Source: Pseudooceanicola marinus (lineage in GTDB: Bacteria; Pseudomonadota; Alphaproteobacteria; Rhodobacterales; Rhodobacteraceae). Taken from it: DNA of 64,000 nucleotides. A model generated the notes under the pieces. That model was not told where the DNA came from and made no database searches. It worked only from the letters and a program-made list of their open reading frames with translations. Position 1 is the stretch's first letter, and each line of letters opens with the position of its first letter. Below, in pieces: positions 1 to 64,000 of this stretch. The translations under genes were made by a program, and so were the position numbers. The stretch lies in the NCBI RefSeq assembly GCF_002786295.1, contig NZ_PGTC01000009.1:372001-436000 (forward strand), read 5' to 3'.

Positions 1-84
1 CCGCAACCGCACCAGCCATTCCAGGGCCTCTCGCAGAAGAGGGTCGTCCGGTCCGGTCTCATTGGTGTCAAAGCGGTCGGTCAC
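1..84 (-). CDS. FecR-type anti-sigma/sensor protein (5' end only)
   Basis: Only the first 28 codons lie in the window. Reading leftward from a GTG at 84-82, the peptide starts VTDRFDTNETGPDDPLL and continues with REALEWLVRLR, which resembles the short helical domain at the N-terminus of FecR-family inner-membrane regulators. The GTG overlaps the TGA of the sigma factor gene (GTGA), so the two are translationally coupled, as in fecIR pairs. FecR proteins pass the signal of a loaded TonB receptor to the partner ECF sigma factor; the receptor gene would be expected beyond the left edge. Family call is inferred from a short piece plus context. Confidence 0.6.
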   Translation of the reverse strand, partial: MTDRFDTNETGPDDPLLREALEWLVRLR

Positions 85-578
85 AGCTGTTGCCTCAGGT
101 CGGCCAGGGCATTGACGATCTGCACCATCACGGTGTTGCGCGAGATCCCAAGCCGTGCGGCGATCTGGTCATAGGTCAGATCCTCGAACCGGTGCTGCAC
201 GAAAATCTCGCGCCGGCGGGGCGGCAGGGTCAGGATCGCGCGCAGCACCTGTTCCAGGGACTGGCGGGCGATGATCCTGTCATCCACCGCCGGGCCGCTG
301 TCGGCCATGGCGGCCAGCACGCTGTCCTCCACTGCGATCTCCACGCCCATGCGCAGGTGCCGCTGGTGGTTCAGCGCGAGGTGGCGCAGGACGCGGGTGA
401 CATAGGCCTCTTCCACCGTGATCCGGTCCTCGCCCCGGCGCGACAGGACCCTCAGGAAGGCCTCCTGCACCAGGTCTTCGGAGGTGGCGGCGTTGCCGGT
501 CAGCCGGCGGGCAAAGCGCTGCAGCCGCGCGCGTTCGCTTTGGTAAAGAGTGCTGACAGCCGAGGAGGAGAGAGCCAT
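81..578 (-). CDS. ECF RNA polymerase sigma factor, FecI-like
   Basis: A 165-residue protein with the two-domain layout of group IV sigma factors. Region 2 spans about residues 10-80, including SEDLVQEAFLRVL. Region 4 spans about 105-160, where LPPRRREIFVQHRFEDLT and YDQIAARLGISRNTV form the -35-binding helix-turn-helix. It would direct RNA polymerase to a small regulon, typically iron or siderophore uptake when paired with FecR. The downstream FecR-like start overlaps its stop codon by 4 bases. No TonB-dependent receptor is visible, but a siderophore ABC system lies at 12.5-17 kb. The partner, length and motifs make the family call firm; the target is unknown. Confidence 0.88.
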   Translation of the reverse strand: MALSSSAVSTLYQSERARLQRFARRLTGNAATSEDLVQEAFLRVLSRRGEDRITVEEAYVTRVLRHLALNHQRHLRMGVEIAVEDSVLAAMADSGPAVDDRIIARQSLEQVLRAILTLPPRRREIFVQHRFEDLTYDQIAARLGISRNTVMVQIVNALADLRQQL

Positions 579-753
579 GTGCGGAACCGGATCAGGGGAC
601 TGGGTTCGCTGCAGATGACGTAGCTGCGGGATTTCTACAGGGGGCAGGGGCTCTAGGCAAGGGAAGGGATGACAGCGCGGGGACGGCGCGGCGATGATCT
701 TCCCCGGGCGGCCCTGCCAGGCGGAACGCGGTGCGCAGACCGGACGTGGCGTA

Positions 754-781
754 CCTCCCGCCGCGAGGCGCGGGCGGGAGG
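754..781. terminator. GC-rich hairpin downstream of the amidohydrolase gene
   Basis: Arms CCTCCCGCC (754-762) and GGCGGGAGG (773-781) form a perfect 9-bp stem around a 10-base loop. It sits 41 bases past the stop of the leftward amidohydrolase gene. There is no clear T-run in the leftward direction, so factor-independent termination is uncertain. Just to its right is a short TTAGGG-like stretch (781-800). Confidence 0.35.
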
Positions 782-822
782 GTTAGGTTTAGGGTTAGGG
801 GCGTGCCCCCGTCACTGCGCGC

Positions 823-2340
823 TCAGAGGGCGAAGAGGTCCTGTTCGACCCCTGCCGTCTCGAACAGGTGATCGCGGCTGGCGGTCAGTTCGTCGCGCAG
901 CCGCGCGATGTCGAAGCCGACGACCTGCCCGCGCCATTTGCGGGGCCGGCCCGCCACGAGGACCGTGTCGACGTTGGAGCGTTCCATCAGCGTGACCACG
1001 GCGCCGGCTGCGTTGTTCAGCGGCGCCACGTTCAGCGCCTCGGCGTCCAGCAGCACGATGTCGGCGGCCTTGCCGGGGGTCAGGCTGCCGGTCACACCGT
1101 CCAGCTTCAGCCCCTTCGCCCCGTCGATCGTGGCGTGGCGCAGCGCATCGGCGCATTGCATGAGCGCGGGATAGTCCTCCGCGCCCGACAGCGCCGCCTC
1201 GTTCACGAACATCCGCTGCAGGGTGATCAGCCCGCGCATCTGGGTGAAGGGATCCGCGGTCATGGTGCATTCCACGTCCGACGACAGAGAGGTCGTCATG
1301 CCGAGGTCCAGCGCCTTCTGGATCGGCGGCGTGCCATGGCGCATGTGCATCTCGATCGGGACAGCGAGCGAGACATGGGCCCCGGCATCCGCGGCCCGCT
1401 GCCAGGCCATGTCCGACATGCCGGTCATGTGGATGAAGATGTTGTCCTCGCCGAATTCGCCGGCCTCGGCCAGGGCATCGAAGGTGCCGGCCATGCCGAA
1501 GGTCCCGACCACGTGCAGGGCGATCGGCAGGCCAAGTTCGCGACCGAGCGCCCAGGAGGTCTCGTACCCGGGCAGGTAGATTTCGCCCCCCATGACCATG
1601 GTCAGTAGCTGGTCGTCGGATGCGAAATACTGCTGCTTGATGCGCCGCGCGTCCTGCGGATATTGCGCCCGGTCCCCGTGGCCCTCGAAATAGCCGAAGA
1701 CGGCGCGGCGTCCCGCATCCCGCAGCCCTTCGATTGCCGCATCGGAATGTTCGGGGCTGTGGTGGATCTGGCTGACGTCCATCACCGTCGTCACCCCCGC
1801 GTCGATCTGTGCGATCCCGGCGAACAGCTCGTTGATGTAGACGTCTTCGGGCCGGTAGGCCATCGAGAAGGTCTGCAGGATCGTCTCGTAGTAGTTCGTC
1901 GCATTCGCCGCGCGCCCGTCGTTGACCAGGATCCCGTGGGCCAGCTGACTGCGCAGGGCGGTCTCGAACTGGTGGTGATGGGTGTCGATGAAACCGGGCA
2001 TGACGATCTTGCCGGCCGCCTCGATCACCGCGGCGTCGGGCGCGTCGATCCGGGCGGCGACCTGGACGATCCGTCCGCCCTCGATCAGGACGTCGCCGCT
2101 GGCGAAGTTGCCGATCGCCTCATCCATGGACAGGATCACGCCGCCGCGGATCAGGGTGCGGCGTCCGGGCTCTCCCATGCCGTCGGGGATGGAGCTTTCG
2201 GCCATTTCCTGAGCCGAGGCGCTGGTGCCCAGCGTGGCGCCCGTGGCCATCGCCGCGCCGCCGACCGCGCCGGCCTTCAGGAAATCGCGTCGCGAGGGGC
2301 AGGGTTGTTTCGGACGGCGGGGGTCGCAAAGTCTGCACAT
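823..2340 (-). CDS. Tat-exported amidohydrolase (cytosine deaminase/TRZ-ATZ type)
   Basis: A 505-residue metal-dependent hydrolase. The N-terminus carries a twin-arginine signal: SRRDFLK at residues 16-22, then an Ala/Gly-rich hydrophobic stretch and an ASAQ cleavage site near 41-44. The mature part begins with the beta-sandwich typical of the family (LIRGGVILSMDEA). It then shows the metal site GFIDTHHHQFE, a later His in LPIALHVVG, FIHMTG, and SSDVE at the catalytic Asp position. This arrangement fits hydrolytic deaminases and dechlorinases acting on N-heterocycles or related compounds. Tat export is unusual for this normally cytoplasmic family and predicts a periplasmic enzyme. It lies 110 bp downstream of the IclR gene in the same leftward group as the ring-cleavage dioxygenase. 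Substrate is not predictable. Confidence 0.85.
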   Translation of the reverse strand: MCRLCDPRRPKQPCPSRRDFLKAGAVGGAAMATGATLGTSASAQEMAESSIPDGMGEPGRRTLIRGGVILSMDEAIGNFASGDVLIEGGRIVQVAARIDAPDAAVIEAAGKIVMPGFIDTHHHQFETALRSQLAHGILVNDGRAANATNYYETILQTFSMAYRPEDVYINELFAGIAQIDAGVTTVMDVSQIHHSPEHSDAAIEGLRDAGRRAVFGYFEGHGDRAQYPQDARRIKQQYFASDDQLLTMVMGGEIYLPGYETSWALGRELGLPIALHVVGTFGMAGTFDALAEAGEFGEDNIFIHMTGMSDMAWQRAADAGAHVSLAVPIEMHMRHGTPPIQKALDLGMTTSLSSDVECTMTADPFTQMRGLITLQRMFVNEAALSGAEDYPALMQCADALRHATIDGAKGLKLDGVTGSLTPGKAADIVLLDAEALNVAPLNNAAGAVVTLMERSNVDTVLVAGRPRKWRGQVVGFDIARLRDELTASRDHLFETAGVEQDLFAL

Positions 2341-2450
2341 GGTTTCTCTCCTCCAGAAGTGCTGTGTCAGGTCTTGGACGGGCCCCGGTGATCCCTCCCG
2401 GATCGCGGGGCCGGATCGCGGGGCAGTTCGCGGCGCCAGATCAGGGCCGG

Positions 2451-3254
2451 TCAGGGGCCGAGGACCGATCCGAGGACCGGGTATCGCGTCAGTTGATGCG
2501 CGATGTGCGAGGCCGTGGCGCGCAGCTCGGGCAGCCGCTCCTCCACCAGGCGTTCGGGGGTCACGAGGCCGGTGTAGCCGGAGCTGTTCAGGGCCGCGAC
2601 GGTGGCGCCTTCCGCGTTGCGGATCGGCACGGCGATGGCGGTGATCCCGTAGTCGAGCTGATCGACGGTCGTGGCATAGCCGTTCGCGCGGACCTCCTCG
2701 ATCTCCTCGCCCAGGCGGCAGGGATCTATGCAGGTCTTGGAGGTCAATGCCTCCGGCTTGAGCCCGGCCAGCCAGGCCTGTCGCTCGCCGTCCGGCAGCC
2801 CGGCCACCAGGACGCGGCCCATGGAGGTCGCGAAGGCCGGGTAGCGCACGCCGACATTGGCCGACGCGCGGCGGGCCCGCTGGACGGAGACATGCGCGAT
2901 GTAGATCACGTCATGACCGTCCAGCGTCGCGATGGAGGAGGCGTCGCCGAATTTCTCCACCAGCCCGCGCAGTTCTGGCTGCAGGACCTCCTCGATGCCC
3001 GTGGCGCCGTAGAAGGCAGAGCCCAGGGTCAGGATCCGGGGCGTCAGGTGAAACCGCTTGCCGTTGCGCCCGATGAACCCCAGATGCTCCAGCGTGATCA
3101 GGCTGCGCCTGGCGGCGGCGGGGGACAGGTTCACCGTCTTGGCCACCTCGCTCAGGGTCATCTCGGGGCGGGATCCGTCGAGGCTTTCCAGGATGGCGAG
3201 TCCCTTGGCCAGGCTATCGACGAATTCGGACGGTTTGTCAGCGGGATCAATCAA
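2451..3254 (-). CDS. IclR-family transcriptional regulator
   Basis: A 267-residue regulator. The N-terminal winged helix-turn-helix (about residues 12-75) contains FVDSLAKGLAILESL and LSEVAKTVNLSPAAARRSLITLE. It is followed by the IclR effector-binding GAF-like domain to about residue 255. The wording ATSMGRVLVAGLPDGE and the overall look resemble the PcaR/PcaU/PobR branch that controls aromatic catabolism. It starts 6 bp after the dioxygenase stop, so the two are cotranscribed. The likely target is the divergent promoter region at 4125-4254, where a TTTCG-N5-CGAAA palindrome sits. The effector is unknown, possibly an aromatic acid or ring-cleavage product. Confidence 0.9.
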   Translation of the reverse strand: MIDPADKPSEFVDSLAKGLAILESLDGSRPEMTLSEVAKTVNLSPAAARRSLITLEHLGFIGRNGKRFHLTPRILTLGSAFYGATGIEEVLQPELRGLVEKFGDASSIATLDGHDVIYIAHVSVQRARRASANVGVRYPAFATSMGRVLVAGLPDGERQAWLAGLKPEALTSKTCIDPCRLGEEIEEVRANGYATTVDQLDYGITAIAVPIRNAEGATVAALNSSGYTGLVTPERLVEERLPELRATASHIAHQLTRYPVLGSVLGP

Positions 3255-3260
3255 GTCAGG

Positions 3261-4124
3261 TCAGCCTTCCGGTGCAAGTACGAAGTCGAACTCGAAAACC
3301 GCATCGGGCTTGACGTCAAGCGCGTAGTCGAACTGATCCGCCTTGCGCACCGGCTGCACCTTCGCGATGAGCGACTTGCGCACACCGAAGACCGCGTCGT
3401 TGTCGATGTATTCCGTATTCTCGAAGAAGACCTCGGTGGTGATATCGGCCATGCCGGCCGCGCGCACGATGTAGTGCAGGTGCGCCGCGCGCCATGCGTG
3501 ACGGTTGCCGGCCCGCAGCAGGTCTCCGACCGGGCCATCATAGGGCACCGTGTAGGGTTTGGGCAGGACCGTGGTGTAGTAGTAGCGCCCCTCGGAATCG
3601 GTGGTGAACTTACCGCGCAGGTCCATCTTGTCCTGGCCCTGTTCCTGCTCCTGGATGGGATAGGTGCCCGATCCGTCCGCCTGCCAGGTGTCGATGATGG
3701 CGCCGGGCAGGGGCTTGTGCAGCGTGTCCGTGACCTTGCCATGCACCAGCACGATGGCGCCGTCGCGCCCGTCCGACAGATCCGCGCCCAGTTTCTTCTC
3801 GGGCGCGTCATCCAGGTAGAACGGGCCCAGGTTCGAGCCCTCGGTCGCGCCGCCCCGGGTGTTGAGCATGTCGACCAGCGCCGAGAAGCCCAGCACGTCG
3901 GACAGCAGGATGAACTCGTGCCGTTCGGGCGTCGAGATCTTTCCGCAGTCGTAGAGAAAATTCAGGACGCGCATCCATTCGTCCTGGGTGAGCCCGTTCT
4001 CGCGCGTGAAGTCGTGAAGATGCTCGATCAGCCCGTGCAAAAGCTGCTCGAAGCGGCTTCCCGGTTCCGTGGCAAAGCTATCCTTCACGGCGTCGGTGAT
4101 CTTGTACTGGTTGATATCTCGCAT
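3261..4124 (-). CDS. Intradiol ring-cleavage dioxygenase
   Basis: A 287-residue non-haem Fe(III) dioxygenase. Residues about 15-100 are the helical dimerisation domain of catechol/hydroxyquinol 1,2-dioxygenases; the rest is the catalytic beta-sandwich. The four iron ligands can be placed at Tyr155 (GSGTYPIQE), Tyr191 (LPKPYTVP), His215 and His217 (RAAHLHY). I chose the ATG at 4124 because a GGGAGGAAG ribosome site precedes it; the frame stays open further upstream but without a signal. It would cleave a catechol or hydroxyquinol between the hydroxyls to a muconate or maleylacetate-type product. The exact substrate cannot be told by eye. It heads a leftward group with IclR and amidohydrolase genes, divergent from the CoA-dependent genes. 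Confidence 0.9.
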   Translation of the reverse strand: MRDINQYKITDAVKDSFATEPGSRFEQLLHGLIEHLHDFTRENGLTQDEWMRVLNFLYDCGKISTPERHEFILLSDVLGFSALVDMLNTRGGATEGSNLGPFYLDDAPEKKLGADLSDGRDGAIVLVHGKVTDTLHKPLPGAIIDTWQADGSGTYPIQEQEQGQDKMDLRGKFTTDSEGRYYYTTVLPKPYTVPYDGPVGDLLRAGNRHAWRAAHLHYIVRAAGMADITTEVFFENTEYIDNDAVFGVRKSLIAKVQPVRKADQFDYALDVKPDAVFEFDFVLAPEG

Positions 4125-4180
4125 CGCTTCCTCCCGTTGCGCCTGTCGCGGGCCATCTCCTCCGCCCGCAACAATCATGC

Positions 4181-4243
4181 TTGACGCGACCCTAATCCGG
4201 CCCCTAGTCTTTCGGCAAGAGCAAAAGATTTCGGTATGCGAAA
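4181..4243 (+). promoter_or_regulatory. Divergent control region with IclR-like operator
   Basis: Between the dioxygenase and lyase starts lies a perfect inverted repeat, TTTCGGTATGCGAAA (4229-4243). It is placed downstream of a possible sigma-70-like promoter (TTGACG at 4181-4186, TAGTCT at 4205-4210, spacing 18). The repeat ends 11 bp before the ATG of the rightward operon, a position suited to repression. Palindromes of the TTCG-N5-CGAA kind are plausible IclR-family sites, and the regulator gene is in the divergent group. Binding is inference. Confidence 0.45.
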
Positions 4244-4254
4244 AAGGAAACGGA

Positions 4255-5058
4255 ATGCGCATTGGGAAACAGGATCAGTCCTACACGGCCATCGCGACAT
4301 CTGACGCAGAGAGCATCACTGTGCGCGGCCTGGATCTTTGCGATGAGCTGATCGGCAAGATCGACTTCACCGACTATTTCTGGCTCCTGGTGCTGGGCGA
4401 GCGTCCCACCCAGGCGCAGCGCCGGATGATGGATGCCTGCCTTGTCGCAATTGCCGAACATGGGCTTGTTCCTTCGGTCCAGGCTGCGCGCATGACCCTG
4501 GCCGCCGGGCCGGACGCCTGGCAGGGGGCGATGTCCGCGGGGCTGCTTGGCATGGGCAGCGTCGTCGCGGGCTCCTCCGAGGCCGCCGCCTATTTCCTGC
4601 AGGAGGTTCTCGACAAGGCCGAGGCCGACGGGACCGACGTGGAAACCGCCGCGATCGCGCGCCTCGAAGCCCTGGCCGCTGCGAAGAAGAAGGTGCCGGG
4701 CCTCGGCCATCCGCAACACGCTTCGGGCGATCCCCGGGCCAACGTCCTGCTTCAGCTCTGCGACGAGATCGGCGTGAGCGGGCGGTACGTCGACTGTCTG
4801 CGGGTGCTGGGAACCCAGGCGCCGAAGATCACCGGCCGGCCGCTGCCGATCAACGTCTCCGGCGCGATCCCGGCCACCATCCTCGATGCGGGCTTCCCGC
4901 TGCAGGCGGTGAAGGCTGTGCCGCTGCTGGCCCGTGCCGCCGGGCTGTCGGCGCATCTGTACGAGGAAAGCCTGCGGTCGATCGGCTTCATCATGTCCAA
5001 CGCCGCCGTCACGGCCATCACCTACGACGGCACGCCGTCCTCGAAACACGGAGGCTGA
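4255..5058 (+). CDS. Citryl-CoA lyase-like protein (citrate synthase fold)
   Basis: A 267-residue protein resembling a shortened citrate synthase, as in citryl-CoA lyase. Seen: GLDLCDELIGKIDFTDYFW near the start, a catalytic-site-like segment PGLGHPQHASGDPRANVL, and GAIPATILDAGFPLQAVKAVPLLARAAGLSAHLYEE near the end in shorter recognisable pieces. Such enzymes split (or form) the C-C bond of a 3-hydroxy-3-methyl/carboxy-acyl-CoA, releasing acetyl-CoA or a similar thioester. The start at 4255 follows AAGGAAAC. The next gene, 11 bp away, is a CoA-transferase, so CoA activation followed by retro-aldol cleavage is a sensible two-step scheme. Substrate may be a ring-cleavage product; this is inference. 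Confidence 0.75.
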   Translation: MRIGKQDQSYTAIATSDAESITVRGLDLCDELIGKIDFTDYFWLLVLGERPTQAQRRMMDACLVAIAEHGLVPSVQAARMTLAAGPDAWQGAMSAGLLGMGSVVAGSSEAAAYFLQEVLDKAEADGTDVETAAIARLEALAAAKKKVPGLGHPQHASGDPRANVLLQLCDEIGVSGRYVDCLRVLGTQAPKITGRPLPINVSGAIPATILDAGFPLQAVKAVPLLARAAGLSAHLYEESLRSIGFIMSNAAVTAITYDGTPSSKHGG

Positions 5059-5069
5059 GGAGGAAGACC

Positions 5070-6215
5070 ATGGTCAAGATCCTGAAAGGCGTCCGGGTTG
5101 TCGAACTTGGGACATATATCACCGGCCCGGCGTGCGGCATGCACCTTGCGGACCTCGGCGCGGATGTCATCAAGGTCGAACGGCCCGGATCCGGTGACCC
5201 CTTCCGCGCCTTCAAGGGTGGGCTCTATTCCCCGCACTACCAGACCTACAACCGCAACAAGCGGTCGATCGCGCTGGATACGAAGGACAAGGAGGACCTG
5301 GCCGTCTTCCATGGCCTGATCGAGACCGCGGACATCTTCATCCAGAATTTCCGGCCCGGGGTGGCCGAGAGGCTCGGCGCCGGTGAGGCGGAGCTACGGG
5401 AGGTGAACCCGAAGCTGGTCTACTGCGCCATTTCCGGGCTTGGCCCGTCAGGCCCGGCGCGGGACCGTCCGGTCTTCGATTCCGTGGCCCAGGCGGCCAG
5501 CGGCTACCTGCGTCTGCTGACGCCGCCGGAGAACCCGCGGGTCATCGGTCCGGCCATCGCCGATGCGGTGACGGGGCAATACGCCGCCATGGCCTGCATC
5601 GCCGCGCTCTTCGAACGCGAACGCAGCGGGCAGGGGCATCGCATCGACATCTCCATGCTGGAGGCGATGTGCCACTTCAACCTCGACAGTTTCACCCACT
5701 ACTATTCGGTGGACGAGGTGATGGGCCCGCTGTCGCGGCCAACCGTCTCCCAAAGCTACACCTTCGAGTGCGCCGACGGGAAATGGATCGCCTTCCACCT
5801 CTCCAGCCCGGAGAAGTTCTGGACGGGTCTGCTGGAGGCGACGGGTCAACAGCATCTCGACCAGGACCCGCGCTTCAACGAGAGGCTGCAGCGGATCGAG
5901 CATCAGGATGAGCTGATTGCCCATTTCACCCCGGTCTTCGCCAGCGCGGACCGCGACACCTGGTGCGACCGTCTGCGCGAGGCGGAGGTGCCCTATTCCC
6001 CGGCCTACGACAGCTCCGAGGCGCTGGAGGATCCGCAGGCGCGGCACCTGGGCATCAAGGTCAGCGCGCCAAGCGCGGAGATCGGCACCTTCACCACGGT
6101 GCGCGCGCCCTACAACTTCGATGGCCAGGCGGAGACCGATGTGCTGGCGCCGCCGCAACTGGACGAACATGGCCCGGAACTGAGGGCCGAGGTTGCCGGG
6201 CGCAGGCCGGGCTGA
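5070..6215 (+). CDS. CaiB/BaiF family (class III) CoA-transferase
   Basis: A 381-residue class III CoA-transferase. Seen: KGVRVVELGTYITGPACGMHLADLGADVIKVERP at the N-terminus (in pieces typical of the family), YNRNKRSIALD, FIQNFRPGVAERLG, and FDSVAQAASGYL. It moves CoA between carboxylic acids, usually from succinyl-CoA or acetyl-CoA. An ATG preceded by GGAGGAAG gives a good start. It sits between the citryl-CoA-lyase-like gene and a YciI-like gene in the same operon as a TRAP transporter. The likely role is activating an imported or ring-derived acid for the lyase. Length is normal for the family. Confidence 0.92.
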   Translation: MVKILKGVRVVELGTYITGPACGMHLADLGADVIKVERPGSGDPFRAFKGGLYSPHYQTYNRNKRSIALDTKDKEDLAVFHGLIETADIFIQNFRPGVAERLGAGEAELREVNPKLVYCAISGLGPSGPARDRPVFDSVAQAASGYLRLLTPPENPRVIGPAIADAVTGQYAAMACIAALFERERSGQGHRIDISMLEAMCHFNLDSFTHYYSVDEVMGPLSRPTVSQSYTFECADGKWIAFHLSSPEKFWTGLLEATGQQHLDQDPRFNERLQRIEHQDELIAHFTPVFASADRDTWCDRLREAEVPYSPAYDSSEALEDPQARHLGIKVSAPSAEIGTFTTVRAPYNFDGQAETDVLAPPQLDEHGPELRAEVAGRRPG

Positions 6216-6238
6216 GATCGGCAGAGAGGGGAGGAAAG

Positions 6239-6637
6239 ATGACGGAACCACTGACGTCCGTACCGGCCGCGGAGGTGAAGGAGGCCAGCAAGGCCATGCT
6301 GCAAAAGCAGCTCTACGCGATCTTCACCACGCCCGTGGCGGGCATTGGCCCGGTCCTGGAGCACCTCGAAGAGCATCTTGCGTTCCAGGTGCAGCTTGAA
6401 AGGGACGGCATCCTCTATGCCGCCGGCCCCATGTGGACCGACGCGGAGGACGCCTGGGAAGGCGAGGGGCTGGTCGTGATCCGGGCCGCGTCCCGGTCGG
6501 CCGCGATCCGGATCGCGCAAGGCGATCCGATGCACAAGGCAGGCGCCCGCGAGTTCCGCGTGCGTCCGTGGATGATCAACGAAGGCAGCGTGACCCTCCG
6601 GCTCGACATGTCGAGCCAGAGCTTCGCGATCGTCTGA
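6239..6637 (+). CDS. YciI-like dimeric alpha/beta-barrel protein
   Basis: A 132-residue protein beginning at the ATG preceded by GAGGAAAG. The segment LYAIFTTPVAGIGPVLEHLEEHLAFQVQLERDGILYAAGPMW (seen as a whole in the translation) has the YciI pattern: a barrel strand, an invariant-looking HL..H/Q L motif, then GxL..AGP. The later RIAQGDPMHKAG is also characteristic. YciI relatives include muconolactone-isomerase-like enzymes and small chlorohydroquinone-cleavage proteins, so a role as isomerase or lactonase downstream of ring cleavage is plausible but unproven. It lies 23 bp after the CoA-transferase and 23 bp before the TRAP binding protein. Confidence 0.78.
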   Translation: MTEPLTSVPAAEVKEASKAMLQKQLYAIFTTPVAGIGPVLEHLEEHLAFQVQLERDGILYAAGPMWTDAEDAWEGEGLVVIRAASRSAAIRIAQGDPMHKAGAREFRVRPWMINEGSVTLRLDMSSQSFAIV

Positions 6638-6660
6638 GTGTTTCTTTGGGAGGAGAAAAA

Positions 6661-7740
6661 ATGAAACTTATGCTTGGCACAGCCCTTGTGGGCGCGTTCG
6701 CAATGTCCGGTGCGGCTGCCGCACAGGAGACGATCAGCCTGACGGTGGCCTCCAGCCACCCGACGGTCATTCCCTGGGTGGGGATGATCCAGACCCATTT
6801 CATGGCCCGCACGGATGAAATCCTCGCCGAGGCGGGAGAGTACGAGATCAACTGGAACGAGGCCTTCGGCGGGCAACTCTACAAGGCGAATGCCACGCTG
6901 GATTCGGTCGAACAGGGCATCACCGACATTGGCTGGGTCTTCTCCATGTTGGAGCCCGCCAAGCTGCCGATGAGCCAGGCCTCGTCCTACGCCCCCTTCA
7001 CCACGGCGGATGCGGCTCTTCAGCTTGAGGTGATGGAAGAACTGTTCGAGACGAACGAGGCGTTCCGCGAGGAATGGGAGCAGTATAACCTCAAGGTTCT
7101 GGGGTTCACCGGCACCGACAGCTACGACGTCTACACCTCTGAGCCGATTTCGGGCTTTGCCGACCTGGACGGGATGAAGTTGTCCGCGCCGGGCGTTCTG
7201 GGCAACTGGCTGCGCGGGACGGGCGCCAATGCCGTCGATGGCTCGCTGACCAGCTTCTACACCGATATCCAGACCGGCGTGTCCGACGGTGTCCTGTCGC
7301 TGGCCCTGGGTGTGCTGCCGGCCAAGATCTACGAAGTGGCCCCGCATGTGACCAAGGTTGACATGGGCGTGGCCTTCTCCGGGGCCATCGCGATCAACCG
7401 CGACAGCTGGGACATGCTGCCCGAGCCGGTGCAGGAGGCGATGGTCGAGGCCGGTGCCTATTACACCGAGGCGCACGGGCGGGACCTGAACGAACGCCAC
7501 GCGGCGGCGCTTGAAAAGATGGTGGAGGCCGGGGCCGACCAGGGGGCGCCGGTGGAGATCACGCCGATGAGCGAGGCGGATCGCGAGGCCTGGGTGAACG
7601 CCATGCCCAACATCGCGAAGGAATGGGCCGACGGGCTGGAGGAGCGCGGCATGCCTGCGCGCGCCTTCATGAAGGCCTATATCGACGGTGTCCGGGCGCG
7701 AGGCGGTGAGCCGGTGCGTGCCTGGGACGATGAGCTCTGA
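6661..7740 (+). CDS. dctP: TRAP transporter substrate-binding protein (DctP family)
   Basis: A 359-residue periplasmic binding protein with a Sec signal peptide (MKLMLGTALVGAFAMSGAAAAQ, cleavage near residue 22). Features of the DctP family include the N-terminal ISLTVASSHP strand and the central SYDVYTSEPISGFADLDGMKLSAPG segment, which leads to the lobe bearing the conserved carboxylate-binding Arg. A strong GGGAGGAG ribosome site precedes the ATG. Together with the Q and M subunits that follow it forms a complete sodium-driven importer, probably for the organic acid degraded by the enzymes encoded just upstream. Confidence 0.92.
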   Translation: MKLMLGTALVGAFAMSGAAAAQETISLTVASSHPTVIPWVGMIQTHFMARTDEILAEAGEYEINWNEAFGGQLYKANATLDSVEQGITDIGWVFSMLEPAKLPMSQASSYAPFTTADAALQLEVMEELFETNEAFREEWEQYNLKVLGFTGTDSYDVYTSEPISGFADLDGMKLSAPGVLGNWLRGTGANAVDGSLTSFYTDIQTGVSDGVLSLALGVLPAKIYEVAPHVTKVDMGVAFSGAIAINRDSWDMLPEPVQEAMVEAGAYYTEAHGRDLNERHAAALEKMVEAGADQGAPVEITPMSEADREAWVNAMPNIAKEWADGLEERGMPARAFMKAYIDGVRARGGEPVRAWDDEL

Positions 7741-7754
7741 GCCCGGGTCCTGAC

Positions 7755-8381
7755 GTGACGGACAAGGACCCCAGGACAAGCGGTGCCGGGACCCGGCACC
7801 GCCCCGTCGCCGCCGATGCGCGGCCCGGTTCTCGGGCCAATACCCGGGCCAGTTCCTGGGCCAGTGGCTGGGCCCGGGCCTGGGGCGCTGTGGTGAATGC
7901 GCTGGCCGCGTTCGGCACCGCGCTCATCGCCGGGCTGATGCTGTTGATCTGCGCGGATATCGTCGCGCGGAACGGCATGGGGGCGTCGCTGCCTCTCGTG
8001 TCGGAGCTGGGAGCGCTCCTGCTCGTGATGATCGTCTGCCTGCAGTTCGGCGCCACGATCCGCGCCGACCGGCTGGCGCGGGCGGGCCTGTTCCTCGATC
8101 CGCTGCGGCAACGCCGACCAAGGATCAGTGCCGCGCTGGAGGCGGTGTTCAGCCTGGTGGGGGCGGTGATGATCGGCCTGATGGCCTGGGCGACCTTCGG
8201 CGTTCTGACGACGGACTGGGAGCGCCGCGAGTTCATCGGGACGCCCGGCCTCGGCACCCTGCCGACCTGGCCCTTCCGTCTTTTCATCCTGCTGGGCCTC
8301 ACGGTGGCGGCCGTCGAGTTCGCGGTCCGCTCCGTCCGCTCCCTGCGTTCTGCCGCCGGTTTCTCCGAGGTGACACGATGA
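7755..8381 (+). CDS. dctQ: TRAP transporter small permease (DctQ family)
   Basis: A 208-residue protein with about four membrane helices starting near residue 48 (VVNALAAFGTALIAGLMLLICADIVARN), then the conserved ELGALLLVMIVCLQFGATIRADRLARAGLF segment of DctQ proteins. The start is a GTG at 7755; a downstream start within the repeat-rich leader cannot be excluded. The first 45 residues are hydrophilic and Arg/Ala/Ser-rich, and part of them comes from a 12-bp tandem repeat, which is odd for this family. Its stop overlaps the dctM start (ATGA). Confidence 0.88.
   Translation: MTDKDPRTSGAGTRHRPVAADARPGSRANTRASSWASGWARAWGAVVNALAAFGTALIAGLMLLICADIVARNGMGASLPLVSELGALLLVMIVCLQFGATIRADRLARAGLFLDPLRQRRPRISAALEAVFSLVGAVMIGLMAWATFGVLTTDWERREFIGTPGLGTLPTWPFRLFILLGLTVAAVEFAVRSVRSLRSAAGFSEVTR
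7834..7881 (+). repeat. Four imperfect 12-bp tandem repeats inside dctQ
   Basis: Units GGGCCAATACCC, GGGCCAGTTCCT, GGGCCAGTGGCT and GGGCCCGGGCCT follow one another without gaps. They translate to a period-4 pattern (ANTR, ASSW, ASGW, ARAW) in the cytoplasmic leader of the small permease. The repeat length is a multiple of three, so copy number could change without a frameshift. Confidence 0.75.
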
Positions 8382-9691
8382 CCCCCCTAGAAATCGGATA
8401 CTACGCCGTCGGCGGCCTGCTGGTGCTGATCTATCTCGGCATGCCTATCGGGATCGGGATGCTGGGCGTCTCCTTCCTCGGTGTCTCGCTGATCCGCAAC
8501 GATGCCGTGGCCTTGCGCATGCTGGGCGCCGCCGGCAACGACAGCCTGCGCGAATACCTCTATGCCGTCGTGCCACTGTTCGTGCTGATGGGCCTGCTGG
8601 TGACCGTTTCCAACGTCGGCAAGGACACCTTCGACGTCTTTCAGAGGTTGTTGCGCCGGGTGATGGCGGGGCTGGGGATCGCGACGGTCTTTGCCAATGC
8701 GGTGTTCGCGTCGATCACCGGGATCTCCATCGCCTCCGCTACCGTCTTCAGCCGGGTGGCGGTGCCGGAAATGACGCGGCACGGCTACTCGAAGCGCTTC
8801 GCCACGGGGGTCGTCGCAGGCTCCTCCGTGCTGGGGATGATGATCCCGCCCTCCCTGCTGATGATCGTCTACGCCGTCCTGGCCGAGGAATCGGTCGGCC
8901 GCATGTTCCTGGCAGGCATCGGGCCGGGCCTGCTGCTGGCGCTGGTCTTCTCGCTGACCATCCTGCTGCTGGCCTCCCGTCGCAAGGCCCTAGTCTACGA
9001 GACCCCCGACGACGAGGTCGCGTTCGAGGACTTCTCCGCCCTCGACCTGCTGCGCAAGGCCGTGCCGATCCTGGCGCTGATGCTAGTGGTCCTGGGCGGC
9101 CTTTATGGTGGTTTCCTGAACCCGACGGAGGCCGGGGCGGCCGGGGCCGCCGGGGCGCTGGTGATCGCGCTGCTGCGCCGCGCGCTGCCCGTGCGGACAC
9201 TGTGGAAGCTGATGGTCGAGACCGGGCAGATCACCGTTTCGGTGCTGTTCCTCATCCTCGCCGCGACCTTCTTCAGTCGCATGCTTGCCCTGTCGGGGGT
9301 GCCTCGCGAACTTGCCGCGCTCTTCCTCGACAGTTCCATAGGGCCCTACGGTTTCCTGCTGGTCTACCTGGTGCTGATCGTGCTGCTGGGCTGCCTGATC
9401 GACTCGATCTCCATCATGCTGATCGTGCTGCCGATCGCCCTGCCGGTGGCCGAAGCGGCGGGGTTCGACCTGATCTGGTTCGGCGTGCTGACCGTCGTTG
9501 CCGTCGAGATGGGACTGCTGACGCCGCCCTTCGGCCTGTCGGTCTACACCATCAAGTCCGCCATCGACGATCCCGACCTTTCGGTGGGCGACATCTTTCG
9601 CGGTGCCTTTCCCTTCGTCCTGGCGATGGTGGTGGCTCTGGCGATCCTCATTGCCTTCCCGTCGATCTCGACCTGGTTGGCCCGGCTCTGA
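8378..9691 (+). CDS. dctM: TRAP transporter large permease (DctM family)
   Basis: A 437-residue, very hydrophobic protein with the number of membrane spans expected for DctM (about 12). Conserved pieces include YLYAVVPLFVLMGLL, FASITGISIASATVFSRVAVPEM, the amphipathic MIPPSLLMIVYAVLAEESVGRMFLAGIGPG, LNPTEAGAAGA, and the C-terminal LGCLIDSISIMLIVLPI and GLLTPPFGLSVY. It is the sodium-coupled transport subunit and completes the P-Q-M set. The start overlaps the dctQ stop by 4 bp. Confidence 0.95.
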   Translation: MTPLEIGYYAVGGLLVLIYLGMPIGIGMLGVSFLGVSLIRNDAVALRMLGAAGNDSLREYLYAVVPLFVLMGLLVTVSNVGKDTFDVFQRLLRRVMAGLGIATVFANAVFASITGISIASATVFSRVAVPEMTRHGYSKRFATGVVAGSSVLGMMIPPSLLMIVYAVLAEESVGRMFLAGIGPGLLLALVFSLTILLLASRRKALVYETPDDEVAFEDFSALDLLRKAVPILALMLVVLGGLYGGFLNPTEAGAAGAAGALVIALLRRALPVRTLWKLMVETGQITVSVLFLILAATFFSRMLALSGVPRELAALFLDSSIGPYGFLLVYLVLIVLLGCLIDSISIMLIVLPIALPVAEAAGFDLIWFGVLTVVAVEMGLLTPPFGLSVYTIKSAIDDPDLSVGDIFRGAFPFVLAMVVALAILIAFPSISTWLARL

Positions 9692-9768
9692 CACGAAGGA
9701 CATTCCATAGCTCATATCCTGCTGATCCCCCGCAGCCTGTACGCGGCTGCATCCTCCCGGGGGCGCGG

Positions 9769-9885
9769 GCCGCACTACACGGCAAGATCGCCGACGGGAC
9801 GCTGGTTGATGACGGGATCCTGGACTTCGCCGGAGAGGTCCCCGACGGGGTCGTGTCGTCCTGTTGCCTCCGCACCGGCGGCTGA
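9769..9885 (+). pseudogene. Possible gene remnant after the TRAP operon
   Basis: The 254-base gap between dctM and the next gene holds an open stretch that ends ...LHGKIADGTLVDDG, ILDFAGEVPDGVVSSCCLRTGG, stop. It has a protein-like composition but no ATG or GTG start with a ribosome site, and no family was recognised. It may be the end of a decayed gene, or chance in GC-rich DNA. Confidence 0.2.
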
Positions 9886-9945
9886 GGCCACGGGCGCCCA
9901 GACGGCTCACCCCGGCAGAAACGGGTGTCAGCGCCTTGAGCCTCG

Positions 9946-10383
9946 TCAGTCGGCCAGGTCAGACAGGTTGGCGTCAAGCAGCGGCTGCTGCTCCGGCAGG
10001 GGGATGGCCTCTTCGAGGATGTCGCAGAGAACCTCGAAGACCGCCGCAGCCTGTCCGTCCGAGGTGGTCTGCCAGATGCGTTCCGACCCGGCCATGGCCA
10101 CATCCAGAAGATCGCCTCGTGCGGCTTCGAGGTCTTCGTCAGGCAGCTCCAGCGCGATCCGGATCCCCCCGTCGCCCTGCACCGGAAGCGTCTTGTCGTT
10201 ACGGTGGAGCTCGAAGTTGGCCAGGAATTCCTGCTGCACCCCGGTCGACAGGGTGCGCTTCACGATCTCCAGGATCGGGCGCAATACCGCCCTTGTCTGC
10301 GCGCCGGCCTGTACGGCATCCAGCGCCTCCAGCATGTCTGATTGCCCACCAAGGCTCTTCGGGACGGTCAGTTCGAGTTTCAC
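9946..10383 (-). CDS. Hypothetical protein
   Basis: A 145-residue acidic, soluble protein with no signal peptide, membrane span or recognised motif. It starts MKLELTVPKSLGGQSDML and is rich in helices by composition (EALDAVQAGAQTRAVLRPILEIVKRTL). It is convergent to the TRAP operon and stands alone, 162 bp from the EamA gene end. The composition, a plausible ATG and lack of a better frame support it being real; function unknown. Confidence 0.6.
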   Translation of the reverse strand: MKLELTVPKSLGGQSDMLEALDAVQAGAQTRAVLRPILEIVKRTLSTGVQQEFLANFELHRNDKTLPVQGDGGIRIALELPDEDLEAARGDLLDVAMAGSERIWQTTSDGQAAAVFEVLCDILEEAIPLPEQQPLLDANLSDLAD

Positions 10384-10545
10384 TCCGCAGCGGGCCCTTC
10401 CATTAATGTTGTCACCTAAGCAGCTATAGTGTCGGTCGCAAATGGCAAGCCGTGTCTGAGGGAAAGGGCTTCGAAGAAGGGGGAGAATTGCGCGAAGGGG
10501 TCCCTCTTGCGGATGCCGGGCAGGGCTGCGGAGCGATGGTTGCCC

Positions 10546-11472
10546 TCAATCGACGCCCCTGGCGCTGCTCATGAGGATCGCGCTGGCCGCGATCATGCCG
10601 ATCCCGAGCGCTTCCCGGGATGTGGGCACCTCTCCGAAGAGGAGGGCGCCCCAGAAGGCTGCGAAGCCCAGGTAGGCGGTATCGAAGACTCCCACGACGG
10701 GTGTAGGGGCCAGGCGATAGGCCGCGGCAACGACCGTGGCGATGACCGCCATGAGGGCCCCGAGGAGAAGCACGAGGCGCCATTGTGCAGGGGTCAGTCG
10801 GGGCCAGACGGAGAGAACGAAGCTGTCGTCGCTGGAGGGGCCTATGACCGACAGCAGGCACAGTCCGGCGGCCGCCACGCCGACGAGACAGAGGTTGAGC
10901 GTGAAGGCCATCGCGCCCGGGCTTTCCGCCTGGCAACGGCTCCAGGTGATGATCCCGGCCAGCGCGTAGAAGCCGCCGGCGGCGAGCGGAAGCAACACGA
11001 CGGGCGTGAAGGTGTCGGGCGCCGGGGACACAGCCAGCGCCACGCCGGCGAGCGACAGCGCTACGGCGGCCCATCCACGGCCACCGATCTTCATCCCCAA
11101 GAGGCAGCGCCCCAACAGGGCCATCCAGGCGGGCGATGTGTAGTAGCAGGCAGCGGCGAGCGCAAAGGACATGGCCGGCAGGGCGGCGTAGTAGCACAGC
11201 CACATCGCGGCCAGGCAGAGGCTGCGCGCCCAGACCCAGCCGCCCCGGGCCAGATGCAGGCCGCGGACGCCCTGGGCGATCCGGAGCCATGTCGCAAGCA
11301 GGGATGCGGCGACCACGGAGCGCAGCAGGACAAGCTGCGCCAGGCCGAAGCCATCGCCGCTCCGCTTCACCAGCGCGTCCGAGGCCGACAGCAGAGCCAC
11401 GCCCGTGAGGATCGCCAGGATGCCGCGCGCGCGTCCGCCGCGTGGGCTGAGGTGTCCGATTGTCCATGCCAT
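10546..11472 (-). CDS. EamA-family (DMT superfamily) transporter
   Basis: A 308-residue membrane protein with about ten helices in two EamA repeats. The first repeat contains GVALLSASDALVKRSGDGFG, MWLCYYAALPAMSFALAAACYYTSPAWMALLG and ALSLAGVALAVSP. The second has YRLAPTPVVGVFDTAYLGFAAFWGALLFGEVPTSREALG, the usual closing motif. Members are drug/metabolite exporters or uptake permeases. The frame is open far upstream, but the first sensible start is the ATG at 11472, where the hydrophobic part begins. It is divergent from a LysR regulator gene 69 bp away, which likely controls it. Substrate unknown. Confidence 0.85.
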   Translation of the reverse strand: MAWTIGHLSPRGGRARGILAILTGVALLSASDALVKRSGDGFGLAQLVLLRSVVAASLLATWLRIAQGVRGLHLARGGWVWARSLCLAAMWLCYYAALPAMSFALAAACYYTSPAWMALLGRCLLGMKIGGRGWAAVALSLAGVALAVSPAPDTFTPVVLLPLAAGGFYALAGIITWSRCQAESPGAMAFTLNLCLVGVAAAGLCLLSVIGPSSDDSFVLSVWPRLTPAQWRLVLLLGALMAVIATVVAAAYRLAPTPVVGVFDTAYLGFAAFWGALLFGEVPTSREALGIGMIAASAILMSSARGVD

Positions 11473-11541
11473 GTCTGGTGAAAACCATGGACTGGACGGC
11501 TGATAAAATGACAAATGATCGAAGACACATGAGGATATGGA

Positions 11542-12453
11542 ATGGATCGCCGCCCGCTGCCGCCCCTGTCGCGCCTGCCTGCCTTCGAAGCGGCGGCCCG
11601 GCATGAGAGTTTCACCGCCGCCGCCGGGGAGCTTGGCCTGAGCCAGACCGCGGTGACCAAGCAGATCGCTGCCCTTGAGGCCGATCTCGGGGTGCGGCTT
11701 TTCGAACGGCGCAACCGGGCGGTGTTCCTGACCGAAGCGGGACGCGCCTTCGGCCGCGTCATCGGCGCGGCCCTGGCCGACATATCCGCCGAGACGGTCC
11801 GCCTGCGGGGCGGAGAGGCTGCGGGCGGACTGGTTCTGCACTGTCAGCTTTGCGAGGCCTTCTACTGGCTGATGCCGCGCCTGTCGCGCTTCCACGAGCG
11901 GCACCCGGGGGTGGAGGTCCGGGTCGTCAGCGCGCTCAGCCCCCTCACGGAGGCACCGGAGCCCTTCGACGTGGCGATGCAGACCACCGGGCGGCCGTCG
12001 GGGTCGGCCCGCCTGGTGTTCACCGCCTCGGACGAGGTCTTTCCCGTGGCCGCCCCGGGGTTGCTGTCGCCTGCTTCGCTGCCTCTCTCGGTCGAGGCGA
12101 TGGCGCGGCAGCCGCTGCTGTCGCACCAGGTTCTGCCGCAGGACTGGATGGATTGGCCGGATTGGTTCGCAGCCGTCGGACAGGCCCTGCCGCGGGGCGC
12201 GCGGATCACCGGTTTCGACAGCTTTCCGCTGGTCCTTCAGGCGGCGGTCGCGGGGCAGGGTGTCGCGCTTGGGTGGCGCAACACCGTGAGCGGGCTCGTC
12301 AGCGAAGGAAAGCTCGTGAAGGTCTGCGCGGAATCCGTTTTCCGGCCCGCCGAGATTTCGGTGTTTCGCGGCACCCGACGCGGCAATCACGCGGAGACGG
12401 ACGCCCTGCTGACATGGCTCCGGGAGGAACTGACCGGGTCCGAATCCGGGTGA
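11542..12453 (+). CDS. LysR-family transcriptional regulator (GcvA-like)
   Basis: A 303-residue LTTR. The N-terminal winged HTH reads LPPLSRLPAFEAAARHESFTAAAGELGLSQTAVTKQIAALE (viewed in pieces), with VRLFERRNRAVFLTEAGRAF following. The 'PLSRLPAFEAAAR' opening is typical of the GcvA/TrpI branch. The C-terminal part is a LysR substrate-binding domain. It is divergent from the EamA transporter, with a 69-bp gap that is a natural place for shared operators. Effector unknown. Confidence 0.92.
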   Translation: MDRRPLPPLSRLPAFEAAARHESFTAAAGELGLSQTAVTKQIAALEADLGVRLFERRNRAVFLTEAGRAFGRVIGAALADISAETVRLRGGEAAGGLVLHCQLCEAFYWLMPRLSRFHERHPGVEVRVVSALSPLTEAPEPFDVAMQTTGRPSGSARLVFTASDEVFPVAAPGLLSPASLPLSVEAMARQPLLSHQVLPQDWMDWPDWFAAVGQALPRGARITGFDSFPLVLQAAVAGQGVALGWRNTVSGLVSEGKLVKVCAESVFRPAEISVFRGTRRGNHAETDALLTWLREELTGSESG

Positions 12454-12501
12454 TCCCCCGCCGGCTTGGGGGCCGGTCAGCTGGACCGTCCTCGCGGCCT
12501 G

Positions 12502-13263
12502 TCAGCCCCCCAGCCTGCTGGCAGGCCCATCCCCGAACCAGTCCGCCCGGCGCTTTGCCTGGTCGACGTCTTCGGTCGTGAGGCCGGTTTTCCAGTAGCC
12601 CGAAGTGATGACCTGAGAGCGGGGCAAGGCGAGGACATCCAGCAGCAGCCGGCGGTAGCGGCGCATCTGTGTCGCTTCGCAGGCGGCGAAGACGCGCGTG
12701 CCGGGAAGGGTTGCATGCTGCAGCAAGTGCTGCTCGACGTCCTCCGGAGACGGCAGGTGGTGGATGCGGGCGCGGCCCTGGGGGGGCGGGTCGGGTGCGG
12801 CGTCAGGGCAGACCGTCAGGATCAGGGAGACCTGGCGCGTCGGGTGGGCCTGTTCGATCAGGGCCGCCATCACCGGCAGGCCGGACAGGTCCGCGATCAG
12901 GATGGTCGGCTCCGGGTTGGGGGCAGCCAGGCAGATCTTGGGCGGACCGCCGTGGCGCCAGCCAATGCAGGCGCCCGGGCGAACCTGCCGCAGCCAGCGG
13001 GCGGCGGGGCCGTCGCCCGCATGCACCACGAAATCCACGTCGAAGCGGCCATCCGCATGCCAGCGCCGGTAGGTGTAGGCGCGTGGCTGCGGCGGAGCGG
13101 AGGCGTCGCGCCCCGGAAAGCGCAGGCGACAGTGGCCGCCATGGGGGCGCTCCGCGGGCAGGGCCGCGCGATCCCGCGGCGCGAAGGTCACGCGTTGCAT
13201 GCTCGGGCCGAGCGGTTGGACCCGCTCGACCTGCACGTCCCGGAAAGGGTCACTCGACGCCAT
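12502..13263 (-). CDS. Siderophore-interacting protein (ferric-siderophore reductase, ViuB family)
   Basis: About 253 residues, starting at the ATG at 13263, which overlaps the upstream binding-protein gene by 14 bp; the longer frame would need a TTG at 13284. Seen: VERVQPLGPSMQRVTFA, the FAD-binding RAYTYRRWHADGRFDVDFVVHAGDGPAARWL region (R-x-Y-T), and LIADLSGLPVMAALIE in the NAD(P)H-binding half. The family releases iron from siderophores by reduction in the cytoplasm. It is the last gene of a short leftward pair beside the rightward permease/ATPase genes. Confidence 0.9.
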   Translation of the reverse strand: MASSDPFRDVQVERVQPLGPSMQRVTFAPRDRAALPAERPHGGHCRLRFPGRDASAPPQPRAYTYRRWHADGRFDVDFVVHAGDGPAARWLRQVRPGACIGWRHGGPPKICLAAPNPEPTILIADLSGLPVMAALIEQAHPTRQVSLILTVCPDAAPDPPPQGRARIHHLPSPEDVEQHLLQHATLPGTRVFAACEATQMRRYRRLLLDVLALPRSQVITSGYWKTGLTTEDVDQAKRRADWFGDGPASRLGG

Positions 13264-14158
13264 AGATGCGCGCGATGTCTTCAAGCATCAGCCGGGCCGC
13301 CAGAATGCCGCCGGCGGTGTTCCAGATGGCGTCGCTGACCGCGTGGACGCGGCCGGACTGAACCGCCGAGAGGGACTGCCACAGCGGATCCTCCAGCACC
13401 TCGTTTGCCAGGGCATCGCCTTCCCCGTCGCCATTGTCGTAGGTGAAGTGGAAGATGCGGTCGCCGTCCATGTCGGGAATGCTCTCCTTGCCCGTGCGAA
13501 TGGCGAAGGCGTCGACCTTCTGGTTTTCGGGGCGGTCGAAGCCGATGTCCTGCAGCAGTACGCCGGAGAAGCTGTCGAGCTGGTAGATGCGGATCTGTCC
13601 GGGCAGGAAGCGGATGACCGAGACCTTCTCGTTCAGGGCCTCTCCCAGATCGTCGCGCAGCGCCTGCACCCGGGCCTCGTAGTCCGCGATCGCAGCCTTG
13701 CCTTCCTCTTCGCGGCCAAGGGCCTCTGCATAGAGGTTGAAGTTGACCTGCCAGTCACCGCGCAACTCCTTCGACACCACCGTGGGCGCGATGGCGGAAA
13801 GCTGCGGGTAGATCTCCTCGTGGCGTTGTGCATTGCCGAGGATGAGATCGGGTTGCAGGGCCGCGACCAGTTCCAGGTTCACGGCGCTTTCGGTGCCCAC
13901 CGGGGTGGCCTCGCCCATCTGGTCGGTGATGTGGTCCCACCAGGGATCGCCGTTCCAGGAATTCGCAGCCCCCACAGGCACGACGCCAAGCGCCAGCAAC
14001 GCCTCCGTGCCTTCGTTGGTCAGGACGACAACGCGCTGCGGCGCCTCGGGCACCTCGGTCGTGCCAAGCGCATGTTCGACCTCGCGGGCCTGAAGGGGAG
14101 CTGCGGCCAGGAACGCCGCCAGGGGAAGCGCGGCGGCAAGGTGCCGTAAGAGTTTCAT
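13250..14158 (-). CDS. Ferric-siderophore ABC transporter substrate-binding protein
   Basis: A 302-residue class III binding protein with a signal peptide (MKLLRHLAAALPLAAFLAAAPLQA, cleavage near residue 24). Family marks are HALGTTEVPEAPQRVVVLTNEGTEALLALGVVPVGA, NLELVAALQPDLILGN and PTVV, as in FecB/FhuD/FepB relatives. It captures a ferric siderophore in the periplasm and delivers it to the FecCD permeases encoded divergently at 14257. Overlap with the siderophore reductase gene indicates cotranscription. Confidence 0.92.
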   Translation of the reverse strand: MKLLRHLAAALPLAAFLAAAPLQAREVEHALGTTEVPEAPQRVVVLTNEGTEALLALGVVPVGAANSWNGDPWWDHITDQMGEATPVGTESAVNLELVAALQPDLILGNAQRHEEIYPQLSAIAPTVVSKELRGDWQVNFNLYAEALGREEEGKAAIADYEARVQALRDDLGEALNEKVSVIRFLPGQIRIYQLDSFSGVLLQDIGFDRPENQKVDAFAIRTGKESIPDMDGDRIFHFTYDNGDGEGDALANEVLEDPLWQSLSAVQSGRVHAVSDAIWNTAGGILAARLMLEDIARIYGVE

Positions 14159-14178
14159 CGGGACGTTCCTATGTTTAT

Positions 14179-14217
14179 TGATTCAGTCGGGTTTCCTGAA
14201 ATTGATTGACTAAATCA
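14179..14217. promoter_or_regulatory. Inverted repeat in the divergent siderophore-uptake promoter
   Basis: TGATTCAGTC (14179-14188) and GACTAAATCA (14208-14217) are an inverted repeat with 9 of 10 matching positions, centred between the divergent binding-protein and permease genes. The intervening DNA is comparatively AT-rich. Its position suits an iron-responsive operator (Fur/Mur, Irr or RirA type), but the sequence does not clearly match one consensus. Binding is inference. Confidence 0.4.
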
Positions 14218-14256
14218 CTCGGAAATGTCAATCGCGCCGGGAAAGGCGCCCCTGAC

Positions 14257-15240
14257 ATGCAGAAATCCATCCTGGTCCTGACGCTGGCCCTGGCTTTGGC
14301 CACCATCGCGAGCCTTCATCTCGGGTTGAATGTCTACGGTCCGGCGAGGGTTCTGGACGCCCTGCGCGGGGGCGAGGGGACGGATGCGATCATCATCACC
14401 AGCCTGCGCATTCCCCGCACCCTGGTGGCCATATGCGCCGGGGCATCGCTGGGCCTGTCGGGCTTCCTGATCCAGGCCTCGACCCGCAATCCGCTGGCGG
14501 AGCCGGGTCTTTTGGGCATCAACGCAGGGGCGGCCTTCAGCGTCGTGCTGGGGGTCACGCTCTGGGGCAGTCAGAGCCTTGCCGCGACCGGCGGGCTGGC
14601 TCTGGCCGGCGGGCTGGTGACCACCGCGATCGTCTTCGGGATCGTCAGCGCCGCGGGCCGAACGGCGGGGCCGGGCACGACCCTGCTGGCCGGTGTGACC
14701 CTGGCCGCCATGCTGGGGTCGCTGACCCAGGTCCTGCTTTTGTTGGATGAAACCGCGCTGGAAACGCTGCTGTTCTGGCTGTCGGGCGGCTTCGCCGACC
14801 GTGCCCTCTCCGTTCTGGCGCTCGGGCTGCCGACGCTTGGGGTCGGGCTGATCGGGGCGCTGGCCATGGCGCCGTCGCTTGATGCATTGCGGCTGGACGA
14901 TGACAGCGCGGGGGCGCTCGGCGTGCGGGTGACGGGCATCCGGATGGGGGCGCTGGCCCTTGGCGCCCTGCTGGCGGCAGGTGCGGTCGCCATGGCGGGG
15001 CCGGTCGTCTTCATGGGGCTCGTGGCGCCGCACCTGGCCCGCCGCATGGTGCCGCAGACCGGCAGCGCCGGTCAGATCGTCGTGACGGTGCTGACCGGGG
15101 CCGTCATTGCCGTCCTGGCCGATATCGGGGCCCGGCTCGTGGTCCTGCCGGGGGAGGCGCCGATCGGCGCCGTGCTGGCGCTGATCGGGGTGCCGATCCT
15201 GATCGGTCTGCTGCGCCGCAAGGGGGAGGCTGCCCTATGA
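14257..15240 (+). CDS. FecCD-family iron-siderophore ABC permease (first)
   Basis: A 327-residue permease with about nine or ten helices. Family motifs include LRIPRTLVAICAGASLGLSGFLIQASTRNPLAEPGLLGINAGAAF (seen in pieces) and PVVFMGLVAPHLARRMV near the C-terminus, the loop that contacts the ATPase. I prefer the ATG at 14257; the frame could start at a TTG at 14206. Its stop overlaps the next permease (ATGA). It forms half of the membrane channel for siderophore import. Confidence 0.93.
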   Translation: MQKSILVLTLALALATIASLHLGLNVYGPARVLDALRGGEGTDAIIITSLRIPRTLVAICAGASLGLSGFLIQASTRNPLAEPGLLGINAGAAFSVVLGVTLWGSQSLAATGGLALAGGLVTTAIVFGIVSAAGRTAGPGTTLLAGVTLAAMLGSLTQVLLLLDETALETLLFWLSGGFADRALSVLALGLPTLGVGLIGALAMAPSLDALRLDDDSAGALGVRVTGIRMGALALGALLAAGAVAMAGPVVFMGLVAPHLARRMVPQTGSAGQIVVTVLTGAVIAVLADIGARLVVLPGEAPIGAVLALIGVPILIGLLRRKGEAAL

Positions 15241-16256
15241 TCCGCATCGCCCCGCCGGCGCGCCTGCTGCTGCTGGTCCTCTGCCTGGCCCTTCTTGCCG
15301 TCGTGGCCACGGGCGTCGGATCCAGCGCCATGCCGCTGCATCGCGTGGCGGCCGCGCTGATCGGGCAGGGGGAGAAGATGGACGAGGTGATCGTCTGGAC
15401 CCTGCGCCTGCCGCGGGTGGCTCTGGCGTTGCTGGCGGGGATGGCACTGGCCCTGTCCGGGGCATTGCTGCAACGGATCACCCGCAATCCCGTCGCCGCG
15501 CCCTCGATCCTCGGGATCATCGACGGGGCGGCCCTGGGGGTGGTCACCTTCCTCTGGGTCTTCTCGGACAGGGCGAATGCGCTGACGGTCTCGATCCACT
15601 GGCAACCGCTGGCGGCGGCGCTCGGGGCCTTCGGATTCTCGGTGCTCGTGGCGGTTCTTGCGCTGCTGGACCCGCAGGGCCGCAGCCCCTTGCGCGTTAT
15701 CCTCTATGGCATCGCGCTGGCGGCGCTGGCCAAGGCGGGTGTCACGCTGATGATGATCCTCGGGCCCGTCTACCGCGCCGGTCAGGCGCTGACCTGGCTG
15801 ACCGGGTCCATCGGCGCCGCCCATTGGAGCGACGTGGCCACGGTTGCGGCAGGCCTCGGCGCGGCGGCGCTGGTGCTGCTGTGCCTCGGGCCGGTGATCC
15901 GTCAGCTGGTCCTCGATCCGGATAGCGCGTCGGTCACCGGTGTGCCGGTCGGGCGCATGCAACTGACGGTTCTCGGTCTGGCCGTCGCGCTGACGGCGCT
16001 GGCCGTGTCGCAGGTCGGCGCGGTCGGTTTCGTCGGCCTGATCGCGCCGCATATCGCGCGTTTCGTGCATGGCCAGTTCTCCCCCGGCTTCCTGACCGCC
16101 ACCGCGCTGATCGGTGGCATCCTGACGCTCGGGGCCGACACGCTGGCCCGCACCATCGCCGCGCCCGTCGAATTGCCGGCCGGGGCGCTGACGGCGCTGA
16201 TCGGCGCGCCCCTCTTCCTGTGGCTTCTTCTGAAGGAAAGGCGATCCCATGGCTGA
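15237..16256 (+). CDS. FecCD-family iron-siderophore ABC permease (second)
   Basis: A 339-residue paralogue of the preceding gene with the same motifs: LRLPRVALALLAGMALALSGALLQRITRNPVAAPSILGI (in pieces), VGAVGFVGLIAPHIARFVHG, and the C-terminal ELPAGALTALIGAPLFLWLL. The pair makes a heterodimeric channel, as in FecCD or FepDG. It is coupled by a 4-bp overlap upstream and an 8-bp overlap with the ATPase gene downstream. Confidence 0.93.
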   Translation: MIRIAPPARLLLLVLCLALLAVVATGVGSSAMPLHRVAAALIGQGEKMDEVIVWTLRLPRVALALLAGMALALSGALLQRITRNPVAAPSILGIIDGAALGVVTFLWVFSDRANALTVSIHWQPLAAALGAFGFSVLVAVLALLDPQGRSPLRVILYGIALAALAKAGVTLMMILGPVYRAGQALTWLTGSIGAAHWSDVATVAAGLGAAALVLLCLGPVIRQLVLDPDSASVTGVPVGRMQLTVLGLAVALTALAVSQVGAVGFVGLIAPHIARFVHGQFSPGFLTATALIGGILTLGADTLARTIAAPVELPAGALTALIGAPLFLWLLLKERRSHG

Positions 16257-17055
16257 CGCCCTTGCCCGTTTGCGCGATGTCACCGCCCGCTATGACGGGG
16301 TGACCGCGCTGGATCTTGTCGATCTCGATATCCCGGCGGGTCGGATCACGGCCTTCTGCGGCCCCAATGGCAGCGGCAAGTCCACCGCGCTGCGCGTGAT
16401 GCGGCGCCTGCACGCCCCCGCGCAAGGCGTCGTAGAGGTGGCTGGACGCGCCTTGCAGGACTGGTCCCCCAAGGGTCTGGCCCAGGTCGTCGCCATGCTC
16501 AGCCAGTCGCCCGATGCGCCGCCGGAACTGACCGTGCAGGACCTGGTCCGGCTGGGGCGCTTCGCGCACCGGCGCGGGTTCCGGGGGCAGACCGCCGAAG
16601 ATCGCAAGGCCTGCCAGCGCGCCCTGGCCGCGACCGAGCTTGCCGAGCTGGCCACGCGTCCCATCGGCCAGCTGTCGGGAGGACAGCGGCAACGCGCCTG
16701 GATCGCCATGACCATCGCCCAGGATACCCCGCATATCTTCCTCGACGAGCCGACGAACCATCTCGACGTGTCCCATGCGTTCGAGGTGCTGGAACTGGTG
16801 CGCCAGCTCAACCGCGCCGAGGGGCGCAGCATTGTCCTGGTGCTGCATGACCTGAACATGGCGATGCGCTATGCCGATCATGTCGTGCTGTTCCAGGAGG
16901 GGCGCGTGGTGGCAACCGGGGCAACCCGGGAGGTGCTGAGCGAGGCGCGGATCCAGGAGGTCTTTCGCATCGGCTGCAAGCTGATCGAGGTCGAGGGGCA
17001 GGAGCGGCCGGCAGTGCTGCCGTTGCCGCAGACTCCGCTGCACTCCGTCGGCTGA
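16249..17055 (+). CDS. Siderophore ABC transporter ATP-binding protein (FepC/FhuC type)
   Basis: A 268-residue ATPase. Walker A is GPNGSGKST (about residues 38-46), the signature is LSGGQRQRAWIAM, Walker B is HIFLDEPTNHLD, and the switch His is in VLVLHDLNMAMRYADH. The DLNMAxRYxDH wording is typical of the siderophore/haem/B12 import family. It energises the two FecCD permeases encoded just before it. No TonB-dependent outer-membrane receptor is adjacent, so the receptor must lie elsewhere. Confidence 0.95.
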   Translation: MADALARLRDVTARYDGVTALDLVDLDIPAGRITAFCGPNGSGKSTALRVMRRLHAPAQGVVEVAGRALQDWSPKGLAQVVAMLSQSPDAPPELTVQDLVRLGRFAHRRGFRGQTAEDRKACQRALAATELAELATRPIGQLSGGQRQRAWIAMTIAQDTPHIFLDEPTNHLDVSHAFEVLELVRQLNRAEGRSIVLVLHDLNMAMRYADHVVLFQEGRVVATGATREVLSEARIQEVFRIGCKLIEVEGQERPAVLPLPQTPLHSVG

Positions 17056-17137
17056 CACTGGCGCCGGGAGGCCGCAGAGAGCAGGAGGCCGGGCGCGGGC
17101 GCCCCTTCTCCCCTGTCGTGGCTGCGAACGGCCTCTT

Positions 17138-17926
17138 TCAGTCGCCCGCGGTCTCTTCGGGGCTGCTCGGCCCGATCGGCAGCCCGGGGCCTGCTTCGCG
17201 GTGCCAGGGGCCCCGGGTCAGGCCCAGGCTGACCTTGACCATTTCGCCGTGCTCGCGGAACAGCCCCTCGGCACGGGCGCCATCCCGATCACGGATGGCG
17301 GCGACGATGTAGTGATGCTGCAGGTGGGCGTGATGCAGGTGCAGCCGCCGTTCCGCCGGGTCCATGCGGTGAAAGCGGATGGCGGAAGGGGCCCCGAAGG
17401 GCACACGGTCGAGGACCGCGCGGACCTCGCCGAAGAGGGACCCGCCGGCGGCCTTGGCTATCGCCTCGTGGAAGGCCGCGTTCATCTGCGAATAGCGGGC
17501 CTCGTCCACCGGGCCGGTTTCGCCGGGGGCGAAGAGCGCGTCGCCCTCGGCCAGGCAGGCGTCCAGGGTGGCCGCCGTCTCGGGCGTCAGCCCGATGCGG
17601 GCGACGGACCGCGCCGCCAGCCCTTCGACGGCGGAGCGGATTTCCAGGGCCACGGCCACGTCGCTGGCCTCGTAGCGGCGCACGACGTAGCCGCGCCCGC
17701 CGGCCCGCCGCATAACGCCTTCCTCCACCAGCACCGCAAGGGCGTGGCGCACGGGGGTGCGCGATACGCCCAGGCGCTTGGCCAGCGCCGCCTCGGAGTG
17801 CTTGCAGTCCGGGTCGAGCTGTCCGGTGACGATCATGTCCCGCAGCGTGTCGGCGACCTGCTGCTGGCGCGTGCCGGTCGCGACCTCGCCGGTCTCGGGG
17901 CTGGACGTCTCGGAGGGCTGGCTCAT
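17138..17926 (-). CDS. GntR-family regulator, FadR/FCD subfamily (VanR-like)
   Basis: A 262-residue regulator. The N-terminal winged HTH (about residues 18-85) has LRDMIVTGQLDPDCKHSEAALAKRLGVSRTPVRHALAVLVEEG in pieces. The C-terminal all-helical FCD domain carries EIRSAVEGLAARSVA, a metal-ligand-type FHEAIAKAAG and HHYIVAAIRDRD. It lies 14 bp downstream of the O-demethylase gene and is cotranscribed with it. The palindrome at 19408-19425 (core TTGGGATCCCAA) is close to the Caulobacter VanR operator ATTGGATCCAAT as I remember it, which together with the neighbour suggests control by vanillate or a related methoxy compound. Confidence 0.85.
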   Translation of the reverse strand: MSQPSETSSPETGEVATGTRQQQVADTLRDMIVTGQLDPDCKHSEAALAKRLGVSRTPVRHALAVLVEEGVMRRAGGRGYVVRRYEASDVAVALEIRSAVEGLAARSVARIGLTPETAATLDACLAEGDALFAPGETGPVDEARYSQMNAAFHEAIAKAAGGSLFGEVRAVLDRVPFGAPSAIRFHRMDPAERRLHLHHAHLQHHYIVAAIRDRDGARAEGLFREHGEMVKVSLGLTRGPWHREAGPGLPIGPSSPEETAGD

Positions 17927-17940
17927 GCGGCGGGGGCTCC

Positions 17941-19311
17941 TCAGACCTGCTGACGGTAATGCGTGCGGGACGCTTCGTGGATGGGCCAGGCGTGGACGGT
18001 CGCGCGGACCTTGACCTGGCGGTGCGCCTCGACGTTGGGCTTGTCGGTGCCGCCGTCCGGCTCGCCCCAGATCACCGTCACCTCGGTGCCGACCTCGGCC
18101 ACCTCCGGGTCGAGGATCGCCAGCGAAATCCAGGCGCGTTCGTTGGACGAGAAGACCGGGCTGATCGAGACACCCACGTCACCGCCGTCGGACAGCACGC
18201 GGTCATAGGGATGCGTCGCATAGTGCGCCGAGGGCATCTCCATGTATTTCGCGGGCAGGCCGCCGTCGTCCATCATGCCGCCGAATACCTCCAGCACGTC
18301 CTCGCGGTTCCAGACCAGGGTCACCTTGCGGCGGTGCGGGCCGTCCTTCATCCGCTCCAGCGCGGCGCGGCCCAGGAAGTCGTGGTCGAACTTCACCACC
18401 CGGCCATAGTCCAGGTCCCATGGGGTCAGGTAGTAGTCCGTCACGTCATCCGAGTCGAGGCTGCCGCCGATGGTGCTGACCCCCTCGAAGCTTTGCTCGT
18501 CCAGCCATTCGCGGTAGGGGCGCATCGCCGCGCCGTCGTAGATCGCGGGCAGGGGGGAGGGCACCCAGCCCGACTCTGCCGCCGCCGAGGAATAGGCCCG
18601 CGCGCCCACCTGGCGCAGGCCATGGGCCTCGCCCGTCTTCAGCAGCGCGGCCTTGACCCGTTGGCCGTCCTCGAAGGGCCCCCAAAGCTCCAGCCCCTCG
18701 GCGCCGCCCATGCCGTGGCTCAGGGTGCGCGCGGTGCAGCCGTCGATGGTGATCTCGCCCATGTTGAAGAACTTGGTGGTCAGCGGGCCGCCCTCGTTCA
18801 CCGCGTTCAGGATCGCCAGGGCGTTCGGCCCCTGCACCTCGTAGCGGTAGGTCTTGCGCGGCTTGTCTGGGGCGTCGAGGGAGCGCTGATCGCGCTCGAC
18901 GGTGACGTCGTAGCCGCCCGTTTCGGCGTGGTACTGGATCCAGTTCGGCAGCACCGGGCGGCCGACGATATTCACCTCGTCGTCTTCCAGCCCGAAGCAG
19001 ATGGCGTCGCCGATGACATAGCCGTCCTCGTTCAGGCAGACGATCTGCTTGGCCTTGTTCTTGCCGAACTTGGCGAAGCTGTTGACGCAGAGATCGCTCA
19101 GCAGGCGGATCGTGTCGGGGCCGCGGACGTAGAGATCGGTCATGTGGAACGACTGGTCCATCAGGGCCGCGCTGTTGCGCCAGGCCTGCTGTTCCTCGAT
19201 CCAGTTGGTGAACTGCGGCGGGATCGGAAATTCGTACCGTCCGGTCTGCAGGTTCCGCATCATTCGGGCGGGGTTGGGATACCGTCCGATCTTTTCGTCC
19301 AGCGATGCCAT
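17941..19311 (-). CDS. Tetrahydrofolate-dependent O-demethylase of the LigM/DesA type (GcvT-like)
   Basis: A 456-residue relative of the glycine-cleavage T protein. It reads like LigM/DesA: FTNWIEEQQAWRNSAALMDQSFHMTDLYVRGPD, NKAKQIVCLNEDGYVIGDAICF, HGMGGAEGLELWGPFE, ESGWVPSPLPAIYDG, YREWLDEQSFEG and VKFDHDFLGRAALE (each viewed as a piece). LigM moves the methyl group of vanillate or 3-O-methylgallate to THF. The family also includes dimethylglycine- and DMSP-demethylating enzymes, so the substrate is uncertain. The start at 19311 is fixed by an AAAGGAGGAG site; an in-frame start 12 codons upstream lacks one. Followed by the GntR gene and divergent from a TRAP binding protein. Confidence 0.78.
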   Translation of the reverse strand: MASLDEKIGRYPNPARMMRNLQTGRYEFPIPPQFTNWIEEQQAWRNSAALMDQSFHMTDLYVRGPDTIRLLSDLCVNSFAKFGKNKAKQIVCLNEDGYVIGDAICFGLEDDEVNIVGRPVLPNWIQYHAETGGYDVTVERDQRSLDAPDKPRKTYRYEVQGPNALAILNAVNEGGPLTTKFFNMGEITIDGCTARTLSHGMGGAEGLELWGPFEDGQRVKAALLKTGEAHGLRQVGARAYSSAAAESGWVPSPLPAIYDGAAMRPYREWLDEQSFEGVSTIGGSLDSDDVTDYYLTPWDLDYGRVVKFDHDFLGRAALERMKDGPHRRKVTLVWNREDVLEVFGGMMDDGGLPAKYMEMPSAHYATHPYDRVLSDGGDVGVSISPVFSSNERAWISLAILDPEVAEVGTEVTVIWGEPDGGTDKPNVEAHRQVKVRATVHAWPIHEASRTHYRQQV

Positions 19312-19356
19312 CGTCTTTTCTCCTCCTTTGGCGTCCACTGCCGTCATTGACAGCTG

Positions 19357-19372
19357 ATTTGGGACTCTAATA
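19357..19372. promoter_or_regulatory. Second, degenerate copy of the GntR operator
   Basis: ATTTGGGACTCTAATA shares the half-site ATTTGGGA with the perfect palindrome 51 bp to its right, about five helical turns away. It lies between that palindrome and the leftward O-demethylase start, a position suited to cooperative repression of that gene. Confidence 0.4.
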
Positions 19373-19407
19373 GAACTTAAGGACGGAGGAGATGAGGTTT
19401 CAAGTCA

Positions 19408-19425
19408 AATTTGGGATCCCAAATT
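19408..19425. promoter_or_regulatory. Perfect 18-bp palindromic operator, VanR-like
   Basis: AATTTGGGATCCCAAATT is fully self-complementary over 18 bases. It lies between the divergent LigM-like and TRAP binding-protein genes. Its core resembles the VanR operator ATTGGATCCAAT known from Caulobacter (recalled, not looked up), with one extra G/C pair per arm. The neighbouring FCD-type GntR protein is the obvious candidate binder. Confidence 0.65.
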
Positions 19426-19487
19426 GACAAGGCGCCTCGGGACGCCCGCGCAGGCGGCGCGTCGGATCATACCCAAGGGAGGACTGC

Positions 19488-20471
19488 ATGAGACATTTCA
19501 CGAACCTGGTGGCGTCGGGCGCCATCCTCGCGGCCAGCACCGTTGCGCTGGCGGCGGAAACCCTGAACCTGGCGCATTTCGTGCCGCCGCAGCACGTGGT
19601 GACGCGCTCGACCATCGAGCCGCTTCAGGCCGGGGTGGCGGAGGCCGCGCCGGACCTGACGATCCAGGTCTACCCGGGCGGGGAGCTGGGCTCCGGCCCG
19701 CTGGAGCAATACGTGCGCGTGGTCCAGGGCACCGCCGACATCGCCTGGGGCCTGCCGGGTTATACCTCGACGCAGTTCGCCCGCACCATGATCGCGGAGC
19801 TGCCCGGCGCCATTCCCCAGGGCATGACCGGCTATGACGCGCTTTGGAATGCCTACGAGGCCGGGTTGCTGCAGGATGAGTTTCCCCGCACCGTGCCGCT
19901 GGCGCTGTATCTCTCCGAACGCAACATCTTCATCATGAAGGACCACGAGGTGCGGACGCCCGAGGACGTGGCGGGGCTGAAGCTGCGCGTGTCCGGTTCG
20001 GCCGCGGCCTCGGTGGTAAAGGCCCTTGGTGCGGTGCCGGTGCAGATGCCGGCGGGGGAGATCTACAACGCGCTGCAGACCGGGCTGGTCGACGGCGTGG
20101 TAACCGGCGCCTCTGCTGTCGGCGACTTCAAGCTGGACGAGGTGGCCAACAGCTACACCTACGGGCCGAACCTGGGGCATATCACCTTCTACCTGGTGAT
20201 GAACGAGGCGCGCTACGAGGGGCTGTCGGAAGCGCACCGCGCGGCCATCGACGGCATCGCCGGGCGCCGGCTGTCGCAATTCGCCGAGGAGGGATGGCTG
20301 GAAAGCGCGAATGCGGTGACCGAGCAGATCAAGGCGGCCGGCGACAATACGGTGATCGAACTGTCGGAGCAGGAGGCCGCCGCCTTCAACACGTTGACGG
20401 AGCCGGTGACGCAGCAGATCGTCGGCGACCTCGGGGCCAAGGACGTTCTGTCGGCGATGCGCGGCGAGTGA
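19488..20471 (+). CDS. TRAP transporter substrate-binding protein, orphan
   Basis: A 327-residue DctP-type periplasmic protein with signal peptide MRHFTNLVASGAILAASTVALA (cleavage near residue 22). Marks of the family are LNLAHFVPPQHVVTR, VYPGGELGSGPLEQYVRVVQGTADIAWG, GLKLRVSGSAAASVVKALGAVPVQMPAGEIYNALQTGLVDG and HITFYLVMN. These pieces match the conserved ligand-binding Arg strand and the 'EIYNALQ.G.VDG' helix. It follows the operator palindrome and starts an apparently single-gene transcript; no DctQ/M genes follow, so its permease must be encoded elsewhere. Context suggests a methoxy-compound ligand, but this is inference. Confidence 0.9.
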   Translation: MRHFTNLVASGAILAASTVALAAETLNLAHFVPPQHVVTRSTIEPLQAGVAEAAPDLTIQVYPGGELGSGPLEQYVRVVQGTADIAWGLPGYTSTQFARTMIAELPGAIPQGMTGYDALWNAYEAGLLQDEFPRTVPLALYLSERNIFIMKDHEVRTPEDVAGLKLRVSGSAAASVVKALGAVPVQMPAGEIYNALQTGLVDGVVTGASAVGDFKLDEVANSYTYGPNLGHITFYLVMNEARYEGLSEAHRAAIDGIAGRRLSQFAEEGWLESANAVTEQIKAAGDNTVIELSEQEAAAFNTLTEPVTQQIVGDLGAKDVLSAMRGE

Positions 20472-20528
20472 TTTCCCCCGTTTCGGCATCGCGATGACAG
20501 GTGCCGGTCCGCAGCTCACGAGGATCAT

Positions 20529-20552
20529 CAGGGCGCCCGGTATGGCGCCCTG
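20529..20552. terminator. Hairpin between convergent genes
   Basis: A perfect 9-bp stem, CAGGGCGCC (20529-20537) and GGCGCCCTG (20544-20552), with a 6-base loop. It lies in the 100-bp gap between the converging TRAP binding protein and MYG1-like genes and could terminate both. The T-run is weak on either side. Confidence 0.5.
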
Positions 20553-20571
20553 TCTTAAGGTCTGCCGTGCC

Positions 20572-21546
20572 TCAGCCCTGCACGTCAGGGGGGCAGGGCT
20601 CAGCGGTGTCGGGCGCGGGGGCAAGGCGGCGCGCCTCCTCGACGGCCAGGGCGGCCATCTGCAGGATGGCCTCTCGGCTGGTGGCGGCGGCGATGAACAG
20701 GGCCTTGTGACAGAAGGTGGCGCCGGGCACACCGCTGACCGCTTCCAGCTCGGCGCCCGAAAGGCCACCCCAGGCGGCCGGCAGGTCTGCCCGCTGTTCA
20801 AAGCCTTCGTCGTACTTGCGGATGCCGCCCAGGGTCCAGTCGCCCCCCGGACGCGGGGTCACCACGAACAACAGGTGATCGGCGCCGGCCTCGATGACGG
20901 CGGGGCGGAAGGGCATGCCCATGGGCAGTTCCAGGATCGGGCTGTCCCCGGCGGCACGCACCGCCTCCGCCGCCAGCAGCTCGGCGCGGCGCTTGGCGGC
21001 GCTGCGGGCCACGCGGGCCTCGACGAACTGCCGCGCGATCTCGACCGCGGCATGGAAGCCGCGGGTTTCGGCCTCGGGGTCTGTGTCGTCGAACACCGGC
21101 TTCAGCGTTTCGATCAGCCCGGGCAGGGTCAGCGACGACAGCGGCCCGGCCTCGGACACGCTGACGGTGCCGTTGTCGACCTGGTCGACCGGCAGCACGA
21201 ACCCGCGGTCGAAGCTGCCGTGGATCTTCTCCAGGTCCGCCTCGGGGATGTCGAAGCTTTTCAGGTAGTCCATGCCGAAGTGTTTCCAGATCAGCCCGAA
21301 GGAACTGTAGGGGGTTTCGTCCTCGCGCAGCGGGCTTTCCCGCTGGTGGTGGTCGAAGATCCGCGCCTCGGGGTCGTAGGTGCCGCCGACATCGTAGATC
21401 ACGCGGTCCGCAGCCGGGGTGATCTCCTCCCGTGCGCGGGTGCGCAGGACGCGGGCCTCGGGGTAGAGGCGCGTGAGGATGACGGTCGACAGGACTTCGT
21501 CGGCATGGAAGCCCCCGGAATGGGTGACGAGGGTGGTGATGGTCAT
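20572..21546 (-). CDS. MYG1-family (UPF0160) DHH-like hydrolase
   Basis: A 324-residue protein. The start MTITTLVTHSGGFHADEV is diagnostic of MYG1: HSGGFHADEV provides metal-binding His and Asp, followed by YDVGGTYDPEARIFDHHQRESP with the DHH-like motif. Later parts include YSSFGLIWKHFG and VDQVDNG. Eukaryotic MYG1 is a 3'-5' RNA exonuclease; bacterial members are poorly studied. The frame extends 95 codons upstream without meaning, so the ATG at 21546 is used. It stands alone; the 584 bases upstream hold no gene I can support. Confidence 0.88.
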   Translation of the reverse strand: MTITTLVTHSGGFHADEVLSTVILTRLYPEARVLRTRAREEITPAADRVIYDVGGTYDPEARIFDHHQRESPLREDETPYSSFGLIWKHFGMDYLKSFDIPEADLEKIHGSFDRGFVLPVDQVDNGTVSVSEAGPLSSLTLPGLIETLKPVFDDTDPEAETRGFHAAVEIARQFVEARVARSAAKRRAELLAAEAVRAAGDSPILELPMGMPFRPAVIEAGADHLLFVVTPRPGGDWTLGGIRKYDEGFEQRADLPAAWGGLSGAELEAVSGVPGATFCHKALFIAAATSREAILQMAALAVEEARRLAPAPDTAEPCPPDVQG

Positions 21547-22130
21547 GGGGCGCGTCCTGCTGTCTGTCTTGGCTGCGCCCCCAATGGCAGGAGCGGCGCC
21601 GTTTTCCCAGCGGGAAGTTGCGAATTCCGGCGCGGGCGATTGCACCGGCGGGCAGGTTCGGATCGCCCAAGTGACGGGTGATTTGCAGCAGAGTCTGCCG
21701 ATGCCGCGACAGTTCGGCCCCGGAGGCAGGGGGCGTGCTGCCCGGACGGGACCGATCCAAGCGGAATTCTCCAACTGGCGGGAGGAGCCGTCGGCGCATT
21801 TCGCCGCCTGTCCCTTCGATAGGGTCAGCACGACGGAAGGGCGCGGTCAGCGTGTCCTCCTGCCGGAACTGCATCGCTCCGGATCGCACCTGGGTGGCGC
21901 TGGACAGCGTTGAGGAGAACGTGGCGGCCGGGGGAGCGCCGGTGACCCTGACCTGTGGGAGCCGAACGGCGGGGCGAACCGCCCCACGGTCAAAGGGTCA
22001 CGTGCAGATGCCGCTGCGGGGGAGGGGATCGGCTGGCCCTTCTCGAAAAGCGTCCGGGCAGGCTGTTGCGCCGCCTGACGTCCTCCCGTCAGGCGCGCTG
22101 CCCGTGCGCCGCTTCTCGTGGCGGGTGGGA
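21547..22130. other. Intergenic stretch without a recognisable gene
   Basis: This GC-rich stretch between two leftward genes shows only overlapping open frames with Arg/Ala/Pro-rich, shadow-like products. It holds the promoter region of the MYG1-like gene at its left end and a hairpin (22072-22095) past the LuxR gene at its right end. Nothing else was recognised. Confidence 0.5.
22072..22095 (-). terminator. Hairpin after the LuxR-type regulator gene
   Basis: CGCCTGACG (22072-22080) and CGTCAGGCG (22087-22095) form a perfect 9-bp stem with a 6-base loop. An outer GGGCAG/CTGCCC pairing may extend it. It lies about 35 bases past the stop of the leftward regulator gene. There is no strong T-run. 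Confidence 0.5.
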
Positions 22131-23009
22131 TCAGCCCTCCGCGGCGCGGGCCGTGGCCTCGGGGCAGTCTGTCTTGCCGGAGGGGCCAAAACTGCCGCGC
22201 AGCCACAGGGCCATCAGCTCGGATCGGCTGCGGACGCTGTATTTGCGGAAGATCCGCTTTACATGGCCGTGGGTCGTGTGGCGGCTCTGGTTGACGACCT
22301 CGGCGATGGCCTTCTCGCTCAGCCCATCCAGCAGCCCGCGCAGGACCATGCGCTCGGCCTCCGTCAGAGGGGACTGAACCACGCCGATCCCCTCGTTCAG
22401 CATCTGCTGGCGATAGAACCAGCGCAGGCCGCGCAGGCAGAAGCGCAGGATGGAGCGTTCCGCTTCGCCGAAGGCTGGGCGCTCGGGGCCGCGATGCAGG
22501 CCCAGATGCACCTCGGCGCGGTCACAGACGGGAATGCTGATCCACAGCGACGAGGCACGACCGATGTCGGTGTAGTACTCGCGGAAACCGCGGCCTTCGA
22601 ACCAGGTGGCCTCGACCATTTCGTCCAGGGATTCGATGCGGAACTGGCCGGCGCGCTGCGCCGCGGTGATCGCCGTCTGATCCGGTTCACCCCGTTCCAT
22701 TTCGCGAATGGCCTGGCGGATCCGGTCGCTTGCCACCGGGTCATCCGGGCAATTCTGCACGAGGCGCGGTCGCCAGCCCAGCATCGGGTCCCCCTCGGGA
22801 GCCTCATCCAGCTTCATGAAGCCGATCCACTCGGCATTCGTGGCCCCCACCAGGTCGCTGAGCACCTGAAGCAGGTGGTTGCGGGCGATATGTCCACGAC
22901 TGGCCTCGAAATCGGCCAGTTCATCCCAGAGCGTGAAGACACGTTCCTTCCAGGTGTCACCTCCGTGGCTTGGATCGTGAATGGGGTGTGTCAGACTGTC
23001 TTGTAGCAT
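22131..23009 (-). CDS. LuxR-type transcriptional regulator beside the adhesin locus
   Basis: A 292-residue protein. The C-terminal 65 residues are a LuxR/FixJ-type HTH: LTEAERMVLRGLLDGLSEKAIAEVVNQSRHTTHGHVKRIFRKY in pieces, then SVRSRSELMALWLRG. The N-terminal 200 residues have no response-regulator phospho-acceptor pattern and no acyl-homoserine-lactone-binding signature that I can recognise. They contain many Trp/Phe and may form a GAF-like sensor (LISVPVC-like strand IWISIPVCDRAEVHLGLHRG). It lies directly downstream of the CsgG/HfaB-type locus in the same direction, recalling the LuxR-type CsgD of curli systems. Regulation of that locus is inference. Confidence 0.85.
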   Translation of the reverse strand: MLQDSLTHPIHDPSHGGDTWKERVFTLWDELADFEASRGHIARNHLLQVLSDLVGATNAEWIGFMKLDEAPEGDPMLGWRPRLVQNCPDDPVASDRIRQAIREMERGEPDQTAITAAQRAGQFRIESLDEMVEATWFEGRGFREYYTDIGRASSLWISIPVCDRAEVHLGLHRGPERPAFGEAERSILRFCLRGLRWFYRQQMLNEGIGVVQSPLTEAERMVLRGLLDGLSEKAIAEVVNQSRHTTHGHVKRIFRKYSVRSRSELMALWLRGSFGPSGKTDCPEATARAAEG

Positions 23010-23168
23010 GGCCTCCCCTCCTTGCTCTGGAGTACAAATTTAACAAGTCGTTTCATCTAAAACAGCACGAAAGCGTGTGGGTTGCTGCACGCGTAGGGGG
23101 AGAAGTGTTTTTTGGGTGGGGTCCGCCGGTTGTCCGGCGTACCCCTTTGGTTTTCGCTGATGCGATGA

Positions 23169-23894
23169 TCAGTTGGTCGGATCGCCGAAGACGGCGCCGG
23201 TGATGGCGGCGGTCACGGTGCTGGTGTTGATCGCGCCAGCTGCGGTGGTGCCGACTTCGCCGATCGAGCCGTTGCCGGAGAAGTTGATCGTCGCGGTACC
23301 GGTGATTTCGCCGGTGTTGGCGGCGATCTGCTCGACGCTCACACCGGTGCCGGCTGCCATGGCGTAGTTGGCCGCGGAGTCGGTGGAGCTGGTGGCGGCC
23401 GAGGAGCTGGTGTTGATGGAGCCAGCCGTTTCGGTCAGGTCCACGGTGCCGTTGTTGACAGCGCCCAGAGCGGTTGCCGAAACGTCACCAAGTGCAACGG
23501 TGGTCGCGCCGACCTCACCCGAGAAGGCACCTTCGGTGATGATCGAGTTATCTTCCATCCAGTCGATGGCCAGAGCACCTTCGGTTGCGTTGCTTGCGAC
23601 GCCGTCAGTGGCGCTGGTGGCGAAGCTTGCGCTACCAGCGGCATCCAGGATGTCGTTGGTGGTGGTGCTGAAATCGCCAGCCAGCGCACCGCCGGCGGAG
23701 CCGTCAACGGTGATGTCGATGGAGCCGTCGATGGCTGCGTCGTTGCCAGCGATCGAGCTGATCAGAGCCGACACTTCTTCGTCGGTGTCTGCAATCAGGG
23801 TGTTGATGCTGGGGATCACCTGGGCGGAGCCCATGGTCGGCAGCATGGCGGTGGCGCCGAAGACGGCGGCTACAGCAAGTTTCTTGTGAAGCAT
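23169..23894 (-). CDS. Secreted repetitive beta-rich surface protein (candidate adhesin subunit)
   Basis: A 241-residue protein with a signal peptide (MLHKKLAVAAVFGATAMLPTMGSAQ, cleavage near residue 24-25). The mature part is low in charge, has no Cys and is rich in Ala, Ser, Thr, Gly, Asn and Asp. Degenerate repeats such as VSATALGAVNNGTVDL and VGTTAAGAINTSTV recur with alternating small/hydrophobic residues, the pattern of beta-solenoid or curlin-like surface proteins. It starts after a CTGGAGGAAG site and is 102 bp downstream of the CsgG/HfaB-type gene. In Caulobacter the third gene of hfaABD also encodes a repetitive holdfast-anchor protein; equivalence here is inference from order and composition. 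Confidence 0.7.
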   Translation of the reverse strand: MLHKKLAVAAVFGATAMLPTMGSAQVIPSINTLIADTDEEVSALISSIAGNDAAIDGSIDITVDGSAGGALAGDFSTTTNDILDAAGSASFATSATDGVASNATEGALAIDWMEDNSIITEGAFSGEVGATTVALGDVSATALGAVNNGTVDLTETAGSINTSSSAATSSTDSAANYAMAAGTGVSVEQIAANTGEITGTATINFSGNGSIGEVGTTAAGAINTSTVTAAITGAVFGDPTN

Positions 23895-23996
23895 AATTGT
23901 CTTCCTCCAGAGTTGTTGGCCCTGCCACCTGAGGGCCTGAAATCAATTTCGGTGGCTTCCCCCGTCCCGTACCAGGCGTGGAAATCTGTCTGTCGA

Positions 23997-25235
23997 TCAG
24001 GCGTCTGAGAGCGTGGCGCTGTCGGCCGGCGTGGTGCCGAGCGCCTCTTCCGCGTTCTCCGTGGGCTTCAGTTTGCGATCGGCGGCCCCGTCAACGGGGG
24101 CTGTGCTGTGGACAACGGCCCGGGCGGGCAGTGCCTCGATGTCTGTGGGGGCCTCGGGCCGGCGGGCGGGCGCCGGATGCGGCGCGCGGGCCTCCTCGGT
24201 GGTCTCCCCGGCGGGCGCCGGGTCTGCCTGGGGCAGGGGCGCTGCAACGGCGGTCGTCTCGGGCGCTGCCTCGGCGGTTGGGACCTCCGCAGGCGCGGCG
24301 TCGGCCGCATCCTCCGCGGCGGCGCGTTCGGCATCGGCGGCGGCCTCTGCTTCTGCTGCGGCGGCATCGGCGGCGGCCTGGGCCGCCTCCATTTCCGCGT
24401 CGCGGGCATCCTGCAGCATGGCCAGCTGTTCGCCCGACGTCTTGGTGCCGCTCACGGCGCCCACGTCCTCGGCGATCAGGGCGCTGCATTCCTCGTATTT
24501 CTCCGGCGGCATCAGCTGCGTCAGCAGTTCGTAGGTTGCCAGGTACAGCATCTGTCGCAGCGCCATGTTCAGCGCCTCGCGGCGCTGCACGCCCGCGTCC
24601 ATGTTGACCAGGGTGGTGCCGAAGAAGCGGTGCGTGAAGGCGCCCGTCTCATCCGAGAAGATCTGCTTCTGCAGGGGGATGTTGGCGACGACCTGGCCGT
24701 TGGCGGCATTGGTCACCGCCAGGTCCATGCCGACCAGAATCCGGTTCTGCCGATACTGCGGCCCGACCCCGCGCACGCCCAGCGACATGCCGCCCCCAGG
24801 AATGAAATCCAGGGTGTTGACGCTGCCGCTGATGAACAGGTTCACCGGCATCTGCCCCTTGATGTCGCGCAGACCCCAGCGGGCCTCGGTCTGGGGGATG
24901 CCCATGGAACGGCGGTTAACGATCGTCACACCGGACTTGAACAGGGCCGATTGCACGATGTCGGCCGCGCCTTGGCTGACGTATTTCCCGGCACCGCCGT
25001 CGTTGTAGCTTTCGCGCCCGGTCAGATCGGGGATCGGCCCGACGCTGAAGGCCAGCTTGTTGGAAATCCGGTTGTCCAGGCAATGCAGGGCCTGGTCGAT
25101 CGGTGTAACGACATCCTCGATCGGGGGGCCTTCAAGCAGGTCCAGGTTCTTGCTGGGCGGGGTACAGGCGGCCAGGGCCACCAGGGCCGCCGCGCCCGCG
25201 AGTTTCGAGAAGGGCAGGGCGGTCACCGTCAGCAC
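23997..25235 (-). CDS. hfaB: CsgG/HfaB-type outer-membrane secretion lipoprotein
   Basis: A 412-residue lipoprotein starting at a GTG; the lipobox LAAC puts the lipidated Cys at residue 24. Residues about 30-260 read as a CsgG-family domain close to HfaB: DNRISNKLAFSVGPIPDLTGRESYNDGGAGKYVSQGAADIVQSALFKSGVTIVNRR in pieces, then GPQYRQNRILVGMDLAVTNAANGQVVANIPLQKQIFSDE. CsgG forms the nonameric curli export pore; HfaB is required for holdfast-anchor proteins. Beyond about residue 275 there is an unusual 135-residue tail: an Ala/Glu-rich predicted coiled coil followed by Ala/Pro/Glu-rich disorder. The gene overlaps the upstream HfaA/CsgF-like gene by 7 bp. Confidence 0.85.
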   Translation of the reverse strand: MLTVTALPFSKLAGAAALVALAACTPPSKNLDLLEGPPIEDVVTPIDQALHCLDNRISNKLAFSVGPIPDLTGRESYNDGGAGKYVSQGAADIVQSALFKSGVTIVNRRSMGIPQTEARWGLRDIKGQMPVNLFISGSVNTLDFIPGGGMSLGVRGVGPQYRQNRILVGMDLAVTNAANGQVVANIPLQKQIFSDETGAFTHRFFGTTLVNMDAGVQRREALNMALRQMLYLATYELLTQLMPPEKYEECSALIAEDVGAVSGTKTSGEQLAMLQDARDAEMEAAQAAADAAAAEAEAAADAERAAAEDAADAAPAEVPTAEAAPETTAVAAPLPQADPAPAGETTEEARAPHPAPARRPEAPTDIEALPARAVVHSTAPVDGAADRKLKPTENAEEALGTTPADSATLSDA

Positions 25236-25717
25236 CCCGATGCACCACCAACGGAGGAATTCCCGCTGGAGATGTCGAAACCGCTGGAGCTTCCGACGTT
25301 AATGCTGCCGTTCTGGCAGCCCTGGGAGGAGGACGAGTTGTTGATATCGACGGAGTTGTTGCTGCCGTCAACATTTACCTCTGTCGTGGAATTGTTCACC
25401 GATCCCACCGTGTAGGATTCGTTTCCGGAATTCTCCCCTGTCCGATAATCAATATCGGCGCTGCTACCGTCGCCGACGTAGACGTCGCCGACGGAGCGAT
25501 CATAGACCGTAGTGTTATTGTAGATGTCCGCACCGAAAGTCTCGTAATAGCCGGACTCGGCACGCTTGATCAGGTCCGCCTGGCTGGTGTTCGCCAGGTT
25601 GCTGTTGGGCGAAGAGAAATTGTAGGAGCCAGTCCACGAGGATCCGGGGCTGGACTGCGCCAGAGCGATCTGCGGAATGCTCAGCAGCGCGAGGGAAATG
25701 GCGTAGGAGAGACGCAT
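25229..25717 (-). CDS. HfaA/CsgF-like secreted protein with Asn/Ser-rich C-terminus
   Basis: A 162-residue protein with signal peptide MRLSYAISLALLSIPQIALAQ (cleavage near residue 20). The mature start, GSYNFSSPNSNLANTSQADLIKRAESGYY, has the Asn/Pro/Phe layout of the CsgF N-terminus (FxFxNPNF..NP.N) that plugs the CsgG pore, and also of HfaA. From about residue 80 it becomes Asn/Ser/Val/Gly-rich with strand-turn repeats (EVNVDGSNNSVDINNSS) like a curlin. Two Cys occur near the end (SQGCQNG and the C-terminal Cys). It precedes and overlaps the CsgG/HfaB-type gene, as hfaA precedes hfaB in Caulobacter. The CCGGAG ribosome site supports the start. Confidence 0.7.
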   Translation of the reverse strand: MRLSYAISLALLSIPQIALAQSSPGSSWTGSYNFSSPNSNLANTSQADLIKRAESGYYETFGADIYNNTTVYDRSVGDVYVGDGSSADIDYRTGENSGNESYTVGSVNNSTTEVNVDGSNNSVDINNSSSSQGCQNGSINVGSSSGFDISSGNSSVGGASGC

Positions 25718-25771
25718 GGAAAACTCCGGAATTGAAAGGTCACTCGTTGAACTGCGCGTCAGTTGGGCGGA

Positions 25772-26245
25772 TCAATCCGTGCCGGATGTCTCGTCGCCGT
25801 CCGTGGCGCCCGTGCCACCGTTGCCGGCGGAAGACGACTGATCCCCGGCGGAGGCGCTGGCGGAGGCGCCGCCCGGGCCTGCACTTGCGGTGCTGGTTTC
25901 ACCGGTCCCGGTGTCGGACGCGCTGGCCTGGGAACCACCAGCGTTGGCGCTGGCATTGCTTTGCTGCGTGTCGCCGGGACCCTGGGGGTCGGGATCTTGC
26001 GGATCAGGGTCCTGCGGGTCCGGGTCTTGCGGGCCAGGGCCTTTCGGGTCATCTTCGGTGCCTTCGATCCGCACTGCGCTGGCCCCTGCCACCTCGCAGG
26101 TGTCGCCCGCGATGAGGGGCTCCGCCAGGATCGGAGTCCCGGATTTGGTATAGATCACGGCTTGCGCGCGTTCGTCGCAAGACATGCCTTTGGGTGCGCA
26201 GGCAGCCAGGGACAACCCGGCTCCCACCAGAAACAGGACTCTCAT
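25772..26245 (-). CDS. Small lipoprotein with Pro-Asp repeats, first gene of the adhesin locus
   Basis: A 157-residue protein starting at the ATG at 26245 after TTGGGGGAAT. The signal MRVLFLVGAGLSLAAC ends in a lipobox with Cys16. A short folded-looking part follows (SCDERAQAVIYTKSGTPILAEPLIAGDTCEVAG, two more Cys). Then comes a PQDPD repeat and a long Ser/Ala/Gly/Thr/Asn-rich tail of about 75 residues that should be disordered or surface-extended. No family recognised. It lies 54 bp upstream of the HfaA-like gene and is likely cotranscribed. It could anchor or gate the export system, in the place curli systems use CsgE; that is speculation. Confidence 0.7.
   Translation of the reverse strand: MRVLFLVGAGLSLAACAPKGMSCDERAQAVIYTKSGTPILAEPLIAGDTCEVAGASAVRIEGTEDDPKGPGPQDPDPQDPDPQDPDPQGPGDTQQSNASANAGGSQASASDTGTGETSTASAGPGGASASASAGDQSSSAGNGGTGATDGDETSGTD
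25985..26041 (-). repeat. 15-bp tandem repeats encoding PQDPD
   Basis: Three to four imperfect 15-bp units of the form TCYTGCGGRTCMGGG follow one another inside the lipoprotein gene, giving PQDPD three times and a diverged PQGPG. The length is a multiple of three, so unit number can vary without breaking the frame. Confidence 0.7.
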
Positions 26246-27182
26246 AAATTCCCCCAATTCAATAGTAGACAGGCCGCCTTCCGACGCGCCGCCGATTGGT
26301 CAGAGCTCCGTTCGGCAGATCGTGGAGCCTCACGCCATCTGCGGAATTCATACGCTTGCACGCTGAATTCCAACAACACCCCTAATAAGGGGTATTTGCA
26401 TTTTTCGGCTGTGTGTTATTTGCGCTCTATTCGCCTTCAGGGTGAGTGGTGTGCCGTTAATTGCACCGGGGTCGGGCGCCCGAGAGGCCCCGGGTGAGAA
26501 AGGTTGTCGTATTACGGTTCAGTACGTTTGAATACAGGTATACAGAGATTTCTATGGAAAGCGTCGACGGAAATGACCAGACTTCCGATTTGAAAGCTAC
26601 GCAGGAATTTCGCGTCTAAGTTGTGATAGCTTGAGCGCCCTGTAAGTCGGAGAGAAATCAACGAACGCGGCGCGGGTTGAAAGAATGAATCATCGAAAAG
26701 ATGAGTGGTCTTGTCGGGAATAATCTGCCTGCCTCGTTTAATGGATCCTGGGTTATACTGCCTAGTCATCTTGGTGCTCGGCTCCCGCCTCTCCCGGCTG
26801 TGGCAGGGAATAGGGGCGGGGGACAAGAACAGGCGCCTTCGCCCATGGAAGGCGGCGCGGCGTGTCGGCGGGTGGTTCCCGCGGGGCCGGGACACTGCGA
26901 TGGACCTGCCTCCGAGGGAGAGGGCCCCGGCGATGCCTGCGCGACGGGCAGCAGGCCCCGTGTGTTCAGATCGAAGACGGCGCAGCGGGTCATTTTCACT
27001 TTTCAGGCCATTGCGGGCCGCCCCGGCACGGCCCGCGTCCGCCCAGAGGGACGGCCCCGTCAGCGAGGTGACCCGCCGTCAACACAGTCGGCGCACAAAG
27101 CGATTTCAACTCTCCGTACCACCGCCTAAGCTCCGCGCGGATTTGCCGGTACGACCCGGCGCCGATGGGAAAGGGGCACGTG
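26246..27182. other. 937-base intergenic region, locally AT-rich, with a palindrome
   Basis: No gene is supported here. The left half (about 26340-26790) is clearly richer in A and T than the rest of the window and must hold the promoter of the leftward lipoprotein/adhesin genes. The right half is GC-rich and includes a hairpin (GCGGGCCG 27013-27020 with CGGCCCGC 27029-27036) shortly before the rightward oxidase gene. Open frames here have unconvincing, Arg-rich products. Confidence 0.5.
26378..26393. promoter_or_regulatory. Palindrome upstream of the adhesin locus, candidate operator
   Basis: ACCCCTAATAAGGGGT is an inverted repeat with 6-bp arms and a 4-bp spacer, lying about 130 bp upstream of the lipoprotein start in AT-rich DNA. 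A half-site ACCCCTTTGG occurs at 23141-23150, upstream of the LuxR-type gene. These could be sites of that regulator, but the evidence is only positional. Confidence 0.3.
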
Positions 27183-28493
27183 ATGGACATCCTGACGATC
27201 AATGACCGGCCGGGGCAGTATCCCGCCAGCTGGTATGCCGCCACGGCCGAGGCGCCGGGCCCCTTCCCTCCGGCGGAGGGGGAGATCCGCGCCGAGGTCT
27301 GTGTCGTCGGCGGTGGCTTCTCCGGTCTCTCGGCGGCGCTGCACCTGGCCCGCCAAGGCCTTTCGGTGGTCCTGATAGAGGCCAACCGCCTGGGCGGCGG
27401 CGCCTCGGGACGCAATGGCGGACAGGTCGGCACTGGCCAGCGCGTCGAGCAGCCGGAACTGGAAAACCTGGTGGGGGAGGACCGGGCGCGCGGGCTCTGG
27501 CAGCTTGGCCTCGACTCCGTTGATCTGGTGCGCGACCTGATCGCCGAAAGCGGCGAGGACTGCCAGCTGGCCCCCGGTATCCTGCATGCCGACCACCGCG
27601 CCCGCTATACCCCCCATACGCGCGCTTTCGTCGATCATCTGCGCGACCGCTACGATTACGACAAGATCCGCTTTCTCGACCGTGAGGCGGTGCAGGGGCA
27701 GGTCGGCTCGCCCGGCTATGTCTCGGGCGCGCTGGACATGGGGGGCTTCCACGTCCACCCGCTGCGCTATGCCTTCGCCCTGGCGCGACTGGCGCAGGCG
27801 GCGGGCGTCACCCTGTACGAAGGGTCACGCATGACCGGGCTGACCCCCGGCACGGGCGGTCGGCCCGCCCGCGTCACGACCGACCACGCCACGATCACCG
27901 CCGATCACGTGATCCTCGGCCTCAACGGCTATCACAACAACATCGCCGCGCCGCTGGCCCAGCGGGTCATGCCGATCAACAACTTCATCGCCGTCACCGA
28001 ACCCCTGGGGGAGGCGGCCGCGAAGGCGCTGATCGCCAACAACCACGCGGTGGCCGACAGCCGTTTCGTCATCAACTACTTCCGCCTGTCGCCTGATCGC
28101 CGCATGGTCTTCGGCGGGGGCGAAAGCTATGGCTACCGCTTCCCCGCCGACATCGCCGCCAAGGTGCGTGGCCCGATGTTGCAGGTCTTTCCGCAACTGA
28201 AGGAGGCGCGCATCGACTACGCCTGGGGCGGCACCCTGGGCATCACCATGTCGCGCCTGCCGCATTTCGACCGGCTGGGCCAGAACGTCCTGTCGGTGGC
28301 GGGCTTTTCGGGGCATGGGGTGGCGATGGCGACGCTTGCGGGCCGCATGGCGGCGCAGGCCGTGGCGGGGCAGGCGGGGCAGTTCGACCTGATGGCGGGT
28401 CTGCCCACGGCACCCTTCCCGGGTGGCAAACGCCTGCGCTCGCCACTCTTGGCGCTGGCGATGTTGTGGTACGCGATGCGCGACCGGCTGTGA
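27183..28493 (+). CDS. FAD-dependent oxidoreductase, gamma-glutamylputrescine oxidase (PuuB) type
   Basis: A 436-residue DAO-family enzyme; the ATG at 27183 is preceded by AAAGGGG. Seen: an N-terminal ASWYAATA segment typical of PuuB, the FAD-binding VCVVGGGFSGLSAALHLARQGLSVVLIE motif in pieces, GASGRNGGQVG, and a C-terminal WGGTLGITMSRLPHF and VLSVAGFSGHGVAMATLAG. PuuB oxidises gamma-glutamylputrescine; relatives act on other secondary amines. It precedes an agmatinase-type gene by 52 bp, which supports a role in polyamine or agmatine breakdown. Confidence 0.85.
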   Translation: MDILTINDRPGQYPASWYAATAEAPGPFPPAEGEIRAEVCVVGGGFSGLSAALHLARQGLSVVLIEANRLGGGASGRNGGQVGTGQRVEQPELENLVGEDRARGLWQLGLDSVDLVRDLIAESGEDCQLAPGILHADHRARYTPHTRAFVDHLRDRYDYDKIRFLDREAVQGQVGSPGYVSGALDMGGFHVHPLRYAFALARLAQAAGVTLYEGSRMTGLTPGTGGRPARVTTDHATITADHVILGLNGYHNNIAAPLAQRVMPINNFIAVTEPLGEAAAKALIANNHAVADSRFVINYFRLSPDRRMVFGGGESYGYRFPADIAAKVRGPMLQVFPQLKEARIDYAWGGTLGITMSRLPHFDRLGQNVLSVAGFSGHGVAMATLAGRMAAQAVAGQAGQFDLMAGLPTAPFPGGKRLRSPLLALAMLWYAMRDRL

Positions 28494-28545
28494 CCGCTTG
28501 CACCCCCTGTGCGCCCGCGAAAGGGTGGGCGGTAAAGGGAGTGCG

Positions 28546-29490
28546 ATGATGACCGACTACAACCAGCCGCTTGGCGGCAACGAGATGCCCCGCTTCGGCG
28601 GCCCGGCCACGATGATGCGCCTGCCCGCGGCGGACACGGCGGCGGGGCTGGATGCAGCCTTTGTCGGCATCCCGATGGACATCGGGACCTCCAACCGGCC
28701 CGGCACCCGCCTGGGCCCGCGCCAGATCCGCGACGAAAGCCGGATGCTGCGCCCCTACAACATGGCCACCGGTGCCGCCCCGTTCGAGCGGATGCAGGTG
28801 GCTGACCTCGGCGATGTGCCGATCAACACCTTCGATCTGAAGAAGTCGGTCAAGATCATCGCCAGCCATTACGCCGATATCCTGTCGCACGGCTGCACGC
28901 CCTTGACGCTGGGGGGCGATCACACCCTGACTTGGCCGATCCTGCGCGCCACGCGCGATCGCCACGGCCCCGTCGCCCTGATCCACGTCGATGCCCATGC
29001 CGACATCAATGACGAGATGTTCGGCGAGAAGGTCGCCCATGGCTGCCCCTTCCGCCGCGCCTGGGAGGAGGGCTGCCTGCAGGACGACAAGGTGTTCCAG
29101 ATCGGGCTGCGCGGCACCGGCTATGCGCCGGAAGACTTCAATTGGGGCCGCGACCGCGGCTGGCGCGTGGTGCAGGCGGAGGCGTGCTGGTGGAAATCCC
29201 TCACGCCGCTTATGGCGGAGGTGCGCGAGGTCATCGGCGACACGCCCTGCTACCTCTCCTTCGACATCGACAGCCTGGACCCGGCCTTTGCCCCCGGCAC
29301 GGGGACGGTGGAGCCCGGCGGGCTGACCACCTGGCAGGCGCTGGAGATCGTGCGCGGCTGCGCCGGTCTGACCCTTGTGGGCGCTGATCTGGTCGAGGTC
29401 TCGCCGCCCTATGATCCGTCCGGCAATACCGCCCTGATCGGGGCCAACCTGCTCTATGAAATGCTCTGCGTTCTGCCTGACAAGGCGTGA
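28546..29490 (+). CDS. Ureohydrolase, agmatinase/guanidinobutyrase type
   Basis: A 314-residue arginase-fold enzyme. All binuclear Mn motifs are present: LGGDHTLTW, HVDAHADIND and SFDIDSLDPAFAPGTGTVEPGG in pieces. The opening FGGPATMMRLP, FVGIPMDIGTSNRPGTRLGPRQIR is typical of agmatinase (SpeB) and guanidinobutyrase. Agmatinase would make putrescine and urea from agmatine, feeding both the oxidase before it and the spermidine pathway at 32.6-35 kb. The start at 28546 follows TAAAGGGAG. Exact guanidino substrate not resolvable by eye. Confidence 0.9.
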   Translation: MMTDYNQPLGGNEMPRFGGPATMMRLPAADTAAGLDAAFVGIPMDIGTSNRPGTRLGPRQIRDESRMLRPYNMATGAAPFERMQVADLGDVPINTFDLKKSVKIIASHYADILSHGCTPLTLGGDHTLTWPILRATRDRHGPVALIHVDAHADINDEMFGEKVAHGCPFRRAWEEGCLQDDKVFQIGLRGTGYAPEDFNWGRDRGWRVVQAEACWWKSLTPLMAEVREVIGDTPCYLSFDIDSLDPAFAPGTGTVEPGGLTTWQALEIVRGCAGLTLVGADLVEVSPPYDPSGNTALIGANLLYEMLCVLPDKA

Positions 29491-29556
29491 CCGCCGGGGC
29501 GGATCGCCCCGCCAGTTCGGCTTGCGGTGGTCCCCGCGCCGGTGCATCTTCGCCCC

Positions 29557-29940
29557 ATGGCAGAGCCTTCCGACACCCCCGACAGCGCCCCGCGCCTTCG
29601 CATTCGCCTGTCTTACGGCGATGGTCAGGTGATGGGTCCCGGCAAGGCCGAGCTGATGGAGGGCATCGCCCGCACCGGCTCCATCTCCGCTGCGGGGCGC
29701 GCCATGGGGATGAGCTACAAGCGCGCCTGGCAGCTGGTCGATACGATGAATTCCATGTTTGCAAACCCGCTGGTGTCTTCTTCCCGGGGCGGAGCGAAGG
29801 GCGGCGGCGCACATCTGACGGAGGCGGGCGAGGAGGTTCTGGCCGCCTATCGCGCGCTGGAAGAGGCCAGTCGCACCGCTGGCGCCCCGGCGCTGGCGCG
29901 GCTCGCTGCCCTGAGATCCGATATGTCTGACGGAAAATAA
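29557..29940 (+). CDS. modE: Molybdate-responsive regulator, short ModE (HTH only)
   Basis: About 127 residues. The winged HTH of ModE is clear: LMEGIARTGSISAAGRAMGMSYKRAWQLVDTMN in pieces, followed by GGAHLTEAGEEVLAAYR. The C-terminal Mop/TOBE sensor domains of full-length ModE are absent, as in the short ModE-like proteins of several alphaproteobacteria. It lies just before modABC with a Mo-box-like palindrome in between. A GTG ten codons upstream is an alternative start. Confidence 0.88.
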   Translation: MAEPSDTPDSAPRLRIRLSYGDGQVMGPGKAELMEGIARTGSISAAGRAMGMSYKRAWQLVDTMNSMFANPLVSSSRGGAKGGGAHLTEAGEEVLAAYRALEEASRTAGAPALARLAALRSDMSDGK

Positions 29941-29962
29941 CGCTTGGCGCTTTGGGCGATTT

Positions 29963-29986
29963 CGTTATGTTTGCCGAAATATAACG
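29963..29986 (+). promoter_or_regulatory. Mo-box (ModE operator) before modA
   Basis: CGTTATGTT and AATATAACG are inverted half-sites separated by 6 bp, one mismatch between arms. This matches the recalled ModE pattern CGnTATATA-N6-TATATAnCG in architecture and most positions. It ends 11 bases before the modA start codon, so it occupies the place of a ribosome site and any promoter must lie within or upstream of it. Confidence 0.75.
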
Positions 29987-29997
29987 TGGATGTCCCC

Positions 29998-30762
29998 ATG
30001 AAGTCCTTTCGCCCCTTCCTTTTCTCCATTGCTTTCAGCACTCTGGCCTTTCCCGTCGCGGCGCAGGAGGTGACGCTTTTCGCTGCCGCCTCGCTGAAAA
30101 CCGCCATGGACCAGCTCGAACCGGCCTTCGAGAGGGCCACCGGCGCCGACCTGCGCGTCTCCCTCGCCGGCTCCTCGGCGCTGGCCCGGCAGATCCAGCA
30201 GGGGGCGCCGGCGGATGTCTTCATCTCCGCCAACCCCGGCTGGATGGACCAGCTCGAAGCGGACGGGCTGATCACGCCCGAGACACGCAGAGACCTTCTG
30301 GCCAACGAAATCGTGCTTGTGGCCCATGGCGCTGACGCCGCGCCGGTGACGCTGAACGCAGACCTCGATCTGCCCGCGATGCTGGGCGATGCGCCGCTGG
30401 CCATGGCGCTGGTCGATGCGGTGCCGGCCGGCATCTACGGCCGCACCGCCCTGCAATCTCTGGGCCTGTGGGACAGCGTGGCCCCCCATGTGGCCCAGGC
30501 CGATAACGTGCGCGCGGCGCTCGCCCTCGTGGCCCTGGGGGAGGCGCCCCTGGGCGTTGTCTATGCCACCGATGCGGCCGCCGAACCGGATGTGACGGTG
30601 ATCGGCACCTTCCCCGAGGACAGCCACGACCCGATCCTCTATCCCCTTGCCGCCCTTGCAGACAGCACCAATCCGCTGACGGCGGATCTGCTGAATTTCC
30701 TCTCCGGTCCCGAGGCCCGCGCGATCTTCGAAGGGCAGGGGTTCACCTGGGCGTCCGACTGA
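29998..30762 (+). CDS. modA: Molybdate ABC transporter substrate-binding protein
   Basis: A 254-residue periplasmic protein with signal peptide (MKSFRPFLFSIAFSTLAFPVAAQ, cleavage near residue 22). ModA marks: VTLFAAASLKTAMDQLEPAFE, LAGSSALARQIQQGAPADVFISANPGWMD in pieces, ALVDAVPAGIYGRTAL and GVVYATDA. It binds molybdate (or tungstate). The ATG at 29998 lacks a Shine-Dalgarno because the Mo-box is directly upstream. modB follows after 1 bp. Confidence 0.95.
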   Translation: MKSFRPFLFSIAFSTLAFPVAAQEVTLFAAASLKTAMDQLEPAFERATGADLRVSLAGSSALARQIQQGAPADVFISANPGWMDQLEADGLITPETRRDLLANEIVLVAHGADAAPVTLNADLDLPAMLGDAPLAMALVDAVPAGIYGRTALQSLGLWDSVAPHVAQADNVRAALALVALGEAPLGVVYATDAAAEPDVTVIGTFPEDSHDPILYPLAALADSTNPLTADLLNFLSGPEARAIFEGQGFTWASD

Positions 30763-30763
30763 G

Positions 30764-31459
30764 ATGACCGACTGGCTTGGCCCCGAGGAATGGCAGGCGC
30801 TGCGGCTCTCGCTGAAGGTCTCCTTCTGGGCCATGCTGGCGAGCCTGCCCCTGGGCCTCCTGGCCGCCTACGCCCTGTCGCGCTGGCGCTTTCCGGGGCG
30901 ACAGCTGTTGAACCTGCTGATCCATCTGCCGCTGGTGCTGCCGCCCGTGGTCACGGGCTACCTGCTGCTGCTGACGCTGGGGGCCAGAGCGCCTCTGGGC
31001 GAGTTCCTCGGGCAGTTCGGCATCACCTTCGCCTTCCGCTGGACCGGCGCCGCGCTGGCCGCCGGGATCATGGGCTTCCCGCTGATGGTGCGAGCCATCC
31101 GCCTGTCCCTCGACGCCGTCGATCCCAAGCTGGAGGAAGCCGCCTCCACCCTCGGCGCGCGCCCCCTCTCGCGCTTCGTCACCGTGACGCTGCCGCTGAT
31201 CGCGCCGGGTATCCTGGCCGGCGCCGTGCTGTCCTTCGCCAAGGCGATGGGAGAGTTCGGCGCCACCATCACCTTCGTGTCGAACATCCCCGGATCGACC
31301 CAGACCCTGCCCTCGGCCATCTACGCCTTCCTGCAGGTGCCCGGCGGCGAGGCGTCCGCCCTGCGCCTGGTGGCGCTGTCGGTGCTCATCGCCATGGGCG
31401 CGCTGCTGTTGTCGGAACTTCTGGCCCAGCGGGTCGCGAAACGGGTGGCAGGCAAATGA
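30764..31459 (+). CDS. modB: Molybdate ABC transporter permease
   Basis: A 231-residue permease with about five helices. Family marks are LPLVLPPVVTGYLLLLTLG, MGFPLMVRAIRLSLDAVDPKLEEAASTLGARPLSRF (the EAA loop, in pieces) and LPLIAPGILAGAVLSFAKAMGEFGATITF. It forms the channel for molybdate. The stop overlaps the modC start. Confidence 0.95.
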   Translation: MTDWLGPEEWQALRLSLKVSFWAMLASLPLGLLAAYALSRWRFPGRQLLNLLIHLPLVLPPVVTGYLLLLTLGARAPLGEFLGQFGITFAFRWTGAALAAGIMGFPLMVRAIRLSLDAVDPKLEEAASTLGARPLSRFVTVTLPLIAPGILAGAVLSFAKAMGEFGATITFVSNIPGSTQTLPSAIYAFLQVPGGEASALRLVALSVLIAMGALLLSELLAQRVAKRVAGK

Positions 31460-32544
31460 GCCTGTCTGTCTCCCTCCGTCACGATTTTGGCGGCTTCTCC
31501 CTGGACGTGGACTTTCGCGCGCCGTCCGGCCTGACCGTGCTCTTCGGGCGCAGCGGCTCAGGAAAGACCAGCGTGATCAAGGCGGTGGCCGGTCTTCTGC
31601 ACCCCGACGCGGGGCGCATCGCCACCGCCGACCGGGTGCTCTTCGACAGCACCACGGGCCGCGCCTTGCCCGTCCATCGCCGCCGCATCGGCTATATCTT
31701 CCAGGAGCCGCGCCTCTTCCCGCACCTGACCGTGCGCCGCAACCTGACCTATGGCCGCCGCTTCGGCCCCCGGCGCCGCGACAGGGCCGAGGTCGATCGG
31801 GTGGTCGAAATCCTGGGCCTCGGCGCGCTGCTGGATCGCCGTCCCGGCGCGCTTTCGGGCGGCGAACAATCCCGCGTCGCCATCGGCCGCGCCCTGCTGT
31901 CGGCGCCGGAGATCCTGCTGGCAGACGAACCCCTGGCCGCCCTGGACGAGGCCCGCAAGGCGGAGATCCTGCCCTATTTCGAGCGCCTGAGGGATGAGAC
32001 CGACATTCCCATCCTCTACGTCAGCCACTCGGTAGAGGAGGTGGCGCGCCTGGCCACCACGGTCGTGGCACTGGAGCAGGGCCGCGTCACCCGCTCGGGG
32101 CCGGCAGTGGAGGTCTTCGCAGATCCTGCCTTCTCCCCCACGGGGCCGCGCGACGCCGGCGCCCTGGTCGAGGCGCGCATCCTCACCCACCACGCCGACG
32201 GCCTGACCGAGGTGCAGGCCGGGCCGGCCCGCCTCCATCTGCCGCGCATGCCCGGCGCGCCGGGCGATCCCCTGCGCCTGCGCATCGCCGCCCAGGATGT
32301 GATGCTGGCGCGCGACGCGCCACAGGGCCTCTCGGCGTTGAACATCCTGCCGGGCACCGTCACGGCGATCCGCGAGGACGCAGGCCCCGGCGTGCTGATC
32401 TCGTTGACCACGCCCGCCGGGCCGATCCTCTCCGCCATCACCCGCCGGTCGCTTTCGGCCCTGCGATTGGCCGAAGGCACCCCCTGCCACGCGATCATCA
32501 AATCCGTGGCCATCGCGCAACGCGAGGGCCCGCGTGCGGGCTAG
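31456..32544 (+). CDS. modC: Molybdate ABC transporter ATP-binding protein
   Basis: A 362-residue ATPase with Walker A GRSGSGKTSV (near residue 33), IGYIFQEPRLFPHLTVRRNL, signature LSGGEQSRVAIGRAL, Walker B ILLADEPLAALD and switch VSHSVEEV. Residues about 290-355 form the Mop/TOBE domain (LSALNILPGTVTAIRED) that senses molybdate and is typical of ModC. It overlaps modB by 4 bp. Confidence 0.95.
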   Translation: MSLSVSLRHDFGGFSLDVDFRAPSGLTVLFGRSGSGKTSVIKAVAGLLHPDAGRIATADRVLFDSTTGRALPVHRRRIGYIFQEPRLFPHLTVRRNLTYGRRFGPRRRDRAEVDRVVEILGLGALLDRRPGALSGGEQSRVAIGRALLSAPEILLADEPLAALDEARKAEILPYFERLRDETDIPILYVSHSVEEVARLATTVVALEQGRVTRSGPAVEVFADPAFSPTGPRDAGALVEARILTHHADGLTEVQAGPARLHLPRMPGAPGDPLRLRIAAQDVMLARDAPQGLSALNILPGTVTAIREDAGPGVLISLTTPAGPILSAITRRSLSALRLAEGTPCHAIIKSVAIAQREGPRAG

Positions 32545-32600
32545 CCCCATACGATGGCTGAAAATACTCCCGCCGGAGGCCCCCGCTGGCAAAAGGCAAA

Positions 32601-32628
32601 CGGCCCGCGGGATCTCTCCAGCGGGCCG
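32601..32628. terminator. Hairpin between modC and the convergent dehydrogenase gene
   Basis: CGGCCCGC (32601-32608) and GCGGGCCG (32621-32628) form a perfect 8-bp stem with a 12-base loop in the gap between two converging genes. It may terminate transcription from both sides. No clear T-run. Confidence 0.5.
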
Positions 32629-32651
32629 CCAAATGCATAAAGGAAGAACGC

Positions 32652-33890
32652 TCAGGCGTTCCAGGCCTTGTCTTCGCCGTTCACCTCGACCCGGGTCGGC
32701 AGGCCGATCTCATCCAGGATGGTGAAGAAGGGCTTGGGGTCCATTTCCTCGACGTTCTTCATGGTGCCCGCGTCCCAGTCGCCCTGCGCGATCAGCATGG
32801 CGGCGGCGACGGGCGGCACGCCGGCGGTGTAGGAAATGCCCTGGCTGCCCACTTCCTCGTAGGCTTCCTTGTGGTCGGCCACGTTGTAGACGAAGACCTC
32901 CACGTCCTGGCCGTCCTTGGTGCCCTTCACCAGATCGCCGATGCAGGTCTTGCCGGTGTAGTTCGGCGCCAGCGACGACGGATCGGGCAGGCAGGCCTTC
33001 ACCACCTTCAGCGGCACAACTTCCTGCCCCTCGGCGGTGGTCACGGGCTGCTCGGACAGCAGGCCGATGTTCTTCAGCACGGTGAAGACGTTGATATAAT
33101 GCTCGCCAAACCCCATCCAGAAGCGCACGTCGGCCTGGGGGTAGTTGGTGGCCAGGCTGTGCACCTCGTCATGGCCCGACTGGTAGGCCCGCTGGGTGCC
33201 GACGACCGGCAGATCCCAGTCGCGGCCGGAGGCGAACATGGTCGTCTCCTTCCACTGCTGGTCTTCCCAGTAGTAGACCACGCCGGTGAACTCGCGGAAA
33301 TTGATCTCCGGGTCGAAGTTCGTGGCGAAATACTTGCCGTGGCTGCCTGCGTTGATGTCGACGATGTCGATGGATTTGACCTCATCCATGTATTCGTCGA
33401 TGGCAAAGCGGGCGAAGGCGTTGACGACGCCCGGATCGAACCCGGCGCCCAGGATGGCGGTCACGCCCTTCTCGGCACAAAGATCGCGCTTCTTCCACTC
33501 GTAGTTGGCGTACCACGGCGGGGTTTCGCAGATTTTGTCGGGCTCTTCGTGGATCGCCGTGTCGATATAGGCGGCGCCGGTCTCGATGCAGGCGTCCAGC
33601 ACCGACATGTTGACGAAGGCGGTGCCCACGTTGATGACGATCTGGATGTCGTTTTCCCGGATCAGCGCGGCGGTGGCGGCCACGTCGAGGGCATCCAGAG
33701 CATGCGATTTGAACACACCGTCCACTTTCATCGCCTTCTTTGCCTCGACCGAGGCAAGAATGGCGTCGCATTTCGATTTCGTCCGGCTGGCGATGTGAAG
33801 ATCACCAAGAACATCGTTGTTCTGGGCGCATTTATGCGCCACGACCTGGGCGACGCCGCCGGCGCCGATGATGAGGACATTGCGTTTCAT
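32652..33890 (-). CDS. Carboxynorspermidine/carboxyspermidine dehydrogenase (saccharopine dehydrogenase-like)
   Basis: A 412-residue NADPH-dependent enzyme. The Rossmann motif LIIGAGGVAQVVAHKCAQNN opens the protein. IQIVINVGTAFVNMSVLDACIETGAAYIDTAIHEEP and TAILGAGFDPGVVNAFARFA (in pieces) are characteristic of the carboxy(nor)spermidine branch rather than lysine saccharopine enzymes. It condenses putrescine (or diaminopropane) with aspartate semialdehyde to the carboxylated polyamine. It lies 52 bp downstream of nspC, whose product acts next. Confidence 0.9.
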   Translation of the reverse strand: MKRNVLIIGAGGVAQVVAHKCAQNNDVLGDLHIASRTKSKCDAILASVEAKKAMKVDGVFKSHALDALDVAATAALIRENDIQIVINVGTAFVNMSVLDACIETGAAYIDTAIHEEPDKICETPPWYANYEWKKRDLCAEKGVTAILGAGFDPGVVNAFARFAIDEYMDEVKSIDIVDINAGSHGKYFATNFDPEINFREFTGVVYYWEDQQWKETTMFASGRDWDLPVVGTQRAYQSGHDEVHSLATNYPQADVRFWMGFGEHYINVFTVLKNIGLLSEQPVTTAEGQEVVPLKVVKACLPDPSSLAPNYTGKTCIGDLVKGTKDGQDVEVFVYNVADHKEAYEEVGSQGISYTAGVPPVAAAMLIAQGDWDAGTMKNVEEMDPKPFFTILDEIGLPTRVEVNGEDKAWNA

Positions 33891-33942
33891 CAGTTCGGGA
33901 AACCCCCTTTTTGTTCAGGTTGGTCTCCGCCCCGGCCCGGGA

Positions 33943-35037
33943 TCACCCCAGGGCCGAGACGAAATCGTCATAGTCGAAGTCGCGCACGAGGCGCTCCGTG
34001 CCATCCAACTCGCGGATGGCGATCGCGGGCATCTTCACGCCGTTGAACCAGTTTTTCTTGACCATCGTGTAACCGGCTGCGTCCTGGATCGACAGGCGAT
34101 CGCCGGGCTTGATGGCTTCGGGGAAGCGGAATTCGCCGAAGATGTCACCGGCCAGGCAGGACTTGCCGCAGATCATCCACTCCTGGTCGCCGCTCTCGTT
34201 CATCTTGGCGCTTTCGCGGTAGATCAGCAGATCCAGCATATGCGCCTCGATCGAGCTGTCGACGATGGCCAGGTTCTTGCCGTTGTAGAGCGTATCCAGC
34301 ACGCTCACCTCCAGCGTGGTCGACTTGGTGATCGAGGCCTCGCCGGGTTCCAGGTAGACCTGCACCTCGTTCTCGCCGGCAAAGCGTTTCAGCCGCTCGG
34401 AAAGCTTGTCCAGCGGGTAGCCTTCGCCGGTGAAATGGATGCCGCCGCCGAGGCTGATCCAGTTCATCCGGCGGATCAGACGGCCAAAGCGCTGTTCGAT
34501 CATGCCCAGCATGGCGTCGAAGCGTTCGAAATCCGCGTTCTCGCAGTTGTTGTGGAACATGAAGCCGGAGATCATCTCGGCCACCGGCTCGATATCCTCG
34601 GGGGCATGTTCGCCCAGACGCGAGAAGGGGCGCGACGGATCGGCCAGGTCGAAATCGCTGGTGGAGACGCCCGGGTTCACCCGCAACCCGCGGATATGGC
34701 CGGCCGACTGCGCCTCGAACCGTTGCAGCTGCTGCGCGGTGTTGAAGATCACCTTGTCGGAATTGGCCAGCACCTCGTCGATCTCGTGGTCGGCCCAGGC
34801 GACGGAATAGGCATGGGTCTCGCCCGGAAACTTCTCGCGTCCCAGCTTCACCTCGTAAAGCGACGAGGAGGTGGTGCCGTCCATGTAATCGGACATGAAA
34901 TCGAAGACGCCCCAAGTGGCGAAACATTTCAGCGCCAGAAGGGCTTTCGCGCCGGAGGTTTCGCGCAGATGGGCGATCTTCTCCATGTTGGGCAGAAGGC
35001 GGGCCTTGTCGATCAGGTAGTAGGGGGTCTGAAGCAT
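33943..35037 (-). CDS. nspC: Carboxynorspermidine/carboxyspermidine decarboxylase
   Basis: A 364-residue PLP enzyme of the alanine-racemase-fold decarboxylases. Seen: TPYYLIDKARLLPNM, the PLP Lys in ALLALKCFATWGVF, GLRVNPGVSTSDFDLADP, FMFHNNCENADFE, SLGGGIHFTGEGYP and YLEPGEA. It removes CO2 from carboxyspermidine or carboxynorspermidine, giving spermidine or norspermidine, in the alternative route that avoids S-adenosylmethionine. The start at 35037 follows CCGGAGAG; the open frame extends much further upstream without meaning. It forms an operon with the dehydrogenase. Confidence 0.93.
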   Translation of the reverse strand: MLQTPYYLIDKARLLPNMEKIAHLRETSGAKALLALKCFATWGVFDFMSDYMDGTTSSSLYEVKLGREKFPGETHAYSVAWADHEIDEVLANSDKVIFNTAQQLQRFEAQSAGHIRGLRVNPGVSTSDFDLADPSRPFSRLGEHAPEDIEPVAEMISGFMFHNNCENADFERFDAMLGMIEQRFGRLIRRMNWISLGGGIHFTGEGYPLDKLSERLKRFAGENEVQVYLEPGEASITKSTTLEVSVLDTLYNGKNLAIVDSSIEAHMLDLLIYRESAKMNESGDQEWMICGKSCLAGDIFGEFRFPEAIKPGDRLSIQDAAGYTMVKKNWFNGVKMPAIAIRELDGTERLVRDFDYDDFVSALG

Positions 35038-35261
35038 GGCGTCTCTCCGGTCTGGCGGCGTGCATCGGGCGGGCCGAGTCGGCCCTGCTCCCGTGGATGG
35101 GGCGCGGTGGCCCTTTCGCCGCTTTGGCCCCCCCGCGCAAGGAAAAATGCGGCCATCGGGGCGCGGAGGGACGGCGCCGGGCAGGGTTAACGACTGCGTA
35201 ACCGTTTTCCAGTTAGCTCGATCCCAGGTTCGACAAGGCCGCACGGGCCGTTGGGGGCGGG

Positions 35262-36152
35262 ATGGCGCGCGTTCTATTCTTCGTGCATGTGCCGAAATGC
35301 GCGGGCATGTCACTGACCCGGGCGCTGGAACGGCATCTGCCTGCCGATGAGGTATATCAGAGCACGTCGCTTATCGCCAACCTGCGTGCCGGACGCCCCG
35401 ATTTCATGGAGATCGCCCAGCCGGATCGCCTGCGCGCGGTGATCGGCCACTGGCTGCACGAGGCGATGCTGCCCTACCTGCGCGGCGATCTGCGCTTTGC
35501 CACATCGCTGCGCGAGCCTGCTGCGCGGATCCGCAGTCAGTACCGGTTCGACATGGCCCTGCGCGCGCCGGGCTGGCAGCCCGCCAGCCCCGAGGCTTTC
35601 CTGGCGCGCAATCGCAACGTCCTGTGCTCCTTCCTGCTGGCCCCGTTTCCCACCATCCGCGCCGAAAGTGCCTCGCCCCTGGAGGGGGCGAAGGCCGTGC
35701 TGGCAGGGATGGACACGGTCTTCGACATGGATCAGGCGAGCGCCACCCAGGCGGCGCTGCTGGCGGACCTCGGCATCGCGCAACCGGAGCCGCGGCGCGA
35801 GAACGTTTCGTCAGGGCGCGGCGGAGACTTTCCCGGGGAAGACCCTGCGCTGCGCCGGGCGGCGGGCGATGACGTGGCGCTTTATGAGTGGTTTCGCGAC
35901 GCCAGGGAGCGGCAGGGGAGCGAGGATCCTTTGGCCAACCCGGTCTTCGATCCGGGGGCCCGCGCCCGGCTCGGCGCGTTGCGCAAGGCCCCCTTCAAGC
36001 CCGACCTGCTGGCCCGCTACCTGGCCGGGAAACTGGCGCGAGAGTTGCAGATCGAGGCGCCCGACCGGGCGGCGATGCAATCGCGTCTCTACCGGCGGCA
36101 TGTCTATGCCCAGGCGCTGCACCAGGCTTTCGCCGAACTGCGCGAGGGGTAG
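35262..36152 (+). CDS. Sulfotransferase-family protein
   Basis: A 296-residue protein starting with the PAPS 5'-phosphosulfate loop, VLFFVHVPKCAGMSLTRALE (the HxPKxxGxS form found in carbohydrate sulfotransferases). The 3'-phosphate region is represented by RFATSLREPAARIRSQYRF. The middle is shorter and more diverged than classic enzymes. It is divergent from nspC and reads toward the glycosyltransferase/PKS region, so it may sulfate the glycolipid or polysaccharide made there. A possible promoter region precedes it, with the inverted repeat GGTTA/TAACC at 35185-35203. Confidence 0.75.
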   Translation: MARVLFFVHVPKCAGMSLTRALERHLPADEVYQSTSLIANLRAGRPDFMEIAQPDRLRAVIGHWLHEAMLPYLRGDLRFATSLREPAARIRSQYRFDMALRAPGWQPASPEAFLARNRNVLCSFLLAPFPTIRAESASPLEGAKAVLAGMDTVFDMDQASATQAALLADLGIAQPEPRRENVSSGRGGDFPGEDPALRRAAGDDVALYEWFRDARERQGSEDPLANPVFDPGARARLGALRKAPFKPDLLARYLAGKLARELQIEAPDRAAMQSRLYRRHVYAQALHQAFAELREG

Positions 36153-36165
36153 CGCCCGCGCACCG

Positions 36166-37893
36166 TCAGGCGGGCAGGTCCGCGCGCACCATGTCCACGT
36201 GCATCTGCGGTGCGTCGAGGTAGGCGAAGACATAGCTGTCGCCGAAGGCGTCGAGCTGTCGGGCCACCCGTTTCACCTCCCGCGCGAAACTGTCGGGCAG
36301 GGCGCGGTTCCGGGCGAAGGGCTCCAGGTCCGGGCCCCAGACCTTCAGCATGTAGACCCACAACTCCGCCGCGCCGCGCAGGAAGCCCTCGCGCAGATCG
36401 GGGCGCAGGCCCGCGTGGCTCCATTCCAGGGTGTGGAAGAAGGATACGGCGACGGGACGGAAATCGGACCAGCCCTCGGCCACGGCGCGGCGCAGGATCA
36501 GGCGGTACATCTCCAGCGAATAGGTCGCGCGTTCGTCCCCTTGGGCGATGTCCTGGCCCGGGTGCTGGCGGTAGAGATAGCGCAGGTCGGCGCGGGCGGG
36601 GACGTGGCCTGCGTGGTAGCCGCTGACGATCTGGAAGATCTGGTCGTCGAAGGCGCGGATATGCTCCGGGAACCAGATGTCGTGCCCGTCGAGGAAATCG
36701 CGCCGGTAGACACGCCGCCAGATCGTCGGCTGGCCGATGACCACCTCGGGCCAGGGCACGTCGAAGACCTGCGTCGCGCCGAAGGGACGGCGGGGCAGGT
36801 CGACATGCGCATCCGCCTCGGGGATCGGCAGCCAGACGCGTCCGCGATCCGCGCTGTCGCGAAAGGCCTGAAAGGCGCCCTGGACCGCGCCTTGACCGGA
36901 ATAGCGCGCCAGCTCCAGCAGGGCGGCGTAGAAGCCCGGGTCGACCATGTCGTCGGCATCCACGAAGGCGATATGCGCGGCGCGGGAGTGCATCCGTCCC
37001 CAGTTCCGCGCCGAGGCGCAACCGCCGTTCGGCTTGTGCAGCAGGCTCAGCCCCGGGGGATCGCCGAAGGCGGCCCGCAGCCGCGCCGCGCTGTCGTCGG
37101 TGGAGCCATCGTCGACCACCCAGATGTGCTGATCCGGGGGGGCATCCTGGAGCAGGCTGTCGACACAATCGACGATGGTTGCGGCGGAATTGTACATGGC
37201 GACGACGATGTCGAGGCCGGCGGGATGGGCCGAGCCCGTCGCGTCCTGCAGCCGCCAGGAGCTGCCGGCCAGCGGCATGTGGACCCGCCCCATGCCCTGC
37301 GCCACCGGGGTCGAGGCCGGGGGAGCACCCCAGCATTCGCCCAGCACGAAGGGGGGCAGGGCGGTGCCGAAGGCGTCGAGGATCGCACGTTCATGGCCCG
37401 GCGCGGTCAGTTTCAACAGCGTTGGCGCAAGATCCGGCAAGCTTTCGGCGGATCGGGCCGGAAAAGGCTCGGCGCGTGTGCCGCGCTGCCATTGCTGTGC
37501 GTCTGCGCTGAGGAACCCCGGACGCTTGCGGTCTCGGCGTAGCAGGCCACGGTCCCCCGGGCCCGGAAGGATCGCCGCCCGCTCTGCCCTGACCTGACCG
37601 CCAAGGTTCAGCGCCGCGATGTTGCGCCCGAGCGTCTCGAAGGCGCTCTGCTCGGGCTCGAAACAAGTGACCTGCCAACCAGGATGGGCCAGTGCGAAGA
37701 GCAGCGCAAAGGCGCCGAAACCCGCCCCCACGTCCACCGCATGCCCGGTGTCGAGCAGCGCCCATTGCGCCAGAGCCGGTTCATGAATCTCCCGCAGGCG
37801 CCACCGGCTGTCGTCGGCGGTGAAGCCGTCGCCGGGGATCTCAAGCGCGGCGCTTTGGCCAAAGGCGTGGAAAACGGATGGGGTCGGGGGCAT
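36166..37893 (-). CDS. Fusion of methyltransferase-like domain and GT2 glycosyltransferase
   Basis: A 575-residue protein. Residues about 45-185 look like a SAM-methyltransferase of the FkbM kind: AVDVGAGFGAFALLFALAHPGWQVTCFEPE, then weak later motifs. From about 227 a GT2 domain starts: GLDIVVAMYNSAATIVDCVDSLL, WVVDDGSTDDSAARLR, GGCASARNWG and the DxD-like FVDADDMVD (about residue 308). The C-terminal 180 residues are conserved-looking but unassigned. A single chain that both methylates and transfers sugar, or uses the methyltransferase fold structurally, is uncommon. It overlaps the upstream GT2 gene by 53 bp. Confidence 0.8.
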   Translation of the reverse strand: MPPTPSVFHAFGQSAALEIPGDGFTADDSRWRLREIHEPALAQWALLDTGHAVDVGAGFGAFALLFALAHPGWQVTCFEPEQSAFETLGRNIAALNLGGQVRAERAAILPGPGDRGLLRRDRKRPGFLSADAQQWQRGTRAEPFPARSAESLPDLAPTLLKLTAPGHERAILDAFGTALPPFVLGECWGAPPASTPVAQGMGRVHMPLAGSSWRLQDATGSAHPAGLDIVVAMYNSAATIVDCVDSLLQDAPPDQHIWVVDDGSTDDSAARLRAAFGDPPGLSLLHKPNGGCASARNWGRMHSRAAHIAFVDADDMVDPGFYAALLELARYSGQGAVQGAFQAFRDSADRGRVWLPIPEADAHVDLPRRPFGATQVFDVPWPEVVIGQPTIWRRVYRRDFLDGHDIWFPEHIRAFDDQIFQIVSGYHAGHVPARADLRYLYRQHPGQDIAQGDERATYSLEMYRLILRRAVAEGWSDFRPVAVSFFHTLEWSHAGLRPDLREGFLRGAAELWVYMLKVWGPDLEPFARNRALPDSFAREVKRVARQLDAFGDSYVFAYLDAPQMHVDMVRADLPA

Positions 37894-38911
37894 CGGAAAC
37901 CTCTCGGATCGGGGGGGCGGCCAGTCGGGGATCGCCCAGCACCTCCTGCAACCAGCTGCGCGCCGGGGCGAAGGCGTCGAACGCCGGGGGCAGGTCGTCC
38001 GGCAGGTCCCGCACCGCCGGGTCGGACAGGGCCATCACGGCGGCGAACCCGTCGCGGAAGACGGCCCGATGGTGATGCGACAGCATGCTTTCGCACCAGG
38101 CGGCCAGTTTCGCCGCCGACAAGAGCAGGGCCGCGCGGCAGTGCGGATCGCGCGCCTCCGGCAGCGGTGCGAAGCGGGCCAGCAGCAGGCGGATCACCGC
38201 GAGGATGTCGAAGCGCAGCGCATCGCGTGCTCCGGTGATCTGCCGCGCGCCGGGGCGGCGATGATAGGTGAAGGTGGGCTGCGAACAGAGGGCCAGGCGT
38301 TCGGCGGCCGCGACCGAGAGCGCATGGAAGTAGAGGTCCTCGAAGAAATGCCCGTTGGGAAAGCCGAGGCCCGCCCTCTGCAGCAGGTCCCGGCGCAGGC
38401 ACTTGTTCGCCGATTGCGGCTCCGCCAGCAGGGCCAGTGCCTGGGTGCGGCGGTAATGCGGCGTGCCTTCGCCGCCCGGCGCGCTGGCCAACTGCCGGCC
38501 AAGCGCCTCCAGCGTGGCCTGGTCGTAAAACCGTGACAGCTGCCCTGTCTCCTCCGACAGGATACCCGGTGCCAGGATCAGATCCGGAGCGCTGGTGTCG
38601 ATGGCCCGCGCCAGGCTCTGCAGCGCCCAGGGCGGGCGTGTGTCGTCGGCGTCGAGGAAGCAGACGTAGTCGCCTCGCGCGGCCGCCAGCCCGCGGTTGC
38701 GCGCCGAGGACAGCCCGTCATTTGCCTGCCGCAGGAGACGCAGGCGCGGGTCGTTCTGCCGTTCCGCCTCTGCCCGCGTCGCGGCATCGGCGCCGTCCAT
38801 CACCAGGATCAGCTCGAAATCGCGAAAGTCCTGCCGCCACATCGACTGCAGGCTCTGCCGCAAAAGCGGGCCTTCGTTGTAGCAGGTGGTGATACAGGAA
38901 AAGGTGACCAC
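37841..38911 (-). CDS. GT2-family glycosyltransferase
   Basis: A 356-residue GT-A enzyme: FSCITTCYNEGPLLRQSLQSMWRQDF, LILVMDGADAATRAEAE, NDGLSSARNRGLAAARGDYVCFLDADD with the DADD metal site near residue 98. The rest resembles group 2 transferases of capsule or LPS clusters. No membrane spans. It is read away from the PKS operon and shares the 348-bp gap at 38912-39259 with it. Donor and acceptor unknown. Confidence 0.88.
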   Translation of the reverse strand: MVTFSCITTCYNEGPLLRQSLQSMWRQDFRDFELILVMDGADAATRAEAERQNDPRLRLLRQANDGLSSARNRGLAAARGDYVCFLDADDTRPPWALQSLARAIDTSAPDLILAPGILSEETGQLSRFYDQATLEALGRQLASAPGGEGTPHYRRTQALALLAEPQSANKCLRRDLLQRAGLGFPNGHFFEDLYFHALSVAAAERLALCSQPTFTYHRRPGARQITGARDALRFDILAVIRLLLARFAPLPEARDPHCRAALLLSAAKLAAWCESMLSHHHRAVFRDGFAAVMALSDPAVRDLPDDLPPAFDAFAPARSWLQEVLGDPRLAAPPIREVSDAPDPIRFPRLWPKRRA

Positions 38912-39259
38912 CTTCGTCCCTCCCGGCTGTCCTCAGCCTCGCCTGTCCCGGCATCGGACCGGCGGCGGACGGGGTGAGTGTTGGGGCGGGAAGGTTAAAT
39001 TTCCGTTGTGCCCAAACCGGCCCGAACGGGCTCTGAGGGGGACGCTGGCGGCGAGATGCGGCATAGACATGCGGCCGTCCGTCTCGGCCACATAATTTTA
39101 ACCGGTTTTTAAGCCGCGGCGGATTTTCTCCAAATTGCAACGAGGGGTTGCGGGCCTGGCAGCTTTGCCTGGATTTGCCTGGATCAGCCCCTCCTCATGA
39201 CCGTTTCGCCCGTGATGCGCGTCCCACAAGGGGGCGCGGCCGGGGGGACAGGGGGACAG
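38912..39259. promoter_or_regulatory. Divergent promoter region of the PKS operon and GT2 genes
   Basis: No gene is supported here. The stretch 39090-39145 is AT-rich compared with its surroundings and contains TTTTAACCGGTTTTTAA around the self-complementary AACCGGTT (39100-39107). This is a reasonable place for the promoter and an operator of the 15-kb rightward operon. Part of the upstream frame (39197-39259) could instead extend the PKS N-terminus. Confidence 0.35.
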
Positions 39260-42200
39260 ATGATCAGATTCGCCGGCCGTGCCTGCAGACTGCCCATGGC
39301 ACCCGATGTCACCGCCTTCGAGGCGCTTCTTTACGACGGGCGTTCAGCGGTGACCCAGATCCCGGAGGACCGCTGGCGCCATGCGCCCTTCTTCCACCCG
39401 GTGCCGGGGACGCCGGGGCGCTGCTACAGCTTCGCCGCCGGTGTGGTGGACGGGATCCATGCCTTCGATCCCGCGCCCTTCGGCATCTCCCCCCGGGAAG
39501 CGGCCTACATGGACCCGCAGCAGCGCCTGTTCCTGCAGGTGGTCTGGGACGCGCTGGAGGACGCCTGCCTGAAGCCGTCCGAGCTTGCGGGCAAGGAGAT
39601 CGGCGTCTTCGCCGGCGCCTCGCTGATGGATTACGGCGCGGGCCTGGGCTACGACCCGCAGGCCGCCGACAGCTACGCGATGAGCGGGTCCTCCCTGGCG
39701 GTGATCGCCAACCGGGTCAGCCATGTCTTCGACTGGCACGGGCCGTCGATGACCATCGATACGGCCTGCTCCTCGTCCCTCTTCGCCCTGAACGCCGCCC
39801 GCAAGGCGCTGGAAAGCGGCGAGGTGGAGATCGCGGTGGTCGGCGCCACCAATGCCCTGTTGCTGCCCAGCCAGTTCGTCGGTTTCGCGGCGGCTCGGAT
39901 GCTCTCGCCCAGCGGTCTGTGCCAGGCCTTCGGCGCGGGCGCAGACGGCTATGTGCGGGGCGAGGGCGCGGTGGCCTTCGTTCTGGTCCGCGACAGCGCC
40001 GAGGCGCCCCTGTCGCCGCGCGACCGGGGCCGGTTGCTGCACGTTGAGACGAATACCAGCGGGCAGACGGTGAACATCGCGCTGCCCTCGGCGCGGGCGC
40101 AGACGGCGCTTCTGCGCAGCGCCTACGATCGGGCCGGGATCGATCCCGACCAGCTGGACTTCGTGGAGGCCCACGGCACGGGCACCGCCGCCGGCGATCC
40201 GGTGGAGGCCGAGGCCCTGGGGCTTGCCCTGGGCCAGCGGCGCGGGGCGCCTTTGCCCATCGGGTCGGTGAAGACCAACATCGGCCACCTCGAACCCGCC
40301 GCCGGCAGCGCAGGGCTGCTCAAGGCGCTGATTGCGCTGGAGCGGGCAGAGCTTCCGCCCAGTCTCAATGCCGCCGAGCTGAACCCGGCGATCCCCTTCG
40401 ACCGGCTGAACCTCGACCTGGTGCAGCAGCGGCGTCCGCTCGACGGGGCGGCGATGGCGGGGGTCAGTTCCTTCGGCTTCGGCGGGGCCAATGCCCACGC
40501 CATCCTGGGGGCGCCTGATCCGCGTCCGGTGCCCGCAGTGGAGGAGCAGGGGCCGGAGCCGCGCCCGATCCACCTCGCCTCCGCCTTCTGCCGCGAGGCG
40601 CTGCGCGAGATGCTGGAGGAACAGGGCGCGCGTCTTTTCGATCCCGCAGGGCAGCAGAACACGCGGCTGGTGGACGAGGCGCTGCATCATCGCGACCTTC
40701 ACCCGCACCGGGTGGCGATCATCGCGCGAACGCCTCGGACGGCTCAGGCGGCGCGCGCCGCTTTCGAGGTGGGCCAACGCCACCCGGCGCTGGAAATGGC
40801 CGGGTCGCGGCTGGTCGATGCGCCGCCCGTCTTCGTCTTCTCGGGCAACGGCGCGCAGTACCCTGGGATGAGCCGCGCCGCCTATGCCGGTAGCCCGGAC
40901 TACCGCGATGCCTACGACCGGATCGACCGGGCCTGGCAGGCGCAGGCCGGCTGGTCCCTGGTGGACCGGCTCGGCGCGGAGGACCTCGGCGTGCAGCTGT
41001 CCAAGGCCCCGGTCTCGCAACCGCTTCTCTTCGCCGATCAGGCGGCGACCGCGTTGGCGCTCATGGCGCGGGGGGCGCAGCCCGCGGCGGTCATGGGCCA
41101 CAGCGCGGGCGAAGTCGCGGCGGCCTTCATCGCCGACGCGCTCGACCTCGCCTCGGCGGTGCGCCTGGTGCAGGCCCGGTCTTTGACGCAGGAGTCGCTG
41201 GCGGGGCAGGGCACCATGGCCGCGCTGCAACTGGGGATCGAGGAGGCGCGGGACATCCTGGCCACCCATGGGGATCCACGGATCGAGATCGCGGCCGACA
41301 ACAGCCCCCGCTCCGTCTCGCTGGTCGGGCCAAGGGATGCGCTGGAGGCGTTTACCCGGCACGCCCGGCGCGGCCTGAGGCTGGCCTGCGTGCCCCTGCG
41401 CGTCGACTACCCGTTCCATTCCAGCGCCCAGGAGGCTCTGCGCGCCTCGCTCTTCGACCACCTTGGCGTCCTCGACCCTGGCCCGGAGGCCGTGCCGATC
41501 TATTCCAGCGTCACCGGCAGACGGCTGGTCGGGGGTGATCTCGACAGTTTCCACTGGTGGCGCAACATGCGTCAGCCGGTGCTGTTCCGCCGGGCGGTGC
41601 AGGCGCTGGCCGAGGACGGGCATCGCCTGTTCCTGGAGATCGGGCCGGATCCGGTGCTGGCGGCCTACCTGCGTGACAGCCTCGGGACGGAGGCCGGAGA
41701 GATCGCCGTGCTGCCCAGCCTGGCGCGCAAGGACGAGGCCTCGCCGGATCCGCTGGATCGGGTGCTGGCCCGGCTGCTGGTCAACGGGGCGCGGCTGGAC
41801 CGCACGGCCCTGGCACCACCGCCCGCGGGGCCCTCGCGGGAGCTGCGCTCCTATCCCTGGCAGCTGAAGCATCTCGCCGCCTCCGACACCCCCGCCCTGA
41901 GCCGCGACAGCGGGCGCAGTGGCTTCCACCCGCTCCTCGGGCGACAGGCGGATGCCAGCGCGACGCTCTGGACCAACGAAATGGACCCGGATCTGCAGCC
42001 GGCCTTCGCCGCGCATCGGGTGGCCGACCGCTGCCTGTTGCCGGGCACGGCGCTGGCGGAAATGGCGCTGGCCGCCGCGCAGCGCAGCCTGGGGGCCGAG
42101 GCGGTCACGCTGGATGACTTCGACATGACGGCGGCCCTGCCGCTGACGCCGCGCAGCCTGACCGAGGTCCGCACCGAGGTCGTCCCGGCCGAGCGGCGCC

Positions 42201-45200
42201 TGCGCATCGCCTCGCGGCCCCGCTGGTCCGAGGAGGCCTGGCGCGGCCATGCCACGGGCCGCTTCGCCCGCTCTGTGGATCCGCAGTCGGTGCCGCCGGT
42301 CCCTGCGCCCGATCCGGCCCTGCGCCCGGGCGATGGCCCGGCCCACAGGCTTTATGCCCAGGCGGCGGAAATCGGGCTGACCTACGGGCCGGCCTTCCGC
42401 AACCTGTCGCACTACCGCATGCCCGGCGAGGACGAGATCGAGGTGATCCTGCAGGCCCGCCGGCCCGATGGCTACGACCCGGCCGACTACGCGCTGGATC
42501 CGGTGGGCGCGGATGCCGTGCTGCACGGGCTGATCGGAGCGCTGCACCAGGGGCGCTTCGCGGATGAGGTCCTGGCCTTCGTGCCGACCCGCATCACCCG
42601 GCTGGACCTTCTGCACCCGGGCTGTGCCCTCGCGGCGGGGCGCATTCACCTGCGCCGGCGCGGGGATCGCAGCCTGCGCGCCGATCTGACGCTCTTCGAC
42701 GCGGCCGGTCGGCTGGTGGCCCGCATGGACGGGGTCGAGTTGCGCGCGCTGCGGGCGACGCAGCTGGTGGACCTGTCGCGCCATGCCTTCGGACTGGAGA
42801 CGGTCCCGATCGACCCGCCGGGCCTGCCGCAGAAGGCGCCCGCGCCCTGGCCGGCACCGGAGGAGGTCGTCGCGCAGCTCGGTGCGCTCTCCGGGGAGGC
42901 GCCCGAGGCGCCGGAAGAGGCGGCGCTGCTGCTGGATGCGCTGGCGCAACGGATCGCCTTCGACACGCTGGCGGCTGTCGGCCCCGCATCCGGCGGCGAC
43001 GCGCAAGGCGTTGCGGCGAAGACTTTGCGACAGGGCCTTTCGGACCTTCTGGCGCCGCTGGATCTACCGACGCAGGCCCTTGGCCAGGAGGCGGAGCTAG
43101 AGTGTGACCTGCCCGACGCGGCGGCCCTGATCACCGGGATCTCGGCAGAATACCCCGCGCTGATCGCCGAATGTACGGCGCTGGCCCATCTGGCGGAGGC
43201 GCTGCCGCGCTGGCTGGCCACTGGCCTGCCCGAAAGCGAGGAGGCCGGCTTTGGTCGCGCCGTGCTCGACGGTCTGGAGGTCGGCTCGGTCATGACCGAG
43301 GCCCGCGCGCGCCTCGTCGCAGAAAATCTGGGCAGGCTGCTGGCGGCGCGGTCGGGGCGGGCGCGGCGGCCGCTTTGCGTGGTTGAGCTTTGTGATGGCC
43401 CGCCGCGTCTGCTGCCGCATTTGCAGGGCGGGGCCGACGGCGCCGCCTGGACAGCCTGGGCATTGGAGGAGGACCGGGCCGCCCTGCTGCCGCCCGCCTT
43501 GGGCGATGGGATCGGCAGGGTGGGCCCGGCGCATCTGGCCGAGATCGGCTCGGTGGACCTGGTACTGGGCTGTGGCTCCGCGATGACGCCGGTCACCTGG
43601 TCGACCCGGCTGGCGGCCCTGAGCCCGGCCCTGCGTCCCGGAGGGGCGGTGATCCTGGCCGAGGCCAGGCCGCGCCCGCACCTGGCGTTGCTCCGTCTGC
43701 TTGGCGAGGCGTTGGCCGAAGAGGACGCGGATCGGCCGCGACCGCCGAAATTGCAGGAGGCGCCGGGCCTCGAAGAGGCGGCCCGAGCGGCTGGCTTTGA
43801 AGAGACGTGGGCGCAGCCCTGCGCGGGGGCCTGTGGGCTGACGCTGCTGATCGCCCGGACACCGGACGGGGTCACCAGAGACGGTGGTGCGCCGAGGGAC
43901 ACGGACGCTCAGCGAGGAGAGGGCACGGGACTGGAGGAAATGCTTCGCGCCGCGCTGGTCGGAGAGGCCCTGCCGTCGGAGGAGACGGCGGAGCCCTTGC
44001 CGGTCCTGACCGGGGCGGAGGGTGCAGGCCCCCTCGTGCTCTTTGCGCCGAAGCCGGAGCCGGAGGGACAGGAACGCCCTGGCGCGCCCCGTCTCGCGGC
44101 GCGTCTGCTGGCGCTGTCGACCCGTTTGCGCCGCGAAGAGGCCCGGGGCGCCCGGGACATCTGGCTCATCTGCCCGGGCGGCGCGGGGGCCGGAGGCCTC
44201 GCGCCGCCGGATCCGGACCAGGCGGCGCTCTGGGCGGTGATGCGCACGGCAAAGAACGAATACCCCGGCTTCGACATCCACGCGGTGGATCCAACGGGGT
44301 TGCCGCCGGGTGAGGCCGCGGCCCGCATCGCCGCGCTGATCGCAGCGGGCACCCCGGAAACGGAGCTTTGCTTGATGCCGGATGGCCCCCGTGCCCTGCG
44401 GGTGCGGGCAGGGGCGGCGCCCACGGCTGCCACGTCTCCCGCGGTGCGGCTCACGGCGGATCCCGCCGGTGGCCTAGACCGCCTGGCCTGGCGCGCGGCG
44501 CCCCTGCCGGAGCCCGGGCCCGGCGAGGTTCGGGTGGATGTGGCGGCGACGGGCCTGAATTATCGCGACGTGATGTGGTCCATGGCGCTGCTGCCCGAGG
44601 AGGCCTTGGAGGGCGGCTTTGCCGGGCCGACCCTCGGCCTGGAATGCGCCGGGCGCGTCGCGGCCTTGGGCGCGGGGGTGACCGGTCTCGCCGTGGGGGA
44701 TGCCGTCGTCAGCTTCGGCCCGGCTTGCCTTTCCAGCCACATGGTGACCGACGCTGCCTGGCTGACGCGCCTGCCCGATGGGCTCTCTCCGGAAGAGGCG
44801 GCGACGCTGCCCGTGGCCTTCTTCACCGCCTTCTACGCGCTGGAGCACCTGGGACGCATGCGACCGGGGGAAACGGTGCTGATCCACGGCGGGGCGGGGG
44901 GCGTCGGCCTGGCCGCGATCCAGATCGCGCAGTGGCGGGGCGCCCGGACCATCGCCACCGCCGGCACGGAGGCGAAGCGCGCCTACCTGCGCGCCCTCGG
45001 GGTCGAGCATGTCCTGTCGTCCCGCGACCTGACCTTTGCGGCGGAGGTGCGGGCCCTGGGCGGTGTCGATCTGGTGCTGAACGCCCTGGCCGGCGAGGCG
45101 ATGGAACGCAGCCTCGGGCTGCTGCGCCCCTTCGGTCGCTTCCTGGAGTTGGGCAAAGTCGATTTCTACGCCAATACCGGCATCGGCCTGCGCCCGCTGA

Positions 45201-46693
45201 AGGACAATGTGACCTACCACGGGGTCGATATCGACCGCCTGCTGCGGCACGATCCGGCCCTGGCGCGAGAGCTCTTTGCCCAGGTGATGACCCTGTTCGG
45301 GGACGGGGCGCTGGCCCCCCTGCCGGTGCGTGCCTTCGATGGCACGCAGGTTCAGGAGGCCTTCCGTCTGATGCAACGGTCGGGTCATGTGGGCAAGCTG
45401 GTGATCCGTCCGCCCGCGACGCCGCGTGCCGCGCCGCCCGACGCGCCGGTGCTGTTCCGGCCAGAGCCCGAGGGCGTCGTGGTGATCGCCGGCGGCGGCA
45501 GCGGCCTGGGTCTGGCCCTGGCCGCACGGCTGGTGCGCAATGGCGCGCGAAAGATCGCCGTGTTGGGGCGGCGAGCCGAACCTGCGCCGGCCTTGCTGCT
45601 GGAAATGGCCCGGGCCGCGGAACAGGGGGCGGAGATCCGGCCGGTCTGCTGCGACATCGCCGATGCCGCTGCGCTGGAGGACAGCCTGCAGACGCTGCGG
45701 AACTGGGGCCCCCTGGATCTGGTGGTCAATTCCGCCATGGTGCTGCAGGACATGCGGCTGGCCGACCTTTCGGCGCCGGTCCTGAAGAAGGTGCTGGCGG
45801 CGAAGGTGACGGGCACCCGCAACCTCGATCACGCGACCCGGGGCGATGCGCTGCGCGGCTTTGTCGTCTTCACCTCGATGGCGACGCTGATCGGCAACCA
45901 CGGGCAAGGCGCCTATGTCGCCGGCAACGCCTGGGCCGAGGCCCTGGTGCGCCAGCGCCGTGCCGCCGGTCTGCCCGGTCTGGCCGTCGGCTGGGGGGCG
46001 ATCGACGACTGCGGTTACCTGACCCGCGATGCGGAGACGGCCCAGGTCGTGCGCCGCTTCGGCGGTGGCGTGCGCTTCGGCGTGGCCCAGGCCCTGCGCG
46101 CCCTGGATGAATTGCTGGCCTTTGACCAGCAGGAGGATGCGGACCCGGTGATCTGGGTCTCGCCGATGGCCTGGGCCGCGCCCGCGGCCAGTCTGCGCCT
46201 GCTGCGCGGGCCGATGCACCAGGTCCTTCGGGCCCTGGGCCAGCAGTCCGGGGAGGGACCCGAGGGCGACGATCTGCGCGCCACCCTGGCCACCCTGTCA
46301 TCTGAGGCGGCGGAGAAGCGGCTGACCGGCTTCCTCCTTAGGGAGGTGGCACGGATCCTTCGCGTCCCGGAAAGCGGCCTGTCGGCGACCCGTCCGGTGG
46401 CCGATTTCGGCGTCGATTCCCTGATGGGCATCGAGTTGGGCCTGGCCGCCCAGCAGGCGCTCGGTGATGACATCCCGCTCATGGCGATCTCGGATGCGCA
46501 AAGCATGGCAGAGATCGCGCGTCGCATCGTGGCCCATATTCAGGGGACGGGCCCCGGTGCCGGGGACAGTGGTCTGGGCGATTTGGCGGCACAACACCTG
46601 GGCGCGGCCTCGGCGGGCAGGACGTCGGCGCCGGACGGGCTGCCCGCGCGCCGCGCCGCAGGCGGTGGCGGTGCGATGGAGGCCGCGGAATGA
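39260..46693 (+). CDS. Single-module reducing type I polyketide synthase (KS-AT-DH-pseudoMT-ER-KR-ACP)
   Basis: About 2477 residues; I use the ATG at 39260 behind GGGGGACAG (39197 is the alternative). KS to about residue 400: Cys170 in DTACSSS, His305 in EAHGTGT, His343 in NIGHLEP. AT about 530-830: Ser615 in GHSAGE, YPFHS at 718-722. DH about 890-1180: His919 in HRVADRCLLPG (Gly of HxxxGxxxxP is Asp) and DAVLH from Asp1085. About 1230-1560 resembles a C-methyltransferase but motif I is eroded (VVELCDGPP near 1374). ER about 1725-2045 with HGGAGGVG at 1876. KR about 2070-2290 with GGGSGLG and Tyr2219. ACP Ser2387 in GVDSLMG. No thioesterase. The domain set predicts an iterative enzyme making a saturated acyl chain, released by the AOS encoded next. 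Confidence 0.92.
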   Translation: MIRFAGRACRLPMAPDVTAFEALLYDGRSAVTQIPEDRWRHAPFFHPVPGTPGRCYSFAAGVVDGIHAFDPAPFGISPREAAYMDPQQRLFLQVVWDALEDACLKPSELAGKEIGVFAGASLMDYGAGLGYDPQAADSYAMSGSSLAVIANRVSHVFDWHGPSMTIDTACSSSLFALNAARKALESGEVEIAVVGATNALLLPSQFVGFAAARMLSPSGLCQAFGAGADGYVRGEGAVAFVLVRDSAEAPLSPRDRGRLLHVETNTSGQTVNIALPSARAQTALLRSAYDRAGIDPDQLDFVEAHGTGTAAGDPVEAEALGLALGQRRGAPLPIGSVKTNIGHLEPAAGSAGLLKALIALERAELPPSLNAAELNPAIPFDRLNLDLVQQRRPLDGAAMAGVSSFGFGGANAHAILGAPDPRPVPAVEEQGPEPRPIHLASAFCREALREMLEEQGARLFDPAGQQNTRLVDEALHHRDLHPHRVAIIARTPRTAQAARAAFEVGQRHPALEMAGSRLVDAPPVFVFSGNGAQYPGMSRAAYAGSPDYRDAYDRIDRAWQAQAGWSLVDRLGAEDLGVQLSKAPVSQPLLFADQAATALALMARGAQPAAVMGHSAGEVAAAFIADALDLASAVRLVQARSLTQESLAGQGTMAALQLGIEEARDILATHGDPRIEIAADNSPRSVSLVGPRDALEAFTRHARRGLRLACVPLRVDYPFHSSAQEALRASLFDHLGVLDPGPEAVPIYSSVTGRRLVGGDLDSFHWWRNMRQPVLFRRAVQALAEDGHRLFLEIGPDPVLAAYLRDSLGTEAGEIAVLPSLARKDEASPDPLDRVLARLLVNGARLDRTALAPPPAGPSRELRSYPWQLKHLAASDTPALSRDSGRSGFHPLLGRQADASATLWTNEMDPDLQPAFAAHRVADRCLLPGTALAEMALAAAQRSLGAEAVTLDDFDMTAALPLTPRSLTEVRTEVVPAERRLRIASRPRWSEEAWRGHATGRFARSVDPQSVPPVPAPDPALRPGDGPAHRLYAQAAEIGLTYGPAFRNLSHYRMPGEDEIEVILQARRPDGYDPADYALDPVGADAVLHGLIGALHQGRFADEVLAFVPTRITRLDLLHPGCALAAGRIHLRRRGDRSLRADLTLFDAAGRLVARMDGVELRALRATQLVDLSRHAFGLETVPIDPPGLPQKAPAPWPAPEEVVAQLGALSGEAPEAPEEAALLLDALAQRIAFDTLAAVGPASGGDAQGVAAKTLRQGLSDLLAPLDLPTQALGQEAELECDLPDAAALITGISAEYPALIAECTALAHLAEALPRWLATGLPESEEAGFGRAVLDGLEVGSVMTEARARLVAENLGRLLAARSGRARRPLCVVELCDGPPRLLPHLQGGADGAAWTAWALEEDRAALLPPALGDGIGRVGPAHLAEIGSVDLVLGCGSAMTPVTWSTRLAALSPALRPGGAVILAEARPRPHLALLRLLGEALAEEDADRPRPPKLQEAPGLEEAARAAGFEETWAQPCAGACGLTLLIARTPDGVTRDGGAPRDTDAQRGEGTGLEEMLRAALVGEALPSEETAEPLPVLTGAEGAGPLVLFAPKPEPEGQERPGAPRLAARLLALSTRLRREEARGARDIWLICPGGAGAGGLAPPDPDQAALWAVMRTAKNEYPGFDIHAVDPTGLPPGEAAARIAALIAAGTPETELCLMPDGPRALRVRAGAAPTAATSPAVRLTADPAGGLDRLAWRAAPLPEPGPGEVRVDVAATGLNYRDVMWSMALLPEEALEGGFAGPTLGLECAGRVAALGAGVTGLAVGDAVVSFGPACLSSHMVTDAAWLTRLPDGLSPEEAATLPVAFFTAFYALEHLGRMRPGETVLIHGGAGGVGLAAIQIAQWRGARTIATAGTEAKRAYLRALGVEHVLSSRDLTFAAEVRALGGVDLVLNALAGEAMERSLGLLRPFGRFLELGKVDFYANTGIGLRPLKDNVTYHGVDIDRLLRHDPALARELFAQVMTLFGDGALAPLPVRAFDGTQVQEAFRLMQRSGHVGKLVIRPPATPRAAPPDAPVLFRPEPEGVVVIAGGGSGLGLALAARLVRNGARKIAVLGRRAEPAPALLLEMARAAEQGAEIRPVCCDIADAAALEDSLQTLRNWGPLDLVVNSAMVLQDMRLADLSAPVLKKVLAAKVTGTRNLDHATRGDALRGFVVFTSMATLIGNHGQGAYVAGNAWAEALVRQRRAAGLPGLAVGWGAIDDCGYLTRDAETAQVVRRFGGGVRFGVAQALRALDELLAFDQQEDADPVIWVSPMAWAAPAASLRLLRGPMHQVLRALGQQSGEGPEGDDLRATLATLSSEAAEKRLTGFLLREVARILRVPESGLSATRPVADFGVDSLMGIELGLAAQQALGDDIPLMAISDAQSMAEIARRIVAHIQGTGPGAGDSGLGDLAAQHLGAASAGRTSAPDGLPARRAAGGGGAMEAAE

Positions 46694-48129
46694 GCGGGGC
46701 AGGACAGCGCCGTGGCCTGGCGCCGGAGATCCGCGATGCCGCCCTGGGCGCCGCCCGTCGGGCCTCGGTCGCCGCGCCTGCCGCAAGAGGTCTGGCCGGC
46801 GGGCCCTCGCGACCTGTCGCGCCAGCGCCAGACATGGCACCCGAGGCTCGGACCGATGTGGCTGGGGGCCGCCCCAGGGGTCTGCACCGGCTAGAGGGAT
46901 GGCAGCAGATGCAGGCGCTGGACCAGGCGACCGAGGCGCTTGGCGTGGCCTCGCCCTACTTCCGCCTGCATGAGGGGCGGGCGGCGGATACCACCCGGAT
47001 CGCCGGGCGGGACTGTCTGAACTTCGCCTCCTACGACTACCTCGGCCTCAACGCCGATCCGGGGCCACGGGCCGCGGCGCGGCAGGCGCTGGACACCTAC
47101 GGGGTCTCGGCCTCGGGCAGCCGGATGGTTTCTGGCACGCGGCCCGTCCATGACGCGCTGGAGGCGGCGCTGGCGCGGCACTACGGCTGCGAGGCGGCGC
47201 TGAGCTTTGTCAGTGGTCATGCCACCAACGTCAGCCTGATCGCCACCCTGATGGGGGAGGGCGACCTGGTGCTGTCGGATGCCTATATCCACAATTCCGT
47301 CAGCACCGGCATGGCCCTGTCGGGGGCGGCGCGCCGCAGCTTTCCGCACAACGACCTGGCCGCGCTGGAGCGGATCCTGGAAAACGCCCGACCGCTGCAC
47401 CGCCACGTGCTGATCGTGGTCGAGGGCCTGTATTCCATGGATGGCGACCTGCCCGATCTGCCCGGCCTGCTGGCGCTGCGCGACCGTTTCGACGCCTGGC
47501 TGATGGTGGATGAGGCCCATGCCCTGGGGCCGGTCGGCCCGACCGGGCAGGGCGTGTTCGAGCATTTCGGCCTGGAGCCCGCGCTGGTCGACATCTGGAT
47601 GGGCACGCTCAGCAAGACCTTGGCGTCCACCGGCGGCTACGTGGCGGGCAGTGCCGACCTGATCCGCCTGCTGCGGCATCGTGCGCCGGGGCATGTCTTC
47701 TCGGTGGCCCTGCCGCCGGTGCTGGCGGCGGGGGCCGAGGCGGCGCTGGTGCAGATGGGGGAAGAGCGCTGGCGGATCGAGAAGCTGCACGCCAACGGGG
47801 CACATTTCCTGGCCAAGGCGCGCGGGCTCGGGCTGGACCCCGGGGCGGGGCAGGGGTTCGGCGTCTTGCCGGTGATGATCGGTGACAGCCTGCAGGCCGC
47901 GCGCCTGTCGGAACGGTTGCTTGCCCGGGGCATCAACGTGGCGCCGGTGACCTTCCCTGGCGTGCCCATGGGCGCGGCCCGGCTGCGTTTCTTCCTGTCA
48001 TCGGATCACGACACCGCGCAGATCGACCAGGCGCTGACGGTCTGTGCGGAGGAACTGGCGCGACTGCGCGACGACGGTCTGGGCCGTCTGATGAGCGGCA
48101 GCCGCCGCGACGAAAGGGCAGGATCATGA
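46690..48129 (+). CDS. Alpha-oxoamine synthase (PLP, serine palmitoyltransferase/KAPA synthase fold)
   Basis: A 479-residue protein; the first 75 residues are a low-complexity extension before the usual AOS start (QMQALDQATEALGVASPYF). Core motifs: LNFASYDYLGLNADP, YGVSASGSRMVSGT, LIVVEGLYSMDGD, WLMVDEAHALGPVGPTGQG and the PLP Lys309 in GTLSKTLASTGGY. Enzymes of this fold condense an amino acid with an acyl thioester, losing CO2, to an alpha-amino ketone. The gene overlaps the PKS stop (ATGA). With no thioesterase on the PKS, AOS off-loading from the ACP is the natural reading, as in fumonisin-type and other PKS-AOS pathways. Amino acid and chain length unknown. Confidence 0.9.
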   Translation: MSGAGQRRGLAPEIRDAALGAARRASVAAPAARGLAGGPSRPVAPAPDMAPEARTDVAGGRPRGLHRLEGWQQMQALDQATEALGVASPYFRLHEGRAADTTRIAGRDCLNFASYDYLGLNADPGPRAAARQALDTYGVSASGSRMVSGTRPVHDALEAALARHYGCEAALSFVSGHATNVSLIATLMGEGDLVLSDAYIHNSVSTGMALSGAARRSFPHNDLAALERILENARPLHRHVLIVVEGLYSMDGDLPDLPGLLALRDRFDAWLMVDEAHALGPVGPTGQGVFEHFGLEPALVDIWMGTLSKTLASTGGYVAGSADLIRLLRHRAPGHVFSVALPPVLAAGAEAALVQMGEERWRIEKLHANGAHFLAKARGLGLDPGAGQGFGVLPVMIGDSLQAARLSERLLARGINVAPVTFPGVPMGAARLRFFLSSDHDTAQIDQALTVCAEELARLRDDGLGRLMSGSRRDERAGS

Positions 48130-49307
48130 TAGACGCAGGCAGCACGGTCCCTGCACCGAAACGCATTCTGGTGGTCGGCGCGGGTCTCTCGGGCGCCGTC
48201 GTCGCGCGCGAACTGGCTGATGCGGGCCACTATGTGACGGTGCAGGATGAACGCCGTCACATCGCCGGCAATTGCCATACGGAGATCGATCCGCGGACCG
48301 GCATCCTGGTCCATGCCTACGGCCCCCATATCTTCCACACCGACGACGCCGCCGTCTGGGCCTATGTCACCCGGTTCGCCGACATGGTGCCATTCCGCCA
48401 CCGGGTGAAGGCCGTGGCCGCCGGGCGGGTCTATTCGCTGCCGATCAACCTGCACACGATCAATCAGCTCTACGGTCGGGCCATGACGCCCTGCGAGGCC
48501 CGCCATTTCATTCGCAGCCAGGCCATCGCCGGGGACGACGCCCCGGTCAGCTTCGAGGAGCAGGCCCTGCGCTTCGTCGGGCCGCGTGTCTACGAGACCT
48601 TCCTGCGCGGCTACACGCGCAAGCAATGGGGGGTGGAACCATCGGATCTGCCGGCCTCGATCCTGAAACGCCTGCCTTTGCGGTTCGACTACGATGATCG
48701 CTACTTCGATCACCGTCACCAGGCCATGCCGCGCCACGGCTACACGGCGATGGTGGCGCGAATCCTCGATGCCCCCCGGATAGAGTTGCGCCTGAACGCC
48801 CCCTTCGACGGGCGCCCCGGTCCGGAGATCGATCACCTGGTCTACACCGGCCCTCTGGATCGCTACTTCGGTCAGGACCTGGGGCCTCTGGGCTATCGGA
48901 CGCTGGAGTTTGAGCGTTTCGAGGTCGAGGGCGATGCCCAGGGGACGGCGGTGGTGAACTTCTGCGATGAAGAGGTGCCCTATACCCGCGTGACCGAACA
49001 CCGGCATTTCTCCCCCTGGGTGGAGGCCCCGCCGGAGCGCAGTGTCTGCTTCCGCGAATACAGCCATTCGGCGCGCCCGGGCGACATTCCCTATTACCCG
49101 CTGCGTCTGCTGAGCGACCGCAAACTGCTGTCGCGCTATCGTGCCCGTGCGGAGGCGGAGGAGGGCGTGACCTTCGTCGGGCGGCTTGGCACCTACGCCT
49201 ATCTCGACATGGACAAGGCCATCGCCCGGGCGCTGGAAACCGCCGGGGCCCTCAATGCCGCCTGGGCGCGGGAGGCGGAGGCACCGGCCTTCGTGCATGC
49301 CCCGTGA
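48126..49307 (+). CDS. glf: UDP-galactopyranose mutase
   Basis: A 393-residue flavoenzyme. Seen: the FAD motif ILVVGAGLSGAVVARELADAGHYVTVQDERRHIAGNCHTE in pieces, HAYGPHIFHTDDAAVWAYV (diagnostic of Glf), YTRKQWGVEPSDLPASILKRLPLRFDYDDRYF in pieces, and the C-terminal LGTYAYLDMDKAI. It converts UDP-galactopyranose to UDP-galactofuranose, the donor for the transferase encoded next. It overlaps the AOS gene by 4 bp and the next gene by 4 bp (GTGA). Confidence 0.95.
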   Translation: MIDAGSTVPAPKRILVVGAGLSGAVVARELADAGHYVTVQDERRHIAGNCHTEIDPRTGILVHAYGPHIFHTDDAAVWAYVTRFADMVPFRHRVKAVAAGRVYSLPINLHTINQLYGRAMTPCEARHFIRSQAIAGDDAPVSFEEQALRFVGPRVYETFLRGYTRKQWGVEPSDLPASILKRLPLRFDYDDRYFDHRHQAMPRHGYTAMVARILDAPRIELRLNAPFDGRPGPEIDHLVYTGPLDRYFGQDLGPLGYRTLEFERFEVEGDAQGTAVVNFCDEEVPYTRVTEHRHFSPWVEAPPERSVCFREYSHSARPGDIPYYPLRLLSDRKLLSRYRARAEAEEGVTFVGRLGTYAYLDMDKAIARALETAGALNAAWAREAEAPAFVHAP

Positions 49308-51142
49308 ACGCACCCGGCATTTTTCCCAACGAGCCGATCCACCGGCTGCAGGAGGTCCTGTTCCCGGCGCGCGGGCGGCCGCCGGACATCTACCTGCAGG
49401 CGGATCCGGGCGCGGTGGAGGTCAGCGGTGGCACCCTGGCCTGCCTGGCGGGGACGCGGCTCGACTTCGGCACCTGGTTCAACAGCTTCTACCTCGGCTT
49501 CTGGTCCGCCCATGCGCAGATCCGCGGTCTGATCCTGCGGCTGAGCTTTCACGGCGCCCTGCGCATCACCGTCGAACTGCGCCGCGACGGTGTGCCGCCC
49601 CGTGTCCTCGCCCGGCAGGAGGTCGAGGGCGCGGGCGAACCCTTCGTGCTGCCCCTTCCGGATCCGGGGGAGGCAGGGCGGCTGGCCCTCGTGCTCGACT
49701 GTCTCGGCCCCTGCCGTCTGGTGGAGGCGGCCTTTTGCACCGATGTCCCGCCGGCCCCCGTGCGCCTGACCATCGGCATCTGCACCTTCAACCGCGAAGA
49801 GCAGCTGCGGGCGACGCTGGACAACCTGGCCCGGATCCGCGCGAGCCTGCCGGAGCTGGTGGACATCATCCTGGTCAACTAGGGCGATCCCCTGGCTGCG
49901 CCTGAGACGCGCGCCGCGCTGGATCGGGCGGGCGCCCGGCTGCTTCATCAGCCGAACCTGGGGGGCGCCGGCGGCTTCACCCGGGGTCTGGACGCGGCCT
50001 GCACCGGCCCGGGGGACACGACCCATCACTTGCTGATGGACGACGATATCGCCCTGGATCCGCGCATGGTCCGTCGCCTGGTGGAAGCGCTGTCCTATGC
50101 GCGGCCCGATCGCGCCCTGGGTGGTGCCATGTTGGAGACGGAGCGCCCGCGCGTGCTGCACGAAGCGGGGGCGCGGTTGCAGCGGGGCTGGGGAGTGGCC
50201 TCCTTCGGCACGGGTCGGGCGCTCGGGCAGCAGGAAACGCTCGCGCTCTTCGACCGGGTGGCGAAGGCGGATTACAACGGCTGGTGGTTCTGTGCCGTGC
50301 CCATGACGGCGGTGCGTCGCGCCGGATTGCCGCTGCCGCTGTTCATCCGTGGCGACGACATCGAGTATGGCTGCCGTCTGGGCGCCGTGGGCGTCGCCAG
50401 CGTGACCCTGCCGGGCTGCGCCGTCTGGCACGACGCCTTCGCGGGCAAGGCGCGCCCCTGGCTGACCTACTACGACTACCGCAACCTTCTGGTGAATGCC
50501 GCCCTCCACCCGCAGGTCGCGCCGCCGCCCGCACCGCTGGAGGTGCTGGGCGCGCTCTTCGCGCGGCTGCTGTGCCATCAGTACGGCATGGCCGCGGCGG
50601 TGCGGCAGGCGGTGTCGGACTACCTCGCCGGGCCCGGGCAGATCGACCGGATCACCCTGACGGAGCGGCACAGCCAGTTGTCCGCCCGGTTCAGCCGGGA
50701 GGATGGCCAGCCGCTGGCCCCCGGGACGCCGGCGCCCCCACCGGGGTCAGCGCGGGACAGGCCGCAGGCGATCGGGCGCGTCGTGGCCCTGTTCCTGCGT
50801 CGGTTTATCCAGATCTCTGCCGGTGCCGGGCGTGGCGATCCCGCCAACGCCAGCTACAGCCTGCACCAGATCACCCCGGCGGCGGTCGGCCCGGGCCCCT
50901 ATGTGCGCCGCGCCGATCCGGAGGGGCGCCGGTGCCTGATCCTGTCGCCACATCGCGCGCGGCTCTGGTGGGGCGCGCTGGCCGCGCTGGCGCTGTGGCT
51001 GCACTACCTCTTGCGCCACCGTGCCGCGGCGCGCCGCTGGCGGGACGGGGCCGGTGCGCTGGCGGACCGGGAGGCCTGGGCGCGCCGGTTTGCCGGGGCC
51101 GGTGCAGGGCCGCAGAGCGAGGGTCGTTCCGATGGCGCCTGA
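49304..51142 (+). pseudogene. GlfT2-like galactofuranosyltransferase split by one in-frame TAG
   Basis: The frame from the GTG at 49304 to 51142 spans 613 codons, near the size of mycobacterial GlfT2, and is broken only by TAG at 49880-49882 (codon 193). Before it: an N-terminal beta-rich domain and the GT2 start LTIGICTFNREEQLRATLDNL ... IILVN. After it, in the same frame: GDPLAAPETR, NLGGAGGFTRGLDAA, the metal site MDDDIALD (Asp246-248), KADYNGWWFC, IRGDDIEYG and the WHD catalytic-type motif (His376) with KARPWLTYYDYRN. GT2 relatives usually have Q-G here, so TAG looks like a CAG-to-TAG change. Whether it is a true mutation, a sequencing error or read through is open. The product would add galactofuranose. 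Confidence 0.8.
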
Positions 51143-52427
51143 CGCATCCGCCGCGCCCAGGGTGCTCTTCCTGCAGGGGCCACCCTCGGATTTCGCGCGC
51201 GCCCTCGGGGCCGAGTTGGGCGAGCGCGGTGCGCGCGTGCACCGGATCAACCTATGCGCCGGGGATTGGATCTACTGGCATGGGCCCGGCGCGCGCAGCT
51301 ATCGCGGCAGCCTGGCGGGCTGGCCCGACTGGCTGGACGGGGTCCTGGCGACCGAGGGGATCACCGATCTACTCTATTTTGGCGATTGCCAGCCCTATCA
51401 CCGCGCGGCCCGTCGCGTGGCGGAACGGCGCGGGGTCCGCACGCTGGCCTACGAATATGGCTACCTGCGGCCCGACTGGATCTTGGCGGAGCCGGGCGGG
51501 CAGAGCACCTATTCCTGCCTCACCGCAGATCCTGCCCGTCTGCGGGACGCGGCGCGGGATCTGCCGGCAGTGGACCTGACCCCGCGTCACCGGATTGACC
51601 GCAGGCGCGAGGCTCGGGGCGACGTGATCTATCACCTGGCCAATTACCTGCTGGCCCCGCTTTACCCGCGCTTTCGTCGTGACCGGCTGTTCAATCCGAT
51701 CCTGGAGTATCTGTCCTATCTGCCGCGACATCGCCGCGCCCGGCGGGGGGAGGGGCAGGCGCGGCGGCTGGCCGACCGGCTTGTGGCCGAGGGCGCGCCG
51801 GTCTTCCTGGCGATCCTGCAGATGCAGAACGACTACCAGATCCGTGCCAATTCGCCTTACCGCGATCAGCGCCACTACCTGGAGGAGCTGGCCGCCTCTT
51901 TCGCGAAGCACGCGCCGCCGCAGGCCCAGCTGGTGGTGAAACTGCATCCCCATGACAACGGCTTGACGCCCTGGCGCCGCTGTCTGGCCCGGTTGCGTCG
52001 TCGGTTCGGCCTGGCGGGGCGGCTGCACCTGCTGGATGGCGGCCGGGTGGAGGACTGGGCCTGCCACGCGCAGGGCGTGGTCACGATCAACAGCACCGCC
52101 GGGCTGACCGCGCTGGCCTGTCGCGCTCCGGTGCTGGTGCGCGGGGTGGCGATCTACGACATGCCAGGGCTGACGCATCAGATGGGGCTGGACAGGTTCT
52201 GGCACGCGCCGCAGCCGCCCGACCCGGACTGTCTGGAGGACATGTTGCGGGTCCTGGCCCATCATCTTCACGTCCGCGGGGCCTTCTACGGCGGATCGGG
52301 ACAACAGGCCGCCATCACCGCCATGGCGGATCGGATCATGGCCCCGACCCCGGCACCTCCGATCTTCGAGCCGGTCCCGCCACGGCTGGCCCGCGCCCGC
52401 GCCATGGGGGTGCCGGTCGATGCCTGA
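51132..52427 (+). CDS. Capsule polysaccharide synthesis protein, KpsS/KpsC-like
   Basis: A 431-residue protein from the ATG at 51132, overlapping the preceding gene by 11 bp. It has the Capsule_synth pattern: VLFLQGPPSDFARALGAELGERGARVHRINLCAGDW in pieces, LLYFGDCQPYHRAARRVAERRGVRTLAYEYGYLRPDWI, VVKLHPHDNGLTPW, and VTINSTAGLTALACRAPVLVRGVAIYDMPGLTHQ in pieces. KpsS and KpsC transfer Kdo residues onto phosphatidylglycerol to build the capsule lipid anchor. Here it may instead add a sugar to the amino-polyketide lipid, or link it to a polysaccharide. No membrane span seen. Confidence 0.88.
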   Translation: MAPDASAAPRVLFLQGPPSDFARALGAELGERGARVHRINLCAGDWIYWHGPGARSYRGSLAGWPDWLDGVLATEGITDLLYFGDCQPYHRAARRVAERRGVRTLAYEYGYLRPDWILAEPGGQSTYSCLTADPARLRDAARDLPAVDLTPRHRIDRRREARGDVIYHLANYLLAPLYPRFRRDRLFNPILEYLSYLPRHRRARRGEGQARRLADRLVAEGAPVFLAILQMQNDYQIRANSPYRDQRHYLEELAASFAKHAPPQAQLVVKLHPHDNGLTPWRRCLARLRRRFGLAGRLHLLDGGRVEDWACHAQGVVTINSTAGLTALACRAPVLVRGVAIYDMPGLTHQMGLDRFWHAPQPPDPDCLEDMLRVLAHHLHVRGAFYGGSGQQAAITAMADRIMAPTPAPPIFEPVPPRLARARAMGVPVDA

Positions 52428-53247
52428 TCTGCCCTATCGCCGCATTGCCATCGCCGGGGGCAGCCGGGGGATCGGTGCGGCCCTGGCGCTGGCGCTGGCC
52501 GGCCCGGGGCGGGAGCTTTGGCTTTGCGCGCGCGACGGCCCGCCGCTGGAAGAGACGGCGCGGGCCTGTCGGGACAAGGGAGCGCAGGTGCGGTGCCACA
52601 GCTGCGACCTCAGCCAGCCCGGGGCGGCGGCGGCCTGGCTTGACGAGATGGGCGAGGGGCGCGCACCTGACCTGCTGATCGTCGCCGTCGGCATATTCGG
52701 CGGGCGGCCAGACGGCGCGGTCGTGACGCCGGAGGCGGTGATGCGCCAGGTCATCGCGGTCAACCTGACCGGGGCCCTGGCCCTGGCCGAGGCGGGAGCG
52801 CTGAGGATGCGCTGCGCCGGGCGGGGGCAGATCGTCCTGCTGGGCTCACTGGCCGCCCGGGACCCCTTGCCGGACGCCCCGGCCTACAGCGCCAGCAAGG
52901 CCGGCCTGGCCTGCTACGCACGGGCCCTGCGCGCAGACCTCGCCGGCAGCGGTGTCGGGGTGCTGCTGGTCGAACCGGGCCATGTCGAGACGCGTCAGAC
53001 CGCCCAGCACCAGGGGGCGCTGCCGCTGCTGATGTCTCCCCCTGCGGCGGCAGAGCGCATCCTGCGGGCGCTCGACCGTGGCCGCAGTTCCATGGCGTTT
53101 CCCCGCCGGGCCGTGCTGGCGCTGTGGCTTCTCGATCTCCTGCCGGCGGCCTGGCGCGCGGCGGTGCTGGCGCGGCATCGGTTCAGCGTGCACAACCTTG
53201 CACCCCCGGCACCGCCGGTCGCCCGGGGACCGGGCGGGGAGGACTGA
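52420..53247 (+). CDS. Short-chain dehydrogenase/reductase (candidate 3-keto reductase)
   Basis: A 275-residue classical SDR: cofactor motif AIAGGSRGIGAALALALA with Arg in LWLCARDG (NADPH preference), CDLSQ, NLTGALALAEA, catalytic Ser in IVLLGSLAARD and YSASK. The VEPGHVETRQTA segment and the hydrophobic C-terminal part (VLALWLLDLLPAAWRAAVL) recall 3-ketodihydrosphingosine reductases, which are membrane-associated. In this operon it would reduce the keto group left by the AOS to an amino alcohol. It overlaps the KpsS-like gene by 8 bp. Confidence 0.88.
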   Translation: MPDLPYRRIAIAGGSRGIGAALALALAGPGRELWLCARDGPPLEETARACRDKGAQVRCHSCDLSQPGAAAAWLDEMGEGRAPDLLIVAVGIFGGRPDGAVVTPEAVMRQVIAVNLTGALALAEAGALRMRCAGRGQIVLLGSLAARDPLPDAPAYSASKAGLACYARALRADLAGSGVGVLLVEPGHVETRQTAQHQGALPLLMSPPAAAERILRALDRGRSSMAFPRRAVLALWLLDLLPAAWRAAVLARHRFSVHNLAPPAPPVARGPGGED

Positions 53248-54164
53248 TGGCCCGGCTGATCCTGCATATCGGCACCCACAAGACCGGCACGACCGCGATC
53301 CAGCACTGGCTGGCCGGCCACCGGGCCGCGCTTGGCACACTGGGCTGGCACTACGGCGCGACCGACCGGCCACCGCATCCGCGCCTGCCGAAACACAGCA
53401 GCCTCTACCGGGCGCTGCTGGAGGGGCGCTACAGTGCCGAAGAGGCCGCGATCCTGGCCGATCACGCGGCCTCTGGGCTGCCCGATCTGATCCTCAGCGA
53501 GGAGGGCTTGTCGCTGCCAGCGTTCCGCCGCTTCGCCCCGCTTCGGGGACTGGCGGAGCATTTCGATGTGACGGTGGTGGCCTTGTTCCGCCGTCAGGAC
53601 ATCTTCCTCGAGTCCCACTGGCGGCAGTTGTGCAAGGAAGGGCAGACCGGCGCCTCGCTCGACAGCTTCCTGCAGAGGGAGTGGACCCGCCAGCGCATGC
53701 GCTATGACCGTATCCTCGATTTCTGGGCGGAGTTCGCCAGCATCCGCGCGGCCCGCTACGACCCCGGACATGCCGGGGGCGCCGTCGGTCAGGTTCTGGC
53801 GCTGGCCGGGCTGCCGCTGGATCCCGGGCCGGTCCGGCGGGCGAATCCCTCGCTGTCCCCCGGGGTGGCGGATGTCTGCGCCCGGCTGACGCGCAACGGC
53901 CTCGCCTCGCTGGTGCCGATGGTTGCGCGCGTGGCCCGGGGGCGCGGTGGCCAGGGATCGGGGATCAGCATGGCGCGCCGCACAGCGCTGTTGGCCGAGG
54001 CCGCGCCCGGCAATGCCCGCCTGGCGGAACGCTACGACATCCACTTCGACCCACCGGACGCGCCTGCGGCGGACAGCCCTGTCCCCGCGTCCGCCCAGGC
54101 CCCCCGGGACGATCCGTCGCAGTCGGCAGGCGGCCACACGCAAACGTTAGGAAACATCAGGTGA
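53247..54164 (+). CDS. Sulfotransferase-like protein, last gene of the PKS operon
   Basis: A 305-residue protein; its ATG overlaps the reductase stop (TGATG). The N-terminal LILHIGTHKTGTTAIQHWL is the PAPS-binding loop form (HxGxxKTGTT) of many bacterial sulfotransferase-like proteins. VTVVALFRRQDIFLESHWRQ fills the 3'-phosphate-binding position. The C-terminal 45 residues are polar and disordered. It probably sulfates the product of this operon. Divergence from well-studied enzymes leaves other transferase roles possible. Confidence 0.78.
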   Translation: MARLILHIGTHKTGTTAIQHWLAGHRAALGTLGWHYGATDRPPHPRLPKHSSLYRALLEGRYSAEEAAILADHAASGLPDLILSEEGLSLPAFRRFAPLRGLAEHFDVTVVALFRRQDIFLESHWRQLCKEGQTGASLDSFLQREWTRQRMRYDRILDFWAEFASIRAARYDPGHAGGAVGQVLALAGLPLDPGPVRRANPSLSPGVADVCARLTRNGLASLVPMVARVARGRGGQGSGISMARRTALLAEAAPGNARLAERYDIHFDPPDAPAADSPVPASAQAPRDDPSQSAGGHTQTLGNIR

Positions 54165-54221
54165 CGATTGAACGAATTGAGTGCAAAATCGCCTAAGGGT
54201 TTGATCGAGGGGGGAATATTG

Positions 54222-54251
54222 TTTGACGGGTCAAATTATTTACCCTATCGT
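54222..54251 (+). promoter_or_regulatory. MarR-gene promoter with overlapping operator-like palindrome
   Basis: TTGACG (54223-54228) and TATCGT (54246-54251) are spaced 17 bp like a sigma-70 promoter, 30 bp before the MarR start codon. TTTGACGGGTCAAA (54222-54235) is an inverted repeat with 6-bp arms that covers the -35 element, as expected for autorepression by a MarR-type dimer. Confidence 0.5.
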
Positions 54252-54280
54252 CACCCTGACTTTCACATCAGAGCGCACCC

Positions 54281-54829
54281 ATGCCCAAGAGCCAACCCTA
54301 CTGGCAGATGCCTGCCTTTCTCGAAGATACCGGCGGCCCCGATTACACGATGATGGATCATGAGGATTACCTCACCTATCGTATCGGCATGCTGTCGGGG
54401 GAATTCAACCGCAATATTTCCAAGTACAACGCCCGGCATTTCGACCTGACCCTGGCCGAGGGCCGCGTGCTGACCCGGCTGGTGGATAGCGAGCCGCTGT
54501 CCTACGGCGAGATCTGCGAAAAGCTGCTGCTGGACGGCGCCCAGATCAGCCGCGCGGCCGCCTCGCTGGTGGAACGCGGCTACATGCGCAAGGCGACCGA
54601 CCCCAAGGACGCCCGCCGTGCCATCTTCGAGTTGACGGAGACCGGCGAGGAGGTGGGCCGTTCCGTGCTGAAAGTCGGGCGCGCCCGGCAGAAATTCCTG
54701 CTGGAAAAGCTGACGGCGGCGGAACGGCGCACGCTCTATCGCTCGCTGTCGAAACTGATGGGAGTCATGGCGGATCTGAACGCCTCGGGCACTCTGCTGG
54801 GCGAGGCCGCGACCGCCGCCGAAGAGTGA
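54281..54829 (+). CDS. MarR-family transcriptional regulator
   Basis: A 182-residue winged-helix regulator: LTYRIGMLSGEFNRNISKYNARHFDLTLAEGRVLTRLVD in pieces, the recognition region YGEICEKLLLDGAQISRAAASLVERGYM and the wing TDPKDARRAIFELTETGEEV. These are canonical MarR motifs. It is monocistronic, separated from the PKS operon by a 116-bp AT-rich gap with its own promoter. Ligand and targets unknown; a role in the neighbouring cluster is possible but unsupported. Confidence 0.93.
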   Translation: MPKSQPYWQMPAFLEDTGGPDYTMMDHEDYLTYRIGMLSGEFNRNISKYNARHFDLTLAEGRVLTRLVDSEPLSYGEICEKLLLDGAQISRAAASLVERGYMRKATDPKDARRAIFELTETGEEVGRSVLKVGRARQKFLLEKLTAAERRTLYRSLSKLMGVMADLNASGTLLGEAATAAEE

Positions 54830-54920
54830 GCGCGCCGGCGCCTGCAGGATCCGGAGCGTCGCGCGGGTCGCCCCGCGTGACCGGGTGCGCCCGGATGCGG
54901 CGGCCCGGTCCCGGGCCAAG

Positions 54921-54949
54921 TTCTCACTGCGTTGTCACATGCGCGTTAC
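54921..54949 (+). promoter_or_regulatory. Candidate Pho box upstream of the phytase-like gene
   Basis: Three 7-base half-sites, TTCTCAC (54921-54927), TTGTCAC (54932-54938) and GCGTTAC (54943-54949), recur with an exact 11-bp period, separated by 4 bases each. This is the layout of PhoB sites (CTGTCAT-N4-CTGTCAT), and TTGTCAC is a common half-site variant. It ends 48 bp before the start codon. Confidence 0.6.
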
Positions 54950-54997
54950 CACGAAGGTGCATCTCTCCCCCACACAAATTTCCTGACGGGGGACACC

Positions 54998-57160
54998 ATG
55001 ACCTTTCGCGTGACCGCTCTGACCTCCCTGCTGGCCCTGTCGGCTGGCATGGCGAGCGCCGAGATGAACTTCAACCGCATCGCCAGCTTTCCGACGCCGC
55101 TGAACATGGCCGAGGGCGAGGACCGCTCGCGCACCACCTCGGCCGAGATCATCGCCGCCACTAAAGACGGCATGACGCTGGCCTATACCGACAGCCCGCT
55201 GGAGGCGCTCGGCCTGATCGACATCACCGACCCGGCCAACCCGCAACCCCTGGGCAACATCGCCCTGGGCGGTGAACCGACCTCGGTGGGCATCGTCGGG
55301 CAGACGGCTTTCGTCGGCGTGAATACCTCCGAAAGCTACACCGATCCCTCGGGCAAGCTATTGGTCATCGACATCGCGACGCGCGAGATCACCGGCGAAT
55401 GCGACCTGGGCGGCCAGCCCGACAGCGTTGCCGTGGCCAAGGATGGCAGCTTCGTCGCCGTGGCGATCGAGAACGAGCGCGACGAGGATCTGGGCGATGG
55501 CCGCGTCGGCCAGATGCCCGCGGGCGACCTGGTGCTGGTCGATGCCGCTGACGGCGCCGCCGACTGCGCCAGCCTTCAGCACGTGGCCCTGACCGGCCTG
55601 GCCGAGATCGCGCCCGAGGATCCCGAGCCTGAGTTCGTCGACATCAACAGCCTGGGCGAGGTCATCGTCACCCTGCAGGAAAACAACCACCTGGTTGTCG
55701 TGTCGAAAGAGGGGGAGGTCCTCAACCACTTCTCCGCCGGGGCGGTCGACCTGGAGGGCATCGACGTGGACGAAGAGCGGGCGCTGACCTTCAACGCCGC
55801 ACAGCCGGGCCGCAAGCGCGAGCCCGACGCGGTGAAATGGATCGATGACGATCATTTCGCCATCGCCAACGAAGGTGACATGGACGGCGGGTCGCGCGGC
55901 TGGACGATCTTCACCAAGGACGGCTCGGTTGCCTACGAGGCCGGCGTGTCCTTCGAGTATGCCGTGATCGAGGCGGGCCACTATCCCGAGAAGCGGTCGG
56001 GCAACAAGGGTGTCGAGCCCGAGTCGATCGAGACCGGCACCTTCGGTGACACGCCGATGGTCTTCGTCGGGGCCGAACGTTCCTCCATCGTGGGGGTCTA
56101 TGACGTCTCCGACCTGTCGGCCCCGGTGCTGACGCAGCTGCTGCCCTCGGGCATCGGGCCGGAAGGGTACGTCGCCATCCCCGAGCGCAACCTGCTGGTT
56201 TCGGCCAATGAGGAAGACCTGGTCGAGGACGGTGGCGTGCGCGCCCATGTCATGATCTTCGAATACCAGGAGGCGCCGGCGCGCTATCCGATGCTGACCT
56301 CCGCGGGTCTGCGCGAAGACGGCAAGCCGGTCGGCTGGGGCGCCAATTCCGGCATGGTGGCCGATGGCGATTTCATCTGGGCGGTCAACGACAGCTTCTA
56401 TGCAATGCAGCCCTCGATCTTCAAGATCGACCCGTCGGAGACGCCGGCGAAGATCGTCGACGTGATCCGCGTGACCCGCGCCGGTCAGCCGGCGCAGAAG
56501 CTGGACATGGAAGGCATCACCCTGGACGGGGAGGGCGGTTTCTGGATCGCCTCCGAAGGTCGCACCGATCGCGTCGTGCCGCATGCCCTTTATCACGTGA
56601 ATGCCGAGGGTGAGATCGAGGACGAGGTGGGCCTGCCGTCCGAGCTGATGGCGGTGGAGCGCCGCTTCGGCTTCGAAGGGATCACCAAGGTCGGCAACAC
56701 CCTTTGGATGGCCGTGCAGCGGGAATGGGGCGACGATCCCGAGAACCACGTGAAGCTGGTGGCCTACAACATCGAGACCGGCGACTGGGGCGCCGTGGCC
56801 TATGAGAAGGCCGCGCCCGAAACCGGCTGGGTCGGCCTGTCGGAGATCGTGGCCCGGGGCGACAGCTTCTACGTCATCGAACGCGACAATCAGATCGGCG
56901 CCGCAGCGGTGACCAAGAAGATCTACCGCATCCCCGCCGCCGAAATGGTGCCTGCGCCCCTGGGTGGCGAACTGCCCGTGGTCAGCAAGGAAGAGGTCCG
57001 CGACATGATCCCGGATCTGAAGGCCACCGGCGGCTATGTCCTCGACAAGGTCGAAGGCCTGGCGATCATGGAGGACGGCACCGCCTGGGTGTCGACCGAC
57101 AACGATGGCGTGGATGACCATTCGGGCGAGACGATGTTCTTCACCATCGGCAAGCTCTGA
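54998..57160 (+). CDS. Secreted two-domain protein: beta-propeller plus phytase-like esterase domain
   Basis: A 720-residue exported protein; the ATG at 54998 follows GACGGGGGAC, and the signal peptide is MTFRVTALTSLLALSAGMASA. Residues about 25-430 form a propeller of the 'choice-of-anchor' kind (LGLIDITDPANPQPLGNIALGGEPTSVGI, VFVGAERSSIVGVYDVSDLSAPVLTQLLPSG in pieces). Residues about 435-715 read like the esterase-like domain of phytases (LDMEGITLDGEGGFWIASEGRTDRVVPHALYHV, VGNTLWMAVQREWGDDPE, KVEGLAIMEDGTAWVSTDNDGVDDHSGETMFF in pieces). It should act in the periplasm or outside the cell on phosphate esters. A candidate Pho box and a strong terminator flank it. Confidence 0.82.
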   Translation: MTFRVTALTSLLALSAGMASAEMNFNRIASFPTPLNMAEGEDRSRTTSAEIIAATKDGMTLAYTDSPLEALGLIDITDPANPQPLGNIALGGEPTSVGIVGQTAFVGVNTSESYTDPSGKLLVIDIATREITGECDLGGQPDSVAVAKDGSFVAVAIENERDEDLGDGRVGQMPAGDLVLVDAADGAADCASLQHVALTGLAEIAPEDPEPEFVDINSLGEVIVTLQENNHLVVVSKEGEVLNHFSAGAVDLEGIDVDEERALTFNAAQPGRKREPDAVKWIDDDHFAIANEGDMDGGSRGWTIFTKDGSVAYEAGVSFEYAVIEAGHYPEKRSGNKGVEPESIETGTFGDTPMVFVGAERSSIVGVYDVSDLSAPVLTQLLPSGIGPEGYVAIPERNLLVSANEEDLVEDGGVRAHVMIFEYQEAPARYPMLTSAGLREDGKPVGWGANSGMVADGDFIWAVNDSFYAMQPSIFKIDPSETPAKIVDVIRVTRAGQPAQKLDMEGITLDGEGGFWIASEGRTDRVVPHALYHVNAEGEIEDEVGLPSELMAVERRFGFEGITKVGNTLWMAVQREWGDDPENHVKLVAYNIETGDWGAVAYEKAAPETGWVGLSEIVARGDSFYVIERDNQIGAAAVTKKIYRIPAAEMVPAPLGGELPVVSKEEVRDMIPDLKATGGYVLDKVEGLAIMEDGTAWVSTDNDGVDDHSGETMFFTIGKL

Positions 57161-57182
57161 TCCCGTCACCAGGGTAAGATTG

Positions 57183-57213
57183 GGCGCGTCCGGTCAACCG
57201 GGCGCGCCTTTTT
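57183..57213 (+). terminator. Rho-independent terminator after the phytase-like gene
   Basis: GGCGCGTCCGG (57183-57193) pairs fully with CCGGGCGCGCC (57198-57208; one G-T pair) around the loop TCAA, followed by five T (57209-57213). This is a textbook intrinsic terminator 23 bp past the stop. Confidence 0.9.
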
Positions 57214-57232
57214 GTTTGCGGGGAGGGGCGGC

Positions 57233-58852
57233 TCAGCCCAGCCGGTCGAGGATCGCCGAGACGTCGCTGCCCGCCATGGCACCGGTGATGCGCCCCGCCT
57301 CGCCCGCCAGTCGGGTGGCGGTAAAGGCATCGGCCACGGCGGCAGGCGCATGGCGGATCAGCAGCGAGGCCTGCAACAGCAGCGCCAGCCGTTCCACGAA
57401 CCAGCGCGCCTCGGCCTCGGGCGGCAGGGCGGGCCAGCGCGCCTCATGGGCCTTCAGCGCCGCGTCGTAGCGCGGATCGCTGCCGGTGGCGGCGGTCAGT
57501 TCGGCGCGCAGGGTTTCGGCGGCCAGCGGTTCCTTCGCCAGGGTGCGCAGGATGTCGAGGCAGATCACGTTGCCCGAGCCTTCCCAGATCCCGTTCAGCG
57601 GCGCCTCGCGGTAGAACAGCGGCAGGGGCGTGTCCTCGACATAGCCCATCCCGCCCAGGGCCTCCATCGCCTCGTAGGTGACGACGGGCGCGCGCTTGTT
57701 CGAGTGGAACTTGGCCAGGGCCACGGCAATGCGGGCAAAGGCGCGGTCCTCTGGCGTGCTGCCATCGAAGGCGCGCGCGGTGCGTAGGCCGAGGATCAGG
57801 GCGGCCTCGACATCCAGCGCCAGATCGGCCAGCACGGCACGCATCAATGGCTGGTCGATCAGCCGCCGCTGGAAGGCCGCGCGGTGGCGCACCCAGTGCA
57901 GAGCCTCGGACAGCGCGCCGCGCATCAGCCCGGCCGGGGCCATGGCGGTGTCGAGCCGCGTGTGATGCACCATCTCGATGATCGTGCGCACGCCCCGGCC
58001 CTCGTCGCCGATGCGAAATGCCAGGGTATCCTGGTACTCGATCTCGGACGAGGCGTTGGAGTGGTTGCCCAGCTTGGCCTTCAGCCGCTGGATCTGAACG
58101 CTGTTGCGCTCTCCTTCCAGCCAGCGGGGAACGAGGAAACAGGTCAGCCCCTCGGGCGCCTGGGCGAGCGTCAGGAAACCGTCGGACATGGGCGCCGAAC
58201 AGAACCACTTGTGCCCCCTCAGGCGGTAGTGATCGCCGTCGCGTGTGGCATTGGTGGTATTGGCGCGCACGTCCGATCCGCCCTGCTTTTCGGTCATGGC
58301 CATGCCCAGGGTAGCGCCCTGCTTTGCACCGACCGGCGCCATCGCCGGGTCGTAGCGGCGCGAGGTCAGCTTGGGCGCCCAAGCCTCCGCTATCTTCGGC
58401 GCGGCGCGCAGGGCGGGGGTGGCGGCATAGGTCATGGTCAGAGGGCAGCAATGGCCCGGTTCCACCTGGCTGGCCAGGTAGACCTGGGCGGCATGGGTCA
58501 CATGGCCGCCGGGCGCCTCCTCCCAGGCGACGGCGGCGTAACCGGCAGCGACGCTGGTCTGCATGAAGCGGTGATAGCTGGGGTGAAAACGCACCTCGTC
58601 CAGGCGCCGTCCCGCGCGGTCGAAAAGCACCAGCTCGGGCGCGTGGTCATTGGCCTCGCGGCCGGCGGCGCGCATCTCGGCGCGGCCCAGGGTCGCCCCA
58701 TAGGGGGCCAGGGTTTCAGACTGTCCGCCTTCGCGCGCGATGGCCTCGCGCAGGGCGGCGTCCCCGGCCCAAAGGTCGCGGTCGCCTTCGGGGGCGGGTT
58801 GGTTCAGCACCTCATGGGTGGCAAGCTGGTCGCGGGCGGGCAGGTCGGTCAT
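57233..58852 (-). CDS. aidB: AidB-like acyl-CoA dehydrogenase
   Basis: A 539-residue flavoprotein matching AidB, the adaptive-response protein: NQPAPEGDRDLWAGDAALREA at the N-terminus, GYAAVAWEEAPGGHV, the FAD-binding GMAMTEKQGGSDVRANTT, HKWFCSAPMSDGFLTLAQ, FLVPRWLEGERNSVQIQRLKAKLGNHSNASSEIEY (in pieces), LGGMGYVEDTPLPLFYREAPLNGIWEGSGNV. The long C-terminal domain distinguishes it from ordinary acyl-CoA dehydrogenases. AidB binds DNA and is linked to protection against alkylation in E. coli; isovaleryl-CoA activity there is weak. It stands alone, convergent to the phytase-like gene. Confidence 0.88.
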   Translation of the reverse strand: MTDLPARDQLATHEVLNQPAPEGDRDLWAGDAALREAIAREGGQSETLAPYGATLGRAEMRAAGREANDHAPELVLFDRAGRRLDEVRFHPSYHRFMQTSVAAGYAAVAWEEAPGGHVTHAAQVYLASQVEPGHCCPLTMTYAATPALRAAPKIAEAWAPKLTSRRYDPAMAPVGAKQGATLGMAMTEKQGGSDVRANTTNATRDGDHYRLRGHKWFCSAPMSDGFLTLAQAPEGLTCFLVPRWLEGERNSVQIQRLKAKLGNHSNASSEIEYQDTLAFRIGDEGRGVRTIIEMVHHTRLDTAMAPAGLMRGALSEALHWVRHRAAFQRRLIDQPLMRAVLADLALDVEAALILGLRTARAFDGSTPEDRAFARIAVALAKFHSNKRAPVVTYEAMEALGGMGYVEDTPLPLFYREAPLNGIWEGSGNVICLDILRTLAKEPLAAETLRAELTAATGSDPRYDAALKAHEARWPALPPEAEARWFVERLALLLQASLLIRHAPAAVADAFTATRLAGEAGRITGAMAGSDVSAILDRLG

Positions 58853-59030
58853 GGACGGTCTCCTCTCTCGCCCCCGAGGCTACGCCCGGCGCGCGAGGGG
58901 ATAAAGCATGCCGTTGCGACGCAGCCCGCGCCGCGCCCCTCCTATCCGACAGCCGGAAATACGCCGGGGGAGGCCCGGCCGTGCCGGGACGGGGGCAGCG
59001 CCCCCTTCCTCGCCTGACCTTCGACCCCGA

Positions 59031-59996
59031 TCAGGCGCCAACCAGCGGCGACACCGGCGCGCCCTGGGCCGCGCGATCCAGCCAGATCGGATTCGACCAG
59101 GCCCGTTTGCCCGCCCGGTCGATCACCGTCACCCGGATCCAGTCGGAATTGGCGAACCGCGACAGGGCGATGCGCGCCGTGGTCAGGCTTTCGCCATGCA
59201 CCGCCGTCGCCGCCGTGCCCGCCCCCTGCACGATGACCGAGGCCACGGCGGAACTGTCTACGACCACCTTCTTGCCCTCGATCCGTACATCGCGCAGCTC
59301 GGGCCCCTGGGTGGAATAGAAGGCGCCGTTCTTCAACGCCGCCAGCAGGGCCTCGGGGGTGTTCTCGGGCGCCTTTACCATGACCCAGCCGCCGAAATGG
59401 TCGGGTTCGGAGAAATGCGCGTCATCGGTGGCCACCAGCGACAGGCGGCGACCCTCGGTCAGCAGCAGATCGGCGATGGCAAAGCCGTCGGGCCGGTCAC
59501 AACCCATGGCACAGCCGTGGTTGTAGATCTCGACCGCATGGGCCGCCTCGATCCCGCGCGCATCGGCCAGGGTGAGGCCCGACCATTGCGGATGGGCCAC
59601 GGCGACGAAGGCGCCCGCTGCCACCGCCCGCGCGGCGATCTCGGCGCCTGTCTCCTGCCCCTCGACCGGGGCGAAATGGGGCGAGTTGGAGGGGGCGAAA
59701 TCGGCAGGCAGCCCCACGGCCAGGATATGCCACAGCTCGCCATTGGCCATGGCGCCGGAATGCAGCTCCGCCCCCAACAGGGTGGTGAATCCGCCCTCGC
59801 GGAAGGGCAGGGTATCGGCGATGGGATAGCCGAAGAGGCCAATGAAATGATCGGTCAGGGCAATGAAATCATAGCCTTCGGCGCGGTAGCGGCGGCAGAC
59901 CTCGCGCGGCTCCAGAACCCCGTCGGACAGGGTCGAATGGGTGTGCAGGTTGCCGCGCCAGAAGCGGCCGGGGCGGGTGAAGGCGGTCAGTGGCAT
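59031..59996 (-). CDS. PHP-domain metallohydrolase (CehA/McbA-like phosphoesterase)
   Basis: A 321-residue protein from the ATG at 59996 behind GGGAGAG. The PHP motifs are clear: GNLHTHSTLSDGVLEPREVCRRYRAEGYDFIALTDHF in pieces, VAVAHPQWSG, AVEIYNHG and the closing LVATDDAHF. The C-terminal 110 residues form a small beta domain (VRIEGKKVVVDSSAVASVIVQ). PHP proteins are metal-dependent phosphoesterases or esterases; CehA/McbA members hydrolyse carbamates. No signal peptide. Substrate unknown. Confidence 0.85.
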   Translation of the reverse strand: MPLTAFTRPGRFWRGNLHTHSTLSDGVLEPREVCRRYRAEGYDFIALTDHFIGLFGYPIADTLPFREGGFTTLLGAELHSGAMANGELWHILAVGLPADFAPSNSPHFAPVEGQETGAEIAARAVAAGAFVAVAHPQWSGLTLADARGIEAAHAVEIYNHGCAMGCDRPDGFAIADLLLTEGRRLSLVATDDAHFSEPDHFGGWVMVKAPENTPEALLAALKNGAFYSTQGPELRDVRIEGKKVVVDSSAVASVIVQGAGTAATAVHGESLTTARIALSRFANSDWIRVTVIDRAGKRAWSNPIWLDRAAQGAPVSPLVGA

Positions 59997-60092
59997 GATC
60001 TCTCCCAGTCTTGAGGCCGCCTCTTCTGGACGGTCTCGCGATCCTTTCATGACAGGCTTGCCTTGGTCGTTCCAGTCCCCCAGAACGGGAAC

Positions 60093-60641
60093 ATGAGCGT
60101 TGCAGAGGAACTTTCCGCCGCCCTTGCCGCCGGTCGCTGGCCGGAGGCCGAGCGGTTGCTGACCGGGCTGGCTCCGGGCGGACATCCCTCGGTGCTTTAC
60201 AACCTCGGGCGGGTGAAGATGGAGCTGGGCAAATGGGCCGAGGCCCGCGATTGGCTGACCCGCTGCCTGGACGCCGCGCCGCGCCATGCCCACGCCTGGT
60301 TCGAACTGGGCCGGACCGAGCTGGAACTGGACGCGCTGGAGGCCGCCCGCGATGCCTTTGCCCATGCGGTGACGCTGGATGCCTCCGATGGCGACGCCCG
60401 CCTGAACCTGGCCCGCATCTGCCTGAGCCTGGGCGATTATCCCCCGGTGCGCGAGTTGCTGGCGCCCATGGCGGGCCAGACGGTCGAGATTGACGCCCTG
60501 CGGTATCGTGCGGCGGCCGAGCTGGGGCTGCCCGAGGCCTTGGCAGAAGGCGAGGCGCTTTGGGCGCGGGAGGGGGGGCGAGCCGAGGCGCTGAAGGCGC
60601 TGACCCGCGTGGCGAAGGGGCGGATGCGGTTGGATCTGTGA
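60093..60641 (+). CDS. TPR-repeat protein
   Basis: A 182-residue helical protein. TPR-type units are visible: VLYNLGRVKMELGKWAEARDWLTRCLDAAP, AHAWFELGRTELELDALEAARDAFAHAVTLDA and DARLNLARICLSLGDYPPVRELLAP in pieces. The start at 60093 follows AACGGGAAC. No signal peptide or membrane span, so a cytoplasmic scaffold is likely. It is divergent from the PHP gene; function unknown. Confidence 0.8.
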   Translation: MSVAEELSAALAAGRWPEAERLLTGLAPGGHPSVLYNLGRVKMELGKWAEARDWLTRCLDAAPRHAHAWFELGRTELELDALEAARDAFAHAVTLDASDGDARLNLARICLSLGDYPPVRELLAPMAGQTVEIDALRYRAAAELGLPEALAEGEALWAREGGRAEALKALTRVAKGRMRLDL

Positions 60642-60737
60642 GGGGGATGACTGCAAGATAGCATATGCGTCAGCATTGATCTGGTCGCTCCTAACACGAA
60701 TAGTGTCTTTGGTTTTCTCAGCGCAGGAGAGTCGCAG

Positions 60738-60865
60738 GTGCGTCGTGGTCTATCCATTTGGTTGTTTGTTTCTCTTTGCTTCGCGTCCTCCGCGATGGTG
60801 CACGGTTCACATTGAATGGCGCTGCAGATGCTATCGCCGAATGTGTGCCTGACTTTGCCCGCTAA
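60738..60865 (+). pseudogene. Possible frameshifted small secreted protein
   Basis: In an AT-richer gap, a GTG at 60738 behind CAGGAGAG starts MRRGLSIWLFVSLCFASSA, a good signal peptide, but stops at 60815 after 25 residues. In another frame the following bases read RDGARFTLNGAADAIAEC and VPDFAR before TAA (60863-60865). That resembles the C-terminal tail seen in some small exported proteobacterial proteins. A frameshift plus internal loss would explain both parts. Chance is not excluded. Confidence 0.3.
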
Positions 60866-60905
60866 TATGCCGCGCGCTCTTGTGGCGGACAGGGGTTGAT
60901 CGACC

Positions 60906-61610
60906 CTACCGCCGATATCGCTTCCGATAGACCCCTGCCTCGCGCCCCAACTCCTCCTGCACCCCTCGGTTCGCCGCCACCTGGTCCGCGTCCATCACGC
61001 CGACCTCAAGCCCCGGCACCTCCGCGGGCACCGGGATCACCTGGGCCACCGGGGTTCCGGCGGGCAGGACGCCCGTGAAATCCCGCTCGGTCCAGAGCGC
61101 GGGGAAATGCACATAGCCGTCGCGGAAGCTGTCGCAGTCCACCACGCCCGACAGGGTGCGGAAGGGCAGCTCCTCGCGGTTCATCGGGTGGGTGAACAGG
61201 AGCGACCAGCCCGGGGGCGCCTCTAGCGCCCAGAAGTTCATGAACTTCAGCACCGAGTTTACCGCCAGCGGCCAGGGCGCGCCGGTGGCCTGTTCCGGCA
61301 CGTGCATTCCGATCGGCGCGCGGGAGATCAGCGTGTCGGGCAGGGGTGGAAAGTCCCAGTCCCAGCGGACCGCGCCGTCCTCGAAATGCAGGTCGCAGGC
61401 CAGAGGGATCAGGATCCCCAGCGACAGGGCGTCGAGGAAGGGGGGGCAGTGTTTCACCGTGCGCACCATGGCGCCCTCCAGCACCGCAGAGGGCGCCTCG
61501 GAGGGCATGGCGCGGACCCAGTCGGGCAGGGCGCGTTTCGCCGCCACGGGTTTCGGCAGCAGCGCCTCCAGCGCCGGGTGGCAGCGGGCTTTGATCGCGG
61601 GCAGGGACAT
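60906..61610 (-). CDS. Conserved-looking hypothetical protein
   Basis: A 234-residue soluble protein, rich in Pro and Trp: KARCHPALEALLPKPVAAKRALPDWVRAMPSE, VKHCPPFLDALSLGILIPLACDLHFEDG, VLKFMNFWALEAPPGWSLLFTHPMNREELPFRTLSGVVDCD in pieces. The character (many aromatic residues, defined secondary structure) indicates a folded enzyme-like or binding protein, but I recognise no family. It ends the leftward group after the ABC permease, 9 bp downstream, so may be cotranscribed. Confidence 0.7.
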   Translation of the reverse strand: MSLPAIKARCHPALEALLPKPVAAKRALPDWVRAMPSEAPSAVLEGAMVRTVKHCPPFLDALSLGILIPLACDLHFEDGAVRWDWDFPPLPDTLISRAPIGMHVPEQATGAPWPLAVNSVLKFMNFWALEAPPGWSLLFTHPMNREELPFRTLSGVVDCDSFRDGYVHFPALWTERDFTGVLPAGTPVAQVIPVPAEVPGLEVGVMDADQVAANRGVQEELGREAGVYRKRYRR

Positions 61611-61619
61611 CTGTCCGGG

Positions 61620-62453
61620 TTACTCCCCCTTGCCCTCGCGCCGCAACAGGAAGGTGTGGGCCAAGGTCGCTATGACGGTGACCGCGATGATGATGGTGCC
61701 GACCGCGTTGATGACCGGCGGGTGGCCGTTGGGGTTGCGGCCCATGGCGCCGATCTCGGTGGCGAGCGTACAGGAGCCGCCCTTGGCGAACATCGTGGTG
61801 TTGTAGTTCTCCATCGAGGCCATGAAGGCAATGACGGCGGCGGAGATCAGGGCGGGCGCGAGGTAGGGCAGGGTCAGGCGGCGGAAGACGCGGAAGGGCG
61901 AGGCGCCGAGGTCCAGCGCGGCCTCCTCCAGCTCCACCGGCTGGCGTTGCAGGCGCGCCATGAGGATCAGCATCGGGTAGCCGGCGATGAAGGTGGTCTG
62001 CGCCATGATGATGGTGAAGAGGCCCGCATTGACGCCGAGACGCCCCCAGAACACCAGCGCCGAGAGGCCCAGCACCACGCCCGGCGCCAGCATCGGCGAC
62101 AGCAGCACCCACCACAGCACCCCGTTGGCCGCCGAGCGCCAGCGCGTCAGCAGCACCGCGCCCGCCAGCCCCAGCAGGAGAGACAGCGGCACCACGATGG
62201 CCGCCACGCGGAAGGAATTGCCGAGGCAGGAGACGAAGCGATCCCGGTCGATGGCACGCAACACGTCATCGGCGCGCAGGGCCTCTTCAGGCATCCAGAA
62301 GAAGGCGTACCACTTGCCCGTCAGCCCGTTCCATTCGGTGACCGAAGGTGGCGAGGCGTCATTGAAGGACGAGATCACCATCAGCAGCAGCGGGCCGAAC
62401 ATGAAGATCAGGAAGGCCCAGGTATAGGCGGTCAGGAGACGGTTGGAGGTCAT
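61620..62453 (-). CDS. ABC transporter permease, polyamine (PotC) type
   Basis: A 277-residue permease with six helices. Seen: TAYTWAFLIFMFGPLLLMVISSFND, GNSFRVAAIVVPLSLLLGLAGAVLL, and the EAA loop VELEEAALDLGASPFRVFRRLTLPYLAPALISAAVIAFMASMENYNTTMF in pieces. The last pieces match PotC/YdcV-type permeases for spermidine, putrescine or similar. It follows the other permease after 139 bp. The ATPase and binding protein must lie beyond the right edge. Confidence 0.88.
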   Translation of the reverse strand: MTSNRLLTAYTWAFLIFMFGPLLLMVISSFNDASPPSVTEWNGLTGKWYAFFWMPEEALRADDVLRAIDRDRFVSCLGNSFRVAAIVVPLSLLLGLAGAVLLTRWRSAANGVLWWVLLSPMLAPGVVLGLSALVFWGRLGVNAGLFTIIMAQTTFIAGYPMLILMARLQRQPVELEEAALDLGASPFRVFRRLTLPYLAPALISAAVIAFMASMENYNTTMFAKGGSCTLATEIGAMGRNPNGHPPVINAVGTIIIAVTVIATLAHTFLLRREGKGE

Positions 62454-62592
62454 GGCCGGGCTCCCTTGGGCATGGGCGTCATTTGGATACGTCGCCTCGG
62501 GCTTTTAGACGGACTTGTGGAAATCTCCCGCCCGATCCAACCCCGTACGAGAAAGGTTCGATTGCGGACGCATTGGGAGGAGAGGTTCGCCA

Positions 62593-64000
62593 TCATTGCA
62601 CCCTTGCGAAGTCTTTCAGCCGGGTCCGCATGGCCCACATGAAGACCGCCACCAGCAGGAAGCACAGCAGCGTGTAGCCGAAGCTGTAGGCGGCGCCGAT
62701 GTTGGAATTCTCGCTTTCGAAGAACTTGTTGTAGATCGTCTGGCTGAACCATTCCGCCTGCAGGCCCCGGCTGATGATGCGCGGCACGGAAAAGGCCCCG
62801 GCCGACAGCATGAAGGTGGCGATGCAGCCCACGGCGATGCCGGGCTTGGAATGCGGGATGATGACCCGGCGATGCACCCGCACGGCGCTGGCGCCCAGGT
62901 CCTTGGCGGCCTCGATCTGGTTGCGGTCCAGCGTCGACATGACGTTGAAGATCGGGAAGACCATGAACAGCACGTAGGTATAGACGATCACCAGGAAGAT
63001 CGTCGCCGGGAAGCGGTTGAACTGGATCGGGTCCGAGATGACGCCGGCCCAGGACAGCAGGGCGTTCACCAGCCCCTGGTTGTCGATGATCGTGGTCCAG
63101 GCATAGACCCGCATCAGCTCGACGATGGTGTAGGGGATGATCAGGCCGAGGAAGAGCCAGACCGCCTGGCGCGGCGGCGAGGCCAGGGCGACCTTGTAGG
63201 CGATGGGATAGCACAGCACCAACGCCAGGGCCGTGGCCAACAGGGCGAAGACGATGGTGCGGGTCAGGGTGACCAGGCCGATGCGTTCGTAGACCACGCC
63301 GTCGACCTCATATCGCAGACCCACGGCGCTGAGCAGCCGGTTCGACAGCAGCTTGTGCTCCTCGGCCCTGGCGGCCTCGGACATCGGTATCAGGCGCGGC
63401 GCGGCCAGGGTCTCGAAGTTGTCGAGCGTGTAGGGGAAGGCATTGGCCTCTTCCACGACCAGCCGGTCGTAGAGGGCGTTGGCCGTCACGTGGATCTCCT
63501 CGGCGGCGGCGATCTGATCGTCCAGCGGCAGGTCCGGGTCCACCGCCAGGGCAGGGATGCCGTAGAGCGTATCGAGATGGGCGATCTCCTCGCCCTCGCC
63601 GCGCACCAGCCGGGCATGGGTATCGGCCCGGTCGCATTGCAGGATGTAGGGTCGGGTGTCGTTCGCCGCGGTGGCCCCGCCCATGGAGGGCACGGCCATG
63701 CCGCCGGAGGAGGGGGGCGACATCGAGGGCACCGCCAGCCCGCCGGAGCTTTCGTTGCTTGCAGACGGCGTGGAGATCGACGGGATCGCCAGTCCGCCCG
63801 AACTGCTGGCGCTCTCCTCTGCTGGGGCTTCGACGGGGCGATAGGTCTCCAGCAGGGACATGCAGGTGCGCGCGTCGCGGGCCACCTGGCGGGCGATGGA
63901 ACTGTCCAGCTGCCGCGCCGGCGGCGTCACCGCGCGTTCCAGCATCGTCAGCTGCGGCAGGATGATCAGCATCAGCCCCCAGACGGCGGCTGCGGCAAAG
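62593..64000 (-). CDS. ABC transporter permease, polyamine (PotB) type, truncated by window end
   Basis: The frame continues past base 64000: before the first Met at 63972 the codons read FAAAAVWGL, part of the first membrane helix. Helices 2-6 and the EAA loop (IEAAKDLGASAVRVHRRVIIPHSKPGIAVG) lie at the C-terminal end; LIIPYTIVELMRVYAWTTIIDNQGLVN is typical of PotB/YdcU permeases. Between helices 1 and 2 lies a very large periplasmic loop of about 200 residues. It carries a Ser/Gly/Pro-rich triple repeat and a following folded-looking part with a Cys (ILQCDRADTHARLV). Ordinary PotB has a much shorter loop. Confidence 0.88.
   Translation of the reverse strand, partial: FAAAAVWGLMLIILPQLTMLERAVTPPARQLDSSIARQVARDARTCMSLLETYRPVEAPAEESASSSGGLAIPSISTPSASNESSGGLAVPSMSPPSSGGMAVPSMGGATAANDTRPYILQCDRADTHARLVRGEGEEIAHLDTLYGIPALAVDPDLPLDDQIAAAEEIHVTANALYDRLVVEEANAFPYTLDNFETLAAPRLIPMSEAARAEEHKLLSNRLLSAVGLRYEVDGVVYERIGLVTLTRTIVFALLATALALVLCYPIAYKVALASPPRQAVWLFLGLIIPYTIVELMRVYAWTTIIDNQGLVNALLSWAGVISDPIQFNRFPATIFLVIVYTYVLFMVFPIFNVMSTLDRNQIEAAKDLGASAVRVHRRVIIPHSKPGIAVGCIATFMLSAGAFSVPRIISRGLQAEWFSQTIYNKFFESENSNIGAAYSFGYTLLCFLLVAVFMWAMRTRLKDFARVQ
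63676..63813 (-). repeat. Triple Ser/Gly/Pro-rich repeat in the permease loop
   Basis: The translated units SSGGLAIPSISTPS, SSGGLAVPSMSPP and SSGGMAVPSMGGA are near copies spaced 13-18 residues apart. They lie in the predicted periplasmic loop after the first membrane helix of the permease. Confidence 0.75.

Follow-up and report, generated by a model that had tools for sequence, protein, structure and literature searches.

A block of seven genes in Pseudooceanicola marinus, within the 64,000-nucleotide stretch of DNA analyzed here (the window), probably makes a surface sugar coat (capsule). As judged from sequence comparison, its core of a type I polyketide synthase (PKS), an alpha-oxoamine synthase (AOS), a short-chain dehydrogenase/reductase (SDR), and a KpsS-like protein is a module already known in root-nodule bacteria, and the addition of UDP-galactopyranose mutase (Glf), a GlfT2-like galactofuranosyltransferase, and a sulfotransferase-like protein appears to be new. 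No published account of this gene combination was found in the open-licence literature. We lean, if only modestly, toward a capsule locus whose GlfT2 would build a galactofuranose polymer exported by a Kps-type system; an rkp-type amino-lipid would serve as its anchor or carrier, and sulfate may be added.

Gene content and conservation of the locus

Seven rightward genes occupy positions 39260..54164, and an open reading frame (ORF) check gave successive overlaps of 4, 4, 4, 11, 8, and 1 bases (Table 1). The initial annotation had described this arrangement, with overlaps of 1 to 11 bases, and its family assignments agree with Pfam, the sulfotransferase being assigned by motif only. The PKS gene has an alternative ATG upstream at 39197, and its product contains the KS motifs DTACSSS, DPQQR, and HGTGT. 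Against NCBIfam models, Glf scored 295.7 bits with UDP-GALP_mutase, just below the cut-off of 303.75, and the KpsS-like protein scored 173 bits with KpsS, far below the cut-off of 600. The KpsS-like protein had 0 matches at 0.01 against PDB sequences. The extent originally assigned held for the seven genes but overlooked conserved genes upstream, at 35262-38911. The divergent GT2 gene nearest the PKS lies in the same orientation relative to the PKS in L063, L130, L132, and L134, and a 46% homolog is found near GlfT2/Glf in G040. The methyltransferase-like plus GT2 gene is conserved with the locus in relatives, and copies of the second sulfotransferase-like gene, 65 to 96% identical, occupy the same place in L131, L135, L136, and L137. 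These conserved upstream genes are taken to belong to the locus as well.

Table 1. Positions of the seven genes and of the conserved upstream genes in the window
Feature	Position	Strand	Evidence
Mono-modular type I PKS, RkpA/WcbR-like	39260..46693	+	Pfam KS, AT, DH, ER, KR, ACP
AOS, RkpG-type	46690..48129	+	Pfam Aminotran_1_2
Glf	48126..49307	+	Pfam GLF 1.3e-69
GlfT2-like galactofuranosyltransferase, split by in-frame TAG	49304..51142	+	Pfam Glft2_N, sister-copy homology
KpsS/RkpJ-like Capsule_synth protein	51132..52427	+	Pfam Capsule_synth 1.7e-65
SDR	52420..53247	+	Pfam adh_short 5.2e-32
Sulfotransferase-like protein	53247..54164	+	Motif only
Upstream divergent GT2 glycosyltransferase	37841..38911	-	Pfam Glycos_transf_2 7.3e-26
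Upstream divergent protein, weak methyltransferase-like part plus GT2	36166..37893	-	Glycos_transf_2 7.9e-24; MTS 0.0013, below cut-off
Second sulfotransferase-like gene, facing the divergent pair	35262..36152	+	By eye; without Pfam family at 0.1

All seven genes were found in the same order in three same-genus genomes (L130, L132, and L134) and in a sister P. marinus (L063 and L131 [G790], counted as one genome), and thus the gene order is not due to chance. In L133, part of the PKS gene, the AOS, Glf, GlfT2, and KpsS genes, and part of the SDR gene lie between two contig ends. The block had been proposed to be one conserved unit, with loss of the gene set in relatives named beforehand as a possible refutation; the set is kept, and the proposal is borne out.

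Across the wider family, GlfT2 follows or adjoins AOS in 7 of 8 rows of a Rhodobacteraceae AOS subclade (100/94). Within the stretches examined it adjoins AOS in 0 of the 18 other rkp-type rows, an absence that is weak in L053 (4 kb) and L059 (10.6 kb), where the stretches end at contig ends; high-scoring GlfT2 is present on another contig in G162 (L053) and G318 (L050), as is low-scoring GlfT2 in G276 (L052). An rkp-type AOS match, defined as E below 1e-100 by a cut chosen after the list had been seen, occurred in 16 of 394 family genomes, and a tree later placed the 15 such AOS from other genomes in the rkp-type group, membership of which had been labelled beforehand. High-scoring GlfT2 was found in 7 of these 16 genomes versus 5 of the 378 without such an AOS, counts for which Fisher statistics are descriptive only, the family relatives not being independent. 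Five of those seven have GlfT2 adjacent to AOS, whereas G318 and G162 have the two on different contigs. Less favorably for the capsule reading, 35 of the 43 family genomes with GlfT2 have it without an rkp-type AOS, and Glf is not beside AOS in L046 and L049 and was found elsewhere in G104 and G229.

The GlfT2 gene was correctly assigned to its family by the initial annotation, which missed an in-frame TAG at 49880-49882 that divides it into 192 amino acids and a downstream part carrying all four GlfT2 motifs checked (DxD, DD, W-W, and W-H). GlfT2 models fall just below or below their cut-offs on both fragments, Glft2_N reaching 25.8 bits on the first against a Pfam cut-off of 26.1. A conserved recoded stop was rejected, as a sense codon occupies the position in all six aligned relatives and the frame is open in all five other same-genus copies. 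Between window and sister, dN/dS is 0.22 and 0.15 on the two sides of the stop, within the range of neighboring genes (0.05 to 0.26 across all ten pieces compared), and thus the stop is either recent or an assembly error. Decay of the locus in this strain, by a real TAG that may also silence translationally coupled downstream genes, is compatible with any other reading of the locus and falls somewhat short of an even chance. It is favored by the open frame of the same-genus copies but disfavored by the dN/dS values and by the ORF check of the window, in which none of the other six genes is interrupted. With glfT2 split, this strain may have lost galactofuranan synthesis, barring an error in the assembly or readthrough of the stop.

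The lipid module and its rkp-1/wcb counterpart

The locus had been put forward as a candidate undescribed pathway. The PKS-AOS-SDR-KpsS core corresponds to the rkp-1/wcb module, and on that ground the whole locus was rejected as an undescribed system; the match to a characterized cluster is close for the core only, with Glf, GlfT2, and the sulfotransferase-like protein outside it. In the rkp-1 region of Sinorhizobium meliloti (rkpA, G, H, I, and J, with rkpU upstream; names given by order and family), the PKS gene overlaps the AOS gene after it by 4 bases, as in the window, the PKS Pfam domain order is identical, and an SDR and a KpsS-like gene are present. The order PKS, AOS, SDR, KpsS-like in S. 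meliloti is that printed for the rkp-1 genes in the cited text (PMC7902896). Identity to the S. meliloti proteins is 36% and 42% in two blocks for the PKS (RkpA-type), 51% for AOS (RkpG-type), 41.5% for the KpsS-like protein (RkpJ-type; E 1e-101), and only 29% for the SDR (RkpH-type), which in the window is placed after KpsS. Unlike the window, the S. meliloti locus encodes an RkpI-type protein with a Sulfatase-superfamily domain and an OPX protein. RkpU/OPX is absent from beside the PKS in the window, and RkpI was found neither in the window nor, by a search without positive control, in the genome. Of 24 other rkp-type loci searched, only three (L011, L012, and L013) had RkpI, which is thus not a constant part of such loci. 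Queries with Glf, GlfT2, and the sulfotransferase had no match in the 25-kb S. meliloti stretch. The PKSs of S. meliloti, L011, L013, and L046 have the DH motif HxxxGxxxxP, but those of the window, L063, and L048 do not match it, such that full reduction of the acyl chain is unsure. In the cited passages, rkp-1 products are said to help make a specific lipid carrier for capsule secretion, with no structure stated (PMC4881576), and the type I PKS wcbR/rkpA of wcb/rkp capsule synthesis and export clusters is named (PMC3908369).

The best PDB match of the AOS was the serine palmitoyltransferase (SPT) 3a2b (E 4.5e-65), although the AOS scored only 278.9, 251.5, and 204.2 bits against NCBIfam SPT equivalogs with cut-offs of 640, 500, and 670. 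Identity as ordinary SPT, BioF, KBL, or ALAS was rejected, as all 19 listed NCBIfam models fell below cut-off. In a 79-row AOS tree, which has no bearing on that rejection because named SPT and BioF sequences are not among its rows, the AOS lies in the rkp-type group, whose 26 rows are set apart by a single branch (96/97). The plasmid relatives L014 and L015 have annotations without a PKS-KpsS module beside AOS.

Candidate polymerase, export genes, and sulfotransferase-like proteins

The intact sister GlfT2 matches the solved GlfT2 4fix (E 3.5e-51), and the DxD, DD, W-W, and W-H motifs were present in 10 of 10 GlfT2 sequences checked, including the downstream fragment of the window. Characterized GlfT2-family enzymes are described as galactan synthases that need the DxD and DD motifs (PMC12269835). 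KpsM/KpsT genes lie beside the PKS, divergent and just upstream of it, in five of the seven loci with GlfT2 in the Rhodobacteraceae AOS clade and in same-genus G786 (stretches L046, L047, L048, L049, L064, and L132). The G353 locus carries KpsM, KpsT, a KpsE-like gene, and OPX alongside the lipid module and GlfT2. In G353 and G229, GlfT2 is the only polymerizing glycosyltransferase seen in about 50 kb, near KpsM/T/E, as judged by eye from ORF translations with 5 and 7 proteins Pfam-checked besides KpsM. KpsM/T/E or OPX gave no match at 1e-6 within the window. Elsewhere in the genome, a KpsM-E-T set is present on another contig and OPX-KpsC-KpsS is also found, where KpsM, KpsT, and OPX were identified by Pfam and KpsE by 27% tblastn only; OPX lies near 659 kb of the window's own contig.

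In the last of the seven proteins, residues G10, K13, T14, T16, T17, and R116 are invariant across eight aligned homologs (searches started at 53244, one codon earlier), and we take these residues to be the 5′ phosphosulfate-binding loop and downstream conserved Arg of PAPS-dependent sulfotransferases. Neither Pfam (at 0.1) nor NCBIfam (at 0.01) gave a match to the protein. A profile matched 3rnl (Sulfotransferase) with E 0.008, behind four ribosomal-protein sequences, PF17784 weakly matched one of eight members (E 0.019), and the single protein gave one ribosomal match (0.66) against PDB sequences. A fold model from two sequences had a pLDDT of 39 and was unusable. Homologs occur in all four same-genus stretches that reach far enough, in 0 of the 15 stretches L046-L060, and in 6 of 10 other GlfT2 stretches (L107-L116), the latter being picked rather than sampled (seven further high-scoring and three lower, of 45 GlfT2 matches listed; L107 is only 3.6 kb). 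A short weak sulfotransferase match was seen in the flank of G012, though the L046-L049 stretches are without one.

Candidate pathway, alternatives, and known systems

The chemical steps, the attachment of the polymer to the PKS/AOS lipid, and sulfation are predictions from gene families. In the lipid module, the iterative reducing PKS would make an acyl chain, and AOS would join this chain to an amino acid, releasing CO2 and giving a 2-amino-3-ketone. The SDR would reduce the ketone, and the first sugar would be added by the KpsS-like enzyme to the resulting amino alcohol or a related lipid. In the polymer module, Glf would make UDP-galactofuranose, and GlfT2 would polymerize galactofuranose. 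Branches may come from the two upstream GT2 proteins, whose presence means that the polymer is not necessarily a homopolymer, and sulfate may come from one or two of the sulfotransferase-like proteins. Export would be by a Kps ABC system, here requiring the KpsM-E-T set on another contig. A capsule-linked amino-lipid, as initially suggested, is supported as a plausible product. More doubtful, and advanced tentatively, is a class of capsules whose GlfT2-type polymerase would build a (sulfated) galactofuranan directly on a KpsS-like-primed PKS/AOS amino-alcohol lipid, in place of the Kdo-phosphatidylglycerol anchor of ABC-exported capsules.

One way to account for the same enzymes is the small outer-membrane glycolipid of the initial annotation, in which an amino alcohol would bear sulfate and at most a few galactofuranose residues, with no polymer. 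The named enzyme types are present (the sulfotransferase by motif), and the window is without exporter genes, but galactofuranose as a mere decoration of a small lipid is at odds with the description of characterized GlfT2-family enzymes as galactan synthases and with GlfT2 as the sole polymerizing glycosyltransferase near KpsM/T/E in G353 and G229. Moreover, KpsM/T(/E) adjoin the same genes in relatives, and KpsS is described as a capsule-linker family (PMC11041684). A small glycolipid alone is less likely than a capsule, and we regard it as quite unlikely. Further still from the data is an amino-polyketide natural product that is diffusible and has no role at the cell surface. A Planktothrix plasmid has a gene annotated as type I polyketide synthase that includes an AOS domain with 44% identity, but the KpsS-like, Glf, and GlfT2 genes, the KpsM/T/E neighbors, and the position of AOS within the rkp-type tree group make such a product very improbable indeed.

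Alternatively, the rkp-type lipid could be a helper in capsule export, with the galactofuranan carried on the usual Kdo-phosphatidylglycerol anchor made by a separate KpsC/KpsS pair. A KpsS and KpsC-like pair is present elsewhere in the window's own genome and in G353, G104, G012, and G229. All 22 same-genus genomes examined have a canonical KpsS plus a KpsC-like gene, which in G776 lie on two contigs, and thus the usual Kdo linker could serve instead. According to paper titles, the capsular polysaccharide (KPS) of S. meliloti 1021 has a phospholipid anchor, which argues against the rkp lipid as covalent anchor, and rkp-1 is required for secretion of S. meliloti KPS. Against the helper role, the locus has its own distinct KpsS-like gene, whose product is 31% identical to the genome's other KpsS and which occurs in only 6 of the 22 same-genus genomes, the other five also carrying it in the same PKS-AOS locus. 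We consider a purely helping lipid unlikely and continue to prefer a galactofuranose polymer with the rkp-type lipid as anchor or carrier. Loci of this kind pair the rkp lipid module with one candidate polymerase of known family chemistry, and could make rkp lipid identity and capsule attachment testable in a marine bacterium that is not known as a pathogen. If the polymer does attach to an rkp-type lipid, a further kind of anchor would exist for ABC-exported capsules.

Several known systems share parts of the locus. The wcb/rkp capsule clusters (PMC3908369) share the type I PKS, a likeness drawn from their description in the cited text rather than from comparison of wcb genes, whereas the window has Glf/GlfT2 and is without export genes. 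The swf PKS clusters of sponge symbionts, described in the same source, also combine a mono-modular KS-AT-DH-ER-KR-ACP PKS with a nearby sulfotransferase, but the window PKS has DPQQR and HGTGT, the RkpA state and not that of SwfA, and the window has AOS; swf membership was rejected on the KS motifs only. Group 2-type ABC-dependent capsules (KpsMTED, KpsC, and KpsS) share the KpsS-like gene, with KpsM-E-T and OPX-KpsC-KpsS elsewhere in the genome, but the KpsS-like gene of the window is an extra copy, without KpsC and accompanied by the lipid-making PKS/AOS. Finally, the sister copy shares 4fix homology and the DxD and DD motifs with GlfT2 galactan synthases such as Mycobacterium tuberculosis GlfT2 and Kingella kingae PamC, the latter likened by description. 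Unlike either of these, GlfT2 in the window is interrupted and is accompanied by a PKS/AOS lipid module, with KpsM/T/E genes as further neighbors in relatives.

Operon genes and the interrupted glfT2 frame

Start and stop codons placed the seven operon genes where the initial annotation had put them, with successive genes overlapping by 4, 4, 4, 11, 8 and 1 bases. Pfam assigned KS, AT, DH, ER, KR and ACP domains to the PKS, and matched the second gene to the AOS fold type, the third to Glf, the fifth to Capsule_synth and the sixth to SDR; the seventh, sulfotransferase-like gene had no match in Pfam or NCBIfam. The initial annotation overlooked an interruption of the fourth gene, a GlfT2 homolog with an in-frame TAG codon, and also the genes upstream. 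Two GT2 proteins are encoded there, GT37841 and p36166 (methyltransferase-like plus GT2), and, as these and the second sulfotransferase-like gene ST35262 are also present in relatives, the locus is better delimited to include them. The MarR-like gene was 98% identical in the sister strain and 90% in two further species, adjoining the same locus, and its predicted product is a possible regulator or merely a neighbor of the insertion site.

Features with coordinates in the window and in other stretches
Stretch	Position	Strand	Feature
Window	39260-54164	+	seven-gene operon
Window	35262-54164		locus with upstream genes
Window	49880-49882		in-frame TAG, GlfT2 homolog
Window	54281-54829		MarR-like regulator directly after operon (by eye)
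Window	23169-25717	-	three genes resembling CsgG-type curli secretion set (by eye, translations)
Window	12502-17055		apparent iron-siderophore or hemin uptake set, two permeases and ATPase (by eye)
Window	29527-31459		apparent ModE-ModA-ModB molybdate uptake genes (by eye)
L120 (own genome, C16)	5246-12436		KpsM-E-T adjoining apparent dTDP-rhamnose genes (by eye)
L065	11430-13405		GT4 enzyme and CDP-alcohol phosphatidyltransferase
L109 (G360)	7265-9253		sulfotransferase-like protein extending into further C-terminal region, ~350 aa
L014 (Streptomyces plasmid)	6317-11140		gene of ~1600 aa, terminal AOS domain 49% identical to window AOS

The closest named match was the sister Pseudooceanicola marinus SY-2-17 (L063), in which the operon genes had identical order, 89-97% identity and a synonymous divergence of 0.14-0.24 from the window. 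dN/dS was 0.05-0.26 in all ten pieces compared, and constraint on both sides of the GlfT2 stop resembled that of neighboring genes, which indicates that the interruption is either recent or an assembly error. All four GlfT2 motifs checked fall downstream of the stop, and the frame was open in 5/5 other same-genus carriers. The stop may affect downstream genes that start within overlaps. The window's genome (4.5 Mb, 30 contigs) carries KpsM-E-T on a separate contig, where the region with the apparent dTDP-rhamnose genes constitutes a second polysaccharide locus, and OPX-KpsC-KpsS elsewhere on the window's contig.

Distribution of GlfT2 and the lipid module

The same gene order was sought in other genomes, as had been proposed, and PKS-AOS-Glf-GlfT2-KpsS-SDR-sulfotransferase was found in the same-genus L130, L132 and L134 at 50-75% identity. 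Capsule_synth was searched in 36 relatives, with no match in the 14 from other families. All 22 same-genus genomes, own included, had KpsS and a KpsC-like gene (on two contigs in G776), and 6 had an operon-type KpsS (E < 1e-60). Five other carriers were compared, L131 being the same sister as L063 and counted once; L133 ended at contig ends within the PKS and within the SDR gene. KpsM-KpsT-KpsE adjoin the PKS in L132, and its KpsM, used as query in four genomes, had a close match in its own genome only, the others holding 35-40% relatives.

In an AOS tree of 79 rows, the 26 from rkp-type loci formed one side of a branch with support of 96/97. Within them a subclade (support 100/94) united the window, L063, L064, L046, L047, L048, L049 and L065. 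GlfT2 followed AOS or Glf in 7/8 of these loci versus 0/18 other rkp-type rows in the stretches examined. Glf was adjacent in 5/8; in L052, outside the subclade, Glf was oriented the other way. Beside the PKS, KpsM and KpsT lay divergently in L046, L047, L048, L049 and L064 (Pfam supported KpsM in L064, L048 and L049, and KpsT in L064). A convergent methyltransferase separated GlfT2 from KpsS in L046, L047, L048, L130, L133 and L134 and followed GlfT2 in L064; none was found at this place in the window, L063 or L132. L065 lacked GlfT2 and held the tabulated enzyme pair instead, suggesting that the slot holds polymer-specific enzymes and that L065 may combine the shared lipid module with another kind of polymer, perhaps one that carries phosphate.

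Among 394 family genomes, an rkp-type AOS occurred in 16, a high-scoring GlfT2 in 12 and both in 7, adjacent in 5 and on separate contigs in G318 and G162. High-scoring GlfT2 was found in 5 of the 378 genomes without rkp-type AOS; counting all GlfT2 matches (43 genomes), the figures were 8/16 with rkp-type AOS versus 35/378 without. Of 385 in a class sample, 13 carried rkp-type AOS (E to 1e-95) and 2 carried GlfT2 (E to 1e-20), the window's genome counting toward both totals; the second GlfT2 genome had no rkp-type AOS at that cutoff. We conclude that GlfT2 can be present where the lipid module is missing. Ten such stretches contained a sulfotransferase-like homolog in 6, KpsM-like genes in 4 and Glf in 4; that homolog was found in 0/15 of stretches L046 to L060, and a short weak match lay in the outer flank of G012. 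Around the Streptomyces AOS-domain gene, capsule genes were absent from the annotation.

Predicted capsule product

We modestly favor a capsule locus in which GlfT2 would polymerize galactofuranose for Kps-type export, with an rkp-type amino-lipid as anchor or carrier. GlfT2 would make the backbone, as no other polymerizing glycosyltransferase was seen within ~50 kb around the locus in G353 and G229 (ORFs by eye, some Pfam), GT2-family GlfT2 relatives of diverse bacteria are described as associated with galactofuranose homopolymers (PMC12269835), and the DxD and DD motifs, described as needed in Kingella enzymes (PMC12269835), were present in 10/10 sequences checked, including the window part after the stop. 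Further glycosyltransferases near the locus in G104 (Pfam) and apparently in G012 (by eye), together with the window's two GT2 proteins, make branches or a mixed polymer possible.

The PKS would be expected to yield a reduced chain; its DH motif deviates from the usual consensus, making the capsule reading slightly less likely. The polymer may be attached to the rkp-type lipid. Arguing against such attachment, the KPS of S. meliloti 1021 reportedly has a phospholipid anchor. In canonical capsules, KpsS and KpsC are described as adding Kdo to phosphatidylglycerol (PMC11041684). The initial annotation named the right kind of product, a capsule-linked amino-lipid, and its product size, that of a glycosylated sphinganine-like amino alcohol, is probably wrong.

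Relation to the rkp-1/wcb module

No recognizable description of a combined rkp-GlfT2 locus was found in the open-licence literature searched. The claim of an undescribed system nevertheless fails for the core, already known as the rkp-1/wcb module from the AOS tree group and Sinorhizobium meliloti homologs. tblastn with the window AOS reached an S. meliloti locus encoding an OPX protein, PKS, AOS, SDR, a Sulfatase-superfamily protein and Capsule_synth, to which we infer rkp-1 gene names from order and family. These genes are printed as rkpABCDEFGHIJ with rkpU upstream, rkpA-F being fused in complete genomes (PMC7902896). A review describes their products as helping to make and modify a specific lipid carrier used in capsule secretion (PMC4881576), and the PKS is described as common to wcb clusters as well (PMC3908369). 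RkpI and OPX were not found in the window; RkpI was found in just 3/24 other rkp-type loci. Identity between window and S. meliloti was 51% for AOS, 41.5% for KpsS, 29% for SDR and, in two PKS blocks, 36% and 42%. We conclude from these sequence comparisons that the locus is a variant of the known rkp-1/wcb module, joined to GlfT2.
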